A stretch of 64,000 bases of DNA from Gluconobacter sp. Dm-62 (GTDB lineage: Bacteria; Pseudomonadota; Alphaproteobacteria; Acetobacterales; Acetobacteraceae): NCBI RefSeq assembly GCF_018256155.1, contig NZ_JAERLY010000001.1, forward strand, positions 62,001 to 126,000, read 5' to 3'. The position numbers were made by a program, and so were the translations under genes. Positions within the stretch are counted from its first letter, which is position 1. Every line of letters begins with the position of its first letter. This document shows, one piece after another, positions 1 through 64,000 of the stretch. The notes beneath the pieces were generated by a model. That model was given only the letters and a program-made list of their open reading frames with translations, did not search any database and was not told where the DNA came from.

Positions 1-1
1 C

Positions 2-715
2 CGGACCGACCTGCGGGCCTTTCTTGAGGTTCATATCGAACAAGGCATTGTTCTGGAACAGGACGGCCTGCCGATCGGAGCCGTCACGGCCATCGCCGGC
101 GTCACGCGTATCGAAATTCTTTTTGGCGGCCGCGCGGACCATGCGGGCACGACACCGATGGACCGCCGGCAGGATGCCGCCGTGGCAGCAGCGTCTGTCA
201 TCACATTCGTCAGCCGGCGGGCGGGTGAACTGGCGCAGTCCGGTCAGGGACATGTGACAGCCACGTGCGGGATCGTCGAGATCTCGCCCAATGCTTCCAA
301 TGTTGTGCCGCGTTCGGCGCGGATCGTGGTCGATATCCGGGTTTCGGAACGTGCCGTGGTCGAGGGCTTTGCGGAAGAACTGGAAGCCGCCTGTCGCTCG
401 GCCGCCTCAGAGGCTCATGTGCGGCTGGAGCGTTTCATGCGCCTGTCGGACACAAAGCCGGTTGCCTGTGATGCAGGTCTGGTCCGGAGGATCGGGCAGG
501 CCGCCGGGCAGCTTGGACTGAAATACCGTCTGATGGTGTCCGGAGCAGGCCATGACGCTGCTTTCGTGGCCCGGCTGTGTCCATCAGCGATGCTCTTCGT
601 GCCGTGCCGGGACGGGCGCAGTCATGACCCGGAGGAATGGTGCACGCCGCAGGATGCCGCGAATGGCGCGCGCGTCCTGACGCAGGCGCTTCAGGATATC
701 GATCGCGATTTTTGA
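2..715 (+). CDS. M20-family N-carbamoyl-amino-acid amidohydrolase, 3' part
   Basis: The gene enters from the left edge; about 237 C-terminal codons are present. It reads as a zinc-dependent M20 amidase of the N-carbamoyl-L-amino-acid hydrolase / allantoate amidohydrolase type. Visible signatures are HIEQG near the edge, DHAGTTPM in the dimerisation and substrate-binding region, a GAGHDA motif, and the closing SHDPEEW, which matches the family's usual SH-P-E-W. The family releases ammonia and CO2 from N-carbamoyl amino acids. A DUF917 protein starts 56 bases downstream, followed by a urocanase-like protein. In that context the natural substrate is plausibly N-carbamoyl-L-glutamate, the last intermediate before glutamate in hydantoin-propionate degradation. 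The substrate is inference; the family is secure. Allantoate or ureidoglycine chemistry cannot be excluded because the N-terminal metal ligands lie outside the window. Confidence 0.88.
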   Translation, partial: RTDLRAFLEVHIEQGIVLEQDGLPIGAVTAIAGVTRIEILFGGRADHAGTTPMDRRQDAAVAAASVITFVSRRAGELAQSGQGHVTATCGIVEISPNASNVVPRSARIVVDIRVSERAVVEGFAEELEAACRSAASEAHVRLERFMRLSDTKPVACDAGLVRRIGQAAGQLGLKYRLMVSGAGHDAAFVARLCPSAMLFVPCRDGRSHDPEEWCTPQDAANGARVLTQALQDIDRDF

Positions 716-771
716 ATGACGCGCTCTCCCGGGAATGCCGGTGAGACGCAGGACGACAAGGATGACGCAGG

Positions 772-1884
772 ATGGGTAGAATTCTGGTTGCAAAAGACGT
801 GGAGGCCGCAATCCTTGGCGGATCGGTCTTCGCCTGTGGTGGTGGTGGCTGGGTCGAGCACGGCCGGATGTTGGGCACGGCAGCGGTCAATACCGGACAG
901 CCGGAACTTGTCTGTGCGGAAGAGATTGAAGACGATGCCATTATTGCCACGGCAGCGGCGATCGGTGCGCCTGCAAGTACAACGGAATGGCAGATGCTGG
1001 GTGTCGACTACGTCAACGCCGTAAAGCTCGTCCAGAAAGAACTGGGACAACCGATTTATGGTCTTATGATCGGGCAGAACGGCAAGTCCAGCACGCTCAA
1101 CGCCTGGCTGCCCGGCGCGATTCTGGGCACGAAAGTCGTCGATGCGGTCGGAGATATGCGGGCCCATCCTACCGGTGACATGGGCTCCATCGGCATGGCC
1201 AACTCCCCCGAGACGATGATTCAGGCGGTCGTTGGCGGCAACCGCTCCCGCAATGCCTATATCGAGATGGTCGCAAAAGGGGCGACCGCGCGGATTTCGC
1301 CCATCCTGCGGACCGCGTCCGATATGTCAGGCGGCTTTATCGCATCCTGCCGCAACCCGCTTCCCGCATCTTACGTCAAGCGCCATGCCGCGTGGGGGGG
1401 CATCTCCCGCGCGCTCGCACTGGGAGAAGCCATTCTCGAAGCATCCGGCAAAAGCGGAAGTGCCGTGATCGATGCCATTGTAAAAACGCTCGACGGAACC
1501 ATTCTCGCGCAGGGCAAGGTCAGTCGCAAATCGGTCACATACACGTCCGAAGCGTTCGATGTCGGGACCATCACGGTCGGACAGGGCGCATCTGCCGTCA
1601 CGCTGCATGTCATGAACGAATACATGGCCGTTGATGATGCGCACGGTCAGCGTCTGGCGTCCTTCCCCGACATCATCACGACACTCACGCCGGACGGTTA
1701 CCCCCTGAGCGTCGGGGAGATCGAGGACGGCATGGAAATCCTTGTCCTGCACGTGGAAAAATCAAAGTTCCCCCTCTCGTCGAGTGTCGTGGATCCCAGC
1801 GTTTACCCGCCCGTCGAACGCGCTCTGGGCATCGATCTTGCAAGCTATGCGCTCGCTCCCTCCCCCACTGGCAAGGACTCCTGA
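772..1884 (+). CDS. DUF917 family protein, probable S-methyl thiohydantoin desulfurase
   Basis: This 370-residue cytoplasmic protein has the full length of the DUF917 family. Recognisable parts are the N-terminal GGSVFACGGGG glycine-rich segment, AHPTGDMGSIGM in the middle, and a C-terminal beta-rich half ending in a VDPSVYPP-like stretch. From memory, DUF917 has been linked to hydantoin metabolism, and characterised members are S-methyl thiohydantoin desulfurases that turn a 2-methylthio-hydantoin into the hydantoin with loss of methanethiol. Its place between a carbamoylase and a urocanase homologue fits that role exactly, because the urocanase-type enzyme would make its substrate. An AAGGA box lies 11 bases before the ATG. 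The next gene starts 3 bases after the stop, so the two are almost certainly co-transcribed. Family is secure; reaction is inferred from context. Confidence 0.8.
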   Translation: MGRILVAKDVEAAILGGSVFACGGGGWVEHGRMLGTAAVNTGQPELVCAEEIEDDAIIATAAAIGAPASTTEWQMLGVDYVNAVKLVQKELGQPIYGLMIGQNGKSSTLNAWLPGAILGTKVVDAVGDMRAHPTGDMGSIGMANSPETMIQAVVGGNRSRNAYIEMVAKGATARISPILRTASDMSGGFIASCRNPLPASYVKRHAAWGGISRALALGEAILEASGKSGSAVIDAIVKTLDGTILAQGKVSRKSVTYTSEAFDVGTITVGQGASAVTLHVMNEYMAVDDAHGQRLASFPDIITTLTPDGYPLSVGEIEDGMEILVLHVEKSKFPLSSSVVDPSVYPPVERALGIDLASYALAPSPTGKDS

Positions 1885-1887
1885 GAC

Positions 1888-3531
1888 ATGACCAACCGAA
1901 CTTTCGACGTCACGTCCGGCAACACGCTGCGCTGTCGGGGATGGCGACAGGAAGGGCTGCTCCGGCTTCTGGAAAACGTGCTGTCCGTCGGGGAAGATCC
2001 CGACAACCTTGTGGTCTACGCCGCTCTGGGAAAAGCCGCCCGCGACTGGCCGTCCCATGACATGATCGTGCAGAGGCTGAAAACCATGCGTGACGACGAG
2101 ACGCTCATCGTCCAGTCCGGAAAGCCGATCGGCGTGGTCCGCACGCATGAGCGCGCGCCCATCGTGGTCATGGCCAACTGCAACATGATCGGGCAATGGG
2201 CCAAGGCGGACGAGTTCTACAGGCTGGAGAAGAAAGGCCTGATCTGCTGGGGCGGCCTGACGGCTGGCGACTGGCAATATATCGGCTCTCAGGGTGTCAT
2301 TCAGGGAACCTATGAGATCTTCCGTTGCATCGCCGAGCGCCATTTCAGTTCGAACCTGTCCGGCAAGCTGATCCTGACATCCGGTCTGGGCGGCATGGGC
2401 GGCGCGCAGCCTCTCGCCGGACGTCTGGCCGGTGCCGTGATCCTTTGTGTGGAAATGGACAGCACGCGCATCAACAAGCGTATGGAAGCCGGTTATCTGC
2501 AGCATCGGGCAGAAACACTCGATGAAGCCCTGACACTGGTTGCTGAGGCCCAGCGCAAGGGCGACGGCTGTTCGATCGGCCTGCTTGGCAATTCAGCCGA
2601 CATCCTTCCCGAGATCCATGCCCGCGGGATCGTTCCCGACATCGTCACGGACCAGACATCCGCGCATGATCTGGTTTACGGTTATATTCCTGCCGGACTG
2701 TCCATCGCAGACGTTCAGACCCTGCGGGAAAAAGACCCCGAACAACTCGCCGGGCTCTCGCTGACATCCATTGCCCGCCATGTTCAGGCCATGCTGGATT
2801 TCCAGTCAGCCGGATCGATCGTCTTCGACAACGGCAACCTGATCCGCACGCAGGCCAAAAAGGCGGGGATCGAGAATGCTTTCGATATTCCGATCTTTAC
2901 GGAAGCCTATCTACGCCCGCTTTTTGCCCGCGCGATTGGACCGTTCCGCTGGATTGCGCTGTCGAACGATGAGGACGACATCCGCAAAATCGACGATTAT
3001 CTGCTGGAAACATTCGCGGATAATCCGTCCGTTGTGAACTGGATCACACTGGCCCGGGTGCATGTCCCGTTTGAAGGACTTCCCGCTCGTATTGCCTGGC
3101 TGGGTCATGACGCCCGAACGCAGGTTGGCCTCGCCGTTAACAGGATGGTTCGTGAGGGCGTTCTGGCAGGGCCTGTCGCCTTCACACGCGATCATCTGGA
3201 CGCCGGTGCCATGGCCCATCCGAACATCATGACGGAAAACATGAAAGACGGTTCGGACGCCATCGCAGACTGGCCATTGCTGAATGCGATGCTGGCGTGT
3301 TCTTCCCAGGCCGATCTGGTTGCCATCCATTCCGGAGGGGGCGGCTATGCCGGCTACATGACCAGCGCAGGCATCACGATCGTTGCCGACGGGTCCAGCG
3401 AGGCAGATGAACGGCTACGGATCGCCCTGACGAACGATACCAGTCTGGGCGTCATGCGCTATGCCGATGCCGGCTATAAAGACGCGCATCATGAAGCGGA
3501 AGAGCGCGGCATCCGCTGGCTTTCCCTGTAG
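1888..3531 (+). CDS. Urocanase-family hydratase, probable S-methyl thiourocanate hydratase
   Basis: The 547-residue protein is collinear with urocanate hydratase (HutU, about 556 residues). It has the ARDW...LKTM...DETLIVQSGKP N-terminal block, the IGSQGVIQGTYE block, the GLGGMGGAQPL NAD-binding motif, and the C-terminal KDGSDAIADWP and ADGSSEADERL blocks. It departs from HutU at signature positions. The HutU motif DHLDCGS (Cys410 in the Pseudomonas putida enzyme) reads DHLDAGA here, and the HHGGGVGMG loop reads HSGGGGYAG. NAD-binding parts are kept while substrate-facing parts are changed, which suggests a different imidazole acrylate. No hutH, hutI or hutG lies next to it. Together with the DUF917 and carbamoylase genes, I infer hydration of S-methyl thiourocanate or thiourocanate. 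Plain urocanate hydratase remains the fallback annotation. Confidence 0.75.
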   Translation: MTNRTFDVTSGNTLRCRGWRQEGLLRLLENVLSVGEDPDNLVVYAALGKAARDWPSHDMIVQRLKTMRDDETLIVQSGKPIGVVRTHERAPIVVMANCNMIGQWAKADEFYRLEKKGLICWGGLTAGDWQYIGSQGVIQGTYEIFRCIAERHFSSNLSGKLILTSGLGGMGGAQPLAGRLAGAVILCVEMDSTRINKRMEAGYLQHRAETLDEALTLVAEAQRKGDGCSIGLLGNSADILPEIHARGIVPDIVTDQTSAHDLVYGYIPAGLSIADVQTLREKDPEQLAGLSLTSIARHVQAMLDFQSAGSIVFDNGNLIRTQAKKAGIENAFDIPIFTEAYLRPLFARAIGPFRWIALSNDEDDIRKIDDYLLETFADNPSVVNWITLARVHVPFEGLPARIAWLGHDARTQVGLAVNRMVREGVLAGPVAFTRDHLDAGAMAHPNIMTENMKDGSDAIADWPLLNAMLACSSQADLVAIHSGGGGYAGYMTSAGITIVADGSSEADERLRIALTNDTSLGVMRYADAGYKDAHHEAEERGIRWLSL

Positions 3532-3557
3532 CCAGACGCCAAGCGTCCTGTCGGCTC

Positions 3558-3602
3558 ACTTTACTGGTCTTCTGAACAGGACCCGCCAGTGAAGTGGCTT
3601 TT
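3558..3602. terminator. Stem-loop between the urocanase-like gene and metF
   Basis: A 10-base stem (ACTTTACTGG pairing with CCAGTGAAGT, one G-U wobble) closes a loop of about 18 bases and is followed on the plus strand by GGCTTTTC. It sits between two convergent genes and touches the metF stop codon. It probably ends the plus-strand operon and may act in both directions. The T run is short. Confidence 0.5.
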
Positions 3603-4483
3603 CAGTTCGCATCTTCCAGCCCGAGAAGCCGACACAGGGCAATCCCCGGTTCAGCCCGGTTCAGCGTATAGATGTGAAAACTCTCGACCCCATGTTGTTG
3701 CAATGCGCGGCACATCATGGCGGCCAGCGCAGTCGTGATCTGTGCACAGATTTCCGGCTGTTCCTCCAGGTCACTCACCTGCCTCAGCAGCCAGTCCGGA
3801 ATATGCGCTCCACACATTCCGGCAAATTTCCGCGCCTGCGACACATTACCGATCGGCAGAATGCCCGGAACAATCTCTGCGGTAATTCCTGCCGCGATGG
3901 CGGCGTCCCGAAAACGGAGAAATGCTTCGGGGGTAAAGAAAAACTGCGAAATGGCGCGCGTGGCCCCTGCATCCAGCTTGCGGCGCAGGTTATCCAGATC
4001 CGCCTGCGCGCCCTGCGCCTCCGGATGAACTTCCGGATAGGCCGCAACCGAAATCTCGAATGGCGCCACGTCCCGCAGTCCCCGCACAAGCTCCGCAGCC
4101 GAGCGATAGCCATCCGGATGGGCTACAAAACCCGCTTTCATATCCGGCGCATCACCCCGAAGTGCCACAATATGCCGCACTCCTGCCTCCCAGTAGGCGC
4201 GCGCCACATCATCAACCTCCTGACGGGACGCCCCTACACAGGTGAGGTGTCCTGCGACCGGAACGCCTGTTTTCTGCCCCAGACGCTCGGCCGTGCGGAT
4301 GCTCCTGTCGCGCGTGGAGCCCCCTGCCCCATAGGTGACGGACATGAACCCGGGCCCATAAGCGGCAAGACGGCGGCCCGTGCTCTCCAGCGCCGCCTCC
4401 GAAGCCGGTGTTTTGGGCGGGAAAAACTCGAATGAAACCCTGGGCTTGCGCAACGGCGCCAGCATTGAAAGATCAACGGACAT
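3602..4483 (-). CDS. metF: 5,10-methylenetetrahydrofolate reductase
   Basis: This 293-residue TIM-barrel flavoprotein reduces 5,10-methylene-THF to 5-methyl-THF, the methyl donor used by the neighbouring MetE. Visible MetF signatures are VSFEFFPPK at the N-terminus (catalytic Glu region), SVTYGAGGSTRDR, GHLTCVG, ALRGDAP (FAD binding), ISQFFF and VPGILPI. The length matches the family. The open frame continues upstream into the end of metE, but the start with GAGGA five bases before ATG (reading MSVDLSM) is preferred because conserved sequence begins there. It lies 91 bases downstream of metE on the same strand and is probably co-transcribed, so the cobalamin riboswitch ahead of metE may control both. 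Confidence 0.95.
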   Translation of the reverse strand: MSVDLSMLAPLRKPRVSFEFFPPKTPASEAALESTGRRLAAYGPGFMSVTYGAGGSTRDRSIRTAERLGQKTGVPVAGHLTCVGASRQEVDDVARAYWEAGVRHIVALRGDAPDMKAGFVAHPDGYRSAAELVRGLRDVAPFEISVAAYPEVHPEAQGAQADLDNLRRKLDAGATRAISQFFFTPEAFLRFRDAAIAAGITAEIVPGILPIGNVSQARKFAGMCGAHIPDWLLRQVSDLEEQPEICAQITTALAAMMCRALQQHGVESFHIYTLNRAEPGIALCRLLGLEDAN

Positions 4484-4574
4484 ATCATCCTCGGACAGGA
4501 CTGAAAGATGGAAGACTACAGGCCGAAGAGGAGGCAGCCTGAGCCACCTTCTCTTCGCCTCACGAAACAAAAAA

Positions 4575-6872
4575 TCAGGAATCCACTGCGGTCCGCAAAA
4601 GACGCGCCGCAGCCACCATGTTCGCAATCGCAGGCTCGACTTCAGGCCATCTGCGGGTCTTGAGGCCGCAATCCGGATTAACCCAGATCTGCCGGTCTTC
4701 CAGACGTACCCGTGCCGCACGCAGCAGTTCGGCCATTTCCCCGACAGTCGGAATGCGGGGGGAATGAATGTCATAAACCCCCGGACCGATTTCAGCGGGA
4801 TAGGCATCCTGCACAAAGGCGTCGAGCAGCTCCATCTTCGACCGCGCGGTCTCGATGGAAATGACATCCGCATCCATCGCCGCAATGGCGACAATGATGT
4901 CGTTGAATTCCGAGTAACACATATGGGTATGGATCTGCGTGCGATCCGCGACCCCTGATGCCGTCAGACGGAAGCTTTCCACGGCCCAGTCCAGATAGGA
5001 CTTCCAGTCCCTGCGCCGCAGCGGGAGCCCCTCCCGCAAGGCCGCTTCATCAATCTGGATCATTGCGGCACCAGCCACTTCCAGGTCCAGAACTTCGTCA
5101 CGTATGGCAAGCGCAATCTGGCGGCATGTCGTTGCACGCGGCTGGTCATCACGAACAAACGACCAGTTGAGGATCGTGACCGGCCCCGTCAGCATCCCTT
5201 TCACAGGACGCTCCGTCAGGGACTGGGTATAGCGCCACCACTCAACCGTCATGGAGTGCGGACGCGATACATCGCCGAAAATGATCGGCGGCCGGACGTA
5301 CCGTGATCCATATGACTGTACCCATGCGTGCTTCGTAAACACGAAACCAGAGAGCTGCTCGCCGAAATACTGCACCATGTCATTGCGCTCGAACTCGCCA
5401 TGCACCAGCACATCCAGCCCGACCTCTTCCTGCCAGCGCACAGCCTTGCAGGTTTCTTCCCGCAAAAATGCCGTATACTGATCGTCTGAAAGAACGCCCT
5501 TCGCATGGGCAGCACGCGCAACGCGGATATCCGGCGTCTGGGGAAACGATCCGATGGTGGTCGTCGGAAACAGGGGCAGACCCAGCCGGGCCTGTTGCTC
5601 TTCACGACGGGTGGAAAACGCCGCATTGCGGCGGCTGAGTTCCGGCGTGACGGTCATAAGACGCGTCTGAACCGCCAGATCATGAATCCGCGGCGAACTA
5701 CGCCGCAGACTGGCGGCACGGTCCGAAGCCTCCAGAACATCCCGCACGGCATCCCGCCCCTGCTCCAGTGCCGTCGCCAACGTGCGCAGTTCCCCGATCT
5801 TCTGCACGGCAAACGCCAGCCACTGGCCGATTTCCGGGTCCAGATCAGTCTCACGCGCGAGATCGATCGGCACATGCAGCAATGAACATGACGGCGCGAG
5901 CACAAGATTGCCGCGCGCCCTGAAAGCAGGCTCAAGCCCGTCCAGCAGCTGGCTGAGATCAGCCCGCCAGACATTGCGGCCATCGACAACACCCAACGAC
6001 AGCAGAAGATCCGGCCGCGCCTTGCCCAGCACCTCTGCCAGCTGTTCCGGCGCCCGGATCAGATCCAGATGCAGCCCATGAACCGGCAACGAAAGCGCAG
6101 TTTCGAGATTATCGTCCAACGCCCCGAAATACGGCGTCAGCATGATCTTCAGAGCCGGAGCAGCCTCCGTCAGAGCTGCATAGGCCGCCTGAAACGCCTC
6201 CCGCGCCATATCATCCAGGTCAAGCACCAGCCCCGGTTCATCGAATTGAACCCAGTCCGCCCCTTCTGCGACCAGCTGCTTCAGGACCTGCTCGTAAACA
6301 GGCAGGACACGCTGCAGAAGTCCGAGCGGATTGATGTTCTGCTCATCACGGATTTTAGCCAGAAGCAGATAGGTCACAGGGCCCAGCAGTACCGGCCGCG
6401 TCTGGATATCCTGCGCTTTTGCCTCCCGATATTCGTCCACAACCTTTGATGTAGACAGCTCGAATATCTGATCCGCCCTCAGATCTGGAACGAGATAATG
6501 GTAGTTCGTATCGAACCACTTCGTCATTTCTCCGGCAGTTACGCCGTGTGCACAATCCTTCTGCCCCCCGCGGGCCATTGCGAAATAGGTGAGCGGATCG
6601 ACAGTCCTGCCTTTCCAGCCATAGGCCTCGGGGACGGCGCCAAGCATGGCCGAAATGTCCAGAACATGGTCATAGAGCGAAAAATCGTTCGACGGCACGA
6701 TATCCGCGCCATGCTCCTTCTGGCAGGCCCAGTTGATCTTGCGCAGATCTGAGGCGGTGCACAAAAGCGCATCAAGATCCGAACGACCCGACCAGTAGCT
6801 TTCCAGTGCGGTCTTGAGTTCACGACGCAAACCGATGCGCGGAAATCCGAGTGAGGCGACACTGACGCCCAT
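4575..6872 (-). CDS. metE: Cobalamin-independent methionine synthase
   Basis: The 765-residue enzyme transfers the methyl group from 5-methyltetrahydropteroyltri-glutamate to homocysteine without vitamin B12. Both barrels are present: the N-terminal FPRIGLRRELK start and the C-terminal PTTTIGSFPQT motif. Zinc ligands are visible at His650 and Cys652 (HTHMCYSEF), Glu674 (SIETARS) and Cys735 (NPDCGLKTR), matching E. coli His641, Cys643, Glu665 and Cys726 with a constant offset of nine. GGGAG lies 10 bases before the ATG, next to a small UUCG-capped hairpin in the leader. A cobalamin riboswitch sits in the same leader, implying MetE is shut off when B12 is available. That usually means a B12-dependent MetH is encoded elsewhere. 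Confidence 0.97.
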   Translation of the reverse strand: MGVSVASLGFPRIGLRRELKTALESYWSGRSDLDALLCTASDLRKINWACQKEHGADIVPSNDFSLYDHVLDISAMLGAVPEAYGWKGRTVDPLTYFAMARGGQKDCAHGVTAGEMTKWFDTNYHYLVPDLRADQIFELSTSKVVDEYREAKAQDIQTRPVLLGPVTYLLLAKIRDEQNINPLGLLQRVLPVYEQVLKQLVAEGADWVQFDEPGLVLDLDDMAREAFQAAYAALTEAAPALKIMLTPYFGALDDNLETALSLPVHGLHLDLIRAPEQLAEVLGKARPDLLLSLGVVDGRNVWRADLSQLLDGLEPAFRARGNLVLAPSCSLLHVPIDLARETDLDPEIGQWLAFAVQKIGELRTLATALEQGRDAVRDVLEASDRAASLRRSSPRIHDLAVQTRLMTVTPELSRRNAAFSTRREEQQARLGLPLFPTTTIGSFPQTPDIRVARAAHAKGVLSDDQYTAFLREETCKAVRWQEEVGLDVLVHGEFERNDMVQYFGEQLSGFVFTKHAWVQSYGSRYVRPPIIFGDVSRPHSMTVEWWRYTQSLTERPVKGMLTGPVTILNWSFVRDDQPRATTCRQIALAIRDEVLDLEVAGAAMIQIDEAALREGLPLRRRDWKSYLDWAVESFRLTASGVADRTQIHTHMCYSEFNDIIVAIAAMDADVISIETARSKMELLDAFVQDAYPAEIGPGVYDIHSPRIPTVGEMAELLRAARVRLEDRQIWVNPDCGLKTRRWPEVEPAIANMVAAARLLRTAVDS

Positions 6873-6999
6873 GATGACATTACTCCCAAATTACCGGCCG
6901 AAGCCGTTTGGGCAGCAGGAGCCATGCGCATCCGACCTTTCCGGACACGGTGGTTCCCTCACTATCCGGACACCCCGCCGGAAAGCGTGCTGCGGCCCT

Positions 7000-7176
7000 G
7001 GCAGGTCTCCTGACTTGCGGGTCATCATCGTCATACCGTCTTCCCGGATACGAAAATCCAGTGACATCGTGGCACCGACTCACCGCTTACAGTTGCGGGG
7101 ACAGTGCTGGCCTCACACCAGCTTCCCTCTTGGCTCCACCCGGATTCACACCCGGCTGGAGAACCATGGCGTCCCG
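7000..7176 (-). promoter_or_regulatory. Cobalamin (AdoCbl) riboswitch in the metE leader
   Basis: Read on the minus strand, the segment contains the hallmark blocks of the cobalamin riboswitch in order: AAGAGGGAAGCTGGTG, then CTGTCCCCGCAACTGTAAGCGG-type core sequence near 7084-7106, a TCACTGG element near 7056-7062, GGGAAGACGG near 7030-7042, and the 3' block GATGACCCGCAAGTCAGGAGACC spanning roughly 7004-7026. The core is nearly identical to the classical B12 box. About 130 bases separate its end from the metE ATG, enough for an expression platform. Expected behaviour is repression of metE, and probably metF, when adenosylcobalamin is plentiful. Confidence 0.95.
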
Positions 7177-7205
7177 AGATAGAACCATCCAAAACACACT
7201 GTCAA
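7177..7205 (-). promoter_or_regulatory. Sigma-70-type promoter of the metE riboswitch transcript
   Basis: On the minus strand a perfect TTGACA -35 box (7205-7200) is followed after 17 bases by CTATCT (7182-7177) as the -10 box. Transcription would start just before the riboswitch aptamer. The -35 box lies 10 bases from the palindrome at 7216-7237, so a regulator bound there could also affect this promoter. Confidence 0.7.
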
Positions 7206-7215
7206 ACTAATTGCG

Positions 7216-7237
7216 TATATAATGATACTGTTATATA
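7216..7237. promoter_or_regulatory. Perfect palindrome, candidate operator of the ArsR-methyltransferase regulator
   Basis: TATATAA, an 8-base spacer, then TTATATA form an exact inverted repeat that ends nine bases before the regulator's start codon. ArsR-type dimers bind such AT-rich inverted repeats. It lies between the metE promoter and the regulator gene, so autoregulation and joint control of the methionine genes are both possible. It overlaps potential -10 boxes of the regulator gene (TATAAT at 7218-7223 or TATAGT at 7234-7239). Confidence 0.6.
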
Positions 7238-7245
7238 GTTAGTTC

Positions 7246-8199
7246 ATGACACAGTCTCTGATCCTCTTCCAGGCGCTGGCCGACGCTACGCGCCTCCGCA
7301 TCATCGCTCTCCTGCGCCAGATGGAACTCTCTGTGGGCGAACTCGCGCAGGTCCTTGGACAGAGCCAGCCACGGGTGTCACGTCATCTGAAAATCATGGA
7401 TCAAGCCGGGCTGATCTCCCGCCGCAAAGAGGGCAACTGGGTCTTCCTCACCCTCGGCGACCGGCAGACAGTAGCCCCCGCCCTCGCTGCCATGGACGTC
7501 TGGGATCAACATCCTGACGCCGAGCGCCTTGCCGACTGCGCGCGCCTCACGGCCGTGAAAACCGTTCGTGCCACCGAAGCCGAAGACTGGTTTGAAGCTC
7601 ATGCCGCCGAATGGGACAGTCTGCGTTCCCTGCACGTCCCTGAAGAGCAGGTAGAGACGGCCATCCTGCATAGTCTGGTGGCACAGCCCCTGGGACGCCT
7701 GCTGGACATCGGCACGGGAACGGGCCGTATGATCGAACTGCTAGGCCCCGAAGCGGAGCGGGCCATCGGCGTAGACCGTAGCCCCGCCATGCTCAGGCTG
7801 GCGCGATCCAAACTTGATGAAAACACGTCCCCCCGCATCGAGTGGCGACAGGGCGACCTCTACGCTCTTCCACTCGGCGCCGCCTCCGTTGATACGGCCG
7901 TCATGCATCAGGTGCTGCATTACGCCCAACATCCGGGGGCCGCAATCAACGAAGCCTACCGCGTCCTGACCCCCGGCGGCCGCCTGCTGATTGTAGATTT
8001 CATCACCCATAATCACAGAGAGCTCCGCGAACAGGCGGCCCATGCATGGCTTGGCTTTTCAGACGAAAACATGCACCGCTGGCTTCAGGATGCAGGCTTC
8101 GAAAACATCCGTACAACCACACTGAAAGGCCAACTCGATGTCATGCTGTGGCTGGCCGAGTGCCCCCCAGCCTCAATCGTGGAAAGCCACAGGTCATAA
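7246..8199 (+). CDS. ArsR-family regulator fused to a SAM-methyltransferase-like domain (SahR-like)
   Basis: The 317-residue protein has an N-terminal ArsR winged helix (about residues 1-95: LADATRLRIIALL, then the recognition helix in SQPRVSRHLKIM). It also has a C-terminal class I methyltransferase fold with motif I LDIGTGTGR near residue 153, plus PLGAASVD and ALPLG-type motifs. This architecture is that of SahR, a proteobacterial regulator of methionine and S-adenosylhomocysteine recycling in which the methyltransferase-like domain senses the ligand. Its divergent position next to metE-metF agrees. No Shine-Dalgarno is seen upstream and a -10-like box lies 7 bases before the ATG, so the mRNA may be leaderless. 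An active methyltransferase function cannot be excluded. Confidence 0.85.
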   Translation: MTQSLILFQALADATRLRIIALLRQMELSVGELAQVLGQSQPRVSRHLKIMDQAGLISRRKEGNWVFLTLGDRQTVAPALAAMDVWDQHPDAERLADCARLTAVKTVRATEAEDWFEAHAAEWDSLRSLHVPEEQVETAILHSLVAQPLGRLLDIGTGTGRMIELLGPEAERAIGVDRSPAMLRLARSKLDENTSPRIEWRQGDLYALPLGAASVDTAVMHQVLHYAQHPGAAINEAYRVLTPGGRLLIVDFITHNHRELREQAAHAWLGFSDENMHRWLQDAGFENIRTTTLKGQLDVMLWLAECPPASIVESHRS

Positions 8200-8291
8200 A
8201 TATAGCATATTGAATAATATAACGCACATGCTTTAAGGATATCCTGCCCCATCACCATGATGGCTGAAACCCAGTCCGCAGGTTGCCTCTT

Positions 8292-10538
8292 ATGTGTTCC
8301 AGTTTGTATAGCAGTTGCTATTTTATGATTGTCTTGCTATTTTCTCGAGCGCGCTTCCACACATATGGCTGGATGGCGATCAGCCTGATCCTTTTCTGCG
8401 CAGGCCACGCCTTTGCCGCAACGTCCGAAAAAAAATCCCGGACCGATGAAAAATCCACTTCTCCGAAAGTGCTCCCAGCCTCCGAACGAATCAGTGTCAC
8501 AGGACATCTGAACGATGAACGCGCCCGCATTTTCCCGGGCCTCGGCGCCGTGGATTACAACATCGACCAGCGCCAGATCACGACCACCCCCGGCGGACAG
8601 AACGCAGCCTTCAGCCAGATCCTCCTCCGCGTCCCCGGCGTGGTTCTCGACAGCTATGGCGAAGTCCATGTCCGCGGCGAACATGGCGGCCTGACCTATC
8701 GCGTCAACGGCGTGCTGCTGCCGGAAGGGCTGAACGGTTTCGGACAGGAACTCGACACGCGCATCATCCAGTCCGTGGACCTGCTGACGGGCACGCTGCC
8801 CGCCCAGTTCGGCTTCCGCACCGCAGGCGTGGTGGACGTCACGACCAAGACCGGCGACAGCCTCAAACACAACCAGGTCTCGCTGTATGGCGGCAGCTAC
8901 AACACGTTCGTCCCGTCCGTGCAGTTTGGCGGCCAGCATGGAAAACTGGACTATTTCACCACCCTGTCCTTCACCCGCAACAATATCGGCATCGAAAACC
9001 CGAGCAACACGTTCCGCGCCATCCATGACGTGACCGAACAGGAAAAAGCCTTCGCGTATCTGTCCTACCATCTCGACGACGCAAGCCGGATCACGCTGCT
9101 GACGAGCGCCTCCTACGCGGATTTCGAAATCCCCAACTCGTTCAAGACATTCGATACGACCAGCCCGGACTACACGACGCTGTACAACGTCGCGGGCGTC
9201 AATCCGCATGACCCGTCCATGAACTGGGCCAATCTGAACGACAGCCAGACCGAACAGAACTACTATGCCGTGCTGTCCTATCAGCGCACGACCGAGAAGC
9301 TGAACCTTCAGGTCTCACCCTATTTCCGCTACGGCCGGATCGACTACACACCGGACCGGGACCGCGACCGCGACCGCGACCTGATCTATCAGGGCGTCTC
9401 GGAACATGAAGTCAACGACTTCACCACCGGCGGCATACAGGCCGACCTGTCCTACGACATCGCCCCCCATCACACCCTGAGGGCCGGTCTACTGGGGCAG
9501 TACACGTCCGAACGTCTGGATACCAATACGCTGGCCTTTCCCGTGGACGACGCCGGAAACCAGAAATCCGACATCGCAAAACGCATGATCGACAATACCG
9601 GAAACTGGTCCGTCGAAGCGGGCGCCTATATTCAGGACGAGTACAAAATCACCCGCACCCTGACCTTCAATTACGGCATCCGTTACGATCGTTTCGCCTC
9701 GTCTTTCGACAATGAAGGACAATTAAGCCCACGCGCGAACATGGTCTGGAAGCCCAGCCGCACCACGACGCTGCATCTCGGCTATTCGCGCTATTTCGCC
9801 CCGCCTTCCCCGCAATATGTCTACCCGTCCACACTCGCGCGCTTTGCAGGCACCACCAACGCGGCCGCGAACACGATCAACAGCGCTACAAAAGTCGAGA
9901 AATCGCATTACGTCGATGGCGGCATCCTCCAGCGCATCACACCCGAGTTCCAGATCACGCTCGATGCCTACGCCAAATGGGCGCATGACCTCACCGATCT
10001 CGGACAGTTCGGCCGCGCGGTCATCCTCGCCCCCTTCAGCTACAAACGCGGCCGCGTCTATGGCGCGGAATTCGGCAGCTCCTGGCGGCACGGAGCATGG
10101 TCGCTGTTCGGCAATTTTTCGTACGTCAAAACCTCGGCCCGCGACATCAATTCGGCGCAGTACCAGTTCGATCTGGCGGAACTCGCCTATATCCGCAACC
10201 ATGCGATCCAGCTCGACCATCAGGGCGAATTCACCGCCACCGCAGGCGCCTCATGGACCACGAAACACGACATGGCCTATGTCGATTTCGTCTATGGCTA
10301 CGGCCTGCGCAGCGGCTTCGCCAATCTGGAAAAAGAGCCGCAATACGACGTCTTCAACGTCGGCTACCAGCACACCTTCATGAAAGTTCCGGTCGGCCAT
10401 GACATCAAAATCCGCGCGGACGTCATGAACCTGTTCGACAAACGCTACCAGCTCCGCAATGGCAGCGGCGTCGGCATTTATCAGGCCCAGTACGGCCAGC
10501 GGCGCGGCACGTTTTTCTCAGTTGTCTCGGAGTTCTGA
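8292..10538 (+). CDS. TonB-dependent outer-membrane receptor
   Basis: About 748 residues in this frame: signal peptide, plug domain and 22-strand beta-barrel. The plug carries LLRVPGVVLDSYGEVHVRGEHG (conserved receptor-plug block) and the barrel ends in a C-terminal aromatic (SVVSEF), as expected for outer-membrane insertion. A hydrophobic stretch MAISLILFCAGHAFA precedes the mature sequence. The start is uncertain: TTG at 8283, ATG at 8292, 8325 and 8373 are all in frame and none has a strong ribosome-binding site. It is clearly paralogous to the receptor at 22512-24818. A short Asp-Arg repeat lies in an extracellular-type loop (see 9354-9380). The substrate is unknown; siderophore, cobalamin or another metal chelate are the usual options. 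Confidence 0.9.
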   Translation: MCSSLYSSCYFMIVLLFSRARFHTYGWMAISLILFCAGHAFAATSEKKSRTDEKSTSPKVLPASERISVTGHLNDERARIFPGLGAVDYNIDQRQITTTPGGQNAAFSQILLRVPGVVLDSYGEVHVRGEHGGLTYRVNGVLLPEGLNGFGQELDTRIIQSVDLLTGTLPAQFGFRTAGVVDVTTKTGDSLKHNQVSLYGGSYNTFVPSVQFGGQHGKLDYFTTLSFTRNNIGIENPSNTFRAIHDVTEQEKAFAYLSYHLDDASRITLLTSASYADFEIPNSFKTFDTTSPDYTTLYNVAGVNPHDPSMNWANLNDSQTEQNYYAVLSYQRTTEKLNLQVSPYFRYGRIDYTPDRDRDRDRDLIYQGVSEHEVNDFTTGGIQADLSYDIAPHHTLRAGLLGQYTSERLDTNTLAFPVDDAGNQKSDIAKRMIDNTGNWSVEAGAYIQDEYKITRTLTFNYGIRYDRFASSFDNEGQLSPRANMVWKPSRTTTLHLGYSRYFAPPSPQYVYPSTLARFAGTTNAAANTINSATKVEKSHYVDGGILQRITPEFQITLDAYAKWAHDLTDLGQFGRAVILAPFSYKRGRVYGAEFGSSWRHGAWSLFGNFSYVKTSARDINSAQYQFDLAELAYIRNHAIQLDHQGEFTATAGASWTTKHDMAYVDFVYGYGLRSGFANLEKEPQYDVFNVGYQHTFMKVPVGHDIKIRADVMNLFDKRYQLRNGSGVGIYQAQYGQRRGTFFSVVSEF
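9354..9380 (+). repeat. In-frame hexanucleotide repeat (Asp-Arg) in the TonB receptor
   Basis: Four to five copies of GACCGC (the first written GACCGG) encode Asp-Arg-Asp-Arg-Asp-Arg-Asp-Arg-Asp within the barrel, just after a beta-strand-like segment. Copy-number change would add or remove Asp-Arg pairs without a frameshift. Confidence 0.85.
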
Positions 10539-10709
10539 AACACCTGAGCATGAAGCCCTTATGATCACCCGAGACATCCAGTCCGGCCAGCAGCAATGTA
10601 AAACTTACGCTGCATGCTGGCATGTTTTCTACCAAATGCTTGCGACAAGGTGACTTAAAGCAGGCGCTAACGCCTTCTTGGATGATGTATCACAGGTTAT
10701 GCCTTCGCC

Positions 10710-11498
10710 TTACTGAGCGGCGAGAACAGGTGGAGCGAAACGACGGTTTTCCAGCACTGGAAGAACATGACGCGCATGAGCAATCCGCTCGCGGTCCAGC
10801 GTGGCGAAGCCCAGAGCCGGCGCTTCCCCCAGTGCCAGCGTCACGACACCCAGCGGATCGACAACCATGCTGAATCCGGTATTCCGCGTCCCACACTCCC
10901 CGACAGCCACGACGTAGCACGTGTTTTCCAACGCCCGCGCCACCGACATGATTTCCCAGTGACGTTCCTTGCCCGGCCCCCGCACCCATGCGGCTGGCAA
11001 CAGCAGAACCTCCGCACCCGCAAGCGCCAGATGACGCGCGAGTTCAGGGAAACGCACATCATAACAGGTCATCAGACCAATCTTCATGTCTCCGATCTGC
11101 ACTACGGGCGGCAGTTCCAGACCGGGAGACGTCCGCTGGGATTCTTTCATGCTGAAAGCGTCATAGAGATGCAGCTTGCGATACGTCGCAATAAAGGCTC
11201 CATCACGCAGTACAAACTGCGTGTTGTAAAACCGACCCTGGCCATCAGGAACGTTCACACACCCTGCGACGGCGATACCCTGACTGGCCGCGCGCAGACC
11301 TTCCATGAACGGACCATCAAGCGGCTGTGCCGTCTGGGGCAGAAGTTCCGGATTGTTGATGTCCTGCGCCAGGATCCCTTCCGGCAGGACCAGAAGTTCA
11401 GCCCCGCCCGCCCGCGCCTGCGCTATCAGATCGAGACACTGCCGCTGGTTGGTTTCCCAGTCCGGCGCGACTGCAAACTGTCCAAGAGCAACCTTCAT
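10710..11498 (-). CDS. Carbon-nitrogen hydrolase (nitrilase superfamily, Nit1/Nit2-like)
   Basis: A 262-residue amidase with the Glu-Lys-Cys triad of the nitrilase superfamily: Glu40 (LVLPEG), Lys108 (YRKLHLYD) and Cys145 (MTCYDVRFPE). The YRKLHLYDAF and TCYDVRFPELAR motifs are typical of the deaminated-glutathione amidase / omega-amidase branch, which repairs deaminated glutathione or cleaves alpha-ketoglutaramate. Length is usual for the family and there is no signal peptide, so it acts in the cytoplasm. The ATG at 11498 is chosen over the GTG one codon earlier because of the GGGA box 8 bases before it. It has no co-directional neighbour and is probably transcribed alone. Confidence 0.88.
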   Translation of the reverse strand: MKVALGQFAVAPDWETNQRQCLDLIAQARAGGAELLVLPEGILAQDINNPELLPQTAQPLDGPFMEGLRAASQGIAVAGCVNVPDGQGRFYNTQFVLRDGAFIATYRKLHLYDAFSMKESQRTSPGLELPPVVQIGDMKIGLMTCYDVRFPELARHLALAGAEVLLLPAAWVRGPGKERHWEIMSVARALENTCYVVAVGECGTRNTGFSMVVDPLGVVTLALGEAPALGFATLDRERIAHARHVLPVLENRRFAPPVLAAQ

Positions 11499-11501
11499 CA
11501 C

Positions 11502-11988
11502 TGCATCCCATTTTCAAAAAAGCTGTTCATGCGTCGATATCTGTCGCGCCAGCATGCCTGACCTGCACGACGGGGTGAAGACAAAAGGCTTTGATACTTT
11601 TTCTTACAGGAACAGATCACCTTGCTGAAAATCAGAAGAAAAGATGAATTTGAAGATAATCCGAAGTCGACTTACCGGACGGAGGAACAGATTTAAAGTC
11701 TGCAGGATGGTGTCAGACACACACCTGAACAATACAGAAAGTTATTCAGTAACGTAGTTTGCTTATTTTTCCTTTCTACCCCTTTGGGAGCCCATACCCG
11801 CATTCGTCCCTTTTAAAATAACTTCACAATTCCGTTACCGGCCCTGCAAAACCGTCAGGAATATTTCCTCCTTCCCCGCCTACCTCCGCAGGCCGTAGAG
11901 CTGCAACGCGCACCTGAAAATATTTTTAGGAGCTATCGCACACGAGTTCATGCACATGTTCAGGACATCTTTTGACATGGGGGATTAA
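11502..11988. other. 487-base intergenic region between divergent genes
   Basis: AT-richer than its surroundings and without a credible open frame. It must hold the promoters of the amidase (minus) and the porin (plus). I see an imperfect inverted repeat CTGAA...TTCAG at 11725-11749 and a near-palindrome AGGAATATTTCCT near 11858, but no recognisable riboswitch or regulator box. Confidence 0.6.
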
Positions 11989-13941
11989 TTGACTCTGTTG
12001 ACCTTCCGCACGCTGCGGTCCCTGCGGGTATCGGGACGCGGATATCTGTTTCTCGGAACGACCCTGGGCGTCTTTCTTATTGGAACATCGGCCCGGGCCG
12101 ATGATGATCTCGTTTCGAGGATGGAACAGGAAATGAGCCGTCTGCAGGCGGCACAGGCTCATGTGCAGGAAGAACAGCGCGCCATCAATCATGATATGGC
12201 CGTGCTGAAAGAGGAAATTGCCAAACACCACGCTTCAGGCACTTCTCCGTCCCGCTCCAGTTCGCCTCATGCTGAACAGATTGCCGCTCAGCCAGACCAT
12301 TACGGGCGTGTTACAACTGCATCCGTCCGCCGCCGTGGTAACAAAACGCCACAGCCATTTGAGCCTTCGGGTTCTGGTCATGAAATGACGGCCGCATCAG
12401 GGCAGGAGCCAGTCCGTGGCGCTCAGGCCCGTCGTGACAGGATGTCGCTCTCACCGACGGGACGAGGACTTGTCGACAACGACAAGGGATCAGAGCTCGA
12501 CGTCGTCGGCCACCGCGCCGAGGATGTTGTCGTTCGTTTTGCTGAAAACGGTGTCGGCCCTCATCCGCGTGAAACGCTGGGCGCACAGGCCGCAGGTGCC
12601 GTCGGCGATCACGGCGTTTTCCATCTCGGCCCCGTAACGCTCATGCTCGGCGGCTTCGTCGATACGGCTGCCGTGCTTGAAAACCGGCATGTGGCGTCTG
12701 ACACGTTCAATTACTGGCAGGACATGCCGTATCCGAACCAGCCGCGTTACCACACCAACAATTTCGACGGAGGCGCACGCTACAGCCGCCTGTCCCTGCT
12801 GGCACGCGGCAATATCGACTCTGAATCCACGATCTCCGGCTTCTTTGAATCCGATTTCGGCGCTGGTGCCGTTACGACAGACCCGTATGAGAGCAACAGC
12901 TATTCCTTTCGCATGCGTCAGGCCTATCTTGCCTATGACGACAACAAGGAAGGCTGGCATTTCCTGGGAGGGCAGGCCTGGAGCCTCCTGACACCGGGCC
13001 GTGCGGGTATCGTTGCCCGTCAGGAAAGCCTTCCGGAAACGATTGAAGCCTCCATGCTCGCGGGCCAGACCTGGTCGCGCCAATGGCAGGTCCGTATCGT
13101 GAAGGACTTCTTCCATCATCGTCTGTGGACCGGTCTCTCGATCGAAAACCCTGCCACGCTGTATGATACGACCGGATTTTCCGCAGCCAACGGTGCGGTG
13201 TCGATACCCAACGGTTCCACCGTCACGATCGGTGAGAACGGCGTTGGCCTGACCAATGACACGACCAATTTCTCCAATGAGATCGCCCCGGATGTCATTG
13301 GCAAGGTCGCCTACGATCCCATCTGGGGTCATTATGAAATGGAAGGCATCCTGCACTTCCCCCATGACCGCGTGACGATGGGCAATACCGGGCATAACAA
13401 CACCGCCATCGGCGGCGGCACGGGCGGATCAATGATCCTGCCGCTCATTCCCGGCAAGCTCGAACTGCGCATGGCCGGGCTCGCGGGCTGGGGCATTAAC
13501 CGTTACGGCTCCGTCCTGCTGCCCGATGCCACGCTCAAGGCCAATGGCAGCCCCGATCCGCTCTTTGGCGTGCAGGCACAGGCGGGTGTCATCGCGCATC
13601 CTAACCCGCGCATCGACGTCTACGGCTATTTCGGCACGCAGCGCGTCGGCCATTCCTATTTCAACGACAATGGCGCCTCTTACGGCTACGGCAATCCCGG
13701 ATATTCCAACGCGGGCTGCCTGCAGGAGCTGTCTTCCCTGTCCTGCACGGCCAACACCCGCAGCGTGTCCGAAATCACGATCGGCGGCTGGTGGCGCTTC
13801 TTCAAGGGCAAGTTCGGCACTGTGGAAGCAGGCACGCAGCTCGCCTATTCGCGCAGGCAGATCTGGTCCGGCATCGGCGGCGATCCGCATACCAGCATGA
13901 GTCAGATCTTCTTCGACTTCCGCTACCTGCCCTTCCAATGA
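11989..13941 (+). CDS. DcaP-like outer-membrane porin with N-terminal coiled coil
   Basis: 650 residues beginning at TTG, supported by a GGGGGA ribosome-binding site six bases upstream; the nearby ATG runs into a stop. A signal peptide with a GVFLIGTSARA end precedes a heptad-like coiled coil (about residues 43-85), then a low-complexity linker, then a 16-strand-type barrel. The barrel shows GGFVDTAAVLE, YSRLSLLARG, FESDFGAG, MRQAYLAYD and WSLLTPG. This layout and these motifs match DcaP-family trimeric porins, which carry small acids and other solutes. The C-terminus ends in an aromatic-rich FRYLPFQ. The TTG start and strong ribosome-binding site suggest moderate constitutive expression. The substrate is not predictable. 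Confidence 0.82.
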   Translation: MTLLTFRTLRSLRVSGRGYLFLGTTLGVFLIGTSARADDDLVSRMEQEMSRLQAAQAHVQEEQRAINHDMAVLKEEIAKHHASGTSPSRSSSPHAEQIAAQPDHYGRVTTASVRRRGNKTPQPFEPSGSGHEMTAASGQEPVRGAQARRDRMSLSPTGRGLVDNDKGSELDVVGHRAEDVVVRFAENGVGPHPRETLGAQAAGAVGDHGVFHLGPVTLMLGGFVDTAAVLENRHVASDTFNYWQDMPYPNQPRYHTNNFDGGARYSRLSLLARGNIDSESTISGFFESDFGAGAVTTDPYESNSYSFRMRQAYLAYDDNKEGWHFLGGQAWSLLTPGRAGIVARQESLPETIEASMLAGQTWSRQWQVRIVKDFFHHRLWTGLSIENPATLYDTTGFSAANGAVSIPNGSTVTIGENGVGLTNDTTNFSNEIAPDVIGKVAYDPIWGHYEMEGILHFPHDRVTMGNTGHNNTAIGGGTGGSMILPLIPGKLELRMAGLAGWGINRYGSVLLPDATLKANGSPDPLFGVQAQAGVIAHPNPRIDVYGYFGTQRVGHSYFNDNGASYGYGNPGYSNAGCLQELSSLSCTANTRSVSEITIGGWWRFFKGKFGTVEAGTQLAYSRRQIWSGIGGDPHTSMSQIFFDFRYLPFQ

Positions 13942-13949
13942 GGGTACAC

Positions 13950-13980
13950 GCTCCGGAGAGGCTTACGCCTTGTCCGGAGC
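13950..13980. terminator. Inverted repeat between the convergent porin and RND genes
   Basis: GCTCCGGA at 13950-13957 pairs with TCCGGAGC at 13973-13980 around a 15-base loop that includes the RND gene stop. No U run follows on either strand, so this is a possible bidirectional, Rho-assisted terminator rather than a classical one. Confidence 0.4.
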
Positions 13981-16900
13981 TTCCCGGCCTTCACGGCCGA
14001 AGAACCGCGCATAAAGCGTCGGCAGTACGAACAAAGTCAGCAGCGTCGAAGAAATCAGCCCCCCGATTACAACCGATGCCAGCGGCCGCTCCACTTCCGC
14101 GCCGGATCCGCCAGAAAACGCCATCGGGAAGAACCCAAGACTAGCCACGGATGCGGTCGCCAGCACCGGTCGCAACCGGCTCCGCGCGGCCTGAAACGCC
14201 GCCTCCGCCGCCGCAAGTCCTTCCTGCCGGAACACCCGGATCTGGCTGACCAGCACCACGCCGTTCAGGATCGCCACGCCAAACAGCGCAATAAACCCGA
14301 TCCCCGCCGCAATGCTGAACGGCAGCCCCCGGATCGCTAGGGCGAAAATGCCGCCCGTCGCCGCCATTGGCAGATTGGCGAAGACCAACGCCGCAGCGCC
14401 GAACGATCCCAGAGCCGCCACCAGCAGCAGGAAAATCAGCGCCAGCGCGATCGGCACGACAATGAACAGACGGTGCAGCGCGGATTGCAGGTTCCGGAAC
14501 TGCCCGGCCCAAACCATCCGGTAGCCCTGAGGCATTTTTATCTTCTGCGCCACGGCCTGCTGCGCCGCCGCTACAAACGAACTCACGTCCCGCCCGCGAA
14601 TATTGGCCTGCACGATCACCCTGCGATGGATATTGTCCCGGTCAATCCGCGACACCCCATCCGACAGCACGATATCCGCCACCTGCGACAGCAGAACCCA
14701 GCCCTGCCCGTCCGCCCTGCGCACCTGCAAATGCCCGATCCTGTCCACGGAACTGACCGCATCCGCCCGCAGCCTCACCTGCGTCGGAATGATCGCGCCC
14801 TGTACCGTCACCGGCTTGCCGACATGTCCGCCAATGGCCTCCACAACCGTCAGGATATCCGGCACCGACACACCGAGCCGCGCCGCCGCATCGCGGTTCA
14901 CATCGATATGCAGGAACGGCACCGTACCACTCCCCTGCAACGCAACATCCGCCGCGCCCTGCACGCTCCGCAGTGTCTCGACCACCTGCCCGGCAATCCG
15001 GTTCAGTTCCGAGAGGTCATCGCCATAGATCGAAATCGCAAGCTGCGTCCGCACACCGGCGAGCAGATCGTCCATCCGCATCTGGATCGGCTGCGACCAC
15101 GAATAGGCCGCATCCGGGCGTGTTTTCTGCAAGACATCATTGATTTTCGTAACCAGTTCCGCCTGCGTGGAGGCCGTTTTCCATTCTTCACGCCGGCGGA
15201 GAAAAATGAACGTATCGGTCTCGTTCGTACCCATTGGATCGGTCGGGATCGCCGCCGTTCCCGTACTGCTCACGACCGTCCGGACTTCCGGGAAGGACCG
15301 CAGGATCTTCTCTTCTGCCGTCACCCCGTCCAGCACCGTATCAAGCGACGCCCCCGGCAGGCGCGTCGAGGTCAGGACCAGCGAGCCTTCCTCAAGCTGC
15401 GGCACGAACTCCCCGCCAAGCCGGCCGCCGATCAGCACCGCCGCCAGAAACGCCACAGCCGTAACGATCAGAAGTCGCCCGCTGTGATGCTCCGTCCAGC
15501 GCAGGGCCGGTTCGTAATACCGCCGCACCACCCGCACGAAAGCGGTCTCCCGGTCCGGCTGAACCTTACGCATCAGCATCGCCGCAAGCACCGGAACACA
15601 GATGAAGCAGTAAGCCAGTGAGGCCAGCAGCGCCATGATGACCGTCTGCGCCATCGGCCGGAACATCTTGCCCTCGATGCCCTGAAGCGTGAGCACCGGC
15701 AGATAGACCATGATGATGACGAAAATCGCGAAACTGACCGGCTGCACTACGGCGCGAGCAGCATCCGCCGTCAGGGCCGCGAAGGAGTGTGGCCCCCTGC
15801 TCTCCCCGCGCTCGACCATGATGTGCTCCACCACGACGAGCGAACTGTCCACGATCATCCCGAAATCGATCGCGCCCAGACTCAGCAGATTGGCCGACAC
15901 GCCAAACAGCCGCATCCCCGCCATCGCGGCGACCAGCGACGCCGGAATAACGGACACGATCACCAGCGCCGCCCGCCAGTCCCCCAGCACCACGACGAGC
16001 ACAAACAGCACCAGAACCGCGCCGATCAGCAGGTTTTCCTTGACCGTATGGATGGTCTGTCCCGTCAGACTCGCCCGACTGTAGAACGGCTCCAGCGTCA
16101 CGCCCGGCGGGAGGGACTGCCGGATTGTCGGCAGCACGCGGCCGATCGCATCCAGCGTCGTATTCGAGCTCGCCCCGGTCTGCATCATCACGACGCCAAT
16201 GACCGCCTCACCCTGCCCGTCGCGCGTCACGGCTCCAAGCCGCGTGCGGGGACCAGCCGAGACAATGCCCATGTCCCGCAGCCGGATCACATGACCGCCC
16301 ATGCCGAACTTCACGGGAATGGCGCCAAAATCCGCCAGACCGCCTACAAGCGCGCGGCCCACAACGACATTCTGCTCGGCATGATGCGCGATCCAGCCGC
16401 CACCGGAGGACGCATTGTTCGTATCGACAGCCTGCACGATATCGCCGACTGAGACGCCGAATGCCCGCATCCGAGCCGGATCAACCGCCACCTGGTATGT
16501 CTCGACCGACCCGCCATTGACGTTGACGTCCACCACGCCCGGCACCAGCCGAAGCTGCGGCACGACCGTCCAGGTCATGAGACGGTTCAGTTCCATCAGC
16601 GACAGACCGCCGCCCCGGATCTGAAGCTGCATGATCTCACCCATGCCCGTCGCGAGCGGCCCCATCGCGACACTCACGCCCGGCAGGGTGATGCTGTCCC
16701 GCGCCGCCTGCAAGCGCTCTGAAACCCGCGTCCGGTCCAGATCGATATCCGTCGCGTCATCGAACTGGAGATAGACCGCCGACACCCCCGTCCGCGACAC
16801 GGAGCGCAGATCCGTCACGCCGGGAATCCCCGTCAGACTGGCCTCGACCGGGAAAGTGATGAGCTTCTCGACCTCTTCCGTCGCCAGTCCGGGTGCCGTC

Positions 16901-17040
16901 ACGGAAACCATGACCTGTTTGGGCGAAATATCCGGCACCGGCTCGACCGGCAGACCCGGCACGGTCATCACCCCGCCGATCATCAGCGCGACGAGCAGGC
17001 CCAGCAGGACGAAACGGTTGGACTGGAAAAAATGCAGCAT
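13963..17040 (-). CDS. Heavy-metal efflux RND transporter, CzcA/CusA family
   Basis: The 1,025-residue inner-membrane pump has the RND layout: an N-terminal TM helix (FVLLGLLVALMIGGV), a large periplasmic loop, TM2-6, a second periplasmic loop and TM7-12. Early motifs VEPVPDIS, TFPVEASLTGIPGV and LRSVSRTG are those of the heavy-metal (HME) subfamily. The TM4 segment reads AIDFGMIVDSSLVVVEH, with the DFG-x3-D signature of Co/Zn/Cd/Ni exporters rather than the AIGAMVDA of Cu/Ag CusA. It is the last gene of a three-gene operon (outer-membrane factor, fusion protein, pump). No metal regulator is adjacent, so metal specificity remains open. Confidence 0.93.
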   Translation of the reverse strand: MLHFFQSNRFVLLGLLVALMIGGVMTVPGLPVEPVPDISPKQVMVSVTAPGLATEEVEKLITFPVEASLTGIPGVTDLRSVSRTGVSAVYLQFDDATDIDLDRTRVSERLQAARDSITLPGVSVAMGPLATGMGEIMQLQIRGGGLSLMELNRLMTWTVVPQLRLVPGVVDVNVNGGSVETYQVAVDPARMRAFGVSVGDIVQAVDTNNASSGGGWIAHHAEQNVVVGRALVGGLADFGAIPVKFGMGGHVIRLRDMGIVSAGPRTRLGAVTRDGQGEAVIGVVMMQTGASSNTTLDAIGRVLPTIRQSLPPGVTLEPFYSRASLTGQTIHTVKENLLIGAVLVLFVLVVVLGDWRAALVIVSVIPASLVAAMAGMRLFGVSANLLSLGAIDFGMIVDSSLVVVEHIMVERGESRGPHSFAALTADAARAVVQPVSFAIFVIIMVYLPVLTLQGIEGKMFRPMAQTVIMALLASLAYCFICVPVLAAMLMRKVQPDRETAFVRVVRRYYEPALRWTEHHSGRLLIVTAVAFLAAVLIGGRLGGEFVPQLEEGSLVLTSTRLPGASLDTVLDGVTAEEKILRSFPEVRTVVSSTGTAAIPTDPMGTNETDTFIFLRRREEWKTASTQAELVTKINDVLQKTRPDAAYSWSQPIQMRMDDLLAGVRTQLAISIYGDDLSELNRIAGQVVETLRSVQGAADVALQGSGTVPFLHIDVNRDAAARLGVSVPDILTVVEAIGGHVGKPVTVQGAIIPTQVRLRADAVSSVDRIGHLQVRRADGQGWVLLSQVADIVLSDGVSRIDRDNIHRRVIVQANIRGRDVSSFVAAAQQAVAQKIKMPQGYRMVWAGQFRNLQSALHRLFIVVPIALALIFLLLVAALGSFGAAALVFANLPMAATGGIFALAIRGLPFSIAAGIGFIALFGVAILNGVVLVSQIRVFRQEGLAAAEAAFQAARSRLRPVLATASVASLGFFPMAFSGGSGAEVERPLASVVIGGLISSTLLTLFVLPTLYARFFGREGREAPDKA

Positions 17041-17049
17041 GAAACCCGG

Positions 17050-18219
17050 TCAGTCCGTATCCAGCCCGCTGACGAGCGACATGGATTTCAGGGCAAAACT
17101 CCCTTCCGTCACCACAGCATCCCCTGCCTTCAGATTCCCCTGAACGACAGCACTCTCATCCGTCGCCAGCCGCACCCGCACCTCGCGCGGGGCATACTGG
17201 CCCTCGGCGGTCTGCACATAAACTAGGTCATGCCCCTCGATCGTCTGCACCGCGTTCGACGGCACGATCATGCCGTCCACGGCCTCGCTGGTTTCAAGCG
17301 CCGCATCCAGCATGATCCCAGGTCGCAGAAACGCCACCGGCCGGTCCACGACACAGACGACCTTTACGAGCCCTGTCATCGGATCGGCCACGCCGTCAAT
17401 TGTCGTGATAACCGCCCGGAACGGCTCGACCCGTGCATTGCCGGACGGCCGAACCGTCACAATGCCACCGGGCACCAGCCGGGACACCTCATCCGGCCGC
17501 AGATCCGCGACAATCCACACCCCCGACAGATCCACGACCGTCGCCACAGCCTGCCCCGGCGTCACATCCGACGCCACGGAGGTCTGGATGGATTGCACGA
17601 CACCCCGAACCGGCGAAATCAGCGTGGACGCCTCATCCTGCACGATTTTTTCCGTCACGGAGGTGAACTCCTCCGTCAGGCGATGCTCGATCAGCCCGAT
17701 ATCCGCTTCCCGCGCCACAACCATGCTGCGCGCCTGCTGCACCGCCGCCTGACGCCGCCGCACTTCACCAACGGACACCGTACTGCCCACAAGCGACTGC
17801 CCGCGCCGGCATGCCAGTTCAGCCTCCCCGAGCGTGGCCTTCGCAGAGGCCAGCGCCGCCTGATCCTGCTCCATCTGAAGATGCAGCACATGCAGCGAAT
17901 GATCCGTGTAATCGATGAGCGCCTGCCCCGGCACCACGTTCTGCCCGGGCGTCACCCGCACCGCCGTGACCTTGCCGTCCCCACTCGTGCGGATCACGAC
18001 CGTCCGGGACAGATCCGCACTGACCCGGGCCAGCGCCGAGACCGTGTCATGCAAAACGCCCTGTCTGACGGGAGCGGTCTGAAGATGTTCGGCCGTCCGC
18101 GCTTCGGACCCAAGTTTCAGCGTCTGCATCCAGCCCGGCCCGTCCACGGCCCGCACAGGAGCGCAGGCAAGAGCACATAACGCCGCGCCACCGAGCAGAA
18201 AACGCACAAACCGGCTCAT
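17050..18219 (-). CDS. RND efflux periplasmic membrane-fusion protein (CzcB-like)
   Basis: A 389-residue adaptor with a signal peptide (MSRFVRFLLGG start, cleavage after APVRA). It has a lipoyl/barrel-sandwich half (GDGKVTAVRVTPGQNVVPGQALI), an alpha-helical hairpin, and the second half SPVRGVVQSIQTSVASDVTPGQAVATVVDL. The beta-barrel domain carries DLRPDEVSRLVPGG. The larger open frame upstream is only overlap with the preceding gene. The chosen ATG overlaps the outer-membrane factor stop by four bases (ATGA), so the two are translationally coupled. It links the pump at 13963-17040 to the outer-membrane channel. I see no His-rich metal-binding tail. Confidence 0.92.
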   Translation of the reverse strand: MSRFVRFLLGGAALCALACAPVRAVDGPGWMQTLKLGSEARTAEHLQTAPVRQGVLHDTVSALARVSADLSRTVVIRTSGDGKVTAVRVTPGQNVVPGQALIDYTDHSLHVLHLQMEQDQAALASAKATLGEAELACRRGQSLVGSTVSVGEVRRRQAAVQQARSMVVAREADIGLIEHRLTEEFTSVTEKIVQDEASTLISPVRGVVQSIQTSVASDVTPGQAVATVVDLSGVWIVADLRPDEVSRLVPGGIVTVRPSGNARVEPFRAVITTIDGVADPMTGLVKVVCVVDRPVAFLRPGIMLDAALETSEAVDGMIVPSNAVQTIEGHDLVYVQTAEGQYAPREVRVRLATDESAVVQGNLKAGDAVVTEGSFALKSMSLVSGLDTD

Positions 18220-19523
18220 GGAATGGTCCCCGTCGCAACACCCATCCGGATGATCGCCGCGTGCCAGGCGATTTCCGCACGATTCAGATCCAGCAGCGCC
18301 CGATATGCATCCATCCGGGCCCGCAACGCCTCGATCAGCGGGGTCTCGCCCACCCGCCAGGAGCGCTCCATCCCATCCGCGCGGTGCAGCATGGAACTGG
18401 CCTCGACCCGCGAATTGGACAGCGATCCCGTCGCCGCCACCAGATGCGCCCGAACCTGCGCCATCTCGTTCCGCACGGCCCGGCGTGCCTCGACTTCCTG
18501 CCGCGTTGCCGCCGCCATACGGTCGCGCGCCGCAGATTCCTGCGGCGTATTCGTCACAGCACTCGGCAGCGGCACCCGCAGATTGACACCCACCTGCGTA
18601 TCCCACGGGCTGCCAAACTGCCCCTGATCGATGGCATCGACGCCCACTTCCGGATTGGGCATGAAGCTTTTGCGCGCCAGTTTCATCTGGTTCTGCGCCG
18701 CAATCACGGCCTGATGCGTCGCCCGTACGCGGGGATCAACATCCTCGACCCAGCGCGCATCATTGGCCCGCGTCAGCCCCAGCCAGTGCTCGTCCGCCTG
18801 CGTGATGTCCGGAACACCCGGCAACCCCGTCAGCGTCCGCAACTGGCTCGCCGTAGTCTCGATTTCCTCAGCCGCCATGTCCGCTTCGCTGCGGGCCTGC
18901 GCCAGTTGCGCCTCTACCGCCTGCTGGTCCGACACCGCGATCTCGCCCACATGCCCGGCCCGCTGCACATCGGCCTCGATCCGCCGCAGTGCCGCCACTG
19001 TCGCCAGCGCCGCTGTCTGCCGGCGCATGGCCATGATCGCAGCGCCTGTCGCATCCACGACCCGCACCGCAATGGACATGCGCTCGACATCAAGGCGGAC
19101 CGTTGCCGTCTTCGCCTCGGCTTTCGCCACGTTCTCGGTCGCCGTCCCCTGACCCGGCAGCCAGAGCGGCACGGAAACACCGCCCTGCCAGGTGATATAC
19201 CCATGATTGTCCCCGCTGATGCGGTCATCATAGTAATCGCCCGTCAGCGTCGGACCTCCCGCGAACCAAGACTGCGCCGCCTTTGCCCGTGCGTCGGCAG
19301 AGTCCTGGTTAACCTCAAGCTCGATCCGCACGGGGTCGGTTTTCCAGGCGGCGGCGATCGCATCATGAACCGAAAGTGGCGCTACGATACCGCCTTCGGC
19401 GCGGCTCTGTTCCGCACCGGCAATACAGACCACCACCATGAGCGCCACGCCGGTCAGCAACCCACGCGACACCCCTGCACACCGCGCAACGCAAAGGGAA
19501 TGAAATGCCATATTCCGTCTCAT
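18216..19523 (-). CDS. TolC-family outer-membrane efflux protein (CzcC-like)
   Basis: About 435 residues: a signal peptide ending GAEQSRA, then two copies of the TolC-type alpha-helical/beta repeat. The first has PLSVHDAIAAAWKTDP and the second carries LRVPLPSAVTNTPQESAARDRM. It forms the outer-membrane channel of the CBA pump encoded by the next two genes. In-frame starts are TTG 19547, ATG 19523 and ATG 19511; ATG 19523 follows a G-rich stretch and keeps a normal signal peptide after a short n-region. First gene of the operon, so its upstream region to 19692 must contain the operon promoter. Confidence 0.88.
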   Translation of the reverse strand: MRRNMAFHSLCVARCAGVSRGLLTGVALMVVVCIAGAEQSRAEGGIVAPLSVHDAIAAAWKTDPVRIELEVNQDSADARAKAAQSWFAGGPTLTGDYYDDRISGDNHGYITWQGGVSVPLWLPGQGTATENVAKAEAKTATVRLDVERMSIAVRVVDATGAAIMAMRRQTAALATVAALRRIEADVQRAGHVGEIAVSDQQAVEAQLAQARSEADMAAEEIETTASQLRTLTGLPGVPDITQADEHWLGLTRANDARWVEDVDPRVRATHQAVIAAQNQMKLARKSFMPNPEVGVDAIDQGQFGSPWDTQVGVNLRVPLPSAVTNTPQESAARDRMAAATRQEVEARRAVRNEMAQVRAHLVAATGSLSNSRVEASSMLHRADGMERSWRVGETPLIEALRARMDAYRALLDLNRAEIAWHAAIIRMGVATGTIP

Positions 19524-19640
19524 CCCCCGTCCCGCCGGACGTGTCAACGAAAGGAAATAAGACCATTGCTCCCTGCTGCGGAACGCAATACCCGCCTCCC
19601 GTTCCGATTGCTCCCCTCTCCAAAGGGCCTTATGACTCCA

Positions 19641-19660
19641 TGATAAGAGTCATTCTCATT
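19641..19660. promoter_or_regulatory. Fur-like box upstream of the PKHD hydroxylase
   Basis: TGATAAGAGTCATTCTCATT resembles a Fur site: read on the other strand, TGAGAA and TTATCA arms flank six bases, an inverted repeat with one mismatch. It sits 33 bases before the start codon of a PiuC-type gene, a family commonly under Fur control. The efflux operon on the other strand shares this intergenic region. Confidence 0.5.
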
Positions 19661-19692
19661 TCAACTCCGCCCGTTTTCAAGGCCCGACGCTC

Positions 19693-20376
19693 ATGCTGAT
19701 CCACATCCCGAATGTCCTCTCTCCCGAAGAAGTGCGCTATTTCCGCGACAGGCTGGAAGCGGCGGAATGGACGGATGGGCGCATTACGGCCGGGGAGCAG
19801 TCCGCGAAGGCCAAGCTGAACCTCCAGATCCCGCAGGACTCTCCCGAATGTCGTGAACTCGGCGAGATCGTCCTGCGGGCACTCGGCCGCAACCCGACGT
19901 TCAACAGCGCCGCCCTGCCTCTGCGGGTCTACCCGCCGCTCTTCAACCGCTACGATACCGGCATGCATTTTGACGCTCATGTGGATAACGCCATCCGCCC
20001 CATCCCGGGCGCCGGAATGCGCATCCGCACGGATGTATCCTCCACACTGTTTCTCACCGGGCCCGATGAGTACGAAGGTGGCGAACTCGTCATTCAGGAC
20101 ACTTACGGCATCCAGAGCGTGAAGCTTCCAGCGGGCGACATGGTGCTCTACCCCTCGACCAGCCTGCACAGCGTCAACCGGATCACGAGCGGCAGTCGCT
20201 GGGCCTCGTTCTTCTGGTCCCAGTCGATGGTCCGTGACGACACGAAGCGCAGGCTGCTCTACGACTTCGACTGCTCCATCATCGAAACCCGCAAGGCCCT
20301 GCCCGACAGTCATCCCGCCGTCCTCGGCCTGACCTCGACCTACCACAACCTGCTCCGTCAGTGGGCGGAACTCTGA
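19693..20376 (+). CDS. PKHD-type Fe(II)/2-oxoglutarate hydroxylase (PiuC/YbiX family)
   Basis: 227 residues, the family's usual length. The iron-binding triad is His96 and Asp98 (FDAHVDN) with His159 (SLHSVN), and Arg169 is placed to bind 2-oxoglutarate. The EYEGGELVI motif and the C-terminal [12 protein letters not shown] helix are typical of PiuC/YbiX. These proteins are non-haem dioxygenases induced by iron limitation and often found with TonB receptors; the physiological substrate is not established. A Fur-like box lies at 19641-19660. There is no signal peptide, so it is cytoplasmic. A GTGACTT/AAGTCAC hairpin just after the stop (20387-20406) may end the transcript. Confidence 0.92.
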
Positions 20377-20698
20377 ATACAATGGAGTGACTTACCGCAA
20401 AGTCACGATCCATCAGGCGGCCGGGGAAGCCGATGGAATAGCGGCAGAAGCGCTCGCTCTTTTTTCACGCGCCATGCCTGGAGGTCGCAGGAAACCTAGC
20501 CTTGCACAAACACACTGATAAAAAACGTACCTGCCGAGGTAGATCAAATAAAACCTGACCACCTCAATATAAAAAAGACCAAGACATTGCAAAAGATTTC
20601 GGGAAATCGAGCTTCAGATCTCCGTAAAGCCTTTTAACGAACGTTTAATTATTGTATGATATTACTCAGGTCTCCTATCGAGAGAGTCAACCTGGGTG
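20377..20698. other. 322-base non-coding region upstream of the PAS-GGDEF-EAL gene
   Basis: After the hairpin at 20387-20406 the sequence becomes AT-rich toward the gene (poly-A tracts near 20520-20580 and TTTAATTATTGTATGATATTA near 20643-20664). That part probably holds the promoter. A short TACCT/AGGTA hairpin lies near 20529-20542. No open frame or known RNA element is visible. Confidence 0.5.
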
Positions 20699-22456
20699 AT
20701 GGAAAAACAAGAGGATGATTTCAGGAAAAGCCTGAATTATGTGAAGAACTGGCCCCAAGAGGCCCGTGATGACTTCGTACTTCACGCTCTGGACTGTTCC
20801 GCCATTGTTGCCATTACCGATACTCGCGGTCGTATTCTTTCTGTTAACAGCCGCTTTGAGGAAATCAGCGGTTACACCCGCGAAGAGCTCATCGGCAACG
20901 ACCATCGAATGTTGCGCTCGCAACAGCACGACAAAAAATTCTTTCGTCAGATGTACCGCACTATCGCTTCTGGTCAGGTATGGCATGGCGAAATCTGTAA
21001 CCGTCGCCGCGACGGCGCCCTGTACTGGGTCGACACAACAATCGTACCCCATATTTCCGAAAGCGGAAAAGTCACAAGTTACGTGGCAATCCGTTTTGAC
21101 ATCACAGCCCGCAAACAGGCTGAAAACCATTTGAAATCAAGCCGCCAGAAGCTTCAGAATGCTGTCAATACTGACTTCCTGACAAAAATATCTAACCGTC
21201 TTCATTTCTCACACACTCTGAGAAAAACACTTCGCACGAGTACCGAAAGTCACATTTGTCTGGCTTTGCTCGATCTCGACACATTCAAAACCATTAATGA
21301 CACGTCCGGTCATGATTCCGGCGATCGGCTATTGCGCAAAGTTGCCGAAAAACTCCGCGCTTTCCAGAAAGACGGCTGTTTCATTGCCCGCATCGGGGGA
21401 GATGAGTTTGCCATCCTCATGACCGGCAACACACCGGCCCTGTTTGAAACGGTGCTTCTGAACATTCTCGAGCAGATGCGTTTCAGCTTCCGAAACCGCA
21501 CCATGACACATGCCTGCACCGTCAGTATCGGTTACGTCTCCGTCCCTCTTCCCGATGCAAGGGAAAAAGCCCTTCTGAAATGCGCCGATCTTGCGCTCTA
21601 TGCCGCCAAGACGGGCGGACGCAACCGCATCCGTAAGTACCATCCCGTCATGGAAGAAAAGCTCGATTTCGCAGCACGCCTCCGCAGAAGCGTCCAGACG
21701 AACCTGCGCAATCAGAGCATCCAGGTCTTCTATCAGCCCATCTTTTCCCTCAGCATACCTGGCCGTGTTTCTTTCGAAGCCCTCCTGCACTGGGACCACC
21801 CGCATCACACGGTGCTTTCCCCTCAGCATTTCCCGGAAGTTTTCGAAGACCCCCGACTGACCCTGACACTGAACACTTTCGTCACCCACCAGGTCATGCG
21901 GGATATGCGTCAGTTCCGCGAACAGAACATCCATTTCGAACGCATCGCCATCAACATTACTTCCTGCGACTTCGAAGGCGCCGATTTCTTTAAAAAAATC
22001 AGCTCTCTCGCTGACGAAATGGCTGTTCCCCTGAACACACTTGCGCTCGAAATTACTGAGAACATGTTCTCTCGCCCTCATCACAAACAGATTGAGCAGG
22101 AACTTGACGTCCTTCACCAGAAAGGAATCCAGATCTCTCTGGATGACTTTGGGACAGGATTTGCGTCCCTGACGCATCTCAAGACCATCACGTTCGACTA
22201 TGTGAAGATCAACCGGGCATTCGTAGAGGGTCTTGAAAGACACGGAACGGATGCTGCGATTATCAAAGGCGTGATTGATATCGTCCACAGTCTCGGACGC
22301 AAGGTCGTGGCTGAAGGCATTCAGAGCGCGGCGCAGGTCCGCGCGCTGTTGGAAATGGAATGTGATTTCGTTCAGGGAGATTTTCTGTGCGAGGCGGTGC
22401 CGGTCATGGATATTCCGGCAGCGCTGGAAAAAATCCGGTACAAGGCGCTGCTGTAA
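20699..22456 (+). CDS. PAS-GGDEF-EAL cyclic-di-GMP turnover protein
   Basis: 585 residues. A PAS/PAC sensor occupies about residues 35-150 (ITDTRGRILSVNSRFEEISGYTREE, then NRRRDGALYWVDTTIVP). A diguanylate cyclase domain with an intact GGDEF motif (IARIGGDEFAI, near residue 234) follows, then a phosphodiesterase domain with an intact EAL (FEALLHW, near 360). The EAL metal and catalytic residues are in place: NIT, EITENMF, DDFGTGFASL, VKINR, VVAEG and the final QGD. No RxxD inhibitory site precedes GGDEF (KDGC instead). Both activities look possible. No TM helices, so the protein is cytosolic. ATG at 20699 is preferred to the GTG one codon earlier. Confidence 0.93.
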   Translation: MEKQEDDFRKSLNYVKNWPQEARDDFVLHALDCSAIVAITDTRGRILSVNSRFEEISGYTREELIGNDHRMLRSQQHDKKFFRQMYRTIASGQVWHGEICNRRRDGALYWVDTTIVPHISESGKVTSYVAIRFDITARKQAENHLKSSRQKLQNAVNTDFLTKISNRLHFSHTLRKTLRTSTESHICLALLDLDTFKTINDTSGHDSGDRLLRKVAEKLRAFQKDGCFIARIGGDEFAILMTGNTPALFETVLLNILEQMRFSFRNRTMTHACTVSIGYVSVPLPDAREKALLKCADLALYAAKTGGRNRIRKYHPVMEEKLDFAARLRRSVQTNLRNQSIQVFYQPIFSLSIPGRVSFEALLHWDHPHHTVLSPQHFPEVFEDPRLTLTLNTFVTHQVMRDMRQFREQNIHFERIAINITSCDFEGADFFKKISSLADEMAVPLNTLALEITENMFSRPHHKQIEQELDVLHQKGIQISLDDFGTGFASLTHLKTITFDYVKINRAFVEGLERHGTDAAIIKGVIDIVHSLGRKVVAEGIQSAAQVRALLEMECDFVQGDFLCEAVPVMDIPAALEKIRYKALL

Positions 22457-22476
22457 ACGCCCAGTCTCCGAATTGA

Positions 22477-22502
22477 CCTGACGGGTCTTTTAACCCGTCA
22501 GG
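22477..22502. terminator. Perfect 10-bp stem-loop between convergent genes
   Basis: CCTGACGGGT, loop CTTTTA, ACCCGTCAGG. Lying between the ends of the PAS-GGDEF-EAL gene and the TonB receptor gene, it probably terminates both, although neither strand has a U run after the stem. Confidence 0.55.
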
Positions 22503-22511
22503 CTGGTGTCT

Positions 22512-24818
22512 TCAGAAACGCTGATCAATGCCGGTCAGGATTGTACGACGCAGACCGTACTGCGGCGCGCCCACACCAATGCCACTGCCGTCACGCAGCA
22601 GATAGGTCCGGTCGAACAGGTTGGTCACGTCAAGACGAAGCTGGGTCCGCTTGAGGAAAGGCACCTGGAACAGATCCTTGAAGGACTGGACCAGTGACAG
22701 GTTGAACGTCGCATACTGCGGAACGGAATCACCGTTCGGCGTGGCACCGTCAGCCCGCAGACCGCTGCCATAGACCATCGTCGCAGACAGACGCAGCGGA
22801 TGACCCGTCCTGTGGAAGAACGAATAGCTTCCCCCAGCCGAAGCCGTCCAGCGCTGATCATGATCCAGATGGATCCAGTGCTTGCTGGTATAGGCCAGAT
22901 CGTCCGGATCGAAGTTCCACTGAGCAGTGGTGATGTCCTTGCCGATGGCCCGCGACCAGGAGAAATTCCCGTACACGCTGAAGGCGCCGCGGGTATAATC
23001 GGTAGCGAATTCGTAGCCGTTAACCTGTCCGCGACGGTAGTTGAACGCCGACAGGATGACGGGAGAGCCGAACTGCCCTTCATCGATCATGTTCTTGGCC
23101 AGCTTCACATACGCATCGAAGGAAGCATGCCAGCCCGGCAGGATCGTCTGGGAGAAGCCCGCATCGAAGTAATGATCGCGCTCGGCCTTCACGTTACTGT
23201 TCTGGAATGTACCCGGAGCAGCAGAGGTGTTGGCGAACTTGTTGAGCGATGTTCCGCCCACCAGTTCGAACGGCGGCGGCGTGAAGTAACGGGAATAACC
23301 TGCATGGAACGTCCCGCCATGCCAGGGTTTGTAGACGATATTCAGGCGCGGGCTGACCTGCTTGGCATGGGTATATTCATCCACGCCATCAAACCGCAGA
23401 CCATAATTGATCGTCAGGTTCTTCACAGGGCGCCACTCGTCCTGGGCATAAAGTCCATACATCCAGCCGGTACGGCCCGTGCCATCATGAATGGTGAGCG
23501 GGTTGTCGGAATAGACCGCATTACCGTCACCATCCTCACCGCTCTGGGGGTAGACAGTGGAATCCGATTTGGAAACGTTTCGTTCCACATAGATCTGATA
23601 GCCGAAGCGGACGGTATGATCCTTCGCGGCCTGCCATGTGGCATCCGACTGCGTTCCGGTCGAGAAGACCGAGCGGGCCGCACGCTGCGCAATACCGTTA
23701 TAGACGAGATCACCCAGCGGATCGGGCGAGTAACGCAGGGAGCTGTAACGCATGACGGCGGACGTCTGGAAGCTCAGCTTGCCCATGTCCTTCTGCAGGG
23801 ACAGGATGCCGAAATCCGTGATTTCCTTCTGATGCTCGGTCAGGCTCGAACTGTCGCCATTGCCGGAAAGCTGCTGCGACAGGTCGCTGCCGGCAAAGGA
23901 GGGATTGGCGAACTGGCGCTGCTGTCCCGGATTGTTGGGGAGCTGGTATTCGGCATTGGACACACCGGCCGTGAAGCTGATCCGGGTGTTCTCATCGACC
24001 GTGTAACGACCATGACCCAGGAAGTGATACTGGTTCGTCAGATCGTGGATCGCATTGAAGCTGGGCGTCGTATTTTCAATGCCCACACGATTGTGCACGA
24101 AATCACCCGTCGCGAACCAGTCCCACTTGCCGTGATGGCCGCCAAACTGCACGGACGGGAAGAAATAGTCGCGCGCACCGCCATAGATCGACACGTCACC
24201 GCCGGCATCGGAATAGCCGTTCTTGGTGTTGATATCGATTACGCCGGCCTGAAGAAATCCATACTCACTCGGCAGCGCACCAGTGGTGAGCGACATGGAG
24301 TGGGCGAAGCGCGTCATGAGCGTCTGTCCGAAAACGCTCATGCCTTCGGGAAGCGCCACACCGTCCAGACGGAACTGCACTTCGTTATGATCGCCGCGAA
24401 CGTGGATCTGGCCGTAGCTGTCCTGTGCCACACCCGGTGCCTGAAGCAGCAGGGTGTTCATCGTTGCATTATCGCCACCCGGATTGGTTTCGATGGCCTG
24501 CCGCGAGAAATTATAGGTGGTTGCGCCCGTTGAAGGTTGCAGCGCAGCGCGGGCGCGTTCGAGATGGGCGTTGACGGTAATGTCATCCGCACCTGTGCGA
24601 CTGGTTTCCGTCGTTGTCGTTCCATGCTGGTCATCGGTATGGCCAAAGCTGGAACGTGCGGCAGAAGCCTCATCGTCCGTCTGTGTTTCAGCAGGAACCG
24701 CAGCCGTCTGGGTAGACGTGGAAGACGGCGTAACCGACTGGGCAAAGGCGGAATCGGCAAGGGCGGTGGTGCAGCCCAGTAGCAGAAGAAAGGAACGGGC
24801 AGACACGATAGACGGCAT
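22512..24818 (-). CDS. TonB-dependent outer-membrane receptor
   Basis: 768 residues with a GGAGGT ribosome-binding site just before the ATG. It has a signal peptide ending ADSAFA, a Thr/Ser-rich linker, a plug with LLQAPGVAQDSYGQIHVRGDHN, and a barrel ending GIDQRF with the terminal aromatic. It is a paralogue of the receptor at 8292-10538, with matching blocks such as HVRG, ALPEG-type, TGALPSEYGF, FFPSVQFGG and NFSWSRA. No STN signalling domain. It is transcribed away from another receptor gene (25052-27376) with a shared 233-base control region containing a palindrome. Ligand unknown. Confidence 0.92.
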   Translation of the reverse strand: MPSIVSARSFLLLLGCTTALADSAFAQSVTPSSTSTQTAAVPAETQTDDEASAARSSFGHTDDQHGTTTTETSRTGADDITVNAHLERARAALQPSTGATTYNFSRQAIETNPGGDNATMNTLLLQAPGVAQDSYGQIHVRGDHNEVQFRLDGVALPEGMSVFGQTLMTRFAHSMSLTTGALPSEYGFLQAGVIDINTKNGYSDAGGDVSIYGGARDYFFPSVQFGGHHGKWDWFATGDFVHNRVGIENTTPSFNAIHDLTNQYHFLGHGRYTVDENTRISFTAGVSNAEYQLPNNPGQQRQFANPSFAGSDLSQQLSGNGDSSSLTEHQKEITDFGILSLQKDMGKLSFQTSAVMRYSSLRYSPDPLGDLVYNGIAQRAARSVFSTGTQSDATWQAAKDHTVRFGYQIYVERNVSKSDSTVYPQSGEDGDGNAVYSDNPLTIHDGTGRTGWMYGLYAQDEWRPVKNLTINYGLRFDGVDEYTHAKQVSPRLNIVYKPWHGGTFHAGYSRYFTPPPFELVGGTSLNKFANTSAAPGTFQNSNVKAERDHYFDAGFSQTILPGWHASFDAYVKLAKNMIDEGQFGSPVILSAFNYRRGQVNGYEFATDYTRGAFSVYGNFSWSRAIGKDITTAQWNFDPDDLAYTSKHWIHLDHDQRWTASAGGSYSFFHRTGHPLRLSATMVYGSGLRADGATPNGDSVPQYATFNLSLVQSFKDLFQVPFLKRTQLRLDVTNLFDRTYLLRDGSGIGVGAPQYGLRRTILTGIDQRF

Positions 24819-24874
24819 GAAACCTCCGGACAGGAATGCGGCAGAGACGAAGGATTGTCAGAGCGGCTCTCTTA

Positions 24875-24890
24875 TTATGTTATATCATAA
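24875..24890. promoter_or_regulatory. Palindrome in the divergent TonB-receptor control region
   Basis: TTATG-TTATAT-CATAA is an exact inverted repeat; an overlapping exact repeat GTTAT-ATC-ATAAC occupies 24879-24891. It lies 57 bases before the start of the minus-strand receptor and 162 before the plus-strand one. It could be an operator for one or both genes, possibly for the TetR regulator downstream at 27392-28045. Confidence 0.4.
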
Positions 24891-25051
24891 CAGTTCAAGC
24901 GAAATCTGCGTTCCTGGCCGTCCTCGTGCATCGAGCGTTGGCGCTGTTGCACGAGTGCCATATAAGCACCCTGATTTTTCGGGCTTTCCTGTCCTTTTTC
25001 AGGCAGGCTACCCACGCTGATACTCCCCTTTTCAGGAAACCTGCCCTTTCC

Positions 25052-27376
25052 ATGACGCTTCGCAAGGCCCTTCTCCTGAGCGCCAGTCTCCTTGGCCCAT
25101 CCTTTGCTCTCGCGGCCCCGCCGGAGAAGGCAAAGCCTGCGATGGATAAGGCTGGCGCGCGCCAGCCTGCGAGCTCCCGTCCTGCCTCTGCGAAGGCTTC
25201 TCCCCGCAAAGCCCCACCGCAGTCCATTCAGGCCCGTGACACCGAGACAATCGCCGTCACCGCCCGCCGCACGGACTTCGCCTTCGCCGCAGCCCAGCAC
25301 AGCCCCGATGCCGATACCCGCCTGACCGCAGACCGCCTGATCCAGCGCGGCGTCGTAACGCTGCGCGATCTGGAGCGTGTAGCCCCCAACCTGACGATCC
25401 AGTCCATCAACGGAACGGCCTCGACCAATTTCTATCTGCGTGGCGTCGGCTTCAACGACTTCACGATGAACAACATCCCCACCGTCATGACCTATTTCGA
25501 TGACGTACCCTTCGCGTTCTCGACCATGTCGAGCGGCCTGATGTTCGATCTGGCGGATGCCACCGTTACCCCCGGCCCCGTTGGCACCACGCACGGGCAG
25601 TCCGACACCGGCGGCGAAGTCCGCCTGCGCACCGCCGACCCAACCAGCACCCTGCATTACAGCGCCAGTCAGGACATCGCCTCCTACGCCCGCAGCCGAA
25701 GCGAGGCCTATATCTCCGGCCCAATCGCCAAAGGTCTGGATTTCCGTCTCGCCGGACAGATCCGTCAGGGTGGCGGCTGGCAGACCGATCCGCAGAACGG
25801 TGCCCATCTCGGAGATGCGGATTCCTATGCCCTGCGCGGCAAGCTGCGCTGGCACTCGGATGACAACCGCACCACGATCCTGCTCTCCGGCCATTTCGTG
25901 CAGGACAACAGTCAGGTCGTTACCAGTCAGGCCATCCATCGGCTGATCGGCACGACCGGCCTGCCCCAGCTCGGTCAGACGCAGGCCGAATGGTCCTCCC
26001 GCCCGCAGTTCGCCAACTTGATCGGACGTCCCGAAGGCCTCAAACCCAGCGAGCACAACCAGTTCTGGGGCTGGGATCTGCACATGGACCATGATTTCGG
26101 ATTTGCGAAAGTCACGTCCGTCACGGCTTTCGAGACCGAGCGGCAGGGCGAATACACCGATCAGGACGGCACCTCACGCTCTGAAGCGGATACCTACCGC
26201 ACCATCAGCGCCAATGCTTTCACGCAGGAACTGCGTCTGGGATCGAGCAATTCCGACAGCCGCCTGCAATGGGTCGTCGGCGCGTTCTACCAGCGCAGCC
26301 GCATGAAACAGCGCTTCTTCTTCGACTATACCGACTATGCGGCGCGCGGTTACATGATGGCCACGTCTTTCACCATGAATCAGGAAAGCACGTCCGAATT
26401 CGGCCATGTCAGCTATCGCCTGCCGCATAACGTGACGCTGTTCGCGGGCTTGCTGCACGAGATCGACGACCGAAGCCTGCCCGGCCTCACGTCAGAAATC
26501 TTCGGCGGCAAGACCACATCCTTCCAGGGTGAAAGTACGGCTTCGGCGCAGTTTGCGGGGCAAGTCGGCGTGTCTTGGCAGGCGACGAAGAGCACGCTCG
26601 TCTATTACAAGATGAGCAAGGGCTTCAAACCCGGCGGCTTCAGCGCCAACAACACCCAGATCCAGGCCCAGCTCGACCCGTTCGGCCCCGAGACGGTGCT
26701 GACCTACGAACTCGGCTTCAAGAGCGACCCGATCCCCAACGTCCTGCGCCTCAACGGGGCGGCGTTCTATAATGATTTCCACAACCAGCAGGTCGTGGGC
26801 ACCGTGCTGATCCCGAATTATGGTCCGCTTAGCGAGATTACAAACGTCCCCAAATCCGAAAGCTGGGGCTTTGAAGGCACGATCGAACTTCACCCGGTGC
26901 GCCATGTCTTCGTGACGCAGAATATCGGCTGGCAGCGGGGAAATTATCAGGACTTCCTGAACGTCAACCGGGCCGCCACCAACGCGGCCTATGCCAAGAC
27001 AGGCGTCTGGCAGGCCGTGAACAGCAATTTTGCTGGGGTGGATAACGGTCAGCCCAAACTAACCCTGAACGGTCAGGCCGAGTGGCGGCAGGCGCTCACA
27101 CCGGGACTTGGCTTCGATATTGGGCCGGACTGGTCGTATCGCGGCAGTCAGGCCATCGCCGTTGGCGGCACCGGCTTCTATCGCCTGCCGCCATATTTCC
27201 TGCTCGGCGCCCACGCGACCCTGCGCCCCTCATCGGGGAAATGGGAAGCCACGATCTACGCATCCAACCTGCTCAACCGCAGCTTTTTCGAAAGCGGCGG
27301 CATGGCGACGACGACCTATTTCTACATTCCCGGCCCGCCGCGCTTCATCGGCGGCCGCGTTTCATACGGTTTCTGA
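25052..27376 (+). CDS. TonB-dependent outer-membrane receptor
   Basis: 774 residues from the ATG that begins MTLRKALLLSASLLGPSFALA, a clear signal peptide; the open frame extends 72 codons further upstream but that part is not protein-like. A basic Ala/Pro/Ser linker carries a TonB-box-like ETIAVTA, followed by a plug (LRDLERVAPNLTIQ, then FYLRGVGFNDF) and a barrel ending GGRVSYGF. It belongs to the receptor type with an RGVG plug common in sphingomonads and acetic acid bacteria, distinct from the other two receptors in the window. A TetR gene lies tail-to-tail immediately downstream. Substrate unknown. Confidence 0.92.
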   Translation: MTLRKALLLSASLLGPSFALAAPPEKAKPAMDKAGARQPASSRPASAKASPRKAPPQSIQARDTETIAVTARRTDFAFAAAQHSPDADTRLTADRLIQRGVVTLRDLERVAPNLTIQSINGTASTNFYLRGVGFNDFTMNNIPTVMTYFDDVPFAFSTMSSGLMFDLADATVTPGPVGTTHGQSDTGGEVRLRTADPTSTLHYSASQDIASYARSRSEAYISGPIAKGLDFRLAGQIRQGGGWQTDPQNGAHLGDADSYALRGKLRWHSDDNRTTILLSGHFVQDNSQVVTSQAIHRLIGTTGLPQLGQTQAEWSSRPQFANLIGRPEGLKPSEHNQFWGWDLHMDHDFGFAKVTSVTAFETERQGEYTDQDGTSRSEADTYRTISANAFTQELRLGSSNSDSRLQWVVGAFYQRSRMKQRFFFDYTDYAARGYMMATSFTMNQESTSEFGHVSYRLPHNVTLFAGLLHEIDDRSLPGLTSEIFGGKTTSFQGESTASAQFAGQVGVSWQATKSTLVYYKMSKGFKPGGFSANNTQIQAQLDPFGPETVLTYELGFKSDPIPNVLRLNGAAFYNDFHNQQVVGTVLIPNYGPLSEITNVPKSESWGFEGTIELHPVRHVFVTQNIGWQRGNYQDFLNVNRAATNAAYAKTGVWQAVNSNFAGVDNGQPKLTLNGQAEWRQALTPGLGFDIGPDWSYRGSQAIAVGGTGFYRLPPYFLLGAHATLRPSSGKWEATIYASNLLNRSFFESGGMATTTYFYIPGPPRFIGGRVSYGF

Positions 27377-27391
27377 GGGGCACCTGAGCGA

Positions 27392-28045
27392 TCAGCAGGA
27401 AATCAGGCACCGTGCCAGTGACTGGATTTCCTGAAGATTGCTCTGCGCATCCATGGGCTCGCGCCCCAGCATGTTCATGGCGCGGAAGTGGATCGTGCTG
27501 AGGAGCATGTCCAGAACCGTGTCAGCGTGCTGGCAAAAAACCTTCTCACCGCGCTGGCTTGCGCGCTCAAGGAAAAGGGCCATCTGCGCGCGCGCCGGCA
27601 CCACGCTCACTTCCCACAGCACCTGACCGAATTCGGGGTCATGCACCGCCTCACCCAGCAGGGTTCCGTAAGTCCGGCCAAGCGGCGTGGCGAGGAAGCG
27701 GATGCGCGCGGCAATCAGTTCATCCACATCACCCGCAAAACTGCCCGTATCGATCTGCGGTGTCAGATCGTCGCGCCACAGGCGGATGGCATCGAAGAAC
27801 ATCGCCTGTTTCGTGGGCCAGCGCCGATAGACCGTGGCAGTCGAGACGCCTGCAGCCTTAGCCACGCGACTGATGGTCAGGCCCTGATAGCCCTCCTGCA
27901 CCAGAACCAGCGCGATGGCCGCAAGAATATTGTCTTTCAGTCGCAGATTGACGGGCCGCCCCGGAGCACGAGTGATCGTCCGGTCCCGAGCGGGAACATG
28001 AACTGACTTTAGCGGTAAAGTATGCGTCACTACGGTCTGTGACAT
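27392..28045 (-). CDS. TetR/AcrR-family transcriptional regulator
   Basis: 217 residues. After a 35-residue basic N-terminal extension comes the TetR helix-turn-helix (ILAAIALVLVQEGYQGLTISRVAKAAGVSTATVYRRW, about residues 40-77), then an all-helical ligand domain of the TetR_C_11-like type. A GAGGGG ribosome-binding site lies 9 bases before ATG. Its stop is 15 bases from the end of the convergent TonB receptor gene. Target genes cannot be read from the sequence; the receptor pair to its left or the cytochrome to its right are candidates. Ligand unknown. Confidence 0.9.
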   Translation of the reverse strand: MSQTVVTHTLPLKSVHVPARDRTITRAPGRPVNLRLKDNILAAIALVLVQEGYQGLTISRVAKAAGVSTATVYRRWPTKQAMFFDAIRLWRDDLTPQIDTGSFAGDVDELIAARIRFLATPLGRTYGTLLGEAVHDPEFGQVLWEVSVVPARAQMALFLERASQRGEKVFCQHADTVLDMLLSTIHFRAMNMLGREPMDAQSNLQEIQSLARCLISC

Positions 28046-28173
28046 GATCGTTCCCCTCTCTGGCCATTTTACCGGCTGGCATCATCCCTGAATGAACGCA
28101 GCTATTCAGATATGGACCCGCCGTTACAAGACGCATTTGCGTTTGTTTGGTATCAAAAGATGTCCGTTTTCCA

Positions 28174-28650
28174 TCAGGGGATCACATGGCTGGCCTGAAG
28201 TGCCGCCCTTTTCGCCTGGACTGCCGTCACATCCAGCGGCGTACCGCGCATAGGCGCCACATCCTGGGCAGAGATTCCCGCAGACGTTCCACCACTCCCC
28301 AAACTCGCCGCATATGCCAGCACGGCCGCGATATCGTCATCGGACAAGGCCCGGAACGATGGCATATATCCCTTGTAAGACTGCCCTTCCACCGTGATCG
28401 GGCCATGCAACCCATTCAGTAGAACCGCCGCCAGATAGGCCTTGCCATCCGAGTTGCCCACAAGCAGGCCAACGCGGCCTGCAAGCGGTGGAAAAGTCCC
28501 CGGACGCCCTGCTCCCGCAGGGCCATGACACATCGCGCATTTCCCGCGATACAACGCCCCCCCATCCGCTGCCATGCCCGAAGACACCATGAGCGGCCCG
28601 ACGCCCAGAAGCGTCACCAGCATGATCCCGAAGCGGTGTCTTAATGTCAT
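28174..28650 (-). CDS. Periplasmic class I c-type cytochrome
   Basis: 158 residues with a signal peptide ending SSGMA, one haem site (CAMCH) followed by GPAGAGRPG, and an axial-ligand methionine in the GYMPSF segment. DDDIAAVLAYAASL is the standard C-terminal cytochrome c helix. GGGAGG lies 9 bases before the chosen ATG; the longer open frame upstream lacks coding character. The gene is divergent from petABC, 163 bases away. In this setting it is the obvious candidate electron acceptor of the bc1 complex or donor to another oxidase or dehydrogenase. Confidence 0.88.
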   Translation of the reverse strand: MTLRHRFGIMLVTLLGVGPLMVSSGMAADGGALYRGKCAMCHGPAGAGRPGTFPPLAGRVGLLVGNSDGKAYLAAVLLNGLHGPITVEGQSYKGYMPSFRALSDDDIAAVLAYAASLGSGGTSAGISAQDVAPMRGTPLDVTAVQAKRAALQASHVIP

Positions 28651-28813
28651 GGCCCGAAGCCTCCCCGAATGTGCATCGCCGTAACGGTCTGGAAAACAGT
28701 AGCCGTCACTTTCCTCAAAAGCTACCGGGGCCGCCTTTCTCGAAAGCTCAAACGCGCCTATTCTGCCAGCATCTTTCCTGCCGGATGCCCGGCGCAGTCG
28801 GCAAAGGTTCCGC

Positions 28814-29446
28814 ATGCCCCAGAGCGACACGCCCCCTTTCCCGGACAGCACGAAACGGCGCGACCTTCTGGCTACAGGAACTCTGGCGCTCGGCTGTGCA
28901 GGCGCCTGTGCCCTGGCTGTCCCTTTCCTCAACAGTCTGAAGAATACCGCCATCACGTCCCTGTCCGACAACACTCTGGAAGTCGATCTGTCCACCCTCG
29001 CTCCCGGACAGGGCATGACCGTGCAGTGGCAGGACTGGCCCGTCTTTATCCAGCGCCGCACACCACAGATGCTTGCAGCCCTTCAGGCCCCGGCCCATAT
29101 CGCCACCCTGCGCGACGCAGACTCGAAAATTCTCCAGCAACCAAAGGATGCCACGAACTGGCACCGCTCGGTCCGCCCGGATTACGGCGTTCTGGTTGGC
29201 ATCTGCACCCATCTCGGCTGCGTCCCGACTTTCGAAAAACCCGGCTCGGCACCGGAAGCGAAGGGCGGCTATTTCTGCCCCTGCCATGGCTCGCATTTCG
29301 ACGCTGCAGGCCGCGTCGTCCAGCGTGCGCCCGCGCCATACAACCTGCCCGTCCCGCCCGTAACCTTTCTCTCCGACACGAAAATCCGCATCGGCCATAG
29401 TGCCGGTGATCCGGGCTTCAGCATGTCCGACATTCAGCAGATCTGA
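28814..29446 (+). CDS. petA: Ubiquinol-cytochrome c reductase, Rieske iron-sulfur subunit
   Basis: 210 residues. An N-terminal twin-arginine-like [14 protein letters not shown] anchors the protein through one membrane helix. The Rieske cluster ligands are CTHLGC and CPCHGSH with the usual spacing, followed by the [10 protein letters not shown] loop typical of the bc1 Rieske protein. First gene of the three-gene bc1 operon; cytochrome b begins 11 bases after its stop. It carries electrons from quinol at the Qo site to cytochrome c1 on the periplasmic side. Confidence 0.96.
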
Positions 29447-29457
29447 GAGCGGACCGC

Positions 29458-30621
29458 ATGTCTTCGCCCCCCCAAACACCCGGCTGGCTTGAACAGCGTT
29501 TCCCGATCATGAGCGTCCTGCGACGCGAATATGTCGCCTTCCCGATGCCCCGCAATCTCAACGCCCTGTGGAGCTTTGGCGCCTTCCTGATCGTGACGAT
29601 GGCCTTCATGATCGCCAGCGGCCTGTTCCTTGCGATCAACTATACGCCCGACATCACGCAGGCCTTCGCCAGCGTCGAAGCCATTGACCGGCATATCCCC
29701 TCAGGCTGGTTCCTGCGCAGCCTGCACATGGGCGGCGTCACCATGCTGTTCGGCTGCCTCTACATCCATATCGGCCGCAGTCTGTGGTACGGCTCCTACA
29801 AGGCCCCGCGTGAACTGCTCTGGCTCACCGGCCTCGGCCTGATGCTCATGATCATGGTTACGGCCTTCGCAGGTTATGTCCTGCCCTGGGGGCAGATGTC
29901 CTACTGGGGCGCTACTGTGGTTCTGAATGCCGTACGCGCCGTTCCCCTGATCGGCAGACCGGTCTCCGAACTCCTGCTGGGCGGCGAAAATCTGGGTAAC
30001 ATTGCCCTGCACCGCCTGTTCGTACTGCATTTCACGATGGCTTTCGCCATCCTCGGCACCATCGCGCTGCATGTCGCAGCCCTGCATGTCGTGAAATCGA
30101 ACAACCCGTCCGGCATCGATCCTACAAGCCCAGGCCAGACCCTGCCGTTCCACCCCTATTACACCAGCCGGGACGGCTTCGCGCTCTGCCTGTTCCTGAT
30201 GGTCTATGCAGGGCTGGTCTTTTTCCTCCCGTCCCTGCTGACGCTCGCTGACAACTATGTTCAGGCCAACCCGCTCATCACCCCGCGCGACATCCGGCCG
30301 GAATGGTATTTCGCTCCGTTTTACGCAATCCTCCGCGCGGTGCCCTCCCGCCTCGGAGGCCTCACTTTCGCGGCAGGGAGCCTCGCCGTCCTGTTCGCGC
30401 TGCCCTGGCTGGACCGCTCTACGGTCCGCGTGGCAACGCAGCGCCCGCTGGTACGCTTTTCACTGCCCTTCGCCTTCGCATCCTTCGTCCTGCTGGGCAT
30501 CGCCGGTATGCAACCGCCTACCGAGACATGGCTGGTCGTCAGTCGCGTAGCGATGGCCTGGTGGTTCATCCATTTCCTGCTCGTCATACCGCTCACCTCT
30601 GAACGGGAGATCCCGTCATGA
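29458..30621 (+). CDS. petB: Ubiquinol-cytochrome c reductase, cytochrome b subunit
   Basis: 387 residues and about eight TM helices. The four haem-b histidines lie in two helices (RSLHMGGVTMLFGCLYIHIGR and HRLFVLHFTMAFAILGTIALHVAALH). Both halves are intact, including GYVLPWGQMSYW and a PEWYF motif (IRPEWYFAPFYAILR) at the Qo site. The gene overlaps the cytochrome c1 gene by four bases (ATGA), indicating translational coupling. Functional core of the bc1 complex. Confidence 0.97.
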   Translation: MSSPPQTPGWLEQRFPIMSVLRREYVAFPMPRNLNALWSFGAFLIVTMAFMIASGLFLAINYTPDITQAFASVEAIDRHIPSGWFLRSLHMGGVTMLFGCLYIHIGRSLWYGSYKAPRELLWLTGLGLMLMIMVTAFAGYVLPWGQMSYWGATVVLNAVRAVPLIGRPVSELLLGGENLGNIALHRLFVLHFTMAFAILGTIALHVAALHVVKSNNPSGIDPTSPGQTLPFHPYYTSRDGFALCLFLMVYAGLVFFLPSLLTLADNYVQANPLITPRDIRPEWYFAPFYAILRAVPSRLGGLTFAAGSLAVLFALPWLDRSTVRVATQRPLVRFSLPFAFASFVLLGIAGMQPPTETWLVVSRVAMAWWFIHFLLVIPLTSEREIPS

Positions 30622-31319
30622 CGCCCCGGATCAGAACCGTGCTCCTCGCCGCAGCCCTCGCAGGTGCGCCAGCTTACGCCTCAGCCAGCACCACACCTGC
30701 CCAGCGCGGCCTCGTCGTGTTTCAGCAGGTCTGCAGTGCCTGTCACGGCATGGAGCACGTCACATTTGGCGATCTGGCTGGCCTCGGCCTTCCCGCCGAC
30801 AGCATCCGAAAATGGGCCGCGGACGAGACCCTGCCCGACGGCGTTGACGATAATGGCGATCCGAAAACCCGTCATGCCACACCATCCGATCCCATTCTGG
30901 CCCCCTATCCGAACGAGGCCGTGGCACGTCTGGCCAATCATGGTCTTCTCCCGCCAGACCTGTCCCGACTGGCCCTGACGTTGCCCGGAGGCGCAGACGA
31001 GATCCGGCGAATTCTCCTCTCCTATGCTCCCGCACCCGAGGGCATGAAGCTCGACGATGGCCGCTACTACAACACCGCGATGAAATGGAAGCATATCGGC
31101 ATGCCTCCGCCTCTTCAGGACGGCCTGCTGACATACCCCGACGGCCCACCCGCAACCACGACCCAGATGGCCAGCGATGTTTCTGCCTTCCTGAGCTGGG
31201 TCGCGCACCCCCATCAGGGCGAGCGCAGAAGGATGGGCTTTTATGTGCTTGCCTATCTCGCCCTGATGGCACTCCTGACTTTTCTGTTGCAACGCCGCGT
31301 CTGGAAATCCCGCCGCTGA
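30618..31319 (+). CDS. petC: Ubiquinol-cytochrome c reductase, cytochrome c1 subunit
   Basis: 233 residues. A signal peptide (AALAGAPAYASAS) precedes the haem site CSACHG. The family's GLPADSIRKWA, PDLSRLA and MPPPLQDG segments follow, the last supplying the axial methionine region. A single C-terminal TM helix (MGFYVLAYLALMALLTFLL) with a basic tail anchors the protein, as is standard for cytochrome c1. Somewhat shorter than mitochondrial c1 but typical for alphaproteobacteria. Last gene of the petABC operon. Confidence 0.95.
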   Translation: MTPRIRTVLLAAALAGAPAYASASTTPAQRGLVVFQQVCSACHGMEHVTFGDLAGLGLPADSIRKWAADETLPDGVDDNGDPKTRHATPSDPILAPYPNEAVARLANHGLLPPDLSRLALTLPGGADEIRRILLSYAPAPEGMKLDDGRYYNTAMKWKHIGMPPPLQDGLLTYPDGPPATTTQMASDVSAFLSWVAHPHQGERRRMGFYVLAYLALMALLTFLLQRRVWKSRR

Positions 31320-31334
31320 ACCCACTGCCCTGAC

Positions 31335-31763
31335 TTACATTCGGGACGCGTCATCCATCCGATGCGCTGCCCGGTAAGTCAGCGGCATGACAGCAAGCCC
31401 CTGAACCGTCTCGATCACATCCAGCTCGGCATTTCCCAGCAGCCGGATCAGCGCTTCGCGGGGCGTATAAAATCCCCTGACGGCAGTACTGCTTCCCCCC
31501 TGCAACAGAAGATCATCCATTAGAACAGGGCACTTCGTTTTCCGCGCCAGCTCCGCCACCGCCGCTGCGAGCGTGGTCGTCCGGATCTGTAAATTCGTCT
31601 TCTGAATTGGACAGATATTCCGCGTCCGCGTCACGGTCCCTGCCATTCCCGAGCTGTTCAGCACCAGGACGCAGGTCATCATCCCCACGCCCAGTCTCTT
31701 CCAAAAAGAGCCGAAGACCGCTTGGACCACTTCATGACGTTCAGGATACGGACGGTCTCGCAT
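31335..31763 (-). CDS. Small exported protein with an STN (secretin/TonB short N-terminal) domain
   Basis: 142 residues from ATG 31763, which has GGGGAG about 10 bases upstream; the frame continues to 31856 but the first ATG has poor spacing. A hydrophobic signal segment (RLGVGMMTCVLVLNSSGMAG) precedes an STN-type domain: LQIRTTTLAAAVAELARKTKCPVL, then VRGFYTPREALIRLLGNAELDV. That is the beta-alpha-beta fold found at the front of FecA-type transducing receptors and of secretins. Here it stands alone, with no barrel and no FecI/FecR gene beside it. It could be a remnant of a receptor or a free periplasmic signalling or adaptor domain. Confidence 0.7.
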   Translation of the reverse strand: MRDRPYPERHEVVQAVFGSFWKRLGVGMMTCVLVLNSSGMAGTVTRTRNICPIQKTNLQIRTTTLAAAVAELARKTKCPVLMDDLLLQGGSSTAVRGFYTPREALIRLLGNAELDVIETVQGLAVMPLTYRAAHRMDDASRM

Positions 31764-31901
31764 GTCCGTGGCTCTCCCCTGGGCCAAGCCGTCCCAGACC
31801 GCACAACGGACAGGCTTGCCAGCGGATACAACGCCATTCCAGACAGGAAAACTCATTGCTCCCGTTCTTTTGACCGCCCGAAACGTTTGAAATGAAAAGA
31901 C

Positions 31902-32444
31902 TCAGAAGGTCGGTGGGGTACAGGCGCTGATGATTTCGCAACCATCGGGGCTGACACAGCGGAAACGATGCGGCTGGCGACTGTCAAAATGATAGGCGTC
32001 TCCCGGCCCCAGAACCTCACACCGTTCTCCAACCGTGATTTCCACACGACCGTGCAGAACAAACCCGCCTTCCTCACCCTCATGGGCATAGACCGCAGAT
32101 CCCGTATCTGCGCCGGAAGCATAGGTTTCACGAAGGATCTGGAGACTCCTGCCGAACGACGGCGCTCCTACCTGCCGGAATGTCACCCCTCCCTGCTCGA
32201 ACGTCATCAGTTCAGCAGCCCGGTAAAAGATTTTCTCGCTCCCTTCGGGCGCAATGCTGAAAAACTCTCCGAGTGTTACGGGAATTCCATCGAGCACACG
32301 TTTGAGCGTTCCAACGGAAGGGTTCATATCGCCGGATTCAATCAGGGAAATGGTGGAATTGGTCACACCGGTCCGCTTGGCCAGCTCACGCTGGGACAGG
32401 TTCCTGGCCGTTCGGACAAAACGCAGGCGTGCTCCCAGATCCAT
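31902..32444 (-). CDS. XRE-family regulator with C-terminal cupin domain (PuuR-like)
   Basis: 180 residues: an N-terminal XRE helix-turn-helix (LRFVRTARNLSQRELAKRTGVTNSTISLIESGD) and a C-terminal cupin_2 domain with a GEEGGFVLHGRVEITV core and DAYHFDSRQPHRF metal-type motif. Length and architecture match PuuR and related repressors that sense small metabolites such as putrescine or sugars. It is preceded by a ribosome-binding site (GAAGGG) directly before ATG. Targets are not obvious; the STN protein lies 138 bases downstream on the same strand. Confidence 0.88.
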   Translation of the reverse strand: MDLGARLRFVRTARNLSQRELAKRTGVTNSTISLIESGDMNPSVGTLKRVLDGIPVTLGEFFSIAPEGSEKIFYRAAELMTFEQGGVTFRQVGAPSFGRSLQILRETYASGADTGSAVYAHEGEEGGFVLHGRVEITVGERCEVLGPGDAYHFDSRQPHRFRCVSPDGCEIISACTPPTF

Positions 32445-32729
32445 CCCTTCGTATACTCCCCATCCTGTTCTGTATCATCAGTATGTCATATCGAAACAGA
32501 AAGGAAACCTTGAAAATCCGCATACCCTGGCGTGGTAATTTTTTCACGCCCGTTCCGCGATCAGGAATGACAACGCCTTGGGAACATCTGGTTTGAAAAG
32601 CCGTTCTGGAGTAAACACGCAGTCGGAGCAGCGTTCTCTGCAAGATCTCAAAACAGCCTGGTCTTCCGAATATTCCGGTCCAGGGTTCATGATTATGCGC
32701 AGAGACATCAGGAACAGGGTGGATTACAG

Positions 32730-33080
32730 ATGCTATACGCTTCAACGGGATGCTTCACTCTCACAGTGATGATGGGCATCTGGCTCGCAATTTTTGCAGC
32801 CCGTTACAAACGCCCCCTGAGCTTCCTCACGCCTCTGCACGTCGGATCGGCCATCGTGGGTGCAGTCTTTCTGCTCTTTGCCCTGAGCAATGGTGACAGC
32901 CGCCTTATGCTAAACGTCGTGCTTGCCGTCGCTATCGCGGGCTTCGGTGTTCTGATGGCCTTCTTCCGTCGTCGGGGCGCCATGATCGCGCCGCTTTATA
33001 TGTGTCACATCCTGCTGGCGGTCATGTTCTATTTCTCGATGGTCTGCTTCACGATATTCCCGAATTTCGGCCTCGACTGA
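32730..33080 (+). CDS. Small integral membrane protein, four predicted helices
   Basis: 116 residues, not recognised. Hydrophobic stretches at about 5-25, 38-55, 60-78 and 88-110 suggest four TM helices, with a positively charged RYKRP loop after the first and RRRG after the third. GGTGG lies 9 bases before the ATG. It converges on the TauE/SafE-family gene with a 6-base gap. Codon use matches the neighbourhood. No catalytic motif. Confidence 0.7.
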   Translation: MLYASTGCFTLTVMMGIWLAIFAARYKRPLSFLTPLHVGSAIVGAVFLLFALSNGDSRLMLNVVLAVAIAGFGVLMAFFRRRGAMIAPLYMCHILLAVMFYFSMVCFTIFPNFGLD

Positions 33081-33086
33081 CGCCCT

Positions 33087-33881
33087 TCACAGGGCCGCAA
33101 GGCTTTTCCAGATCATGTAGGCCGCAACTGCGAAGATCACGCAGGCAAAGAACGTCGTCAGCGCTGGACCGGAACCCGAAAGACGCTTCGCCGCACGGGT
33201 GCCCAGAAAACTGCCGACCACCCCGCCTGCCACGAACAGCGCGCCCATCACCCAGTCCACATAGCCCGAGAGCATGTAGCTCAACGCCGTGCTCGCCCCC
33301 AGCGCGGCAACGGCCACCAGTGACGTCCCGACTGCATTGAGAATGGGCATCCGTGTGCAGGCAATCAGCGCTGGCACGATCAGAAACCCGCCGCCGATTC
33401 CGAAAAACCCGGACAGCACGCCCGTCCCGGCCCCGGCCATCATGACGCGCGGCATGTTCTGACGGTTACAGGCGGCCCCTGCTTCGCCCTTGTTCCGGCG
33501 CCCGCGCAGCATCAGCACACCGACAACGACCATCAGAAGCGCAAAGCACAGCAACAGTTTCTCGCCATTCACGGCCTTGCCGAACGCCGCGCCAATAAGC
33601 GCCCCTGCCACACCGCAGGGAGCGAAAATACACGCGCATTTCCATTTGACTGTCCCGGCGCGCGCATGGCTCACCAGTCCGGCCAGAGCGTTGACGGCCA
33701 CCGCCATTGCGCTTGTTCCGATAGCGACATGGGCGTTCGTCACGCCTACGACATAGACCATCAGAGGCACGGCCAGAATGGAGCCGCCGCCGCCGATCAG
33801 TCCAAGCGTAAAACCGATCAGAACACCGCAGGCCAGTTCAAGCGCAATATGCACGATCCGTTCAGCCGCCCTTCTTCGCAT
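33087..33881 (-). CDS. TauE/SafE-family sulfite/anion exporter
   Basis: 264 residues and about eight TM helices with the two internally related halves of the family: FTLGLIGGGGSILAVPL at the N-terminus and GFFGIGGGFLIVPAL in the middle. Members move sulfite, sulfoacetate or thiosulfate-like anions across the inner membrane. It overlaps the end of the DUF442-SQR gene by 20 bases; a GTG at 33854 is an alternative start that would remove the overlap. It is the last gene of a minus-strand sulfur operon, so export of sulfite made by the persulfide dioxygenase is a reasonable role. Confidence 0.87.
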   Translation of the reverse strand: MRRRAAERIVHIALELACGVLIGFTLGLIGGGGSILAVPLMVYVVGVTNAHVAIGTSAMAVAVNALAGLVSHARAGTVKWKCACIFAPCGVAGALIGAAFGKAVNGEKLLLCFALLMVVVGVLMLRGRRNKGEAGAACNRQNMPRVMMAGAGTGVLSGFFGIGGGFLIVPALIACTRMPILNAVGTSLVAVAALGASTALSYMLSGYVDWVMGALFVAGGVVGSFLGTRAAKRLSGSGPALTTFFACVIFAVAAYMIWKSLAAL

Positions 33882-35550
33882 TCAGAGGCTTGGGGGCCAC
33901 CATGATTTCACGCCCCTTGAGCATCCCGTCCCAATACATCAGCGGCATGACGTATTTTTTGAGCCACCAGGCCAGACGCGTCGGCTTCTGGCCGTTGAGC
34001 AGCCATTTTGGCATCGTGGGCGCGAGCTTCCCGCCATAGCTGAACTCGGCCAGCACAATGCGTCCGTTTTCCACCGTCAGCGGACAGGCACCATAGCCCT
34101 CATATTCCGAAACCGGCGCCTGGTTCTTCAGGAACGCCAGCACATTGGTCGCCACTACAGGCGCCTGCACGCGCGCAGCCGCAGCCGTCTTGGCACAGGA
34201 CGTGCCAATCACGTCCCCGATGCCGAACACATCCGGAAAACGAACATGCTGCAACGTCGCCGGATTGACCTCAACGAACCCGTCCGAACCCGCCAGTGCG
34301 CTTTCGCGGATCACCTGCGGCGCGCTCTGCGGTGGCACGACATGCAGCATGTCGAACTTGCGCTCGACCCACTCCACGCCTTCGCCAACCTTGCGCTCGA
34401 AGGTCGCCGTACGGTTCGGGCCGTCCACAGCCACGAGCTTCGATCCGGTGTGCAGCCCGACGTGGTAGCGCTTGATGTACTCCATCAGGGGCGGCACGAA
34501 TTCCTTCACGCCGAACAGCCCCGGTGTGGCGGTGTCGAACTCGACCGAAATGCTGTCCAGCACGCCCCGGCGCTTCCACGCATCACACGACAGATACACA
34601 GCCTTCTGCGGCGCCCCCGCACATTTGATCGGCATGGGTGGCTGCGTGAAGATTGCCGTCCCACCCTTGAGCTGCTGCACGAGCTGCCAGGTATAGGGCG
34701 CCAGATCGAAGCGGTAGTTCGACGTCACACCGTTTCTGCCCAGCGTCTCCACCAGACCCGGAATGGCATCCCAGTTCAGGGTAATGCCCGTAGCCACGAT
34801 CAGCGCATCATAGGAAACAACCGTGCCATCCGTCAGAACCACTTCCCGCACGTCCGGCCGGAACAGTTTGGCTGCCTGACGCACCCAGACGACGTCCTTT
34901 GGCATGACATCCGCTTCCTTGCGGCGTGTCTGGGCTGCCTGAAAAATGCCCCCGCCTACAAGCGTCCAGCCCGGCTGGTAGAAATGCTCGTTCGACGGCT
35001 CGACCACGCCGATCGACAGATTTTTGTTGCGCTTGAGCAGACTCCCCGCAGCCGACAGGCCACCTGCGCCGCCTCCGATGATCAGAACCTGAAAATGAGC
35101 CGCATCTTTGCGCGGCGTCGCCGCAGGTGCCGCAACACGCTCGATCCGCGCCCGAATCCCGCTGATATCCACCCCGGCCTTGTCCGTCGCGGCAAAGATC
35201 TCCGCGGCCGGGCGCTTGCCCGCCTCCGCAAGGGCCCAGATCTGCCCTGCCCGCGTCCCGGAACGGCAATAACCCACGACCGGCCCCGGAAGCGTCGCCA
35301 GAATCTGACGCGTCCGGGCGATCTGAGCATCGCTCGGCACCGTCCCGGCTTTCACCGGGATCGCGGCAAATGCCAGCCCTGCCTCTTTCGCGGCCACTTC
35401 AATAACCTGCATTTCCGGCTGGTCCGGAGCTTCCCCATCAGGGCGGAAGCACAGGATCGTGCGGAAACCCTCTGTCTTCAGATCCGCAATATCCTGCACG
35501 GCGATCTGGGGAGAAACGGCATAGCTGTCGGTCAGATGACGGGTTGGCAT
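33862..35550 (-). CDS. DUF442 phosphatase-like domain fused to sulfide:quinone oxidoreductase
   Basis: 562 residues from the ATG with CTGGAG five bases upstream. Residues 1-140 form a DUF442 (beta-lactamase-hydrolase-like) domain with a Cys-based loop, GYCRSGTRAG, Cys95 and Arg100. Residues 150-560 form a type II SQR: FAD motif IIGGGAGGLSAAG, KCAGAPQK with Cys310 (equivalent to the first catalytic Cys of human SQOR), MLHVVPPQSAPQV, FGIGDV and a Cys452 next to KTAAAAR. Oxidation of sulfide or a persulfide to sulfane sulfur with quinone as acceptor is expected. The neighbouring persulfide-dioxygenase-like protein would use the product. The fused phosphatase-like domain has no settled role. Confidence 0.9.
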   Translation of the reverse strand: MPTRHLTDSYAVSPQIAVQDIADLKTEGFRTILCFRPDGEAPDQPEMQVIEVAAKEAGLAFAAIPVKAGTVPSDAQIARTRQILATLPGPVVGYCRSGTRAGQIWALAEAGKRPAAEIFAATDKAGVDISGIRARIERVAAPAATPRKDAAHFQVLIIGGGAGGLSAAGSLLKRNKNLSIGVVEPSNEHFYQPGWTLVGGGIFQAAQTRRKEADVMPKDVVWVRQAAKLFRPDVREVVLTDGTVVSYDALIVATGITLNWDAIPGLVETLGRNGVTSNYRFDLAPYTWQLVQQLKGGTAIFTQPPMPIKCAGAPQKAVYLSCDAWKRRGVLDSISVEFDTATPGLFGVKEFVPPLMEYIKRYHVGLHTGSKLVAVDGPNRTATFERKVGEGVEWVERKFDMLHVVPPQSAPQVIRESALAGSDGFVEVNPATLQHVRFPDVFGIGDVIGTSCAKTAAAARVQAPVVATNVLAFLKNQAPVSEYEGYGACPLTVENGRIVLAEFSYGGKLAPTMPKWLLNGQKPTRLAWWLKKYVMPLMYWDGMLKGREIMVAPKPLNAKKGG

Positions 35551-35611
35551 GGAAACTCCAGAAACGGAAAATATCGAAAATAGAGGCACAACCGTGCCAG
35601 GCGATCAGAAT

Positions 35612-36538
35612 TCAGACGCGGTTGACGGGGATCTTGATGTAGCTCACGCCATCAGCTTCGGGCTCGGGCAGATGTCCCCCGCGCATATTGACCTGCACGG
35701 ACGGCATCAGCAGGCGCGGCATCGCCAGAGTGGCATCGCGGGCCGTGCGCATCTGCACGAACTCCTCTTCGCTCACCCCGTCATGAACATGAATGTTGTA
35801 GCCGCGTTCATGGCCGACCGTCGTCAGCCAGACATACTCGTCCCGGCCCGGCGCCTTGTAGTCATGACACAGGAAAAGTCGCGTCTCGACCGGCAGTGAC
35901 AGCAGCCTGCGGATAGAGCGGAAAAGCTGCCGTGGATCACCGCCCGGGAAGTCTGCCCGCGCCGTGCCAAAATCCGGCATGAAAATCGTGTCGCCCACAA
36001 AGGCCGCGTTGCCAATCACGAACGCCATGTCGGCGGGCGTATGACCCGGAACATGCAGCACCGTCACGGGAAGATCTCCGATCCGGAACGTCTCGCCATC
36101 CGTGAACAGATGATCGAACTGTGACCCGTCCCGGGCGAACCGCGTCCCGGCATTGAAAATCTTGCCGAACACCGCCTGGACCCGGATGATATCCGCCCCG
36201 ATCCCGAGCTTCCCGCCAATACGTTCCTGCAGCCAAGGGGCCGCGGACAGATGATCGGCATGGGCATGCGTCTCAAGCTGCCAGTCAACAGTCAGACCTT
36301 CGCGCTCTACATAATCAACAATGGCCTGCGCCGAACCATGTGACGTTCGCCCGGCAGCGGCGTCGTAGTCGAGCACACTGTCAATGACGGCCGCGCGCTT
36401 CGTGACAGGGCAATGGACAACGTGAGTGGCGGTGTTCGTCGCTTCGTCGAAAAACGTACAGACTACGGGAACAGGAGCCGCGCCTTCCTCGGTTCGCCGG
36501 ATCTGGCCGGTTGCGGCCTGGATTGCTGCATCATGCAT
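35612..36538 (-). CDS. MBL-fold hydrolase, persulfide dioxygenase-like (ETHE1/Blh family)
   Basis: 308 residues. The metallo-beta-lactamase motif THAHADH gives His91, His93, Asp95 and His96, followed by the later ligands in VLHVPGHTPADM and FVGDTIF. The mononuclear-iron persulfide dioxygenase ETHE1 has the same fold and these ligands. The DYDAAAGRTSHGSAQAIVDYV segment is typical of the bacterial Blh/PDO branch. It would turn glutathione persulfide into sulfite. ATG 36538 (AGAAGG eight bases upstream) is preferred over GTG 36547. First gene of the minus-strand sulfur operon, divergent from a peroxiredoxin. Confidence 0.88.
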   Translation of the reverse strand: MHDAAIQAATGQIRRTEEGAAPVPVVCTFFDEATNTATHVVHCPVTKRAAVIDSVLDYDAAAGRTSHGSAQAIVDYVEREGLTVDWQLETHAHADHLSAAPWLQERIGGKLGIGADIIRVQAVFGKIFNAGTRFARDGSQFDHLFTDGETFRIGDLPVTVLHVPGHTPADMAFVIGNAAFVGDTIFMPDFGTARADFPGGDPRQLFRSIRRLLSLPVETRLFLCHDYKAPGRDEYVWLTTVGHERGYNIHVHDGVSEEEFVQMRTARDATLAMPRLLMPSVQVNMRGGHLPEPEADGVSYIKIPVNRV

Positions 36539-36579
36539 GGCGTTCACCTTCTGGCTGTGGATGCCTTTACGACACTTTC

Positions 36580-36597
36580 ATTAACTGTTAAGTTAAT
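36580..36597. promoter_or_regulatory. Palindromic operator candidate in the sulfur-gene divergent promoter
   Basis: ATTAAC-TGTTAA-GTTAAT is an exact 6+6 inverted repeat, flanked by a further ACACTT (36573-36578) and AAGTGT (36602-36607) pair. It lies between the divergent PDO-like and peroxiredoxin genes. The ArsR regulator encoded two genes away is the natural candidate to bind it, as SqrR/BigR regulators do at sulfide-responsive genes. Confidence 0.6.
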
Positions 36598-36645
36598 ATT
36601 GTAAGTGTTGCATGTCAAGCGCCCTGATGCTTTTGGAACCGGATC

Positions 36646-37293
36646 ATGAACGTATCCTCTCCCGCTGAGTCCCCCCTTCCGTCCCTGCGCATCGGTGACC
36701 GTGCTCCTGATTTCAGCGCCCGGACCACACATGGTGAATTCATCATGAGCGCCCTGCGTGGACACTGGGTGCTGCTCTTCGCCCATCCGGCCGATTTCAC
36801 ACCCGTCTGCACCAGCGAGTTCATCGCCCTGGCCCGCAGTGCGGAAGAATTCCAGCAGCGGGACTGCGCATTGCTCGGCATTTCGGCGGACAGCCTCCCC
36901 GCCCATCTCGCCTGGGTGGATGCCATCCATACACAGTTTGACGTGCATATCCCCTTCCCCATCATCGAAGACCCGTCCCTCGCCGTCGCCCGCGCCTATG
37001 GCATGCTCGACTGCGCCGCACAGGACAGCGCCACCGTGCGCTCGGTCTTCATGATCGATCCCACAGGCACTATCCGGGCCATTCTGAACTATCCGGCTAC
37101 GGTCGGGCGCTCCGTCCCCGAGCTCCTTCGCCTGCTCTGCGCCCTTCAGGAAGTGGACCGCGCCGGCGCTCTCACCCCTGAAAGCTGGCAGCCTGGTCAG
37201 CGCACCATCGCACCCCCGCTCCAGACACAGGCGGCCGTGGAAAAAGCCGGAGCAAGGTGGTTCTTTCAGCCGATGACGCGGGAGCGCTCATGA
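36646..37293 (+). CDS. 1-Cys (Prx6-type) peroxiredoxin
   Basis: 215 residues with the peroxidatic motif PADFTPVCTSE (Cys55) and GISADS, IPFPIIED and the family's C-terminal extension. No resolving Cys in the canonical position, so the Prx6 / 1-Cys class is favoured. It reduces peroxides, and in sulfur gene clusters such peroxiredoxins may act on persulfides or oxidants. It overlaps the ArsR gene by four bases, so the two are one transcript. Confidence 0.92.
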   Translation: MNVSSPAESPLPSLRIGDRAPDFSARTTHGEFIMSALRGHWVLLFAHPADFTPVCTSEFIALARSAEEFQQRDCALLGISADSLPAHLAWVDAIHTQFDVHIPFPIIEDPSLAVARAYGMLDCAAQDSATVRSVFMIDPTGTIRAILNYPATVGRSVPELLRLLCALQEVDRAGALTPESWQPGQRTIAPPLQTQAAVEKAGARWFFQPMTRERS

Positions 37294-37679
37294 CCGTCCT
37301 GCTTCCTCTGGAGAAAAGTCGTGAACTGGCGGAATGGCTGCGCATCCTCGCCCAGCCGCAGCGCCTCATGATCCTCTCGGCCCTGCTCGACAGCACCCAT
37401 GCCGTCAGCGAGATCGAGACCATGACCGGTATCGGCCAGCCCACACTGAGTCAGCACCTCGGCGCCCTCAGGCGTGCCGGATTGATCGAATCCCAGCGCG
37501 AATCCCGTGCCATTCATTACTGCTGGGCCGATACGGCCGATGCCCGGCGCGCGCGCGCCCTGCTGATGAGCCTGCAACCCGGTGCACTTCCGCCCGAGCT
37601 TCCCTCTCCGGCAGCCAGCACGGATACTGCACCCGGCCCCGCCGCTTCAGCGAGATTTGCCCGTATTCTTCACCCCTGA
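37290..37679 (+). CDS. ArsR/SmtB-family regulator, SqrR/BigR-like by context
   Basis: 129 residues. A winged helix covers about residues 5-95 (LRILAQPQRLMILSALL, then the recognition helix IGQPTLSQHLGALRRAGL and wing SRAIHYCW). A Pro/Ala/Ser-rich tail follows. The metal-binding alpha3 ELCVCDL motif of SmtB/ArsR is absent. The helix matches SqrR/BigR-type persulfide sensors, but only one Cys is visible, so the two-Cys tetrasulfide switch known from that group is not supported by sequence. It begins in the stop of the peroxiredoxin gene (ATGA) with GGGAG upstream. Confidence 0.88.
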   Translation: MTVLLPLEKSRELAEWLRILAQPQRLMILSALLDSTHAVSEIETMTGIGQPTLSQHLGALRRAGLIESQRESRAIHYCWADTADARRARALLMSLQPGALPPELPSPAASTDTAPGPAASARFARILHP

Positions 37680-37692
37680 CAGTTCTCAATCA

Positions 37693-37732
37693 GGAATTAT
37701 CCGGTCCTTATTGAATAGGAGATCATAATTCC
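37693..37732. repeat. 8-base inverted repeat downstream of the ArsR gene
   Basis: GGAATTAT at 37693-37700 and ATAATTCC at 37725-37732 are exact complements separated by 24 bases. They lie between the ArsR regulator and a small secreted-protein gene. This could be a long-stem terminator or a two-site operator; no U run follows. Confidence 0.45.
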
Positions 37733-37806
37733 AATTGCGATAAAGTTGTTTCAGACTGAAACTGCAAAAAGCCCCATACGCTTACCTTAGGGTAAGGAGA
37801 AAACAC

Positions 37807-38064
37807 ATGATCCGTTATTTTATCGCCCTGACTGGCCTGACATTTGCACTGGCACAGGGCGCCTCCGCAGCCACCCGCGAAGAACAGAAGCAGGCCTGCC
37901 AGGGCGATGCCATCCGGCTGTGTACGCTGGCGATCCCCAACGAGGCCAAGATTACGGCCTGCATGAAAAAGAAAATCGACCAGCTCTCGCCAAAGTGCCG
38001 CGCAATGTTCACACCCGTGCCAAAGCCCAAGTCAGCGCCCGCACCGAAGCCGAAACAGGGCTGA
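37807..38064 (+). CDS. Small secreted Cys-rich protein
   Basis: 85 residues with a signal peptide ending QGASA and a GGAG ribosome-binding site before the ATG. The mature part has four cysteines in the pattern C-x8-C...C-x10-C (ACQGDAIRLC and ACMKKKIDQLSPKC), resembling the eukaryotic and bacterial 'cysteine-rich repeat' (GLG1-type) module. It ends in a Pro/Lys-rich tail (PVPKPKSAPAPKPKQG). Expected to be periplasmic with two disulfides. No known activity; similar tiny proteins are common and uncharacterised in acetic acid bacteria. Confidence 0.75.
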   Translation: MIRYFIALTGLTFALAQGASAATREEQKQACQGDAIRLCTLAIPNEAKITACMKKKIDQLSPKCRAMFTPVPKPKSAPAPKPKQG

Positions 38065-38284
38065 TCTTCTGACCGAGGCGCCCGAAAGGCCACTCATTGC
38101 ATCAGGTTAGGCTGAGGATAGGAAATTTTCTGTTTTCGTAAATCCTCCCGCGCCCGTGACTGGTTTATGTCCGGCAGAATGGGTATGATGTTTCCAGTGA
38201 TTTTCTAAAGAACACTGACACCATACTGCGAGCGTCAGGATCTGACATGACGGGTCTGGTGTCGTTACTGGACAGACCGAAACC

Positions 38285-39355
38285 ATGACCCGACAGCACG
38301 ACCGCCGCAAAGTAACCCTCAAGGACGTGGCAGCGCAGGTCGGCGTCTCCCATACAACGGTATCGAACGCCTATATCCGCCCCGGCCAGCTTTCAGCCGC
38401 CCTGCGCGAAAAGATTCTCGCTGCAGCCCAGGAGCTCGGATATACTGGCCCCGATCCTGCCGCCAAGCAGCTCGCCACCGGTCGGGCCGGCGCACTGGGT
38501 TTTCTCTTCAGCGAAGACCTGCCTTACGCCTTCACAGACCCTGCCATCCTCAGCGTCCTGAACGGCGTTGCCCGGTCCTGCGATGAGCTGGAAACCGATC
38601 TGGCCATGATTTCCGCGGGCAGCAACCTGCGCAACCGTGCAGCCCCCGTCTCCCTCGGCAATGCCGCCGTGGACGGATACATTCTCTATTCCGTCGCCCC
38701 GGACAGCCGCTGCGTCCTGATGGCCCAGCAACGCAATGTCCCCCTTGTGGTGGTGGATCAGCCCCGCCTCGACGGCGTGCCCTATGTCGGGATTGATGAT
38801 CGCGGTTCAGCATACCGTGCTGCCAAGACCCTGCTCGACCTTGGGCACCGTCATTTCGGCATCCTCTCGCTTAAAACGGCCCATGACGGCTATTTCGGCC
38901 CTCTGACTGCCAAGCGCCGTGCCAACATTGCCCACAGCACCATTGCCATGCGCCTCGAGGGCTACATGCTGGCCCTGCGGGAAGCCAAGATCGCGCCGGA
39001 AGACGTCCCAGCCTGGGAAATCCCGATTAATTCCGAAGAAATGGGTGCCGAAGGCGTCCGCCATCTTCTCAACCGCGCCCAGCGCCCGACCGCCATCCTT
39101 GCGATGAGCGACCGCGTAGCCATCGGCGCCATGAAGACCATTCGTGCCCTGGACCTCAACATCCCGCAGGATGTCTCGATCTTCGGCTTTGACGACATTC
39201 CAGCCGCCGAACGTGCGGATCTGAGCACGGTGCGTCAGCCCCACGAGCGCAAGGGCATGGAAGCTGTTCGCCTGCTGAATGCTGCCGTCGGCAGCGAAAA
39301 TGTCATTCTGGAAACCGAACTGGTTCTGCGAGGCAGCGTCGGCCCCGCAGCCTGA
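38285..39355 (+). CDS. LacI/GalR-family transcriptional regulator
   Basis: 356 residues. A LacI helix-turn-helix and hinge sit at the N-terminus (VTLKDVAAQVGVSHTTVSNAY, then the ILAAAQELGYTGPDPAAKQLATGR hinge), followed by a periplasmic-binding-protein-like sensor domain. That domain carries GFLFSEDLPYAFTDP, VPLVVVDQP, DDRGSAYRAA, PTAILAMSDRVAIGAM and VSIFGFDDIPAAE. Full length for the family. It presumably controls a carbohydrate uptake or catabolic gene; no sugar transporter is adjacent. The neighbouring hexosaminidase at 40102 is a possible but unproven target. Confidence 0.93.
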   Translation: MTRQHDRRKVTLKDVAAQVGVSHTTVSNAYIRPGQLSAALREKILAAAQELGYTGPDPAAKQLATGRAGALGFLFSEDLPYAFTDPAILSVLNGVARSCDELETDLAMISAGSNLRNRAAPVSLGNAAVDGYILYSVAPDSRCVLMAQQRNVPLVVVDQPRLDGVPYVGIDDRGSAYRAAKTLLDLGHRHFGILSLKTAHDGYFGPLTAKRRANIAHSTIAMRLEGYMLALREAKIAPEDVPAWEIPINSEEMGAEGVRHLLNRAQRPTAILAMSDRVAIGAMKTIRALDLNIPQDVSIFGFDDIPAAERADLSTVRQPHERKGMEAVRLLNAAVGSENVILETELVLRGSVGPAA

Positions 39356-39375
39356 CTCTGTACTCCGGGACGTTT

Positions 39376-40041
39376 TCAGTCCCGAAGAGTTGTCAGTAGT
39401 TCTCCGAAGGAATCAATCCGGATAGCCGGATCCAGTGCCACGCACTGGCTGGATGAGCCGTGCCCATAGCTGGCCCAGCAAGACGCAATCCCGGCATTGC
39501 GGGCAAACTGGAGATCCGCCACGGTATCGCCCACCATCAGGAATGCCGAGCGCGGCTGTTTCGGGAAAAGCGGCACAATGCGCTCGTCCATTACACGCGG
39601 GTCAGGCTTGTGCGGAAAATTCGGTTCCGACGCCACGACCCCGGTGAAAAACGATGTCAGACCAAACCGCGCAATGCTCGCACACACTGTGGGCGCGTGC
39701 TTGTTGCTGAGGATGGCCAGGATTTTCCCTTGCTCTTTCAGTGCGGCAAGAGTCTCCACCACACCATCGAACAGCACCGTCTCTTCGTCGTCCGCCGCCG
39801 GGTAGGACGCTCGATACTGCCGGACGAAAGCCGCGGCATCCTGCTCGTCACTCTCAGGCACGATGGCCTGAAACAGTGTCTGGAGCGTCCCGCCCCGCGT
39901 CAGTTCCTGCCTGAGAACATCCGTGGGAGGGGCTGTTACGCCAACGGCGCCGAACGCCTCTTTCAGGCTGCGCAGAATGGCCGGCTGCGTTTCCGCCAGC
40001 GTGCCATCATAATCGAGGAGAAGGATCGGAAAACGTGTCAT
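39376..40041 (-). CDS. HAD-superfamily phosphatase (phosphoglycolate phosphatase-like)
   Basis: 221 residues from the ATG with a G-rich ribosome-binding site immediately upstream (the longer frame starts mid-linker). HAD motifs: I LLLDYDGTLAET (nucleophile and acid-base Asp), II AILSNKHAP, III and IV PDPRVMDE and MVGDTVADLQ. A cap domain lies between motifs I and II. Family members hydrolyse phosphoglycolate or other small phosphoesters. It is in line with the hexosaminidase gene (60 bases away, same strand), perhaps in one transcript. Specificity not predictable. Confidence 0.87.
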   Translation of the reverse strand: MTRFPILLLDYDGTLAETQPAILRSLKEAFGAVGVTAPPTDVLRQELTRGGTLQTLFQAIVPESDEQDAAAFVRQYRASYPAADDEETVLFDGVVETLAALKEQGKILAILSNKHAPTVCASIARFGLTSFFTGVVASEPNFPHKPDPRVMDERIVPLFPKQPRSAFLMVGDTVADLQFARNAGIASCWASYGHGSSSQCVALDPAIRIDSFGELLTTLRD

Positions 40042-40101
40042 TCCCCCTTCTCCCCCGCCGCGCTTCGAAAATCCATCCCCCGGGCGCAATAAGCGGTCAG
40101 C

Positions 40102-42276
40102 TCATTGCGCGTCAGTCGTCCCACCCGTCAGAAGCGCTTGAATTCCCGGAAGAATCGCGATCAGCAGACCACCCGGCGGCTGTGGATTGTGGCGTGAGGC
40201 CAGAGTGTCGATAGAAGCTTCGACAGCCTGCTCCTGTTCCTGCAACGTGCGGTTCGCATCCATCCGCCACGCCGTGCCTTCCCGCCCGTTCAGGACACTC
40301 AGCCCTGCACGCGATAACAGCCCTACGGCATGAGAAACCGGGACAACGGCCTCAAAAGCCGGTACGTTTTTCGCACTCGCCACAAACGCTGCATCATTGT
40401 CAGCCCAGCGCTGCAGCATCTGCTTCAGAGGCACAGCAAGCCCGGTTTCGCCATGAACATAGCGCTGCGCCATCGCATTGAAGCAGAGCGCGACAAACGC
40501 ATCCGGATCTGCCACCGCGACAGGCGTTGAAAGCATTGCCTCACCCGAAGGGGCTGCAAGATGATTGAGCGCATAATTCCGGACCGGAACGGTCACTTCC
40601 GTCAGGATTTTCAATGGCTCCGCATGGCCCGGTGCCATGGCCTGACGCAATGCTTCCTGATGCTGCGTCGCCTGAAGTCCGGTCGCCTCAAGTTCCACCA
40701 TCACCTCTGGCAGACGCCGCTCCAGATCGGGAACATCGCGTACATCCTGTGGCGACCAGAACCGCTCCGCCAAAGCCGCCATGCGCGGCCAGAGCCGGGC
40801 ATCCAGCATCTCTTCAGACACCATTTCAGCCCAGAGTGTCCCTTCCGCCCCCATTACCAGCGCCTTCTGCCCGTCATCCAGCGGAGGCGCCTGCTCATCC
40901 AGTTCAAAGGGCACTGAAAATTCGGGGTGCTTCGGCGGGTATTTCGCGAGCTGCTCAGGGGTCGTTCCATCCGCCCGGATATCCAGCGGATCGACTGCAT
41001 AATGCGTGGCAGACGGGCGCAGAAGGTCCAGATAATATCCGGAAGACACCACAACCGGATGCCCCTCCCGCGTTGCAGACCCGACCCATTTGGACCCACG
41101 CCAGGTTTCAACAACCACATTCTTCGGGATCGGTGCCTCGCTCACCTCATCCCAGCCCATCATGACATGCCCCTGTGCTGCGATGATTTTCGCAACTTCC
41201 GCAGTGAAGGCTGCCTGAAGGGCCGCGGCCGTCTCAAAACCATGAGCCTTCATATAGGCTGCAATGGCAGGGTTCTTCGTCCACTGCGAAGCCACGACTT
41301 CATCACCACCGGCATGAACATACCGGTCCGGAAACAGCCCCCCCATCTCTCCATACAGGACCCGTACGAAGCGCAGGGTCAGTGGATTGGTCGGGTCCAG
41401 TGCGGCATTGTTGAGGTTCAGCCCCTTGGTGCCCAAGTCCGGCAGGGGCTGCGCGGCCAGTTCCGGATAAGCCTGAAGGATCGCCAGTCCGTGGCCCGGT
41501 ACATCGAATTCAGGCACAACCCGGATGCCACGATCGGCAGCATAAGCCACCACAGCGCGGACCTGGTCCTGCGTATAATACTGACCATGAGACGCCATCG
41601 TCTGAAGCTTCGGGAACATCCTGCTCTCAACGCGGAAGCCCGCCCCGTCACTCAGATGCCAGTGCAGGACGTTGAGCTTGACCAGTTCCATCGCATCAAG
41701 CTGCCGCTCTACGGTCTCGACCGTATCGAAATGCCGCGACACGTCCATCAGCAGCCCCCGCCAGGCAAAACGGGGTGCATCCTCGATATGGATGCGCTCA
41801 ACGACGGCGCCCGCCGGGGTAGGGCGAACAAGCTGAAGCATTGTCGCCAGTCCGTGGATCACGCCTGCAGGGCCGTCCGCTTCGAGACGCGCATCCCTGG
41901 CCGTAGTCGTGAGCGCATAACGCTCTTTTTCATTTACACTCAGATAGGACCGGTCCTGCCCCGCTGAGATATGCAGCACATATGGCCTGTCACGCCCCGC
42001 AGGCCCGGCGATCGCAGTCAGACGGGTGGTAAAACGCGCCACTGCCCGTTGCAGCAGAGGAGAGGACCGCGTGTCCCATACTATCTGAATTCCACCGCCG
42101 ATCGACGCCACACCATTGGATACCGAGACAGTCTGCGGCACGGGAAGCAGATTGTCTTCCGCCCGGGCCACACCATCCACAACCCCGGCAAGCACACTCC
42201 CTGCCAGAAACAGCCCCACTGCACCAAACGTCCTGCAGGTGGCAATACGGCGACGGGGTGAAGCTGTCTGCATCAT
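40102..42276 (-). CDS. GH20 beta-N-acetylhexosaminidase, exported
   Basis: 724 residues with AAGGA 9 bases before an ATG-ATG start. A signal peptide ending DGVARA leads into an N-terminal GH20b beta/alpha domain (about 45-160) and then the catalytic TIM barrel. The barrel has RGLLMDVSRHF, HWHLSDGAGFR, VVPEFDVPGHG and the acid/base pair Asp325-Glu326 in HAGGDEV. It cleaves terminal beta-linked GlcNAc or GalNAc from glycans or chitin-type oligomers, probably in the periplasm. GH20 relatives in this organism class may serve in peptidoglycan or glycan recycling. An extra C-terminal helical region (about 560-724) is present. Confidence 0.92.
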   Translation of the reverse strand: MMQTASPRRRIATCRTFGAVGLFLAGSVLAGVVDGVARAEDNLLPVPQTVSVSNGVASIGGGIQIVWDTRSSPLLQRAVARFTTRLTAIAGPAGRDRPYVLHISAGQDRSYLSVNEKERYALTTTARDARLEADGPAGVIHGLATMLQLVRPTPAGAVVERIHIEDAPRFAWRGLLMDVSRHFDTVETVERQLDAMELVKLNVLHWHLSDGAGFRVESRMFPKLQTMASHGQYYTQDQVRAVVAYAADRGIRVVPEFDVPGHGLAILQAYPELAAQPLPDLGTKGLNLNNAALDPTNPLTLRFVRVLYGEMGGLFPDRYVHAGGDEVVASQWTKNPAIAAYMKAHGFETAAALQAAFTAEVAKIIAAQGHVMMGWDEVSEAPIPKNVVVETWRGSKWVGSATREGHPVVVSSGYYLDLLRPSATHYAVDPLDIRADGTTPEQLAKYPPKHPEFSVPFELDEQAPPLDDGQKALVMGAEGTLWAEMVSEEMLDARLWPRMAALAERFWSPQDVRDVPDLERRLPEVMVELEATGLQATQHQEALRQAMAPGHAEPLKILTEVTVPVRNYALNHLAAPSGEAMLSTPVAVADPDAFVALCFNAMAQRYVHGETGLAVPLKQMLQRWADNDAAFVASAKNVPAFEAVVPVSHAVGLLSRAGLSVLNGREGTAWRMDANRTLQEQEQAVEASIDTLASRHNPQPPGGLLIAILPGIQALLTGGTTDAQ

Positions 42277-42312
42277 TCAGGAGTGTCCTTGATCTGGCCG
42301 AGGGTCTGGCGT

Positions 42313-43317
42313 TCAGTGCGTATCGGAAACGGGAGGGAGTGCATCAAGCATACGCTGCGCATCGCCAGCAGACAGCGCAATACCATAGAAGTCATGATAG
42401 AAAGACCGGATCGAGTGGATCATCGCCGGTACGTCCACCTGCCCGGTCTGGACAATCTGCCGCGCCCAGACGACCTGAAGCAGCAGTTCCGGCCCGTAGC
42501 GGTCCCACGGGAAAAGCCCTGCAGGATTGCGATAGACCCGCCCGGACTGCACGGCCTTGAGTTTCGACCAGACCGGGTCCTGCTTCAGGGCCGCGGGATC
42601 GCCCGCATTGGCTCCGATGATGAGAATGTCCGGATTCCAGGCCAGTACCTGCTCGATGGAGACCGGCTGCTTGTTGCCATGAACACCCTGCGCCGCATTC
42701 TGCCCACCCGCGCTGCGGATCCACTGGTCGATAATGCTGTCATCGCCATCCACCCGAAGCGGTTTGACAGACTCAACATGCAGCACATGCGGTCCATTGG
42801 GATTGGTCGGTGCCTGCGAAATGACCTGCAGGAACGCCGAGCGATAGGCCTGCGCCCGCTTCGCCGCCAGCGGCGTCTGGAGCAGGGTCGCGGTTCCGTC
42901 CACGCAGTCCAGCATCGAATCAAAACGGTCGAACCCTTCCGGGGCCACATTCAGCCCCGCCCGCGTCAACGCATCAGCGGCATGACCCGAGGTCGTGACG
43001 AAGACCAGATCAGGATGCAGCGCCAGAAGCTCTTCCGCATTCAGATTGCCGGGATCCAGCGTTTCGGCCCTTGCCAGAGACGGCACCAGCCGGAACATCC
43101 AGGGCAACATCGCCGGACGTGCCACGGTCCCCACGATCCGATCCTGCGCACCCAGCATGATGAGCGTCGCATTATGCGCGTACCAGCCTTCTACGATCCG
43201 CGCAGGCGGCGCCGCATGGGCCGCAGGACCGGGAAGCGAGACAGCCAGTGTCGTAACAAACACAGTCAGGGCCGAAAGCCGTTTCAGCTTCCGTACCAAC
43301 GCCATTCCCAGTATCAT
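42313..43317 (-). CDS. Metal-chelate ABC transporter, periplasmic substrate-binding protein (FecB/BtuF type)
   Basis: 334 residues; a signal peptide (LPGPAAHA cleavage) and a class III binding-protein fold with a rigid central helix. Motifs: RIVEGWYAHNATLIMLGAQDRIVGT (start of lobe 1), NAEELLALHPDLVFVT, QVLAWNPDILIIG and the C-terminal FPWDRYGPELLLQVVW. That set is typical of iron-siderophore, haem or cobalamin binding proteins. Its ATG overlaps the ATPase stop by four bases. There is no riboswitch or clear Fur box upstream of the operon, so I cannot choose the ligand. Confidence 0.88.
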   Translation of the reverse strand: MILGMALVRKLKRLSALTVFVTTLAVSLPGPAAHAAPPARIVEGWYAHNATLIMLGAQDRIVGTVARPAMLPWMFRLVPSLARAETLDPGNLNAEELLALHPDLVFVTTSGHAADALTRAGLNVAPEGFDRFDSMLDCVDGTATLLQTPLAAKRAQAYRSAFLQVISQAPTNPNGPHVLHVESVKPLRVDGDDSIIDQWIRSAGGQNAAQGVHGNKQPVSIEQVLAWNPDILIIGANAGDPAALKQDPVWSKLKAVQSGRVYRNPAGLFPWDRYGPELLLQVVWARQIVQTGQVDVPAMIHSIRSFYHDFYGIALSAGDAQRMLDALPPVSDTH

Positions 43318-44096
43318 TTTTCGTCCCTTCCATGATGGAAAAAGCGGTTTCCGGCATAGTCTGTCTGGATCAGAGGCACCCCGTAAAGCGCTGACATCCG
43401 TTGCGCCGTCACAACATCCCGTGGTGGCCCGTCCGCTTCAATGCGTCCGTGATCGAGGACCAGGACCCGGCTGGCGCGGACATACAGCTCTTCCGGCCGG
43501 TGCGAGGTGAGCATAACAAGCCGGCCTTCCCGCGCAAGATCCGCAAGCAGCGCCATCAGCCTCAACTGATACCCGTAATCCAGCCCGGTCATCGGCTCAT
43601 CGAGCAACAGCCCCTGCGCGTCCTGCGCGATAGCTCGCGCCAGAACGACCCGCTGACGCTCACCGCCCGAGAGTTCCGTGACCGGACGGCTGGCAAAGCG
43701 TTCCAGCCCCATCCGCTCCAGCGCAGCATCCACCGCCATCCGGTCTTCGGAAGCCAGACGCCCCATCAGCCCGGAATAAGGCACGCGCCCCAGCTCCACC
43801 ATCCGCCGCACCGTATAGGGAAACGTCGCGACATGACTTTGCGGCACGTAGGCCAGATGCCGTGCGATGGCGGAGGCCGACCACGCCTGAAGAGATCGCC
43901 CATTCAATAGGATCTCACCCGTTGAGGGCGTCAAAAATCCCATCAAAAGCCGTAGTAGTGTGCTCTTACCCGCGCCGTTAAGCCCCAGCAGCCCGACCAG
44001 CTCCCCCTTCTCCAGCGAGAGATCGATGCCTTCCAGCACAAACTCTTCGCTCCGGGGCTGGCGAAACCCCAGCTTTCGGCATGACAGAAGCGTCAT
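43314..44096 (-). CDS. Metal-chelate ABC transporter ATPase
   Basis: 260 residues. Walker A GLNGAGKST, Q-loop YVPQSHVATFPYTV, signature LSGGERQRVVLARA, Walker B LLLDEPMTGLD and H-loop TSHRPEEL identify an importer ATPase of the FecE/BtuD/FhuC group. Both ends overlap neighbours by four bases (permease and binding protein), a tightly coupled permease-ATPase-binding protein operon. Confidence 0.95.
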   Translation of the reverse strand: MTLLSCRKLGFRQPRSEEFVLEGIDLSLEKGELVGLLGLNGAGKSTLLRLLMGFLTPSTGEILLNGRSLQAWSASAIARHLAYVPQSHVATFPYTVRRMVELGRVPYSGLMGRLASEDRMAVDAALERMGLERFASRPVTELSGGERQRVVLARAIAQDAQGLLLDEPMTGLDYGYQLRLMALLADLAREGRLVMLTSHRPEELYVRASRVLVLDHGRIEADGPPRDVVTAQRMSALYGVPLIQTDYAGNRFFHHGRDEK

Positions 44097-45151
44097 GCCA
44101 CCCCACCCCGCAGACGCCGCAGCACCAGCACGAACGCCACTGCCCCGAACAGCTGCGTAACGATCCCGAGTGGGACTTCCCCGGCCGTCAGACTGCGCGC
44201 GCAGGTATCAGCAAGCACCAGCCCGCTAGCCCCCAGCAGCGCAGTGAGCGGCATCATGTTCCGATGCTCCGCACCGGCCAGAAGCCGCGCCACATGGGGC
44301 ACCAGAAGCCCGATCCAGCCAATGATTCCCGCCATCGAGATCGTCATCGCACAGGCCAGCGTCGCCAGCACGATCAACGCCGGACGCATGACCCGCACTG
44401 ACACACCTAGGCTACGCGCCTCGTCATCTCCAAGTGACAGCACATCCAACACGGGCGCACACAGAACCAGCGCCACCGTCAGAATGATAAGAGGCCCCGA
44501 CATCCAGGCCAGTTCCTGCCACCCGCTCGGTGCCAGACTGCCCAGAAGCCAGTTTACAATAGCCGGGAGCTGATCCATCGGATCGGCCACATATTTCACT
44601 AAAGACAATAATGCCGTGAAGACCGCGTTCCCAATCAACCCGCCCAGCAACAGGGTCAGGATACCGCCGCCGGGCAGTGTCCTGCTGATGAGAAGCCCGG
44701 TCCCGACTGCCAGCAAACCCCCGCCAAACGCCCCCATCTGCACCACGACCGCCGAACCGCCGCTGACAATGCTAAGCGCCGCTCCGAAAGCTGCCCCACT
44801 CAGAACCCCGAGCAGATCCGGAGAAACCAGCGGATTGCGGAACACCGCCTGATAGGTCGCTCCTCCGCAGGAGAGCGCGCTCCCGACCAGAAGCGCTGCC
44901 AGAATACGGGGCAACCGCGCCTGCATGACGACAACCTGCGCCACGCTGTCACTTCCAGAACGCAGATGCAGCAGAGACCCGAACACACCAGCCACGCGCA
45001 GCGGCGACAGTGGATAACGCCCGAGGCAGAGCGCGCACAGCACACTGAGGATAACACCCGCCAACGCAAGGGACCGGATCAGGGCAGGACGGGCGGAAAT
45101 GGCGGTTCCTCTCGGCAGATACGGCAGACAGATCCACCGCGAGAAGAGCAT
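44093..45151 (-). CDS. Metal-chelate ABC transporter permease (FecCD family)
   Basis: About 352 residues from ATG 45151; the frame continues to 45262 but its extra 37 residues are unlike a permease start. Roughly ten TM helices with the family segments FRNPLVSPDLLGVLSGAAFGA, LLGGLIGNAVFTALLSLVKY, GDDEARSLGVSV, ISMAGIIGWIGLLVPHVARL and TAGEVPLGIVTQLFG. It forms a homodimeric channel with the ATPase. First gene of the operon; the region between 45152 and 45583 also holds the aldehyde dehydrogenase promoter. Confidence 0.9.
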   Translation of the reverse strand: MLFSRWICLPYLPRGTAISARPALIRSLALAGVILSVLCALCLGRYPLSPLRVAGVFGSLLHLRSGSDSVAQVVVMQARLPRILAALLVGSALSCGGATYQAVFRNPLVSPDLLGVLSGAAFGAALSIVSGGSAVVVQMGAFGGGLLAVGTGLLISRTLPGGGILTLLLGGLIGNAVFTALLSLVKYVADPMDQLPAIVNWLLGSLAPSGWQELAWMSGPLIILTVALVLCAPVLDVLSLGDDEARSLGVSVRVMRPALIVLATLACAMTISMAGIIGWIGLLVPHVARLLAGAEHRNMMPLTALLGASGLVLADTCARSLTAGEVPLGIVTQLFGAVAFVLVLRRLRGGVA

Positions 45152-45583
45152 AAGCCATGCTTTCTTCTGCCACCAGAACCCGCCGCAAGCCCATAACAGC
45201 GCGGAGTTTACGTCTGGAACCGACTCTGAAAGTCCGTCAGAAGCATAGGGTATTTTTGGCACCCGGTGTCATAATATTCACTTCGACACATACTTGTCAG
45301 GAGAGACAATGTAACAGACTCCCGAACAACGCCATTAATATCCTGACTGCAAACCAACAAAGTCGAGCCTTGGAAATACTACAATCCGGACCGAAATGCT
45401 CCCGGATTAACGCGCAGATCTCCGGAAACCTGTGTTATTTTCATGACGGTAATTGCATTTATTTTAAGAAACACACGGTTTTGAGATAACGCAATCTTCC
45501 CTTTCACGGCTCCGTGCCCTAGGTTGCACGCAACAGCCACCTTTTGTGGCAAATGATTTCAACACTGCCGGGACAGTTCAAGC
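45152..45583. other. 432-base divergent intergenic region, ABC importer / aldehyde dehydrogenase
   Basis: No gene of its own. The part from about 45400 to 45500 is AT-rich (ATTTATTTTAAG) and probably holds promoters. A GCCAC-CTTTT-GTGGC hairpin lies at 45536-45550, 34 bases before the aldehyde dehydrogenase cytochrome start. I see neither a cobalamin riboswitch nor a good Fur box. Confidence 0.5.
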
Positions 45584-46918
45584 ATGCTCAAACGGATAGC
45601 TGCCGCCGTCATTGGCCTTGGCGCAGTGGGAGGCATCGGCTTTCTTGCCTATGCCTGGTACCCCGCCATCGCCCCGATCCAGCGGCCAGCCGCATCGTCA
45701 TTCTCCGCAGACGCCATCAGCCGTGGCGCCATTGTCGCGTCCGGTGGATACTGTGCGGAATGTCATACCCGCGTGGATGGCACCCCCGGCCCTGAACTGG
45801 CCGGTGACTTCAAGATGGCCACCCCCTTCGGCAACATCTATTCGTCCAACATCACGCCGGACGAAGAATGGGGAATCGGCAACTGGTCGCTGGCTGCGTT
45901 CAAGCGCGCCATGAACAAAGGTATCGCCCGCGACGGCTCCCAGCTCTACCCGGCCTTTCCGTTCGACCATTTCACAAAGGTCAGCGATCAGGACGTGTCG
46001 GACCTGTATGCGTATCTGATGACGCAGCCCGCCGTGCACATGAAGCCGCGCGACAACACGGTCCCCTTCCCGATCAACATCCGTCTGACCGGTCAGGGCT
46101 TCTGGAAACTGCTGTTCTTCACGCCGGGCCGTTACCAGAACGACCCCAAGCATGACGCACAGTGGAACCGCGGCGCGTACCTTGCCGAAGGCAACGAGCA
46201 TTGTGGCGCCTGCCATACGCCGCGTAACCTTCTCGGTGCCGAGAAGATGAGCAACATCTATGATGGTGCGGTCATCGACGGCTGGATCGCCCCGCCGCTG
46301 AACGACCACAATCCGACGCCGGTTGTGTGGACCGAAGACGAGCTGTTCCAGTACCTGCGCTTCGGCGTGGCCCCGCTGCACGGTTCGGCTGCTGGCCCGA
46401 TGTCGCCCGTCCCGCATCGCTTCCTGTCGAAGATCCCCGAAGCAGACGTGCATGCGATCGCACATTATTATGCGGACGTGGACAAGGCTGCCCAGCGCAG
46501 CAGTGGCGATCAGGCCGCGATTGCCCGCGCCATGCAGATGTCCGGCCGTGACCTGACGGGTCCGCAGCCGCTCGATGAAGATGCGCGCCTGTATCAGGGG
46601 GCCTGTGGCGCCTGCCATTACAACTCTGGTCCGAACCCCGTTCTGGGTCGCCCGGAGCTGGGTCTGAACAACGCGCTGTGGCTGGATGAGCCGAACAACC
46701 TCTATCAGGTCATGCTGCATGGCATCACCGCGGAGGAAGGTCAGGACCACATCTCGATGCCGAGCTTCTATTCCGGCCTGTCCGATCATGACATGGCCCG
46801 CATCGCCGCGTATCTGCGTCGCACACGCACCACGCTGCCCCCCTGGACGGATCTGGAAAAGAAGGCCGCGAGCGCGCGCGCCACGCTCGAAGCTCCGCCC
46901 ATCAACGCTTCGCACTGA
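45584..46918 (+). CDS. Membrane-bound aldehyde dehydrogenase, triheme cytochrome c subunit
   Basis: 444 residues: an N-terminal signal/anchor (IAAAVIGLGAVGGIGFLAY) and three c-haem motifs, CAECH, CGACH and CGACH, spread over the protein as in the AdhB/AldF-type cytochromes of acetic acid bacteria. It passes electrons from the dehydrogenase to membrane ubiquinone on the periplasmic face. It leads the operon, 25 bases before the iron-sulfur subunit. The same cytochrome type also serves alcohol dehydrogenase in this group; the following molybdopterin subunit decides the assignment. Confidence 0.92.
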   Translation: MLKRIAAAVIGLGAVGGIGFLAYAWYPAIAPIQRPAASSFSADAISRGAIVASGGYCAECHTRVDGTPGPELAGDFKMATPFGNIYSSNITPDEEWGIGNWSLAAFKRAMNKGIARDGSQLYPAFPFDHFTKVSDQDVSDLYAYLMTQPAVHMKPRDNTVPFPINIRLTGQGFWKLLFFTPGRYQNDPKHDAQWNRGAYLAEGNEHCGACHTPRNLLGAEKMSNIYDGAVIDGWIAPPLNDHNPTPVVWTEDELFQYLRFGVAPLHGSAAGPMSPVPHRFLSKIPEADVHAIAHYYADVDKAAQRSSGDQAAIARAMQMSGRDLTGPQPLDEDARLYQGACGACHYNSGPNPVLGRPELGLNNALWLDEPNNLYQVMLHGITAEEGQDHISMPSFYSGLSDHDMARIAAYLRRTRTTLPPWTDLEKKAASARATLEAPPINASH

Positions 46919-46943
46919 TCCGGGCAGGACTGGGAAACAGGAC

Positions 46944-47420
46944 ATGACCACGAAATTTGAACTCAACGGACAGCCCGTTACGGTCGACGCCCCGGCAGAC
47001 ACCCCCCTGCTCTGGGTCATCCGTGACGACCTGAACATGACCGGCACCAAGTTCGGCTGCGGCATCGGCGAGTGCGGTGCCTGCACCGTCCATGTCGGCG
47101 GCCGTGCCACACGTTCCTGCATCACGCCGCTTTCCGCTGTCGAAGGCGCTTCGGTCACGACGATCGAAGGTCTGGACCCGGCCGGAAACCACGTCGTGCA
47201 GGTTGCCTGGCGCGACCAGCAGGTGCCGCAGTGCGGCTACTGCCAGTCCGGCCAGATCATGCAGGCCGCAAGCCTCCTGAAAGACTATCCGAACCCGACG
47301 GACGATGAGATTGACGGCGTGATGGGTGGCAGTCTCTGCCGCTGCATGACCTATATCCGCATCCGCAAGGCCATCAAGGACGCTGCTTCCAAGCAGCAGG
47401 AAGGTGCCAACAATGGCTAA
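46944..47420 (+). CDS. Membrane-bound aldehyde dehydrogenase, [2Fe-2S] small subunit
   Basis: 158 residues with two [2Fe-2S] clusters. The N-terminal ferredoxin-type cluster has CGIGECGACTVH plus the following SCITP. The alpha-helical C-terminal cluster has QCGYCQSGQIM and LCRCMTY. It belongs to the small subunit of xanthine-oxidase-family hydroxylases (isoquinoline 1-oxidoreductase alpha-like). The ATG shown is preceded by a GGGAAACAGG stretch. It overlaps the large subunit start by 8 bases. Confidence 0.94.
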   Translation: MTTKFELNGQPVTVDAPADTPLLWVIRDDLNMTGTKFGCGIGECGACTVHVGGRATRSCITPLSAVEGASVTTIEGLDPAGNHVVQVAWRDQQVPQCGYCQSGQIMQAASLLKDYPNPTDDEIDGVMGGSLCRCMTYIRIRKAIKDAASKQQEGANNG

Positions 47421-49728
47421 AATCGAACAGATTGCGAAAAAGAGCGACGCCACGCGCCTCTCCCGCCGCAACTTCCTGATGACGGCGGCGGGCTCGGGCC
47501 TGATGTTCGGTTTCGCCCGCAAGGCCGGTGCCGCCACGACCCTGCCGTCCGCCATGCCGCCGGAAGCCGCGTTCGAGCCGAACATCTGGTGCGCCATCGC
47601 GCCTGACGGTTCGATCAACGTCAACATTGTCCGCGCCGAAATGGGCCAGCACGTCGGCACCGCCCTCGCCCGCATCATCGCGGACGAGATGGATGCCGAC
47701 TGGGACAAGATCAAGATCACGCAGGTCGACACCGCCCCGAAATGGGCTGGCAAGTATGTCACCGGTGGTTCCTGGTCCGTCTGGGATACCTGGGACACGT
47801 TCCGTCAGGCCGGTGCCGCAGCCCGCAGCGTGATGGTCGAGGAAGGTGCAAAGCTCCTCGGGACCACGCCGGAGCGTTGTACGGTCAGTGAAAGCGTCGT
47901 CTCGGCTGGCAGCAAGAGCATCTCGTTCGGCGATATCGTCACCCGCGCCAAGCCGACCCGGACCTTCACACCTGAAGAAATGGGCAAACTGCCGCTCAAG
48001 CCGGTCACGAACCGCCGCCTGATCAGCAAGCAGGTCCCGGCGTTCGACATTCCGGACAAGACGACCGGCAAGGCGATCTACGGCATCGATGTCAAGCTCG
48101 ACGGGATGCTTTATGGCCGCCCGAAAATGCCGCCGACCCGTTACGCCGCAAAAGTCATCTCCGTAGACGACAGCGCCGCGAAGAAAATCCCGGGCTATGA
48201 GCGTTATGTGGTTCTGGACGATCCCTCGGGCATCGTTCCGGGCTGGGTCGTGGCGCTCGCCAAGACCTATCCGGCCGCCATCCGTGCCGCCGACGCGCTG
48301 AAGGTCCAGTGGACTCCCGGCCCGACGATCAACGTCTCCGAAGCGGACATCATCGAGCATGGCCGCAAGCTGACCGTTGACCCGAAGAACGGCACCCGCG
48401 TCTTCAACGACAAGGGCGTGGACGAGGCTCTGACCATCCATCCCGGTCAGGTCTTTGAGCGCAGCTATACCTGTGCCTCCGTCGCGCATTACCAGCTTGA
48501 GCCGGTCAATGCCGTGGCCCGTCACATCGACGGCATGTGGGAAATCCACACCGGCAACCAGTGGCAGTCCCTCATTCTGCCACAGCTCGCCAAGGCCCTT
48601 CAGGTCCCTGAAGAGCAGGTCGTCATGCGCACCTATATGCTTGGTGGTGGTTTCGGACGTCGTCTGAACGGCGATTACTGCATCCCGGCAGCGCTCGCGT
48701 CCAAAGCCATCGGTGGCGCACCGGTCAAGCTGATCCTGACCCGCTCCGACGATATGGAGCTGGATTCCATCCGCTCGCCATCGCTCCAGACGATCAAGGT
48801 CGCGCTCGACAACGACCGCAAGAAGATCGTGGGCATGGACTATGTCGCGGTCGCGGGCTGGCCGACGCAGGTCATGGCGCCTGCCTTCCTCGCCACCGGC
48901 GAAGACGGCCGGAAGTACGATCCGTTCGCCATCGCTGGCGCGGATCACTGGTACGAGACCGGCCCGACCCGCGTCCGCGCCATCAGCAATGACCTCGCCA
49001 ACGCAACCTTCCGTCCCGGCTGGCTGCGCTCGGTCAGCGCAGGCTGGACCCCCTGGGCTCTGGAATGCTTCCTCGACGAGCTGGCTCATTCCACAAAGCA
49101 GGATCCGCTGGCGTTCCGTCTGTCCATGTTCACGGCTGAAGGCCGTAACGCGGGTCAGGCTCCGAACTCCGTGGGTGGCGCAAAGCGTCAGGCTGCCGTG
49201 CTCCAGCGTCTGGCCGACAAAATCGGTTACGCCAACAAGCAGCTCCCGGCCGATACGGGCATCGGCATCGCCACCAGCTTCGGTCAGGAGCGCGGCATGC
49301 CGACCTGGACAGCCGGTGCGGCGCAGGTCCATGTCGATCGCAAGACGGGCGTCATCACCTGCCAGAAGCTCTGGCTCGTGCTTGATGCCGGAACCATCGT
49401 CGATCCGGGCGGCGCGCTCGCCCAGACCGAAGGTGCGGCGCTCTGGGGCCTCAGCATGGCCATGTTCGAGGGCACCGAGATCGTCAACGGCACGATCAAG
49501 GACCGCAACCTCAACACCTACACCCCGCTGCGCATCCCCGATGTGCCGGACATCGACATCGAGTTCATCCAGAACACCGAAAAGCCCACGGGCCTTGGTG
49601 AACCGGGTGTCACGGTCGTCGCCCCCGCCATCGGCAACGCGCTGTTCAACGCCGTCGGTGTGCGCCTGCGTCACATGCCGATGCGTCCGGCAGACGTCCG
49701 CCGCGAACTGAAGCAGCACACAAGCTGA
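47413..49728 (+). CDS. Membrane-bound aldehyde dehydrogenase, molybdopterin large subunit
   Basis: 771 residues. A twin-arginine signal (LSRRNFLMTAAGSG) targets the folded molybdenum enzyme to the periplasm. Molybdopterin-binding blocks seen include LGGGFGRRLNGDY and the active-site Glu region GLGEPGVTVVAPAIGNALFNA near the C-terminus. It oxidises aldehydes to acids (e.g. acetaldehyde to acetate) with quinone reduction through the cytochrome subunit. Order cytochrome, Fe-S, Mo subunit matches the known acetic acid bacterial enzyme. A strong terminator follows the stop. Some homologues are annotated isoquinoline 1-oxidoreductase; context favours aldehyde dehydrogenase. Confidence 0.94.
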   Translation: MAKIEQIAKKSDATRLSRRNFLMTAAGSGLMFGFARKAGAATTLPSAMPPEAAFEPNIWCAIAPDGSINVNIVRAEMGQHVGTALARIIADEMDADWDKIKITQVDTAPKWAGKYVTGGSWSVWDTWDTFRQAGAAARSVMVEEGAKLLGTTPERCTVSESVVSAGSKSISFGDIVTRAKPTRTFTPEEMGKLPLKPVTNRRLISKQVPAFDIPDKTTGKAIYGIDVKLDGMLYGRPKMPPTRYAAKVISVDDSAAKKIPGYERYVVLDDPSGIVPGWVVALAKTYPAAIRAADALKVQWTPGPTINVSEADIIEHGRKLTVDPKNGTRVFNDKGVDEALTIHPGQVFERSYTCASVAHYQLEPVNAVARHIDGMWEIHTGNQWQSLILPQLAKALQVPEEQVVMRTYMLGGGFGRRLNGDYCIPAALASKAIGGAPVKLILTRSDDMELDSIRSPSLQTIKVALDNDRKKIVGMDYVAVAGWPTQVMAPAFLATGEDGRKYDPFAIAGADHWYETGPTRVRAISNDLANATFRPGWLRSVSAGWTPWALECFLDELAHSTKQDPLAFRLSMFTAEGRNAGQAPNSVGGAKRQAAVLQRLADKIGYANKQLPADTGIGIATSFGQERGMPTWTAGAAQVHVDRKTGVITCQKLWLVLDAGTIVDPGGALAQTEGAALWGLSMAMFEGTEIVNGTIKDRNLNTYTPLRIPDVPDIDIEFIQNTEKPTGLGEPGVTVVAPAIGNALFNAVGVRLRHMPMRPADVRRELKQHTS

Positions 49729-49750
49729 GATAGCCCGCGTGCCACGAAAC

Positions 49751-49786
49751 AAGGCCGTAGTTCCGCCTGGGACTGCGGCCTTTTTC
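49751..49786 (+). terminator. Rho-independent terminator of the aldehyde dehydrogenase operon
   Basis: AAGGCCGTAGT pairs with ACTGCGGCCTT around TCCGCCTGGG-type loop bases, followed by TTTTT. Strong classical form, 22 bases after the stop codon. Confidence 0.92.
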
Positions 49787-49922
49787 GTACGCGGCTCAAG
49801 GGCGGCAGGCTTTGTCTAACAGGATGGGTCTTGCCAAGCCCCCCAGAAGTCGTGAGAGACTATCCCGTTCAGGAACCAGCAGGAGCCGGAACGACGATGC
49901 CCCGCCGGGAAAAGGACGAACT

Positions 49923-50516
49923 GTGAGCTGGTTTTACGAAGACCATGGCACCCGCAAGGGACCCGTGTCTGCTGATGGGATGAAAGCCCTCGTTACGGAA
50001 GGCATTATCGGGCATGCCACTTTGTGCTGGACCGAGAGCTTCGGTGGCGAATGGCACCCGGCCGGAAGCTGCGTCTTCTGGCCACCCCAGCCCGAAGGCG
50101 TTCCCCCGGCGCTCCCCGCCAGCCTGATCTCAAACCGCTGGCTCTGGCTCAGTCTGGTTGGACCGTTCTTCGGCAGCACGGCCGTCAACATTCTTCTGAG
50201 CTTCGGCCTCGTGCCCGACATCGCAAGCAACATTGCCTCCATGGTCGTGAGCGTCGCCATCTTCTACGGCGCCCTCATCATGGACCGCCGCAGCCTGCTG
50301 GCCGCAGGCTTCCGCCCCGGCACGATCCTATGGATCCTCCTGCCGCCGCTTTATTTCTGGCGCCGCATCCAGATCGTGGGCCACGGCATGCTGCTTTTCT
50401 TCCTGTCGATTCTGGTGTTCCTCTGGGAGTTCGTCCCAACCGTCACGAATGGCTGGCACATCATACCCAGCGAAGGCCTCTCAAGCTACGTCTCCCGCCG
50501 TTACTACGAGCTGTAA
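49923..50516 (+). CDS. GYF_2 (DUF4339) domain membrane protein
   Basis: 197 residues from GTG, chosen because AGGA sits 7 bases upstream and the GYF_2 motif SWFYEDHGTRKGPVSADGMKALV begins at once. The short GYF_2 domain (about 2-55; WTESFGGEWHPA closes it) is followed by three to four TM helices (LWLSLVGPFFGS, IASMVVSVAIFYGALI, ILWILLPPLYFW, MLLFFLSILVFLW). GYF_2 domains bind short proline-containing peptides or organise membrane complexes; the role of such tandem TM proteins is unknown. Longer in-frame starts to 49812 are not supported. Confidence 0.75.
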   Translation: MSWFYEDHGTRKGPVSADGMKALVTEGIIGHATLCWTESFGGEWHPAGSCVFWPPQPEGVPPALPASLISNRWLWLSLVGPFFGSTAVNILLSFGLVPDIASNIASMVVSVAIFYGALIMDRRSLLAAGFRPGTILWILLPPLYFWRRIQIVGHGMLLFFLSILVFLWEFVPTVTNGWHIIPSEGLSSYVSRRYYEL

Positions 50517-50520
50517 GCGC

Positions 50521-51561
50521 TCAGCAGTACCGTCGATAAAACGCCTCGACCTTGCTCGCAGCCGCAGCAATCCGATAGCGCGACATGTTCCACTGGCACG
50601 GCGCAGCAGCTTCCAGCCGCTGTAGCCCCGACTTCAATGCTGCCAGACAGCCCGGCGCCACCAGACTTTCCGGTGCATCGGCCAGAATATCCGTCACTCC
50701 TCCGGCTGCCGTCGCACAAACCGGCAAACCGGCCTCCATGGCTTCCAGCAAAACCAGTCCAAACGGTTCATGACGGGAGGGCACGACAAACGCGTCGAAC
50801 GCTGCCAGAAGATCTGGCATATCCGTGCGATACCCGGTGAAGATGATGTCCGGCCGGCCCTGAGCCGCCTGCTCCAAAGCGACACGTTCCGGACCATCTC
50901 CCACCAGAACAAGACGCGTCCCGGGCCTGAGATGCGCCTGCTTCCAGGCCTGGATCAGAAGCTGAAAGTTCTTTTCCTCTACCATCCGTCCGGCAGCCCC
51001 GATCACCACTCCACCATCGGGAATTTGCCACTCCTGCCGCATCCGCTGCCTCAGTTCCGCACGATATTCGCATGTGGAACGGGGCGGTACGGTCCAGTTA
51101 GGAATCAGGGCCGAAGTTTCACGCTGTCTGTCCGGCAGAGTATCGCGTTGCCATGACGCGATACAGACCAGCCCGTCATGGGTGCCGTAACTCCGACCAC
51201 GATAGCAGGTGTGAAGCGTCGCAACGACCGGGATGGAGCCCGCCAGCCCGGCCAGACGCAGCCAGCTTGCCCGGGCGGATGCCCGACCAAGATGCGTATG
51301 GGCGATATCATGACGCCCGCTACGAAGCTCTGAAGCCAGTGCTGGAAGATATCCCGCAGCCCCGGCGCGCACGACTTTCACGTCAGGGCAGAGAAATCCG
51401 CTGATATCACCGCCTGTCAGCGGATCGACAGTGTTGCGATCCAGCAGAAGCGTGACATCATGGGTCTGCGCCTGAATGGCGGACAATTCCGCAAGATGAC
51501 GCTCCGTTCCCGCAAATTCCCGGGTCGAGAGGCAATGCAGAATTCTCAGTCGGGATGTCAC
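50521..51561 (-). CDS. GT4-family glycosyltransferase
   Basis: 346 residues from GTG. Rossmann-like N-domain (LRILHCLSTREFAGTERHLAEL, then HDIAHTHLG) and C-domain with GAAGRMVEEKNFQLLIQAW, LVLVGDGPER and the E-x7-E motif HEPFGLVLLEAMEAGLPV that binds the sugar nucleotide. It is a retaining transferase of the GT4/GT-B group, probably adding a sugar to a lipopolysaccharide, exopolysaccharide or lipid acceptor. It runs just after a small membrane protein gene on the same strand (39-base gap). Donor and acceptor cannot be read from sequence. Confidence 0.92.
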   Translation of the reverse strand: MTSRLRILHCLSTREFAGTERHLAELSAIQAQTHDVTLLLDRNTVDPLTGGDISGFLCPDVKVVRAGAAGYLPALASELRSGRHDIAHTHLGRASARASWLRLAGLAGSIPVVATLHTCYRGRSYGTHDGLVCIASWQRDTLPDRQRETSALIPNWTVPPRSTCEYRAELRQRMRQEWQIPDGGVVIGAAGRMVEEKNFQLLIQAWKQAHLRPGTRLVLVGDGPERVALEQAAQGRPDIIFTGYRTDMPDLLAAFDAFVVPSRHEPFGLVLLEAMEAGLPVCATAAGGVTDILADAPESLVAPGCLAALKSGLQRLEAAAPCQWNMSRYRIAAAASKVEAFYRRYC

Positions 51562-51600
51562 GCGCGTTTTCCTTGATGGGCGTGGCGAGGGAACTGAACG

Positions 51601-52140
51601 TCAGGAGTTGAGCCGACCTCCAGCGCCACCCCATACGCCCTCGATGACCGGGCCGCTTCGGTTAGACATACGCTGATAGGGGGGCCGTGGCTGGCAGGCC
51701 ACGAGATAAAGGCCGACAGTAAACAGAAGCTGGGAAATCGTGGTCAGCTGGGTCACAAGCCAGATGAAGCCCGGCGCTCCAATCCCGCGAAAAAGCTGAT
51801 AGGCCAGAAATGCCAGCGAGAGCAGCCGCATGGCCCGCAACAGCGGTCGCAGCGGGTTGAGCATCCCTGGTCGCACCATTGGCGCCGAACGCTTCATGCC
51901 CAGGAAGAACGCCAGACTGATGCACCAGATCAGCGCACTGTCGATCATATTGCCCAGACTGGCCCCAAACAGCAGCATCGGCAGCACAAGGGACAGCCCG
52001 TCCAGCATGAGAGCACCAAGCTGACAGCTCAGACCAAGGTGCAGCGCCGTCAGGCGTGCAGGAAGACGGTTCGCCACAGGCTGGAACAACCGGTCCAGCA
52101 GCCAGTCATCCACACGTGCAATGCGTTCAGGTAAAGTCAT
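51601..52140 (-). CDS. Uncharacterised integral membrane protein
   Basis: 179 residues from ATG 52140 (reading MTLPERIARVDDWLL); the frame continues 12 codons upstream. Three or four TM helices (LMLDGLSLVLPMLLFG, SALIWCISLAFFLG, LLSLAFLAYQLF, LTTISQLLFTVGLYLVACQ). The first cytoplasmic helix and the SNRSGPVIEG tail are hydrophilic. No recognised domain. Likely co-transcribed with the downstream glycosyltransferase. Ribosome-binding site weak. Confidence 0.65.
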   Translation of the reverse strand: MTLPERIARVDDWLLDRLFQPVANRLPARLTALHLGLSCQLGALMLDGLSLVLPMLLFGASLGNMIDSALIWCISLAFFLGMKRSAPMVRPGMLNPLRPLLRAMRLLSLAFLAYQLFRGIGAPGFIWLVTQLTTISQLLFTVGLYLVACQPRPPYQRMSNRSGPVIEGVWGGAGGRLNS

Positions 52141-52306
52141 CACACACACTTTACCCGTCCTCACGCCCCCCTGCACATAATTTTTTCTTCATCCAACAGA
52201 CCCGATACAGCCGGGCTTACGCACGATACACATGCTGGACAGAGACTGGCGCAACCGGTTTACTCTTTTGTGAAAACGCGTTTTTCCTCAGGAAAGTTCA
52301 GAACTC

Positions 52307-55009
52307 ATGTCCGCACTCTCCCGTCTGTCCCGCCTGTCCCTGCTGGCAGCCACCATGCTGGCGCCTCCAGTGCTGGCGGGAGCCCATGCCGCGCCGGCTG
52401 TTGCCCCCACGACAAACGCAGCAGCTCCGGCAACGGTGACACGGGCGACGCTGTCCAACGGCCTGCGGGTGATTGTCGTACGCGACACACTCGCCCCGGT
52501 CGTGCAGACCATGCTGAACTACGAGACCGGGTCGGTGAACGCTCCCAAGGGCTTCCCCGGCACGGCCCATGCGCTTGAGCACATGATGTTCAACGGCTCG
52601 CAGACCCTGTCGCGCGACCAGCTCTCCACCATCAGCGCGCAGCTCGGCAACAACGACAACGCGGACACCACATCCGACGTCACACAATATTACTTCAAGG
52701 CCCCCACCAGCGATCTGGACGTCCTGCTGCGCATTGAGGCGGGGCGCATGCGCGGACTGAACATTACCGAAGCCGAATGGGCCCATGAGAAGGGCGCGAT
52801 CGAACAGGAAGTCTCCCGCGACCTCTCCAGCCCGATCTACCGCTATCTCTCACAGATCCGCGCGGCCCTCTATGCCGGCACGCCTTACGAGCAGGACGCA
52901 CTCGGTACGCGCCCATCCTTTGACGCCACGACTGCACCGCTGCTGAAGAAATTTTATGATTCCTGGTACGCGCCCAACAACGCCGTGCTGGTCATCACCG
53001 GTGACGTGGACCCGCAGGACACGCTGAAGAAAGTCGAAGCTGCATTCGGCAGCATCCCGGCCTCGACTCTCCCGGCACGCGGCACCGTTTCTCCGACACC
53101 CGCCAAAGCCCAGAGCATCGCCCTCGATACCGATCTGCCGATCGGGCTGGTCACGATGGCCTGGCGCATGCCGGGACAGCGCGACCCCGACTATGCCGCA
53201 ACCACCCTGCTCGCCGATGCCATCAGCAGCCAGCGCGCCGCCCTGTTCGACCTCGTACCTTCCGGCAAGGCACTGGATACGGGCTTCATGTATGACCCTG
53301 ACGCGCAGGCGGGGCTGGGCGTCGTCTATGCCGGCTTCCCCAAGGGCGCGAACCCGGATGGATTACGGGCCAATGTTGCCGCCATCATGGAGAGTTTCCG
53401 TACACACGGCATTCCGGCCGAGCTGATCGAAGCCGCACGCCGCAAGGAAATCGCCTCGCTGGAATTCAACGCCAACAGCATTTCGGGCCTTGCGGAAAGC
53501 TGGTCGCAGGCCGTTGCCATCCAGCACCTGAACGACCCGCAGGACATGCTGGCTGCCTTCCGCAGTGTGACCAAGGAACAGGTTGACGCACTGGCGAAAA
53601 AGCTGCTCGACCCCGCTCATGCCATCAGCGCAACCCTGACGCCGAGCCCCTCGGGCAAGCCGGTGGGCCAGAAAGGCTTTGGTGGCGCGGAATCGTTCAA
53701 CACGCCTCCATCTGGCAAAGTCGCGCTGCCTGACTGGGCGCAACAGGCGCTCGCCCGCCTGACGATCCCGGCCGCAGCCCCCCTGCCAGCCGCCTATACG
53801 CTGTCAAATGGCCTGCATCTTCTTGTCCAACCTGAACATGTCAGCCACACAATCGAACTGATCGGGTCCATCCGCCAGAACGCGGACCTTGAACAACCTG
53901 CGGGACAGGAAGGCGTGGCGGACGTCACCGAACAGATGTTCCTCTATGGCAGCAAGACGCATGACCGTCTGGCCCTCGCCCGCGCGCTCGATGACCTTTC
54001 TGCCGATGAGGAGGCCGGGCCGTCCTTCTCGCTCAGCACCCTGACGCCAAACTTCGAAAAGGGCCTTGCCCTGCTGGCCGATCACGAGCTGAACCCTGCT
54101 TTTCCGGAAAAGGCGTTCCGCGTGACCCAGATGCAGGCCTCCCAGGCACAGGCTGGCGAGCTTCAGTCTCCGGGATACCGCTTCAGCCGCGCCGCCCGCA
54201 AGGCGCTGGTCCCGCCGCACGATCCCACCCTGCGTGAAGCCACCCCCGCCACGATCGGCAAGCTCACGCTTGCGGACGTGCAGGCCTATTACGCCCATGC
54301 CTATCGCCCGGACCTGACGACCATCGTCATAGTCGGCGACATCAGCCCCGAAGCCGCGAAAGCGGACGTGGAAAAGGCGTTCGGTATCTGGAAGGCCGTG
54401 GGTCCCAAGCCTGTCGTCGATCTGCCCGCAATTCCGCTCAGCCGCGCTTCGCAGGCCGTGGTGGAAGATCCGGGCCGGTCGCAGGATGAGGTCAAGCTGG
54501 TCGAGACTATTGGCATGAAAGTCACCGACCCTGACCGCCATGCCCTTGCCGTCGGCAACACGATCCTCGGGGATGGCTTCTCCTCACGCCTGATGCAGGA
54601 CCTGCGTGTGAAGACAGGTTATGTCTATGGCGCCGGAAGCGGTTTTAACTATTCCCGCACCCGCAGCGGCTTCGGCATCACCTTCGGCGCTGATCCGGAC
54701 AAAGTCGGGAAGGCCCGCGCGCTCGCCGTTAAGGATGTCGAGGCGATGCGCACTACTCCGGTCTCGCAGGAGAGCCTTGATCTCGCCAAGGCGTCGTTGC
54801 TCCGCAGCCAGCCCATGTCCCGCGCCAGCTTCAGTGCGCTGGCCGGCAGCTACCTGTCCCTGATCGCACTGGACCTGCCTCTCGACAGCCCGGCGAAGGC
54901 TGCTCAGGCCATCTACGACATGACTCCGCAGCAGGTGCAGGTCGCCTTCCGCAAGTGGGTCCGACCGACCGACCTGTCCCAGATCGTCATGGGTCCGCAA
55001 CCGAACTGA
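52307..55009 (+). CDS. M16-family zinc metallopeptidase, two-domain, exported
   Basis: 900 residues with a signal peptide ([16 protein letters not shown]). The inverted zinc motif HALEH (His88, Glu91, His92) with the distal Glu in [10 protein letters not shown] marks the active N-terminal pitrilysin domain. A second, inactive M16 half follows from about residue 490 ([20 protein letters not shown]) with ALANKT-type and SSRLMQDLR motifs. Periplasmic processing-peptidase-like proteins of this kind degrade short peptides or quality-control fragments. It stands alone between a membrane-protein gene and two back-to-back terminators. Confidence 0.93.
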
Positions 55010-55037
55010 CCAGTCCCTTCCCGGGAACCAAAAAAAA

Positions 55038-55065
55038 GGCCGCGGACTGCTCCGTGGCCTTTTTT
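55038..55065. terminator. Rho-independent terminator of the M16 peptidase gene
   Basis: GGCCGCGGA, loop CTGC, TCCGTGGCC followed by TTTTTTT and preceded by a run of A. Strong on the plus strand and usable on the minus strand. Confidence 0.9.
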
Positions 55066-55091
55066 CATGCCTGACTGCTGAATCCAGACAG

Positions 55092-55122
55092 AAAAAAAGC
55101 CGGAGACATGCTCCGGCTTTTT
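55092..55122. terminator. Second bidirectional terminator, facing the glycosyltransferase gene
   Basis: AAAAAAAGCCGGAG, loop ACATG, CTCCGGCTTTTT: a symmetric hairpin with A and T runs, so it works on both strands. It terminates the minus-strand glycosyltransferase transcript as well as any read-through from the peptidase. Confidence 0.9.
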
Positions 55123-55161
55123 CAGGTTCAGGCAGGGAAGAGCATCAGGTCCGACCGTACC

Positions 55162-56190
55162 TCAGCCGATCAGCCCCTCGTCCTTGAGCACACGCAGCGC
55201 ATACTGGATCCGGTGCTGGTACAGATGTTCGGCTTGCGTCCGTGCCTGTGCCTTGCGGGCGATCTTCACGCGCAGCTCATTGTTGTCGAGATAGGTCGCA
55301 ATCAGCCGCTCGAAATCCACCCGGTTGGAGAAGACCGGGATCTCGTCGGCGGAGTAATAGCGGCGGATCTCATGCGTATCCTCGTGAAACACCTGGAACG
55401 CCCCGGCCAAGGCAGCCTCGAACGTCCGTGGGCCCGGCGTGGACGGCGCAATGATGAAGCGCTTGTTCTCGAAGCTCAGTGAGCGCCCAAGGTTCAGAAC
55501 CAGCTTGGAGCGCCGGTAGAGTTCCACAAGCTGTGACTTCTCGATCCGGGCGTCGGAAAACCCGATCCCCAGTTCACCCCAGCCTGGCCCGACAATCTTG
55601 ATATTCAGATCACGCAGGGCCGGAAGGAGATTGCGCAGAATGTCTTTGCGGTTGGTGAACGCAACACCACAGAACAGAACATCAATGGTTTTTTCCGAAT
55701 TATCTTCAATCTCGCCGTAATGAAGTTTCGGACTGGCCGCCAGCGGCAGGTGGAATACCCGCTCGCGCTGATAGAAATTATGCCCCCAGCGGTCACAGGA
55801 GAAAATGACGTCGAAATCGTCAGCGATGCGGTAATTCGCATCCTGCTCGTAGGGATCTTCCGTGGCCCAGAAGACCGTCACCGCACCAATCTTCTTTGCC
55901 TCGCGGCAGACCTCACCGAAATACGTACTTTCCGGAAGATAGGAGCCGATGGCGAAAACGATCGTCGGCTTGAGAATCCGGATGGAGCTGGCTGCGGCCG
56001 AAATATGGACGGCCGTGACATTATCCTCGCCAAAACAGTCCCCCCAGCCGTCCATGATGGACTCACGGATCTGGGCGTTGGCCTGGCTTTCATACCGGCC
56101 ACCGCTGCACACAAGAACCCGTCCGCCCAACGCGGAAGCGCTGCTGGCATTTTCGGAGGATTCCACGATCGCTTCGTTGACTGCGTCCAT
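55162..56190 (-). CDS. CgeB-like glycosyltransferase
   Basis: 342 residues of the CgeB / spore-coat-type glycosyltransferase family (GT-B fold). Segments seen: GGRVLVCSGGRYES, VFWATEDPYEQDANYRIADDFDVIFSCD, VLFCGVAFTNRKDILRNLLPAL, KIVGPGWGE and PGPRTFEAALAGAFQVFHEDTHEIRRYY, the family's sugar-nucleotide C-domain signature. It shares several segments (LPLAASP, PGPRxFE, LAGAxQV, QHLYEHR-like tail) with the N-terminal part of the 1,115-residue protein at 59251, so the two are duplicates. Last gene of the three-gene glycosyltransferase run. Confidence 0.85.
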   Translation of the reverse strand: MDAVNEAIVESSENASSASALGGRVLVCSGGRYESQANAQIRESIMDGWGDCFGEDNVTAVHISAAASSIRILKPTIVFAIGSYLPESTYFGEVCREAKKIGAVTVFWATEDPYEQDANYRIADDFDVIFSCDRWGHNFYQRERVFHLPLAASPKLHYGEIEDNSEKTIDVLFCGVAFTNRKDILRNLLPALRDLNIKIVGPGWGELGIGFSDARIEKSQLVELYRRSKLVLNLGRSLSFENKRFIIAPSTPGPRTFEAALAGAFQVFHEDTHEIRRYYSADEIPVFSNRVDFERLIATYLDNNELRVKIARKAQARTQAEHLYQHRIQYALRVLKDEGLIG

Positions 56191-56238
56191 AATGTCCCTG
56201 CTCTCCCCAAACTTTCCGAACCGGAGGTCTCCGGCACC

Positions 56239-59226
56239 TTACACAATGCAGCTCTGAACAATTTCCGACAGCGCCTGTCGAAAATGCACAGGAGAACAGT
56301 CCCGCTCGACCGCCGCGAGCGCACCTGCCCGCAGTGTCTCCCACAGTTCCCCATCCTGATAAAGTCGTGCCACGGCTGTTGCGAACGCCTGCGGGTCATC
56401 AGCGGGTGCAGCCAGAAGCTCGGCCCCGTTCACCCAGCCCAGCTGTTCCTGAAGCAGCGTCGTCACGACCTGCGGCAGGCCGTAAGACGCTGCCTCATGA
56501 ATCTTGAAGGGAATTCCCCCAGCAAACCGTGTTGGCGCGACAAAAACCCGATGACGGTCAAACAGCTCGTGTGGATCTCCAACAGGCCCTACGATTTCCA
56601 CCCGGCTGCTCGTTGAAAAGACCGTCATATCCACATCCGGCCCAACGAAGCCGGCGATCGTAAAGTGGACATCCGGCGGTAGAACGTCCTCCAGCAAAGG
56701 CAAAACGCAATCCACAAACCAGACAAGACTGTCATGATTGGGAGCACCTTCGTCATGGATTGCGCCAAAGAACAGGATGTTATGCCGGTCTCCGAACGGA
56801 GCTGGAGTTGGCCGGGGCTGGAGTTCATGCCCCAGCACCGCAACATTCTCGTAGCCCGCACGTCGCACGAGATCGGCATCATGAGCGGTCACCGTGATGA
56901 TTTTCTGGCAGAAGCGGGCACAGTCCAGTTCCTGCTGGAGCATGTCATCAAAGCTGAGGTCCGGCTTTGGAAGCTTCAGAACCTGAATACGCTCAAGTGT
57001 GCGCGGTGTCGCAATCACTTCGGTGTCCAGGATCGGCGCGGGCGCCGGAAGATAGCGGCTTGATTCATTCAGCAAAGGCAGAAGCCGCGCCATATTATGC
57101 GTACGACCGATCCAGACCAGATCGTAATATCCAATGCGCTCCTGAATGAAATCCGCAAAGCTGGAAAGGTCGCGGTCCACGATCAGCTCCACCTTCTCCG
57201 GAAAGTCTCCGAACAGGTCGATGACCGTCTGATCCCGGGGGAGTATGGGAAAAACCGTGACCTGATATCCCAGCGCGGCCATCTCACGAATAATATCGTT
57301 GGATCGGACATACCCGGATCCAAGACGGCGCAGGGGAAGGCGATCCTCAATGAAAAGGATGCGCCTGCGCTGGCTGAGATGATGTTCGCGGCCGAGAACA
57401 GCATTGCGGACATGAGCAGGCTGCTGATGACGTAGAAAGTCGTGATGCAGCCGTGCAAAGGTTTTCAGGTTGCCGCGAATGAGGGCGTGAGACCCGGCGG
57501 CACCTGAACTCCCGAATTCCAGATGTTCGATGACCACGCTCGGATCATAAACGATCCGCATTCCGGCCTTGAGAATCCGGATACAAAGGTCAGCATCCTC
57601 AAAATAGGCCGGCATATACCGGGAATCATATCCTCCAAGACGACGCAGCAACGTGGTGCGAACCATCAGGAAGGCAGCCGAACAGTAATCAACGTCCCGT
57701 ACAAAATTGGCGGTTGTCAGGTTTGGATCGTCTTCGCGCAGATAGCCGTAAGTTGCCCCGTCCCGCCAGATAATGGAGCCTGCTTCCTGAAGACGCATGT
57801 TCGTTCGAATCAGCTTGCCGCCGACTGCCCCGATATCAGCTTCAGAACGCAGGCGTTTCAGGGCATGGACAATCGCATCCGGATACAGGCGGATATCATT
57901 GTTCAGATACAGAACAAAGGGAGCTTCCGCCTTTTCCAGTGCAATATTACAGCCCTGGAGATAGCCGATATTGTGTCTGTAGCGCAGGATTGTCGCGCCA
58001 CGTACCATCCGGCCGATATGACGCGTCTGGTCATGAGAGCCGGAGTCCACGAGTACGAGCTGAATGGCGCCAGCATAGTTTGCCCGCAGCGAGGCCAGAG
58101 CCTGCGCCGTCAGGGCGATCTTGTCATAGACAACCATCAGGACGCTGATTTCGGGGACACCATGAACCGTGAAATCAAGCGGATGCCGGACCAGAGACGG
58201 AAGAATGGCTTCGGCTTCGCGTTCAAACAGAAGTCTGGATTGTTCCTCGCTGATCTCGGGAATGGCAGTCAGAGCCGCCCGTTCCTCAGCCTGCCCCGTT
58301 CGACCGGCTACGAAATGGGCAAATGCACTGTCATAGAGACGATTGCGCACGTCATTACGCACCTGCACCTGCGCCATATGGGCGGCCAGATCCACAGTTT
58401 CCTGCGGAGCGCGGCCTTCATAAACGCCATGACGAACAAAATGATCATAACCGTTACGGAAATAGCCCTGCTCCAGCGAAGGCACCATATCTGGGTGCGC
58501 CTGCCTGTAGAACGCCTCTGAGAAAAACTCCTGGGGGTCAAAAAGGCCTGGTGTTTCATTCGTAAGATAATGGTGCAGGGCACTGGAATACTGGCCCGCA
58601 GCAATGGCCTGACGGACTTCCGGATATCGGGTCAGATACCAGACAGGATCGAAATACCACGATACGCGCCCGGCATCTGCGACATGAGCTGGCAGTCCAA
58701 GCCACGATCCGAACAATCCGATCCGGCTGTCAAAATAATCCGGGAATGTCAGTGCAAGATCCCGGCAGAGGTCATCATCGAAAAAATGATGCCCCCGGTA
58801 ATAATGACTTTCACCGGCTTCCAGGTAATGGTCGTACCCATTGCGGAAGCCATGCTCGTTCAGGAAACGCTGTGTCAGTTCCGGATATCGACGGCGATAC
58901 CCGGCTTCATCAAACAGCCAGTGTGGGGAATGGGTCCTGTACCCGGTCGCGATATAATGTTCAAAGCCCGAGACCCACTCTTCGCGTATCAGACCCTGAC
59001 GCACATCCTTATGGGCATCCCGGTACCATATTTCGTCAAAATAGCGGTTGGGAGAGTGCCCATAGCGCTGGCCTGTCTGCAGGTAAAATGCATACGGCTC
59101 AACTTGCCCTTCTTCCTGCATCCAGTCCCGGACCTCAGGATAGCGCAACAGATACCATTGCGCATCAAAGCGAGCCCAACGGGGCTGACGTGTTTCTGAG
59201 AGCGGGACTGAAACGGTTTCGGACAT
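56239..59226 (-). CDS. Large multidomain glycosyltransferase with N-terminal YPEV-type repeats
   Basis: 995 residues. About residues 1-290 hold six imperfect repeats of roughly 45-50 residues sharing F-D-x4-Y-x3-YPE (for example FDAQWYLLRYPEV, FDEAGYRRRYPEL, FDPVWYLTRYPEV, and more diverged copies). From about 360-620 a GT2 domain follows (ISVLMVVYDKIALTAQAL, LYLNNDIRLYP as the DxD-type site, YFEDADLCIRIL). From about 650 a GT4-like C-domain (RRILFIEDRLP, ILFFGAIHDEGAPNHDSL, FKIHEAASYGLPQVV). Domains point to glycan assembly; no TM segments, so it works from the cytoplasm on lipid-linked or protein acceptors. Products unknown. Confidence 0.85.
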   Translation of the reverse strand: MSETVSVPLSETRQPRWARFDAQWYLLRYPEVRDWMQEEGQVEPYAFYLQTGQRYGHSPNRYFDEIWYRDAHKDVRQGLIREEWVSGFEHYIATGYRTHSPHWLFDEAGYRRRYPELTQRFLNEHGFRNGYDHYLEAGESHYYRGHHFFDDDLCRDLALTFPDYFDSRIGLFGSWLGLPAHVADAGRVSWYFDPVWYLTRYPEVRQAIAAGQYSSALHHYLTNETPGLFDPQEFFSEAFYRQAHPDMVPSLEQGYFRNGYDHFVRHGVYEGRAPQETVDLAAHMAQVQVRNDVRNRLYDSAFAHFVAGRTGQAEERAALTAIPEISEEQSRLLFEREAEAILPSLVRHPLDFTVHGVPEISVLMVVYDKIALTAQALASLRANYAGAIQLVLVDSGSHDQTRHIGRMVRGATILRYRHNIGYLQGCNIALEKAEAPFVLYLNNDIRLYPDAIVHALKRLRSEADIGAVGGKLIRTNMRLQEAGSIIWRDGATYGYLREDDPNLTTANFVRDVDYCSAAFLMVRTTLLRRLGGYDSRYMPAYFEDADLCIRILKAGMRIVYDPSVVIEHLEFGSSGAAGSHALIRGNLKTFARLHHDFLRHQQPAHVRNAVLGREHHLSQRRRILFIEDRLPLRRLGSGYVRSNDIIREMAALGYQVTVFPILPRDQTVIDLFGDFPEKVELIVDRDLSSFADFIQERIGYYDLVWIGRTHNMARLLPLLNESSRYLPAPAPILDTEVIATPRTLERIQVLKLPKPDLSFDDMLQQELDCARFCQKIITVTAHDADLVRRAGYENVAVLGHELQPRPTPAPFGDRHNILFFGAIHDEGAPNHDSLVWFVDCVLPLLEDVLPPDVHFTIAGFVGPDVDMTVFSTSSRVEIVGPVGDPHELFDRHRVFVAPTRFAGGIPFKIHEAASYGLPQVVTTLLQEQLGWVNGAELLAAPADDPQAFATAVARLYQDGELWETLRAGALAAVERDCSPVHFRQALSEIVQSCIV

Positions 59227-59250
59227 CAGGGCAAGCCTCCCGCTCGCAGG

Positions 59251-62200
59251 TCAGGAAACGACTTTTTCTGCGAGTAGTCGCTCAGCCCGTTCGACATGCG
59301 AAGCGTTTACTTCGGCATGCTCTACAGACAGGATGGCTCCATTATCGAAGGTTACGGTGATATCGGTCATTCTTGATCCGAAAACATCTCCAATGACGTT
59401 CACCAGAATGAAGCGGTAGACACCGTCAAGCGGGCGGGCATAGCCTTCGCATGGCATGAACTCACCGCTGAAACCCACGCAGAGTGGTGCGTCGCGATAA
59501 ACCTTTCCGACATCTTCCCGGGCGACCCGTTCGGCGGCAAAGAACACGATCTCGTTCCGGCTTTCCGAAACCAGTCCACCATAGACCTGACCTGCACGGG
59601 ACAGATTCCGGAAGAACATCCAGCCCCTGACCGTCAGGGGCCCTGCCGGATTGAGCTCTGCCGGCGGATTGCCGATCAAACCGCTGAAATCATCAATGTA
59701 ATATTCCAGAGCGCCAGACGTGCACGGATGCATCGCGTGCTTTCCGACGCCCGAAAGCTTCACGCCCCGCATCAGACCGTCGCTATGGGAAACACGGCGG
59801 AAATCAGAGAGGACAAGGTCGTTGGACGGCGCCGAGCGGATGATATTCCGGATCTGACCGCCTTCGACCTCAATCTGAAGAGTGGTGAGCTGAAATGCAC
59901 CCTGACCGTTGATGACGTTGATCAGACCAATCCGGAAACGTCCCTCACACCACTTCCCACGCAGGGCAACCTTGCCTGAAAAACCGGCACGACGCGGCGC
60001 ATTGACAAAGAGTTCGGCGATATCACCGCGTATCTCCCGCTGGCATTCAAGGAAGATCATGGTGCTGTCAGGATCTTCTCCCAGCAGAACCGTAAAGATC
60101 TGGCCAGCAGAGCTGACGCCCGGGATAATCATCCACCCGCGAATGTGAAATTCCGGCGCGCCCTCAAATGTCTTTTCTTCCACATCGGAAAAAACATGGT
60201 GACAGATATCATCAATATAGCATTCGGCCCCCTGAACGGAGAACCAGTCCGAAACCGTAACAGGCATCTCCACAGTCAGATCACGCGCGGTCGGAGGGTC
60301 GAAGATGTGACGCGGGGGAGCCTGATGGCGCCAGGAATTATGGGGCAGAAGATGAACCTGTCCGGCATCAAGACGAAGTTCCGATACACCCATTTCCTGA
60401 CGGGGCGCGACATCGTGATAGAGCGTCAGAAGCGCATCGGCATAGTCACGCGCATGGGTCCAAAGTGCGGGGGTAATATTCTGCATGATCTGACGACGCA
60501 CCGGCTCGGAAGAGCGCAGCAGTTCCATACGCTCCAGCACCATACTTGAGCGGCTGATTGGAACCTTGAAACCGTTGACACCGTCCTCGACGCGGTCTCC
60601 CAGCGCGCCGACATCGGTCACGATGGGAATGAGGCCATTCTGCCAGGCCTCGGACAGGGAAATGCAATATGTTTCCGGCCAGATCGAGAGATTCAGGGCG
60701 ACATCCGCCACCTTCAGAGCCTCAATATCGCCCATGTCATAACGGCCGTAGATTTTGACATTCTTGCGCGGAACCGACGTCAGAACGGCTTCGTATTCCG
60801 GGTGCACATATCCGAAAATATGGAAGACGAAGTGATCCGGATGAGCGATATCGATCAGGTTAAGGATCGTATCAGCCCCCTTGGTTCTCAGGAAGTTTCC
60901 GACAATGGCAACGCCAAGCGGACGGTCTCCAAGAGGCTCATAGGGTTTCATCATGACGGGGACGGTATTGTCAGGACTGGGAATGCCCATCACGATGCTG
61001 CGCTTGGTATCGAGGACCGGATAGATCTCGTGAGTCAGATTTCGTGAATGCATTGTCCCGAACAGGATGGCGTCGACGGAATGTAGCATCTTGGCTACAA
61101 AGGCACGGCGGGTCTGCTCGCCGCCATGATCCACGTTTTCGGACGCCTTGAGCGTAATATCTGCTGCGAGAACGGAACGAACCTCGTCCTCGATATAGCG
61201 GATTTCATGGTTCAGAAGATTATAACGGGCCGAAACCAGCCAGAAATCGTGAGCTGAGAAAATAACCCCAGCACCGTTCGCTTTCGCAATGATCGGCAGT
61301 GACAAAGCATGATGGCCAAGGTGCTGAAAATGAACAAGATCGATGTTGTACTGACTGATGACACTGGAGAATGCCATTTCTTCCGGTGAGTCACACATCG
61401 CGTCCTGCCAGGGCACTTCCGGGACGTCAAAGCGCTCCAGTTCATGACCATTGGCAGTCGTCAGGCGGCAGAAATTTCCACGGCGCAGCCAGTAAAAGTA
61501 CTCGACATCGCGCGACAAAAGTGTGCAGAGACCCAGCTGGTAAACTTCGACCCCTCCCCAGGCCTGCTCGTGAATTGTGGAATGAGTGCACATCAGCACA
61601 CGGAGACGCCGCCGGCGATTCATAGGAGGCAGCGCCTCGGTGCGACGTCCGAAATCGGCTCCCGTAATGTCACGCATCTTCTCAAGGCGATGCTCATACA
61701 GGTGCTGCGAAACAACTGATTTCTGCGCCGCCAGTGCTGCGTTGCGACGCGTGCTTTTTTCCTGAAGCAGACGCGCAATCGCATCCACAACCTGATTGGC
61801 ATCCCGGGCCAGAGAAATCCCATTAACGGTTTCGAAATGTTCGGCGCCCATGCTTTCCGGAGCCTCCACGACCTGCGCGGCACCCGCCAAGGCAAGTTCG
61901 AAGAAGCGCGGACCCGGTGCCGTTGCCTGACTGACGTCACCATGGCTGGCATAGTCACGGAACATGGTCAGGGTAACGGCACTGACATTCGCGAAATCAA
62001 TGAAAGCTTCGTGGCTGATCGGGCGCTGGATAGCGAGTGCAGCGAGATCGGCTGGCAGAGGCGGCAGGAATTCGTTGGTCGGACAGACAAGTTTGAGACG
62101 CGCGTCAGGGAAGGCCGCAATAACCTTACGCAGGGTATGGACGCGATTGGGCCACATCGTTCCCGCGAAAAAAATATCATATTCCAGCTCGGCAGCGGGG

Positions 62201-62598
62201 AGAACGCTGCGTTCGTGAATGGACGGGCTGGCGGCGAGGGGAAGATAGTGGCCCTTACCGTGATAATATTTGGCACATGACGGATCGTTCGTGAAAACGT
62301 AATCGAAAAGCTCAGCGTTTTCGACGTTGAAGTCCCGCATGAACGGGTCTTCGAAAGTCCAGAGAATCATGGTTTTGAACGCCGGACGGACTCGGCGGAT
62401 CAGAGGCAGGTTGATGCGTTGCGCATCAAGGCAGATCAGAACGTCATGCTCGCCAGTAGCGGCGATACCAGCCAGGCTCATGTTGTCTGCAACAGCAACC
62501 TGCTCTTTCCCGAAAAGAGCCTGGGCAGCCCGCTGCACGGCTAAAGTCAGATAGGAGTTGGGATTGTGGGTATAATTCGTATTGTAAATGACCGCCAT
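59251..62598 (-). CDS. Very large CgeB-GT4 glycosyltransferase with two C-terminal beta-rich repeats
   Basis: 1,115 residues from the ATG after TTG at 62601. About 1-330 is a CgeB-type domain (WTFEDPFMRDFN, LPLAASP, FFAGTMWPNRVHTL, PGPRFFELALAGAAQVVEAPES). About 335-720 is a GT4 domain (LRVLMCTHSTIHEQAWGGVEVYQLGL, AIVGNFLRTKGADTI, SLSEAWQNGLIPIVTDVGALGDRV). The last 370 residues hold two copies of an unfamiliar beta-rich module near 775-915 and 955-1095. Both copies share (Y)YIDD, RGWM, SxAGQ(I/V), APx2(V/A)GFSG and FRxxLxNVI(N/G)G motifs. The modules are probably for binding or assembly, not catalysis. Function of the whole is unknown. Confidence 0.83.
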   Translation of the reverse strand: MAVIYNTNYTHNPNSYLTLAVQRAAQALFGKEQVAVADNMSLAGIAATGEHDVLICLDAQRINLPLIRRVRPAFKTMILWTFEDPFMRDFNVENAELFDYVFTNDPSCAKYYHGKGHYLPLAASPSIHERSVLPAAELEYDIFFAGTMWPNRVHTLRKVIAAFPDARLKLVCPTNEFLPPLPADLAALAIQRPISHEAFIDFANVSAVTLTMFRDYASHGDVSQATAPGPRFFELALAGAAQVVEAPESMGAEHFETVNGISLARDANQVVDAIARLLQEKSTRRNAALAAQKSVVSQHLYEHRLEKMRDITGADFGRRTEALPPMNRRRRLRVLMCTHSTIHEQAWGGVEVYQLGLCTLLSRDVEYFYWLRRGNFCRLTTANGHELERFDVPEVPWQDAMCDSPEEMAFSSVISQYNIDLVHFQHLGHHALSLPIIAKANGAGVIFSAHDFWLVSARYNLLNHEIRYIEDEVRSVLAADITLKASENVDHGGEQTRRAFVAKMLHSVDAILFGTMHSRNLTHEIYPVLDTKRSIVMGIPSPDNTVPVMMKPYEPLGDRPLGVAIVGNFLRTKGADTILNLIDIAHPDHFVFHIFGYVHPEYEAVLTSVPRKNVKIYGRYDMGDIEALKVADVALNLSIWPETYCISLSEAWQNGLIPIVTDVGALGDRVEDGVNGFKVPISRSSMVLERMELLRSSEPVRRQIMQNITPALWTHARDYADALLTLYHDVAPRQEMGVSELRLDAGQVHLLPHNSWRHQAPPRHIFDPPTARDLTVEMPVTVSDWFSVQGAECYIDDICHHVFSDVEEKTFEGAPEFHIRGWMIIPGVSSAGQIFTVLLGEDPDSTMIFLECQREIRGDIAELFVNAPRRAGFSGKVALRGKWCEGRFRIGLINVINGQGAFQLTTLQIEVEGGQIRNIIRSAPSNDLVLSDFRRVSHSDGLMRGVKLSGVGKHAMHPCTSGALEYYIDDFSGLIGNPPAELNPAGPLTVRGWMFFRNLSRAGQVYGGLVSESRNEIVFFAAERVAREDVGKVYRDAPLCVGFSGEFMPCEGYARPLDGVYRFILVNVIGDVFGSRMTDITVTFDNGAILSVEHAEVNASHVERAERLLAEKVVS

Positions 62599-62763
62599 CA
62601 ATCTCTTGGGCTCTAACGCCCACTCCCATATGCAATATTGGTCCGTCGCCCTGATTTAAACGGGCCGCGCCCTCTAATCACGACATTTTTGTATTAGTGC
62701 ACCTTCTTGTGTAGCGGATGGCGCCGTCAAGCAAAAGCCCGCCGTGAAAGAATGAATTTTCCA

Positions 62764-62793
62764 TAAAAAAAGGGCCGCCGAAGCGACCCTTTT
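62764..62793 (-). terminator. Rho-independent terminator of rpsA
   Basis: On the minus strand GGGTCGC, TTCG loop, GCGGCCC (one G-U pair) followed by a run of T. It lies 51 bases after the rpsA stop. The A run upstream makes it partly bidirectional. Confidence 0.88.
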
Positions 62794-62843
62794 CATCCTC
62801 GTCCGAGAGAGGAAACCCTCCCCCGGCTCACCAGAGCGGAAGC

Positions 62844-64000
62844 TCAGGCGTCCGTGTTACGGCGACGGATGGCGGCACCAAGGATATCACCCAGGGACGC
62901 GCCCGAGTCAGAAGACCCGTACTCGTTGATGGCCTGCTTGTCTTCCTCGACCTCACGGCCGCGGATCGTCAGAGCCAGCTTGCGCGATGCGCGGTCGACG
63001 GAGACGACCTTTGCGTCAACCTTCTCACCGACTGCGAAACGCTCCGGACGCTGCTCGGCCTTGTCACGGGCCAGTTCGGCGCGACGGATGAAGCCCTGGA
63101 GGACGTCGTCCACCTTCACTTCGATACCGTTGCTCTGAACAGCCGTCACGACGCAGGTGACAACAGCACCCTTCTGGACGCGGGACAGGGTGTCAGCGGC
63201 CGGATCTTCCTGAAGCTGCTTGATACCGAGGGAGATACGCTCCTTCTCGGGATCCACATCGAGAACCTTGGCCTTGACGATCTGGCCCTTCTCGTAGTGG
63301 GCCATGGCTGCTTCGCCAGCTTCGTCCCAAGAGAGATCGGACATGTGAACCATGCCGTCGATGTCTGCGGAAAGACCAACGAACAGACCGAACTCGGTGA
63401 TGTTGCGGATCTCGCCTTCGATGATCGAACCGACCTTGTGCTCTTCCTCGAACTGCTCCCACGGGTTGCGCTGAACCTGCTTGAGACCGAGGGAGATACG
63501 ACGCTTGCCGCTGTCCACGTCCAGAACCATGACGTCGACTTCCTGCGAAGTAGCGACGATCTTGCCCGGGTGGACGTTCTTCTTCGTCCAGGACATCTCG
63601 GAAACGTGCACAAGACCTTCGACGCCCGGCTCCAGCTCCACGAATGCACCGTAATCGGTGATGTTCGTGACGCGACCCGTGAAGCGTGCACCAGCCGGAT
63701 ACTTGATGGCGACGTTTTCCCACGGATCAGCTTCAAGCTGCTTCATGCCGAGGGAGATACGCTGCGTGTCCGGGTTGAAGCGGATGACCTGCACGCGAAC
63801 CGGCTGACCGATCTGCAGAGCTTCGGACGGGTGGTTGATGCGCTTCCAAGCGATGTCGGTGACATGCAGGAGGCCGTCAACGCCGCCGAGGTCAACGAAC
63901 GCACCGTAATCGGTGATGTTCTTGACGACGCCGTCGAGGATCATGCCTTCCTTCAGGCCCTGGATCAGCTCGGAGCGCTGTTCCGCACGGGTCTCTTCGA
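62844..64000 (-). CDS. rpsA: 30S ribosomal protein S1, C-terminal part
   Basis: The gene runs off the right edge, so only the C-terminal 385 or so residues are seen. Four S1 RNA-binding repeats are clear: GVVKNITDYGAFVDLGGVDG..., GRVTNITDYGAFVELEPGVEG..., GEIRNITEFGLFVGLSADIDG... and a diverged fourth, CVVTAVQSNGIEVKVDDVLQG. Each of the first three is followed by RISLGxKQ. S1 unfolds mRNA at the ribosome and is essential in most proteobacteria. The tail ends DILGAAIRRRNTDA. The upstream context is outside the window. Confidence 0.97.
   Translation of the reverse strand, partial: EETRAEQRSELIQGLKEGMILDGVVKNITDYGAFVDLGGVDGLLHVTDIAWKRINHPSEALQIGQPVRVQVIRFNPDTQRISLGMKQLEADPWENVAIKYPAGARFTGRVTNITDYGAFVELEPGVEGLVHVSEMSWTKKNVHPGKIVATSQEVDVMVLDVDSGKRRISLGLKQVQRNPWEQFEEEHKVGSIIEGEIRNITEFGLFVGLSADIDGMVHMSDLSWDEAGEAAMAHYEKGQIVKAKVLDVDPEKERISLGIKQLQEDPAADTLSRVQKGAVVTCVVTAVQSNGIEVKVDDVLQGFIRRAELARDKAEQRPERFAVGEKVDAKVVSVDRASRKLALTIRGREVEEDKQAINEYGSSDSGASLGDILGAAIRRRNTDA

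Follow-up and report, generated by a model that had tools for sequence, protein, structure and literature searches.

A putative nine-gene ergothioneine utilisation operon with a TonB-dependent receptor in Gluconobacter and other acetic acid bacteria

Introduction

Fungi and some bacteria produce ergothioneine, a compound valued as an antioxidant. Its catabolism by bacteria in five steps was reportedly described in 2021 by Beliaeva, Leisinger and Seebeck in ACS Chem Biol 16:397, and we take the enzymes of that pathway to be the NCBIfam Ert model families. In the known pathway the five enzyme families are clustered, as in the locus presented here, where four of them score over curated cut-offs; the layout found in acetic acid bacteria adds a TonB-dependent receptor and an ACS-type MFS protein (MFS1). 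Rhizobial ert loci, such as that of Rhizobium sp. BK313 (L072), likewise carry ErtA-ErtD-ErtE-ErtC-ErtB on one strand with a lyase of the same group, but unlike in Gluconobacter, no TonB receptor, MFS1 or ProP-like MFS protein (MFS2) was found in the BK313 locus. Those of Burkholderiales and Pseudomonas (for instance Paraburkholderia fungorum, L066) share the five enzymes and a ProP-like MFS protein 43% identical to MFS2, yet differ in having ErtD and ErtE on the opposite strand, a lyase of another group, and sulfide-oxidation-type genes.

As for uptake, an ergothioneine-specific ABC importer (PMC9732360, in the part consulted) shares the role that we propose for the transporters of this operon, with an unrelated architecture; Pfam detected no ABC transporter among the nine operon genes. 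Ergothionase has been reported to be confined to a limited number of genera, based on BLAST with one Burkholderia sequence, in an article whose consulted part also cautions that such a search may overlook divergent homologues (PMC13405746, 2026).

Results

The window analysed here, i.e., the whole stretch of 64,000 nucleotides from Gluconobacter sp. Dm-62 (G000:C11:62001-126000), opens inside the gene of an M20 carbamoylase, ErtE. The reading frame is open at the left edge, and the gene starts 538 bases further left (L002:15462-16715) in a leftward extension of the contig, L002, of which positions 16001-20000 are identical in every letter to window positions 1-4000 (L002 coordinate minus 16000 equals window coordinate). 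The hydantoinase, lyase and transporters that the preliminary description had expected left of position 1 do appear in this extension, so that nine genes with the following predicted products succeed each other on one strand:

L002:6314-7561, operon strand, left of the window: LysR regulator with two N-terminal HTH domains (tandem-HTH)
L002:7558-8856, operon strand, left of the window: MFS1, an ACS-type MFS protein
L002:8853-11246, operon strand: TonB-dependent receptor, gene 3 (PF07715 and PF00593)
L002:11233-12603, operon strand, left of the window: MFS2, a ProP-like MFS protein
L002:12600-14120, operon strand: ErtA, MIO-less lyase with homology to ergothionase 6s7j
L002:14113-15465, operon strand: ErtD, hydantoinase (hydantoin-5-propionate amidohydrolase; NF058538)
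Window 2..715, + strand: ErtE, N-carbamoyl-L-glutamate amidohydrolase of the M20 family, C-terminal 237 of 417 aa (NF058540)
Window 772..1884, + strand: ErtC, thiohydantoin desulfurase (former DUF917 / S-Me-THD), 370 aa (NF058529; Pfam PF06032/PF20906)
Window 1888..3531, + strand: ErtB, thiourocanate hydratase (urocanase homologue), 547 aa, final gene of the operon (NF058530)

The successive junctions measure -4, -4, -14, -4, -8, -4, 56 and 3 bases. The last two agree with the gaps given earlier for the window genes, and the grouping of an M20 carbamoylase, a DUF917 protein and a urocanase homologue in one operon is confirmed by the ORFs and by Pfam domains over cut-off (Peptidase_M20 in ErtE, S-Me-THD_N/C in ErtC, and Urocanase N, Rossmann and C in ErtB). 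All five ert enzyme families are present, and four exceed NCBIfam equivalog cut-offs: ErtB and ErtC (scores below), ErtD (NF058538, 743 bits, cut-off 600, scored from an upstream in-frame TTG, with the match beginning at residue 130) and ErtE (NF058540, 563.8 bits, cut-off 520, for the whole protein from L002). Judging from gene content, order, family assignment and conservation, which are established here, the three window genes very probably make up the 3' portion of an operon of nine genes for ergothioneine use.

The reactions, direction of transport and regulation that we propose are predictions. Ergothioneine would cross the inner membrane through the ProP-like MFS2, and possibly the outer membrane through the TonB-dependent receptor. 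ErtA, as an ergothionase lacking the MIO cofactor, would cleave it to trimethylamine and thiourocanate, to which ErtB would add water, yielding a thiohydantoin-type propionate. ErtC would then replace the sulfur by oxygen, with release of sulfide and formation of hydantoin-5-propionate, whose ring would be opened by ErtD to N-carbamoyl-glutamate, and ErtE would convert the latter to glutamate, CO2 and ammonia. The tandem-HTH LysR protein probably regulates the operon. The breakdown of an ergothioneine-derived compound to glutamate, as put forward in the preliminary description, is right in outline; its interpretation as a whole is partly supported. Sulfide as a product is consistent with the sulfide-oxidation-type genes that follow ErtA in three Burkholderiaceae ert loci. 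The EgtD family (PF10017) has no match in the Gluconobacter genome, and ergothioneine synthesis by the EgtD route is therefore probably absent from it.

To survey ert loci, one scan with two peptide patterns was used, which retrieved 419 stretches encoding a relative of the desulfurase; the best 80 were examined. A lyase homologue lies in range in 59 of these 80, and the MIO triad is missing in 58 of the 59, so that the capacity looks wider than the consulted part of PMC13405746 says. The idea that loci with no ErtA in range lack it altogether proved partly wrong, as several of the genomes concerned (that of L054 left out) encode an ErtA-scoring lyase elsewhere. Within the same best 80 of 419, all 13 acetic-acid-bacterial loci retain this gene arrangement, receptor included, versus none of the 67 others, which also have neither a TonB receptor at all nor an ACS-type MFS protein of the MFS1 kind. 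The recurrence in 13 acetic-acid-bacterial records argues that the three-gene locus is not a product of chance. The order of the nine genes is the same in each of the 16 acetic-acid-bacterial loci compared, among which L037 (G174) repeats Ga. asukensis; in the 13 survey loci the fetched DNA ends within the LysR gene. An over-cut-off ErtB was detected in only three of 249 sampled Acetobacteraceae genomes, which makes it an accessory trait. Of 72,556 plasmid records searched with ErtC at 1e-60, 10 matched, and acetic acid bacteria were not among their sources.

The receptor carries plug and beta-barrel domains (PF07715 and PF00593 over cut-off); the barrel is called from these Pfam domains, the AlphaFold model having a mean pLDDT of 26.6 (10-row alignment), and a sequence search of the PDB gave no match at E <= 0.001. 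Strict co-occurrence of receptor and ert, which we expected, is refuted by relatives of 76-85% identity in four of the 249 Acetobacteraceae genomes without an over-cut-off ErtB (G042, G048, G215 and G247), and by a receptor tree in which non-ert relatives interleave with ert receptors. Moreover, a PhnD-like binding protein adjoins receptors of 68-85% identity in three loci (L120, L124, L125), and MFS1 relatives are found in six of eight receptor-relative loci, within the 20 kb fetched. These observations favour the view that the receptor and MFS1 form a separate uptake pair for another nutrient, fixed beside ert ancestrally, while ergothioneine enters via porins and MFS2 alone, a scenario to which we give a nearly even chance. 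Against it stand the presence of the receptor in 13/13 acetic-acid-bacterial ert loci of the best 80, at an identity (76-96%) close to that of ErtB (79-97%), its lack in the other ert loci, and the overlap of its gene with those on either side in the window strain. In addition, a TonB receptor and an MFS protein lie next to HutU in the genome's own hut locus, so pairs of this kind may be used for nutrients derived from amino acids in this Gluconobacter strain. We propose tentatively, at appreciably less than an even chance, that a dedicated TonB-dependent receptor with its own inner-membrane permeases imports ergothioneine in acetic acid bacteria, an energised scavenging of a fungal antioxidant. 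The cargo may be ergothioneine that yeasts and moulds release, whether free, complexed with a metal or conjugated.

The top PDB sequence match of ErtA is the Treponema ergothionase 6s7j (1.1e-48; next 4.8e-39), and a profile of 18 ert-locus lyases scores 476 bits with 6s7j versus 335 with the best HAL. A predicted model (mean pLDDT 86.8) of the L040 lyase, 94% identical to ErtA, has 6s7j as its best fold match (Z 42.5, rmsd 2.0, 487 aligned; next Z 40.3), and Foldseek returns it at 9.4e-30, the best other protein following at 7.7e-25. In place of the MIO Ala-Ser-Gly triad, ErtA has a different sequence (GSIGCAD); no ergothionase model was among the matches of its NCBIfam scan. By homology, the missing triad and its context, ErtA should be an ergothionase. 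Its identity to the Burkholderia/Pseudomonas-type lyases is 29-32%, and it clusters instead with the rhizobial ones (~33-38% identity). This clustering of the acetic-acid-bacterial lyase away from the Burkholderia type, and a TonB receptor that is unexpected for such a small compound, could point to another thio-imidazole betaine as the natural substrate, feeding the same downstream route: ergothioneine sulfonate (the oxidised form), for instance, or an ergothioneine metal complex or conjugate. A sulfonate catabolic pathway is cited for Agrobacterium radiobacter in PMC13405746 (its reference 43). We regard such a substrate as improbable, since ErtB and ErtC exceed the cut-offs of models named for thione compounds and the rhizobial lyase group likewise shares one locus with ErtD, ErtE, ErtC and ErtB. 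Ergothioneine itself remains our preferred substrate.

Regarding the fate of the sulfur, ErtB reaches 994.4 bits with NF058530 (thiourocanate hydratase, cut-off 930) and 743 with NF058531 (S-methyl thiourocanate hydratase, cut-off 880), while ErtC reaches 605.1 bits with NF058529 (thiohydantoin desulfurase, cut-off 440) and 282.1 with NF058532 (S-methyl thiohydantoin desulfurase, cut-off 450). The top PDB match of ErtB is 7ned, whose 811 bits (next 603) are far above the 585 bits of 8q9u/8q9v, named urocanate hydratase in the database and presumably an S-methyl thiourocanate hydratase. S-methyl ergothioneine / S-methyl thiourocanate catabolism, with a hydratase and a desulfurase homologous to those of the operon, was the branch chosen in the preliminary description, in which hydration is followed by methanethiol release. 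Although ErtB and ErtC belong to the superfamilies of these S-methyl enzymes and match their models below cut-off, both curated S-methyl cut-offs are missed and both non-methylated ones passed, and we reject this branch as highly unlikely. From the family scores, we expect sulfide to be released rather than methanethiol.

The MetF and MetE domains encoded next to the operon, on the minus strand, had been tied speculatively to the released sulfur. No metF was detected (1e-30) in the flanks of the 15 other acetic-acid-bacterial ert loci, which extend beyond the hydratase by about 0.8-8.4 kb (0.8 kb in L037, whose repeat L047 reaches further). Among 26 Gluconobacter genomes, metE occurs in four, and ert in one of these four versus three of the 22 without metE (p = 0.51). 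The link is thus unsupported, and the adjacency looks incidental.

A complete hut operon does not adjoin the locus, a circumstance that had been named as fatal to the original proposal: hut genes sit on another contig, C50, where HutU (967 bits), HutI (C50:100134-101264, 428 bits, cut-off 298), HutF, HutG, HutC and a HutH-like lyase lie together, the MFS protein being encoded by a 401-aa ORF located between this lyase and HutU. With a HutU of its own among hut genes, the strain needs no second urocanase. The motifs HDL[VIL]YGY and HPNIMTE occur in 82/82 ert-locus ErtB rows and are absent from the genome's own HutU, whose own motifs are missing from ErtB. An ordinary second histidine/urocanate utilisation locus, suggested by the urocanase and HAL-like folds and by the 702 bits of ErtB with the general hutU model TIGR01228 (cut-off 375, also exceeded by the L058 thiourocanate hydratase), can hence be dismissed as extremely improbable, given these motifs, an ErtA that has no Ala-Ser-Gly and scores 189 bits with the hutH model TIGR01225 (cut-off 539), a desulfurase in the operon, and no Pfam or NCBIfam match to HutI, HutF or HutG among its nine genes.

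Discussion

The five-step enzyme pathway is already known; what is new is its layout in acetic acid bacteria. As far as could be found, the attachment of an outer-membrane receptor to an ergothioneine pathway is new as well: in the open-licence literature on ergothioneine together with TonB-dependent, Gluconobacter, Acetobacter or acetic acid bacteria, such an operon is mentioned in no title or abstract opening. The receptor offers a case in which TonB-driven uptake of a small betaine can be put to the test. If it is indeed dedicated to ergothioneine, those relatives that have the receptor without the enzymes would import the compound for protection and not as food.

Acetic acid bacteria co-occur with ergothioneine-making fungi in vinegar, kombucha and fruit. 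Aspergillus oryzae, for instance, is named as an ergothioneine maker in the context of rice vinegar (PMC11219324, in the part consulted). Since these foods are shared, the operon could decide whether ergothioneine survives there, and it could account for trimethylamine and sulfide off-flavours in vinegar, kombucha and fruit.

A probable ergothioneine catabolic operon with an outer-membrane receptor

The preliminary description reported a carbamoylase, a DUF917-type gene and a urocanase homologue at the left edge of the window; this trio is real, its members lying 56 and 3 bases apart. The window is G000:C11:62001-126000, and extending the contig leftwards (locus L002, C11:46001-66000; window coordinate plus 16000) reveals a hydantoinase, a lyase and MFS/TonB transport genes upstream of the M20 gene. 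In this order, the nine genes lie on a single strand:

L002:6314-7561, LysR regulator, two HTH domains
L002:7558-8856, transporter MFS1 (nearest model TIGR00893, below cut-off)
L002:8853-11246, TonB-dependent receptor (Plug and barrel domains)
L002:11233-12603, transporter MFS2 (nearest TIGR00883, metabolite/H+ symporters, then ProP-like models; below cut-off)
L002:12600-14120, ErtA, aromatic-lyase family protein
L002:14113-15465, ErtD, hydantoinase
L002:15462-16715, ErtE, M20 carbamoylase (open reading frame within the window, 2-715)
window 772-1884, ErtC, DUF917-type (56 bases after the M20 frame)
window 1888-3531, ErtB, urocanase homologue (3 bases after ErtC)

The junctions (-4, -4, -14, -4, -8, -4, 56 and 3 bases, with putative start codons chosen by hand) fit a single transcript.

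Assignment of the enzymes

The ergothioneine-pathway equivalog models and cut-offs of NCBIfam (June 2026) are passed by the hydantoinase (743 bits, cut-off 600), the carbamoylase (564, cut-off 520), ErtC as thiohydantoin desulfurase (605, cut-off 440) and ErtB as thiourocanate hydratase (994, cut-off 930). Both S-methyl models stay under cut-off (desulfurase 282 < 450; hydratase 743 < 880), so that, within the reach of family models, the S-methyl branch proposed initially is rejected. The desulfurases of four other ert (ergothioneine catabolic) loci (L036, L037, L058, L066) likewise passed the non-methyl model and failed the S-methyl one.

In a PDB sequence search, ErtB scored 811 bits against 7ned and 603 against the next chain, a urocanase. 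We take 7ned to be a thiourocanate hydratase and 8q9u and 8q9v to be S-methyl thiourocanate hydratases; in the PDB listing each of them is called urocanate hydratase. All 82 ErtB rows from ert loci contain HDL[VIL]YGY and HPNIMTE, and 81 of the 82 contain HSGGGGY[AS]GYMTS, the exception (L077) being cut short; the genome's own HutU instead carries HDPLNGY and SPNRETE.

ErtA scores 189 bits with the hutH model (cut-off 539), and its closest PDB relative is the Treponema denticola ergothionase 6s7j, which a profile built from 18 ert-locus lyases scores at 476 bits versus 335 for the best histidine ammonia-lyase. The predicted model (mean pLDDT 86.8) of a Gluconobacter lyase 94% identical to that of the window strain (L040) also has 6s7j as top structural match (Z 42.5, rmsd 2.0, 487 residues; next row Z 40.3). 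The MIO-forming Ala-Ser-Gly is replaced by Cys-Ala-Asp in ErtA; ergothionase lacks MIO, according to PMC13405746. The 62 lyase rows from ert loci divide into 46 with GS[IM]GCAD, 15 with GSxG[EQ][AG]D and one (L090) with canonical ASGD, the last therefore being no ergothionase. In a tree, acetic-acid-bacterial lyases group with rhizobial ones, separately from the Burkholderia type, with a program warning of long branches meeting.

We infer that the gene set from ergothioneine to glutamate is complete, each catalytic step being assigned by homology. The enzymes are of a known kind; the layout with an outer-membrane receptor is a variant of which we found no description in the open-licence literature searched.

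Distribution and neighbouring genes

Scanning 84,980 species genomes with ErtC, by two peptide patterns, gave 451 stretches; a relative is encoded in 419 of them. Loci were counted among the best 80 of these 419 by similarity to the acetic-acid-bacterial query, and several of the 80 are clipped at contig ends. Acetic acid bacteria account for 13 of the 80: 3 Gluconobacter (including a MAG), 4 Acetobacter, 5 Gluconacetobacter and 1 Komagataeibacter. In these 13, as in L002, L036 and L037, order and strand agree throughout the nine-gene set; for the 13, LysR is matched in part, the fetched DNA ending within the gene. Since L037 (genome G174) and L047 have contigs of equal length and identical receptors, the two were counted once, leaving 15 distinct genomes. 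The 67 other loci of the best 80, searched by tblastn at 1e-10, contain ErtA-like (46, including canonical L090), ErtD (61), ErtE (65), ErtC (67), ErtB (66) and LysR-like (13) genes, with the five enzymes together in 44. Over-cut-off ErtB is found in 3 of 249 sampled Acetobacteraceae genomes and ErtC in 4 of 26 Gluconobacter genomes; ert is an accessory trait.

The adjoining metF and metE, both confirmed, had been mentioned as a speculative link from the released sulfur to methionine. This was not supported: metF is absent from the read flank of 15 other acetic-acid-bacterial loci, and only one of the four metE-bearing Gluconobacter genomes has ert, so we regard the adjacency as incidental. 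A gene similar to metE (window 4575-6872; E <= 1e-100) occurs in just these 4 of 26 Gluconobacter genomes, and the flank therefore looks like variable DNA.

Other side genes recur elsewhere. A class III CoA-transferase with two acyl-CoA dehydrogenases was seen in L058 (1732-5279), L070, L062, L099 and L112, i.e., in 5 of the 21 ErtC loci without ergothionase in range (some clipped by contig ends) and in none of the 59 that have a lyase homologue, among the best 80 of 419. The L058, L099 and L112 genomes yielded no lyase with an ErtA-like score (best 189-288 bits); those of L062 and L070 encode one elsewhere (558 and 495 bits). This set could be an entry route in which a saturated thio-imidazole-propionate is converted to thiourocanate by way of a CoA ester. 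A UbiD-family decarboxylase (at least 44% identity) lies in 6 of the same 21 loci (L052, 12670-14124; L054, L095, L068, L099, L112; 32% in L053) and in 1 of the 59, L090 with its canonical MIO-type lyase. In three Burkholderiaceae ert loci (L066:15712-17951, L084, L085), ErtA is followed by genes resembling sulfide:quinone reductase and sulfur dioxygenase; both L066 proteins are under NCBIfam cut-offs, and such genes fit sulfide as product.

Transport and regulation

Among the 67 other loci of the best 80, MFS2 has relatives in 20 (40-47% identity), and MFS1 and the receptor have none (0 of 67 each, tblastn 1e-10); four different TonB receptors used as queries at 1e-5 also gave 0 of 67. Because of this recurrence, MFS2 is the candidate inner-membrane ergothioneine permease.

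Across acetic-acid-bacterial ert loci the conservation of the receptor (76-96% identity) comes close to that of ErtB (79-97%). The receptor is not confined to ert: relatives of 85, 82, 76 and 76% occur in G042, G048, G215 and G247, genomes without over-cut-off ErtB, and interleave with ert receptors in a tree, and remoter ones (70, 68, 57 and 53%) occur in four further genomes. MFS1 relatives are found at 6 of the 8 loci of these non-ert receptors. Either the receptor takes up ergothioneine with and without ert, or else it serves some other nutrient; a dedicated ergothioneine receptor seems possible, with the balance somewhat against it. PhnD-like (PF12974) binding proteins adjoin ert-type receptor relatives in at least L120, L124 and L125, part of the ORFs of the 8 loci having been scanned. 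The receptor gene of the draft genome of G. albidus NBRC 3250 (L042:2083-4464) is interrupted by a stop codon, and its hydratase match (about 11117-12600) spans 493 of 547 residues, shorter than in other loci, which may reflect either operon decay or draft errors.

Two N-terminal HTH_1 stretches occur in the LysR proteins of L002:6314-7561, L036, L037, L073, L056:12838-14637 and L058:5311-7164; that of L118 has only one at threshold, and that of L066 one. A tandem-HTH LysR thus seems a frequent ert regulator in several lineages.

A separate histidine utilisation locus

Contig C50 of the same genome (locus L039) encodes HutI (428 bits, cut-off 298), HutF, HutG, the HutC repressor and HutU (967 bits); because of these hut genes, HutU included, the urocanase-like gene of the window is probably not the organism's urocanase. 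Amid them, the lyase (L039:6227-7717; 437 bits, under the hutH cut-off of 539) reads GSVGYLTHMAH at the place of GSVGASGDLAPLAH in the canonical lyase of L090. The EgtD family (PF10017) has no match in the genome. An MFS gene and another TonB receptor gene flank hutU (L039:7727-13132), so that such transport genes are paired with a second amino-acid-derived pathway in this organism.
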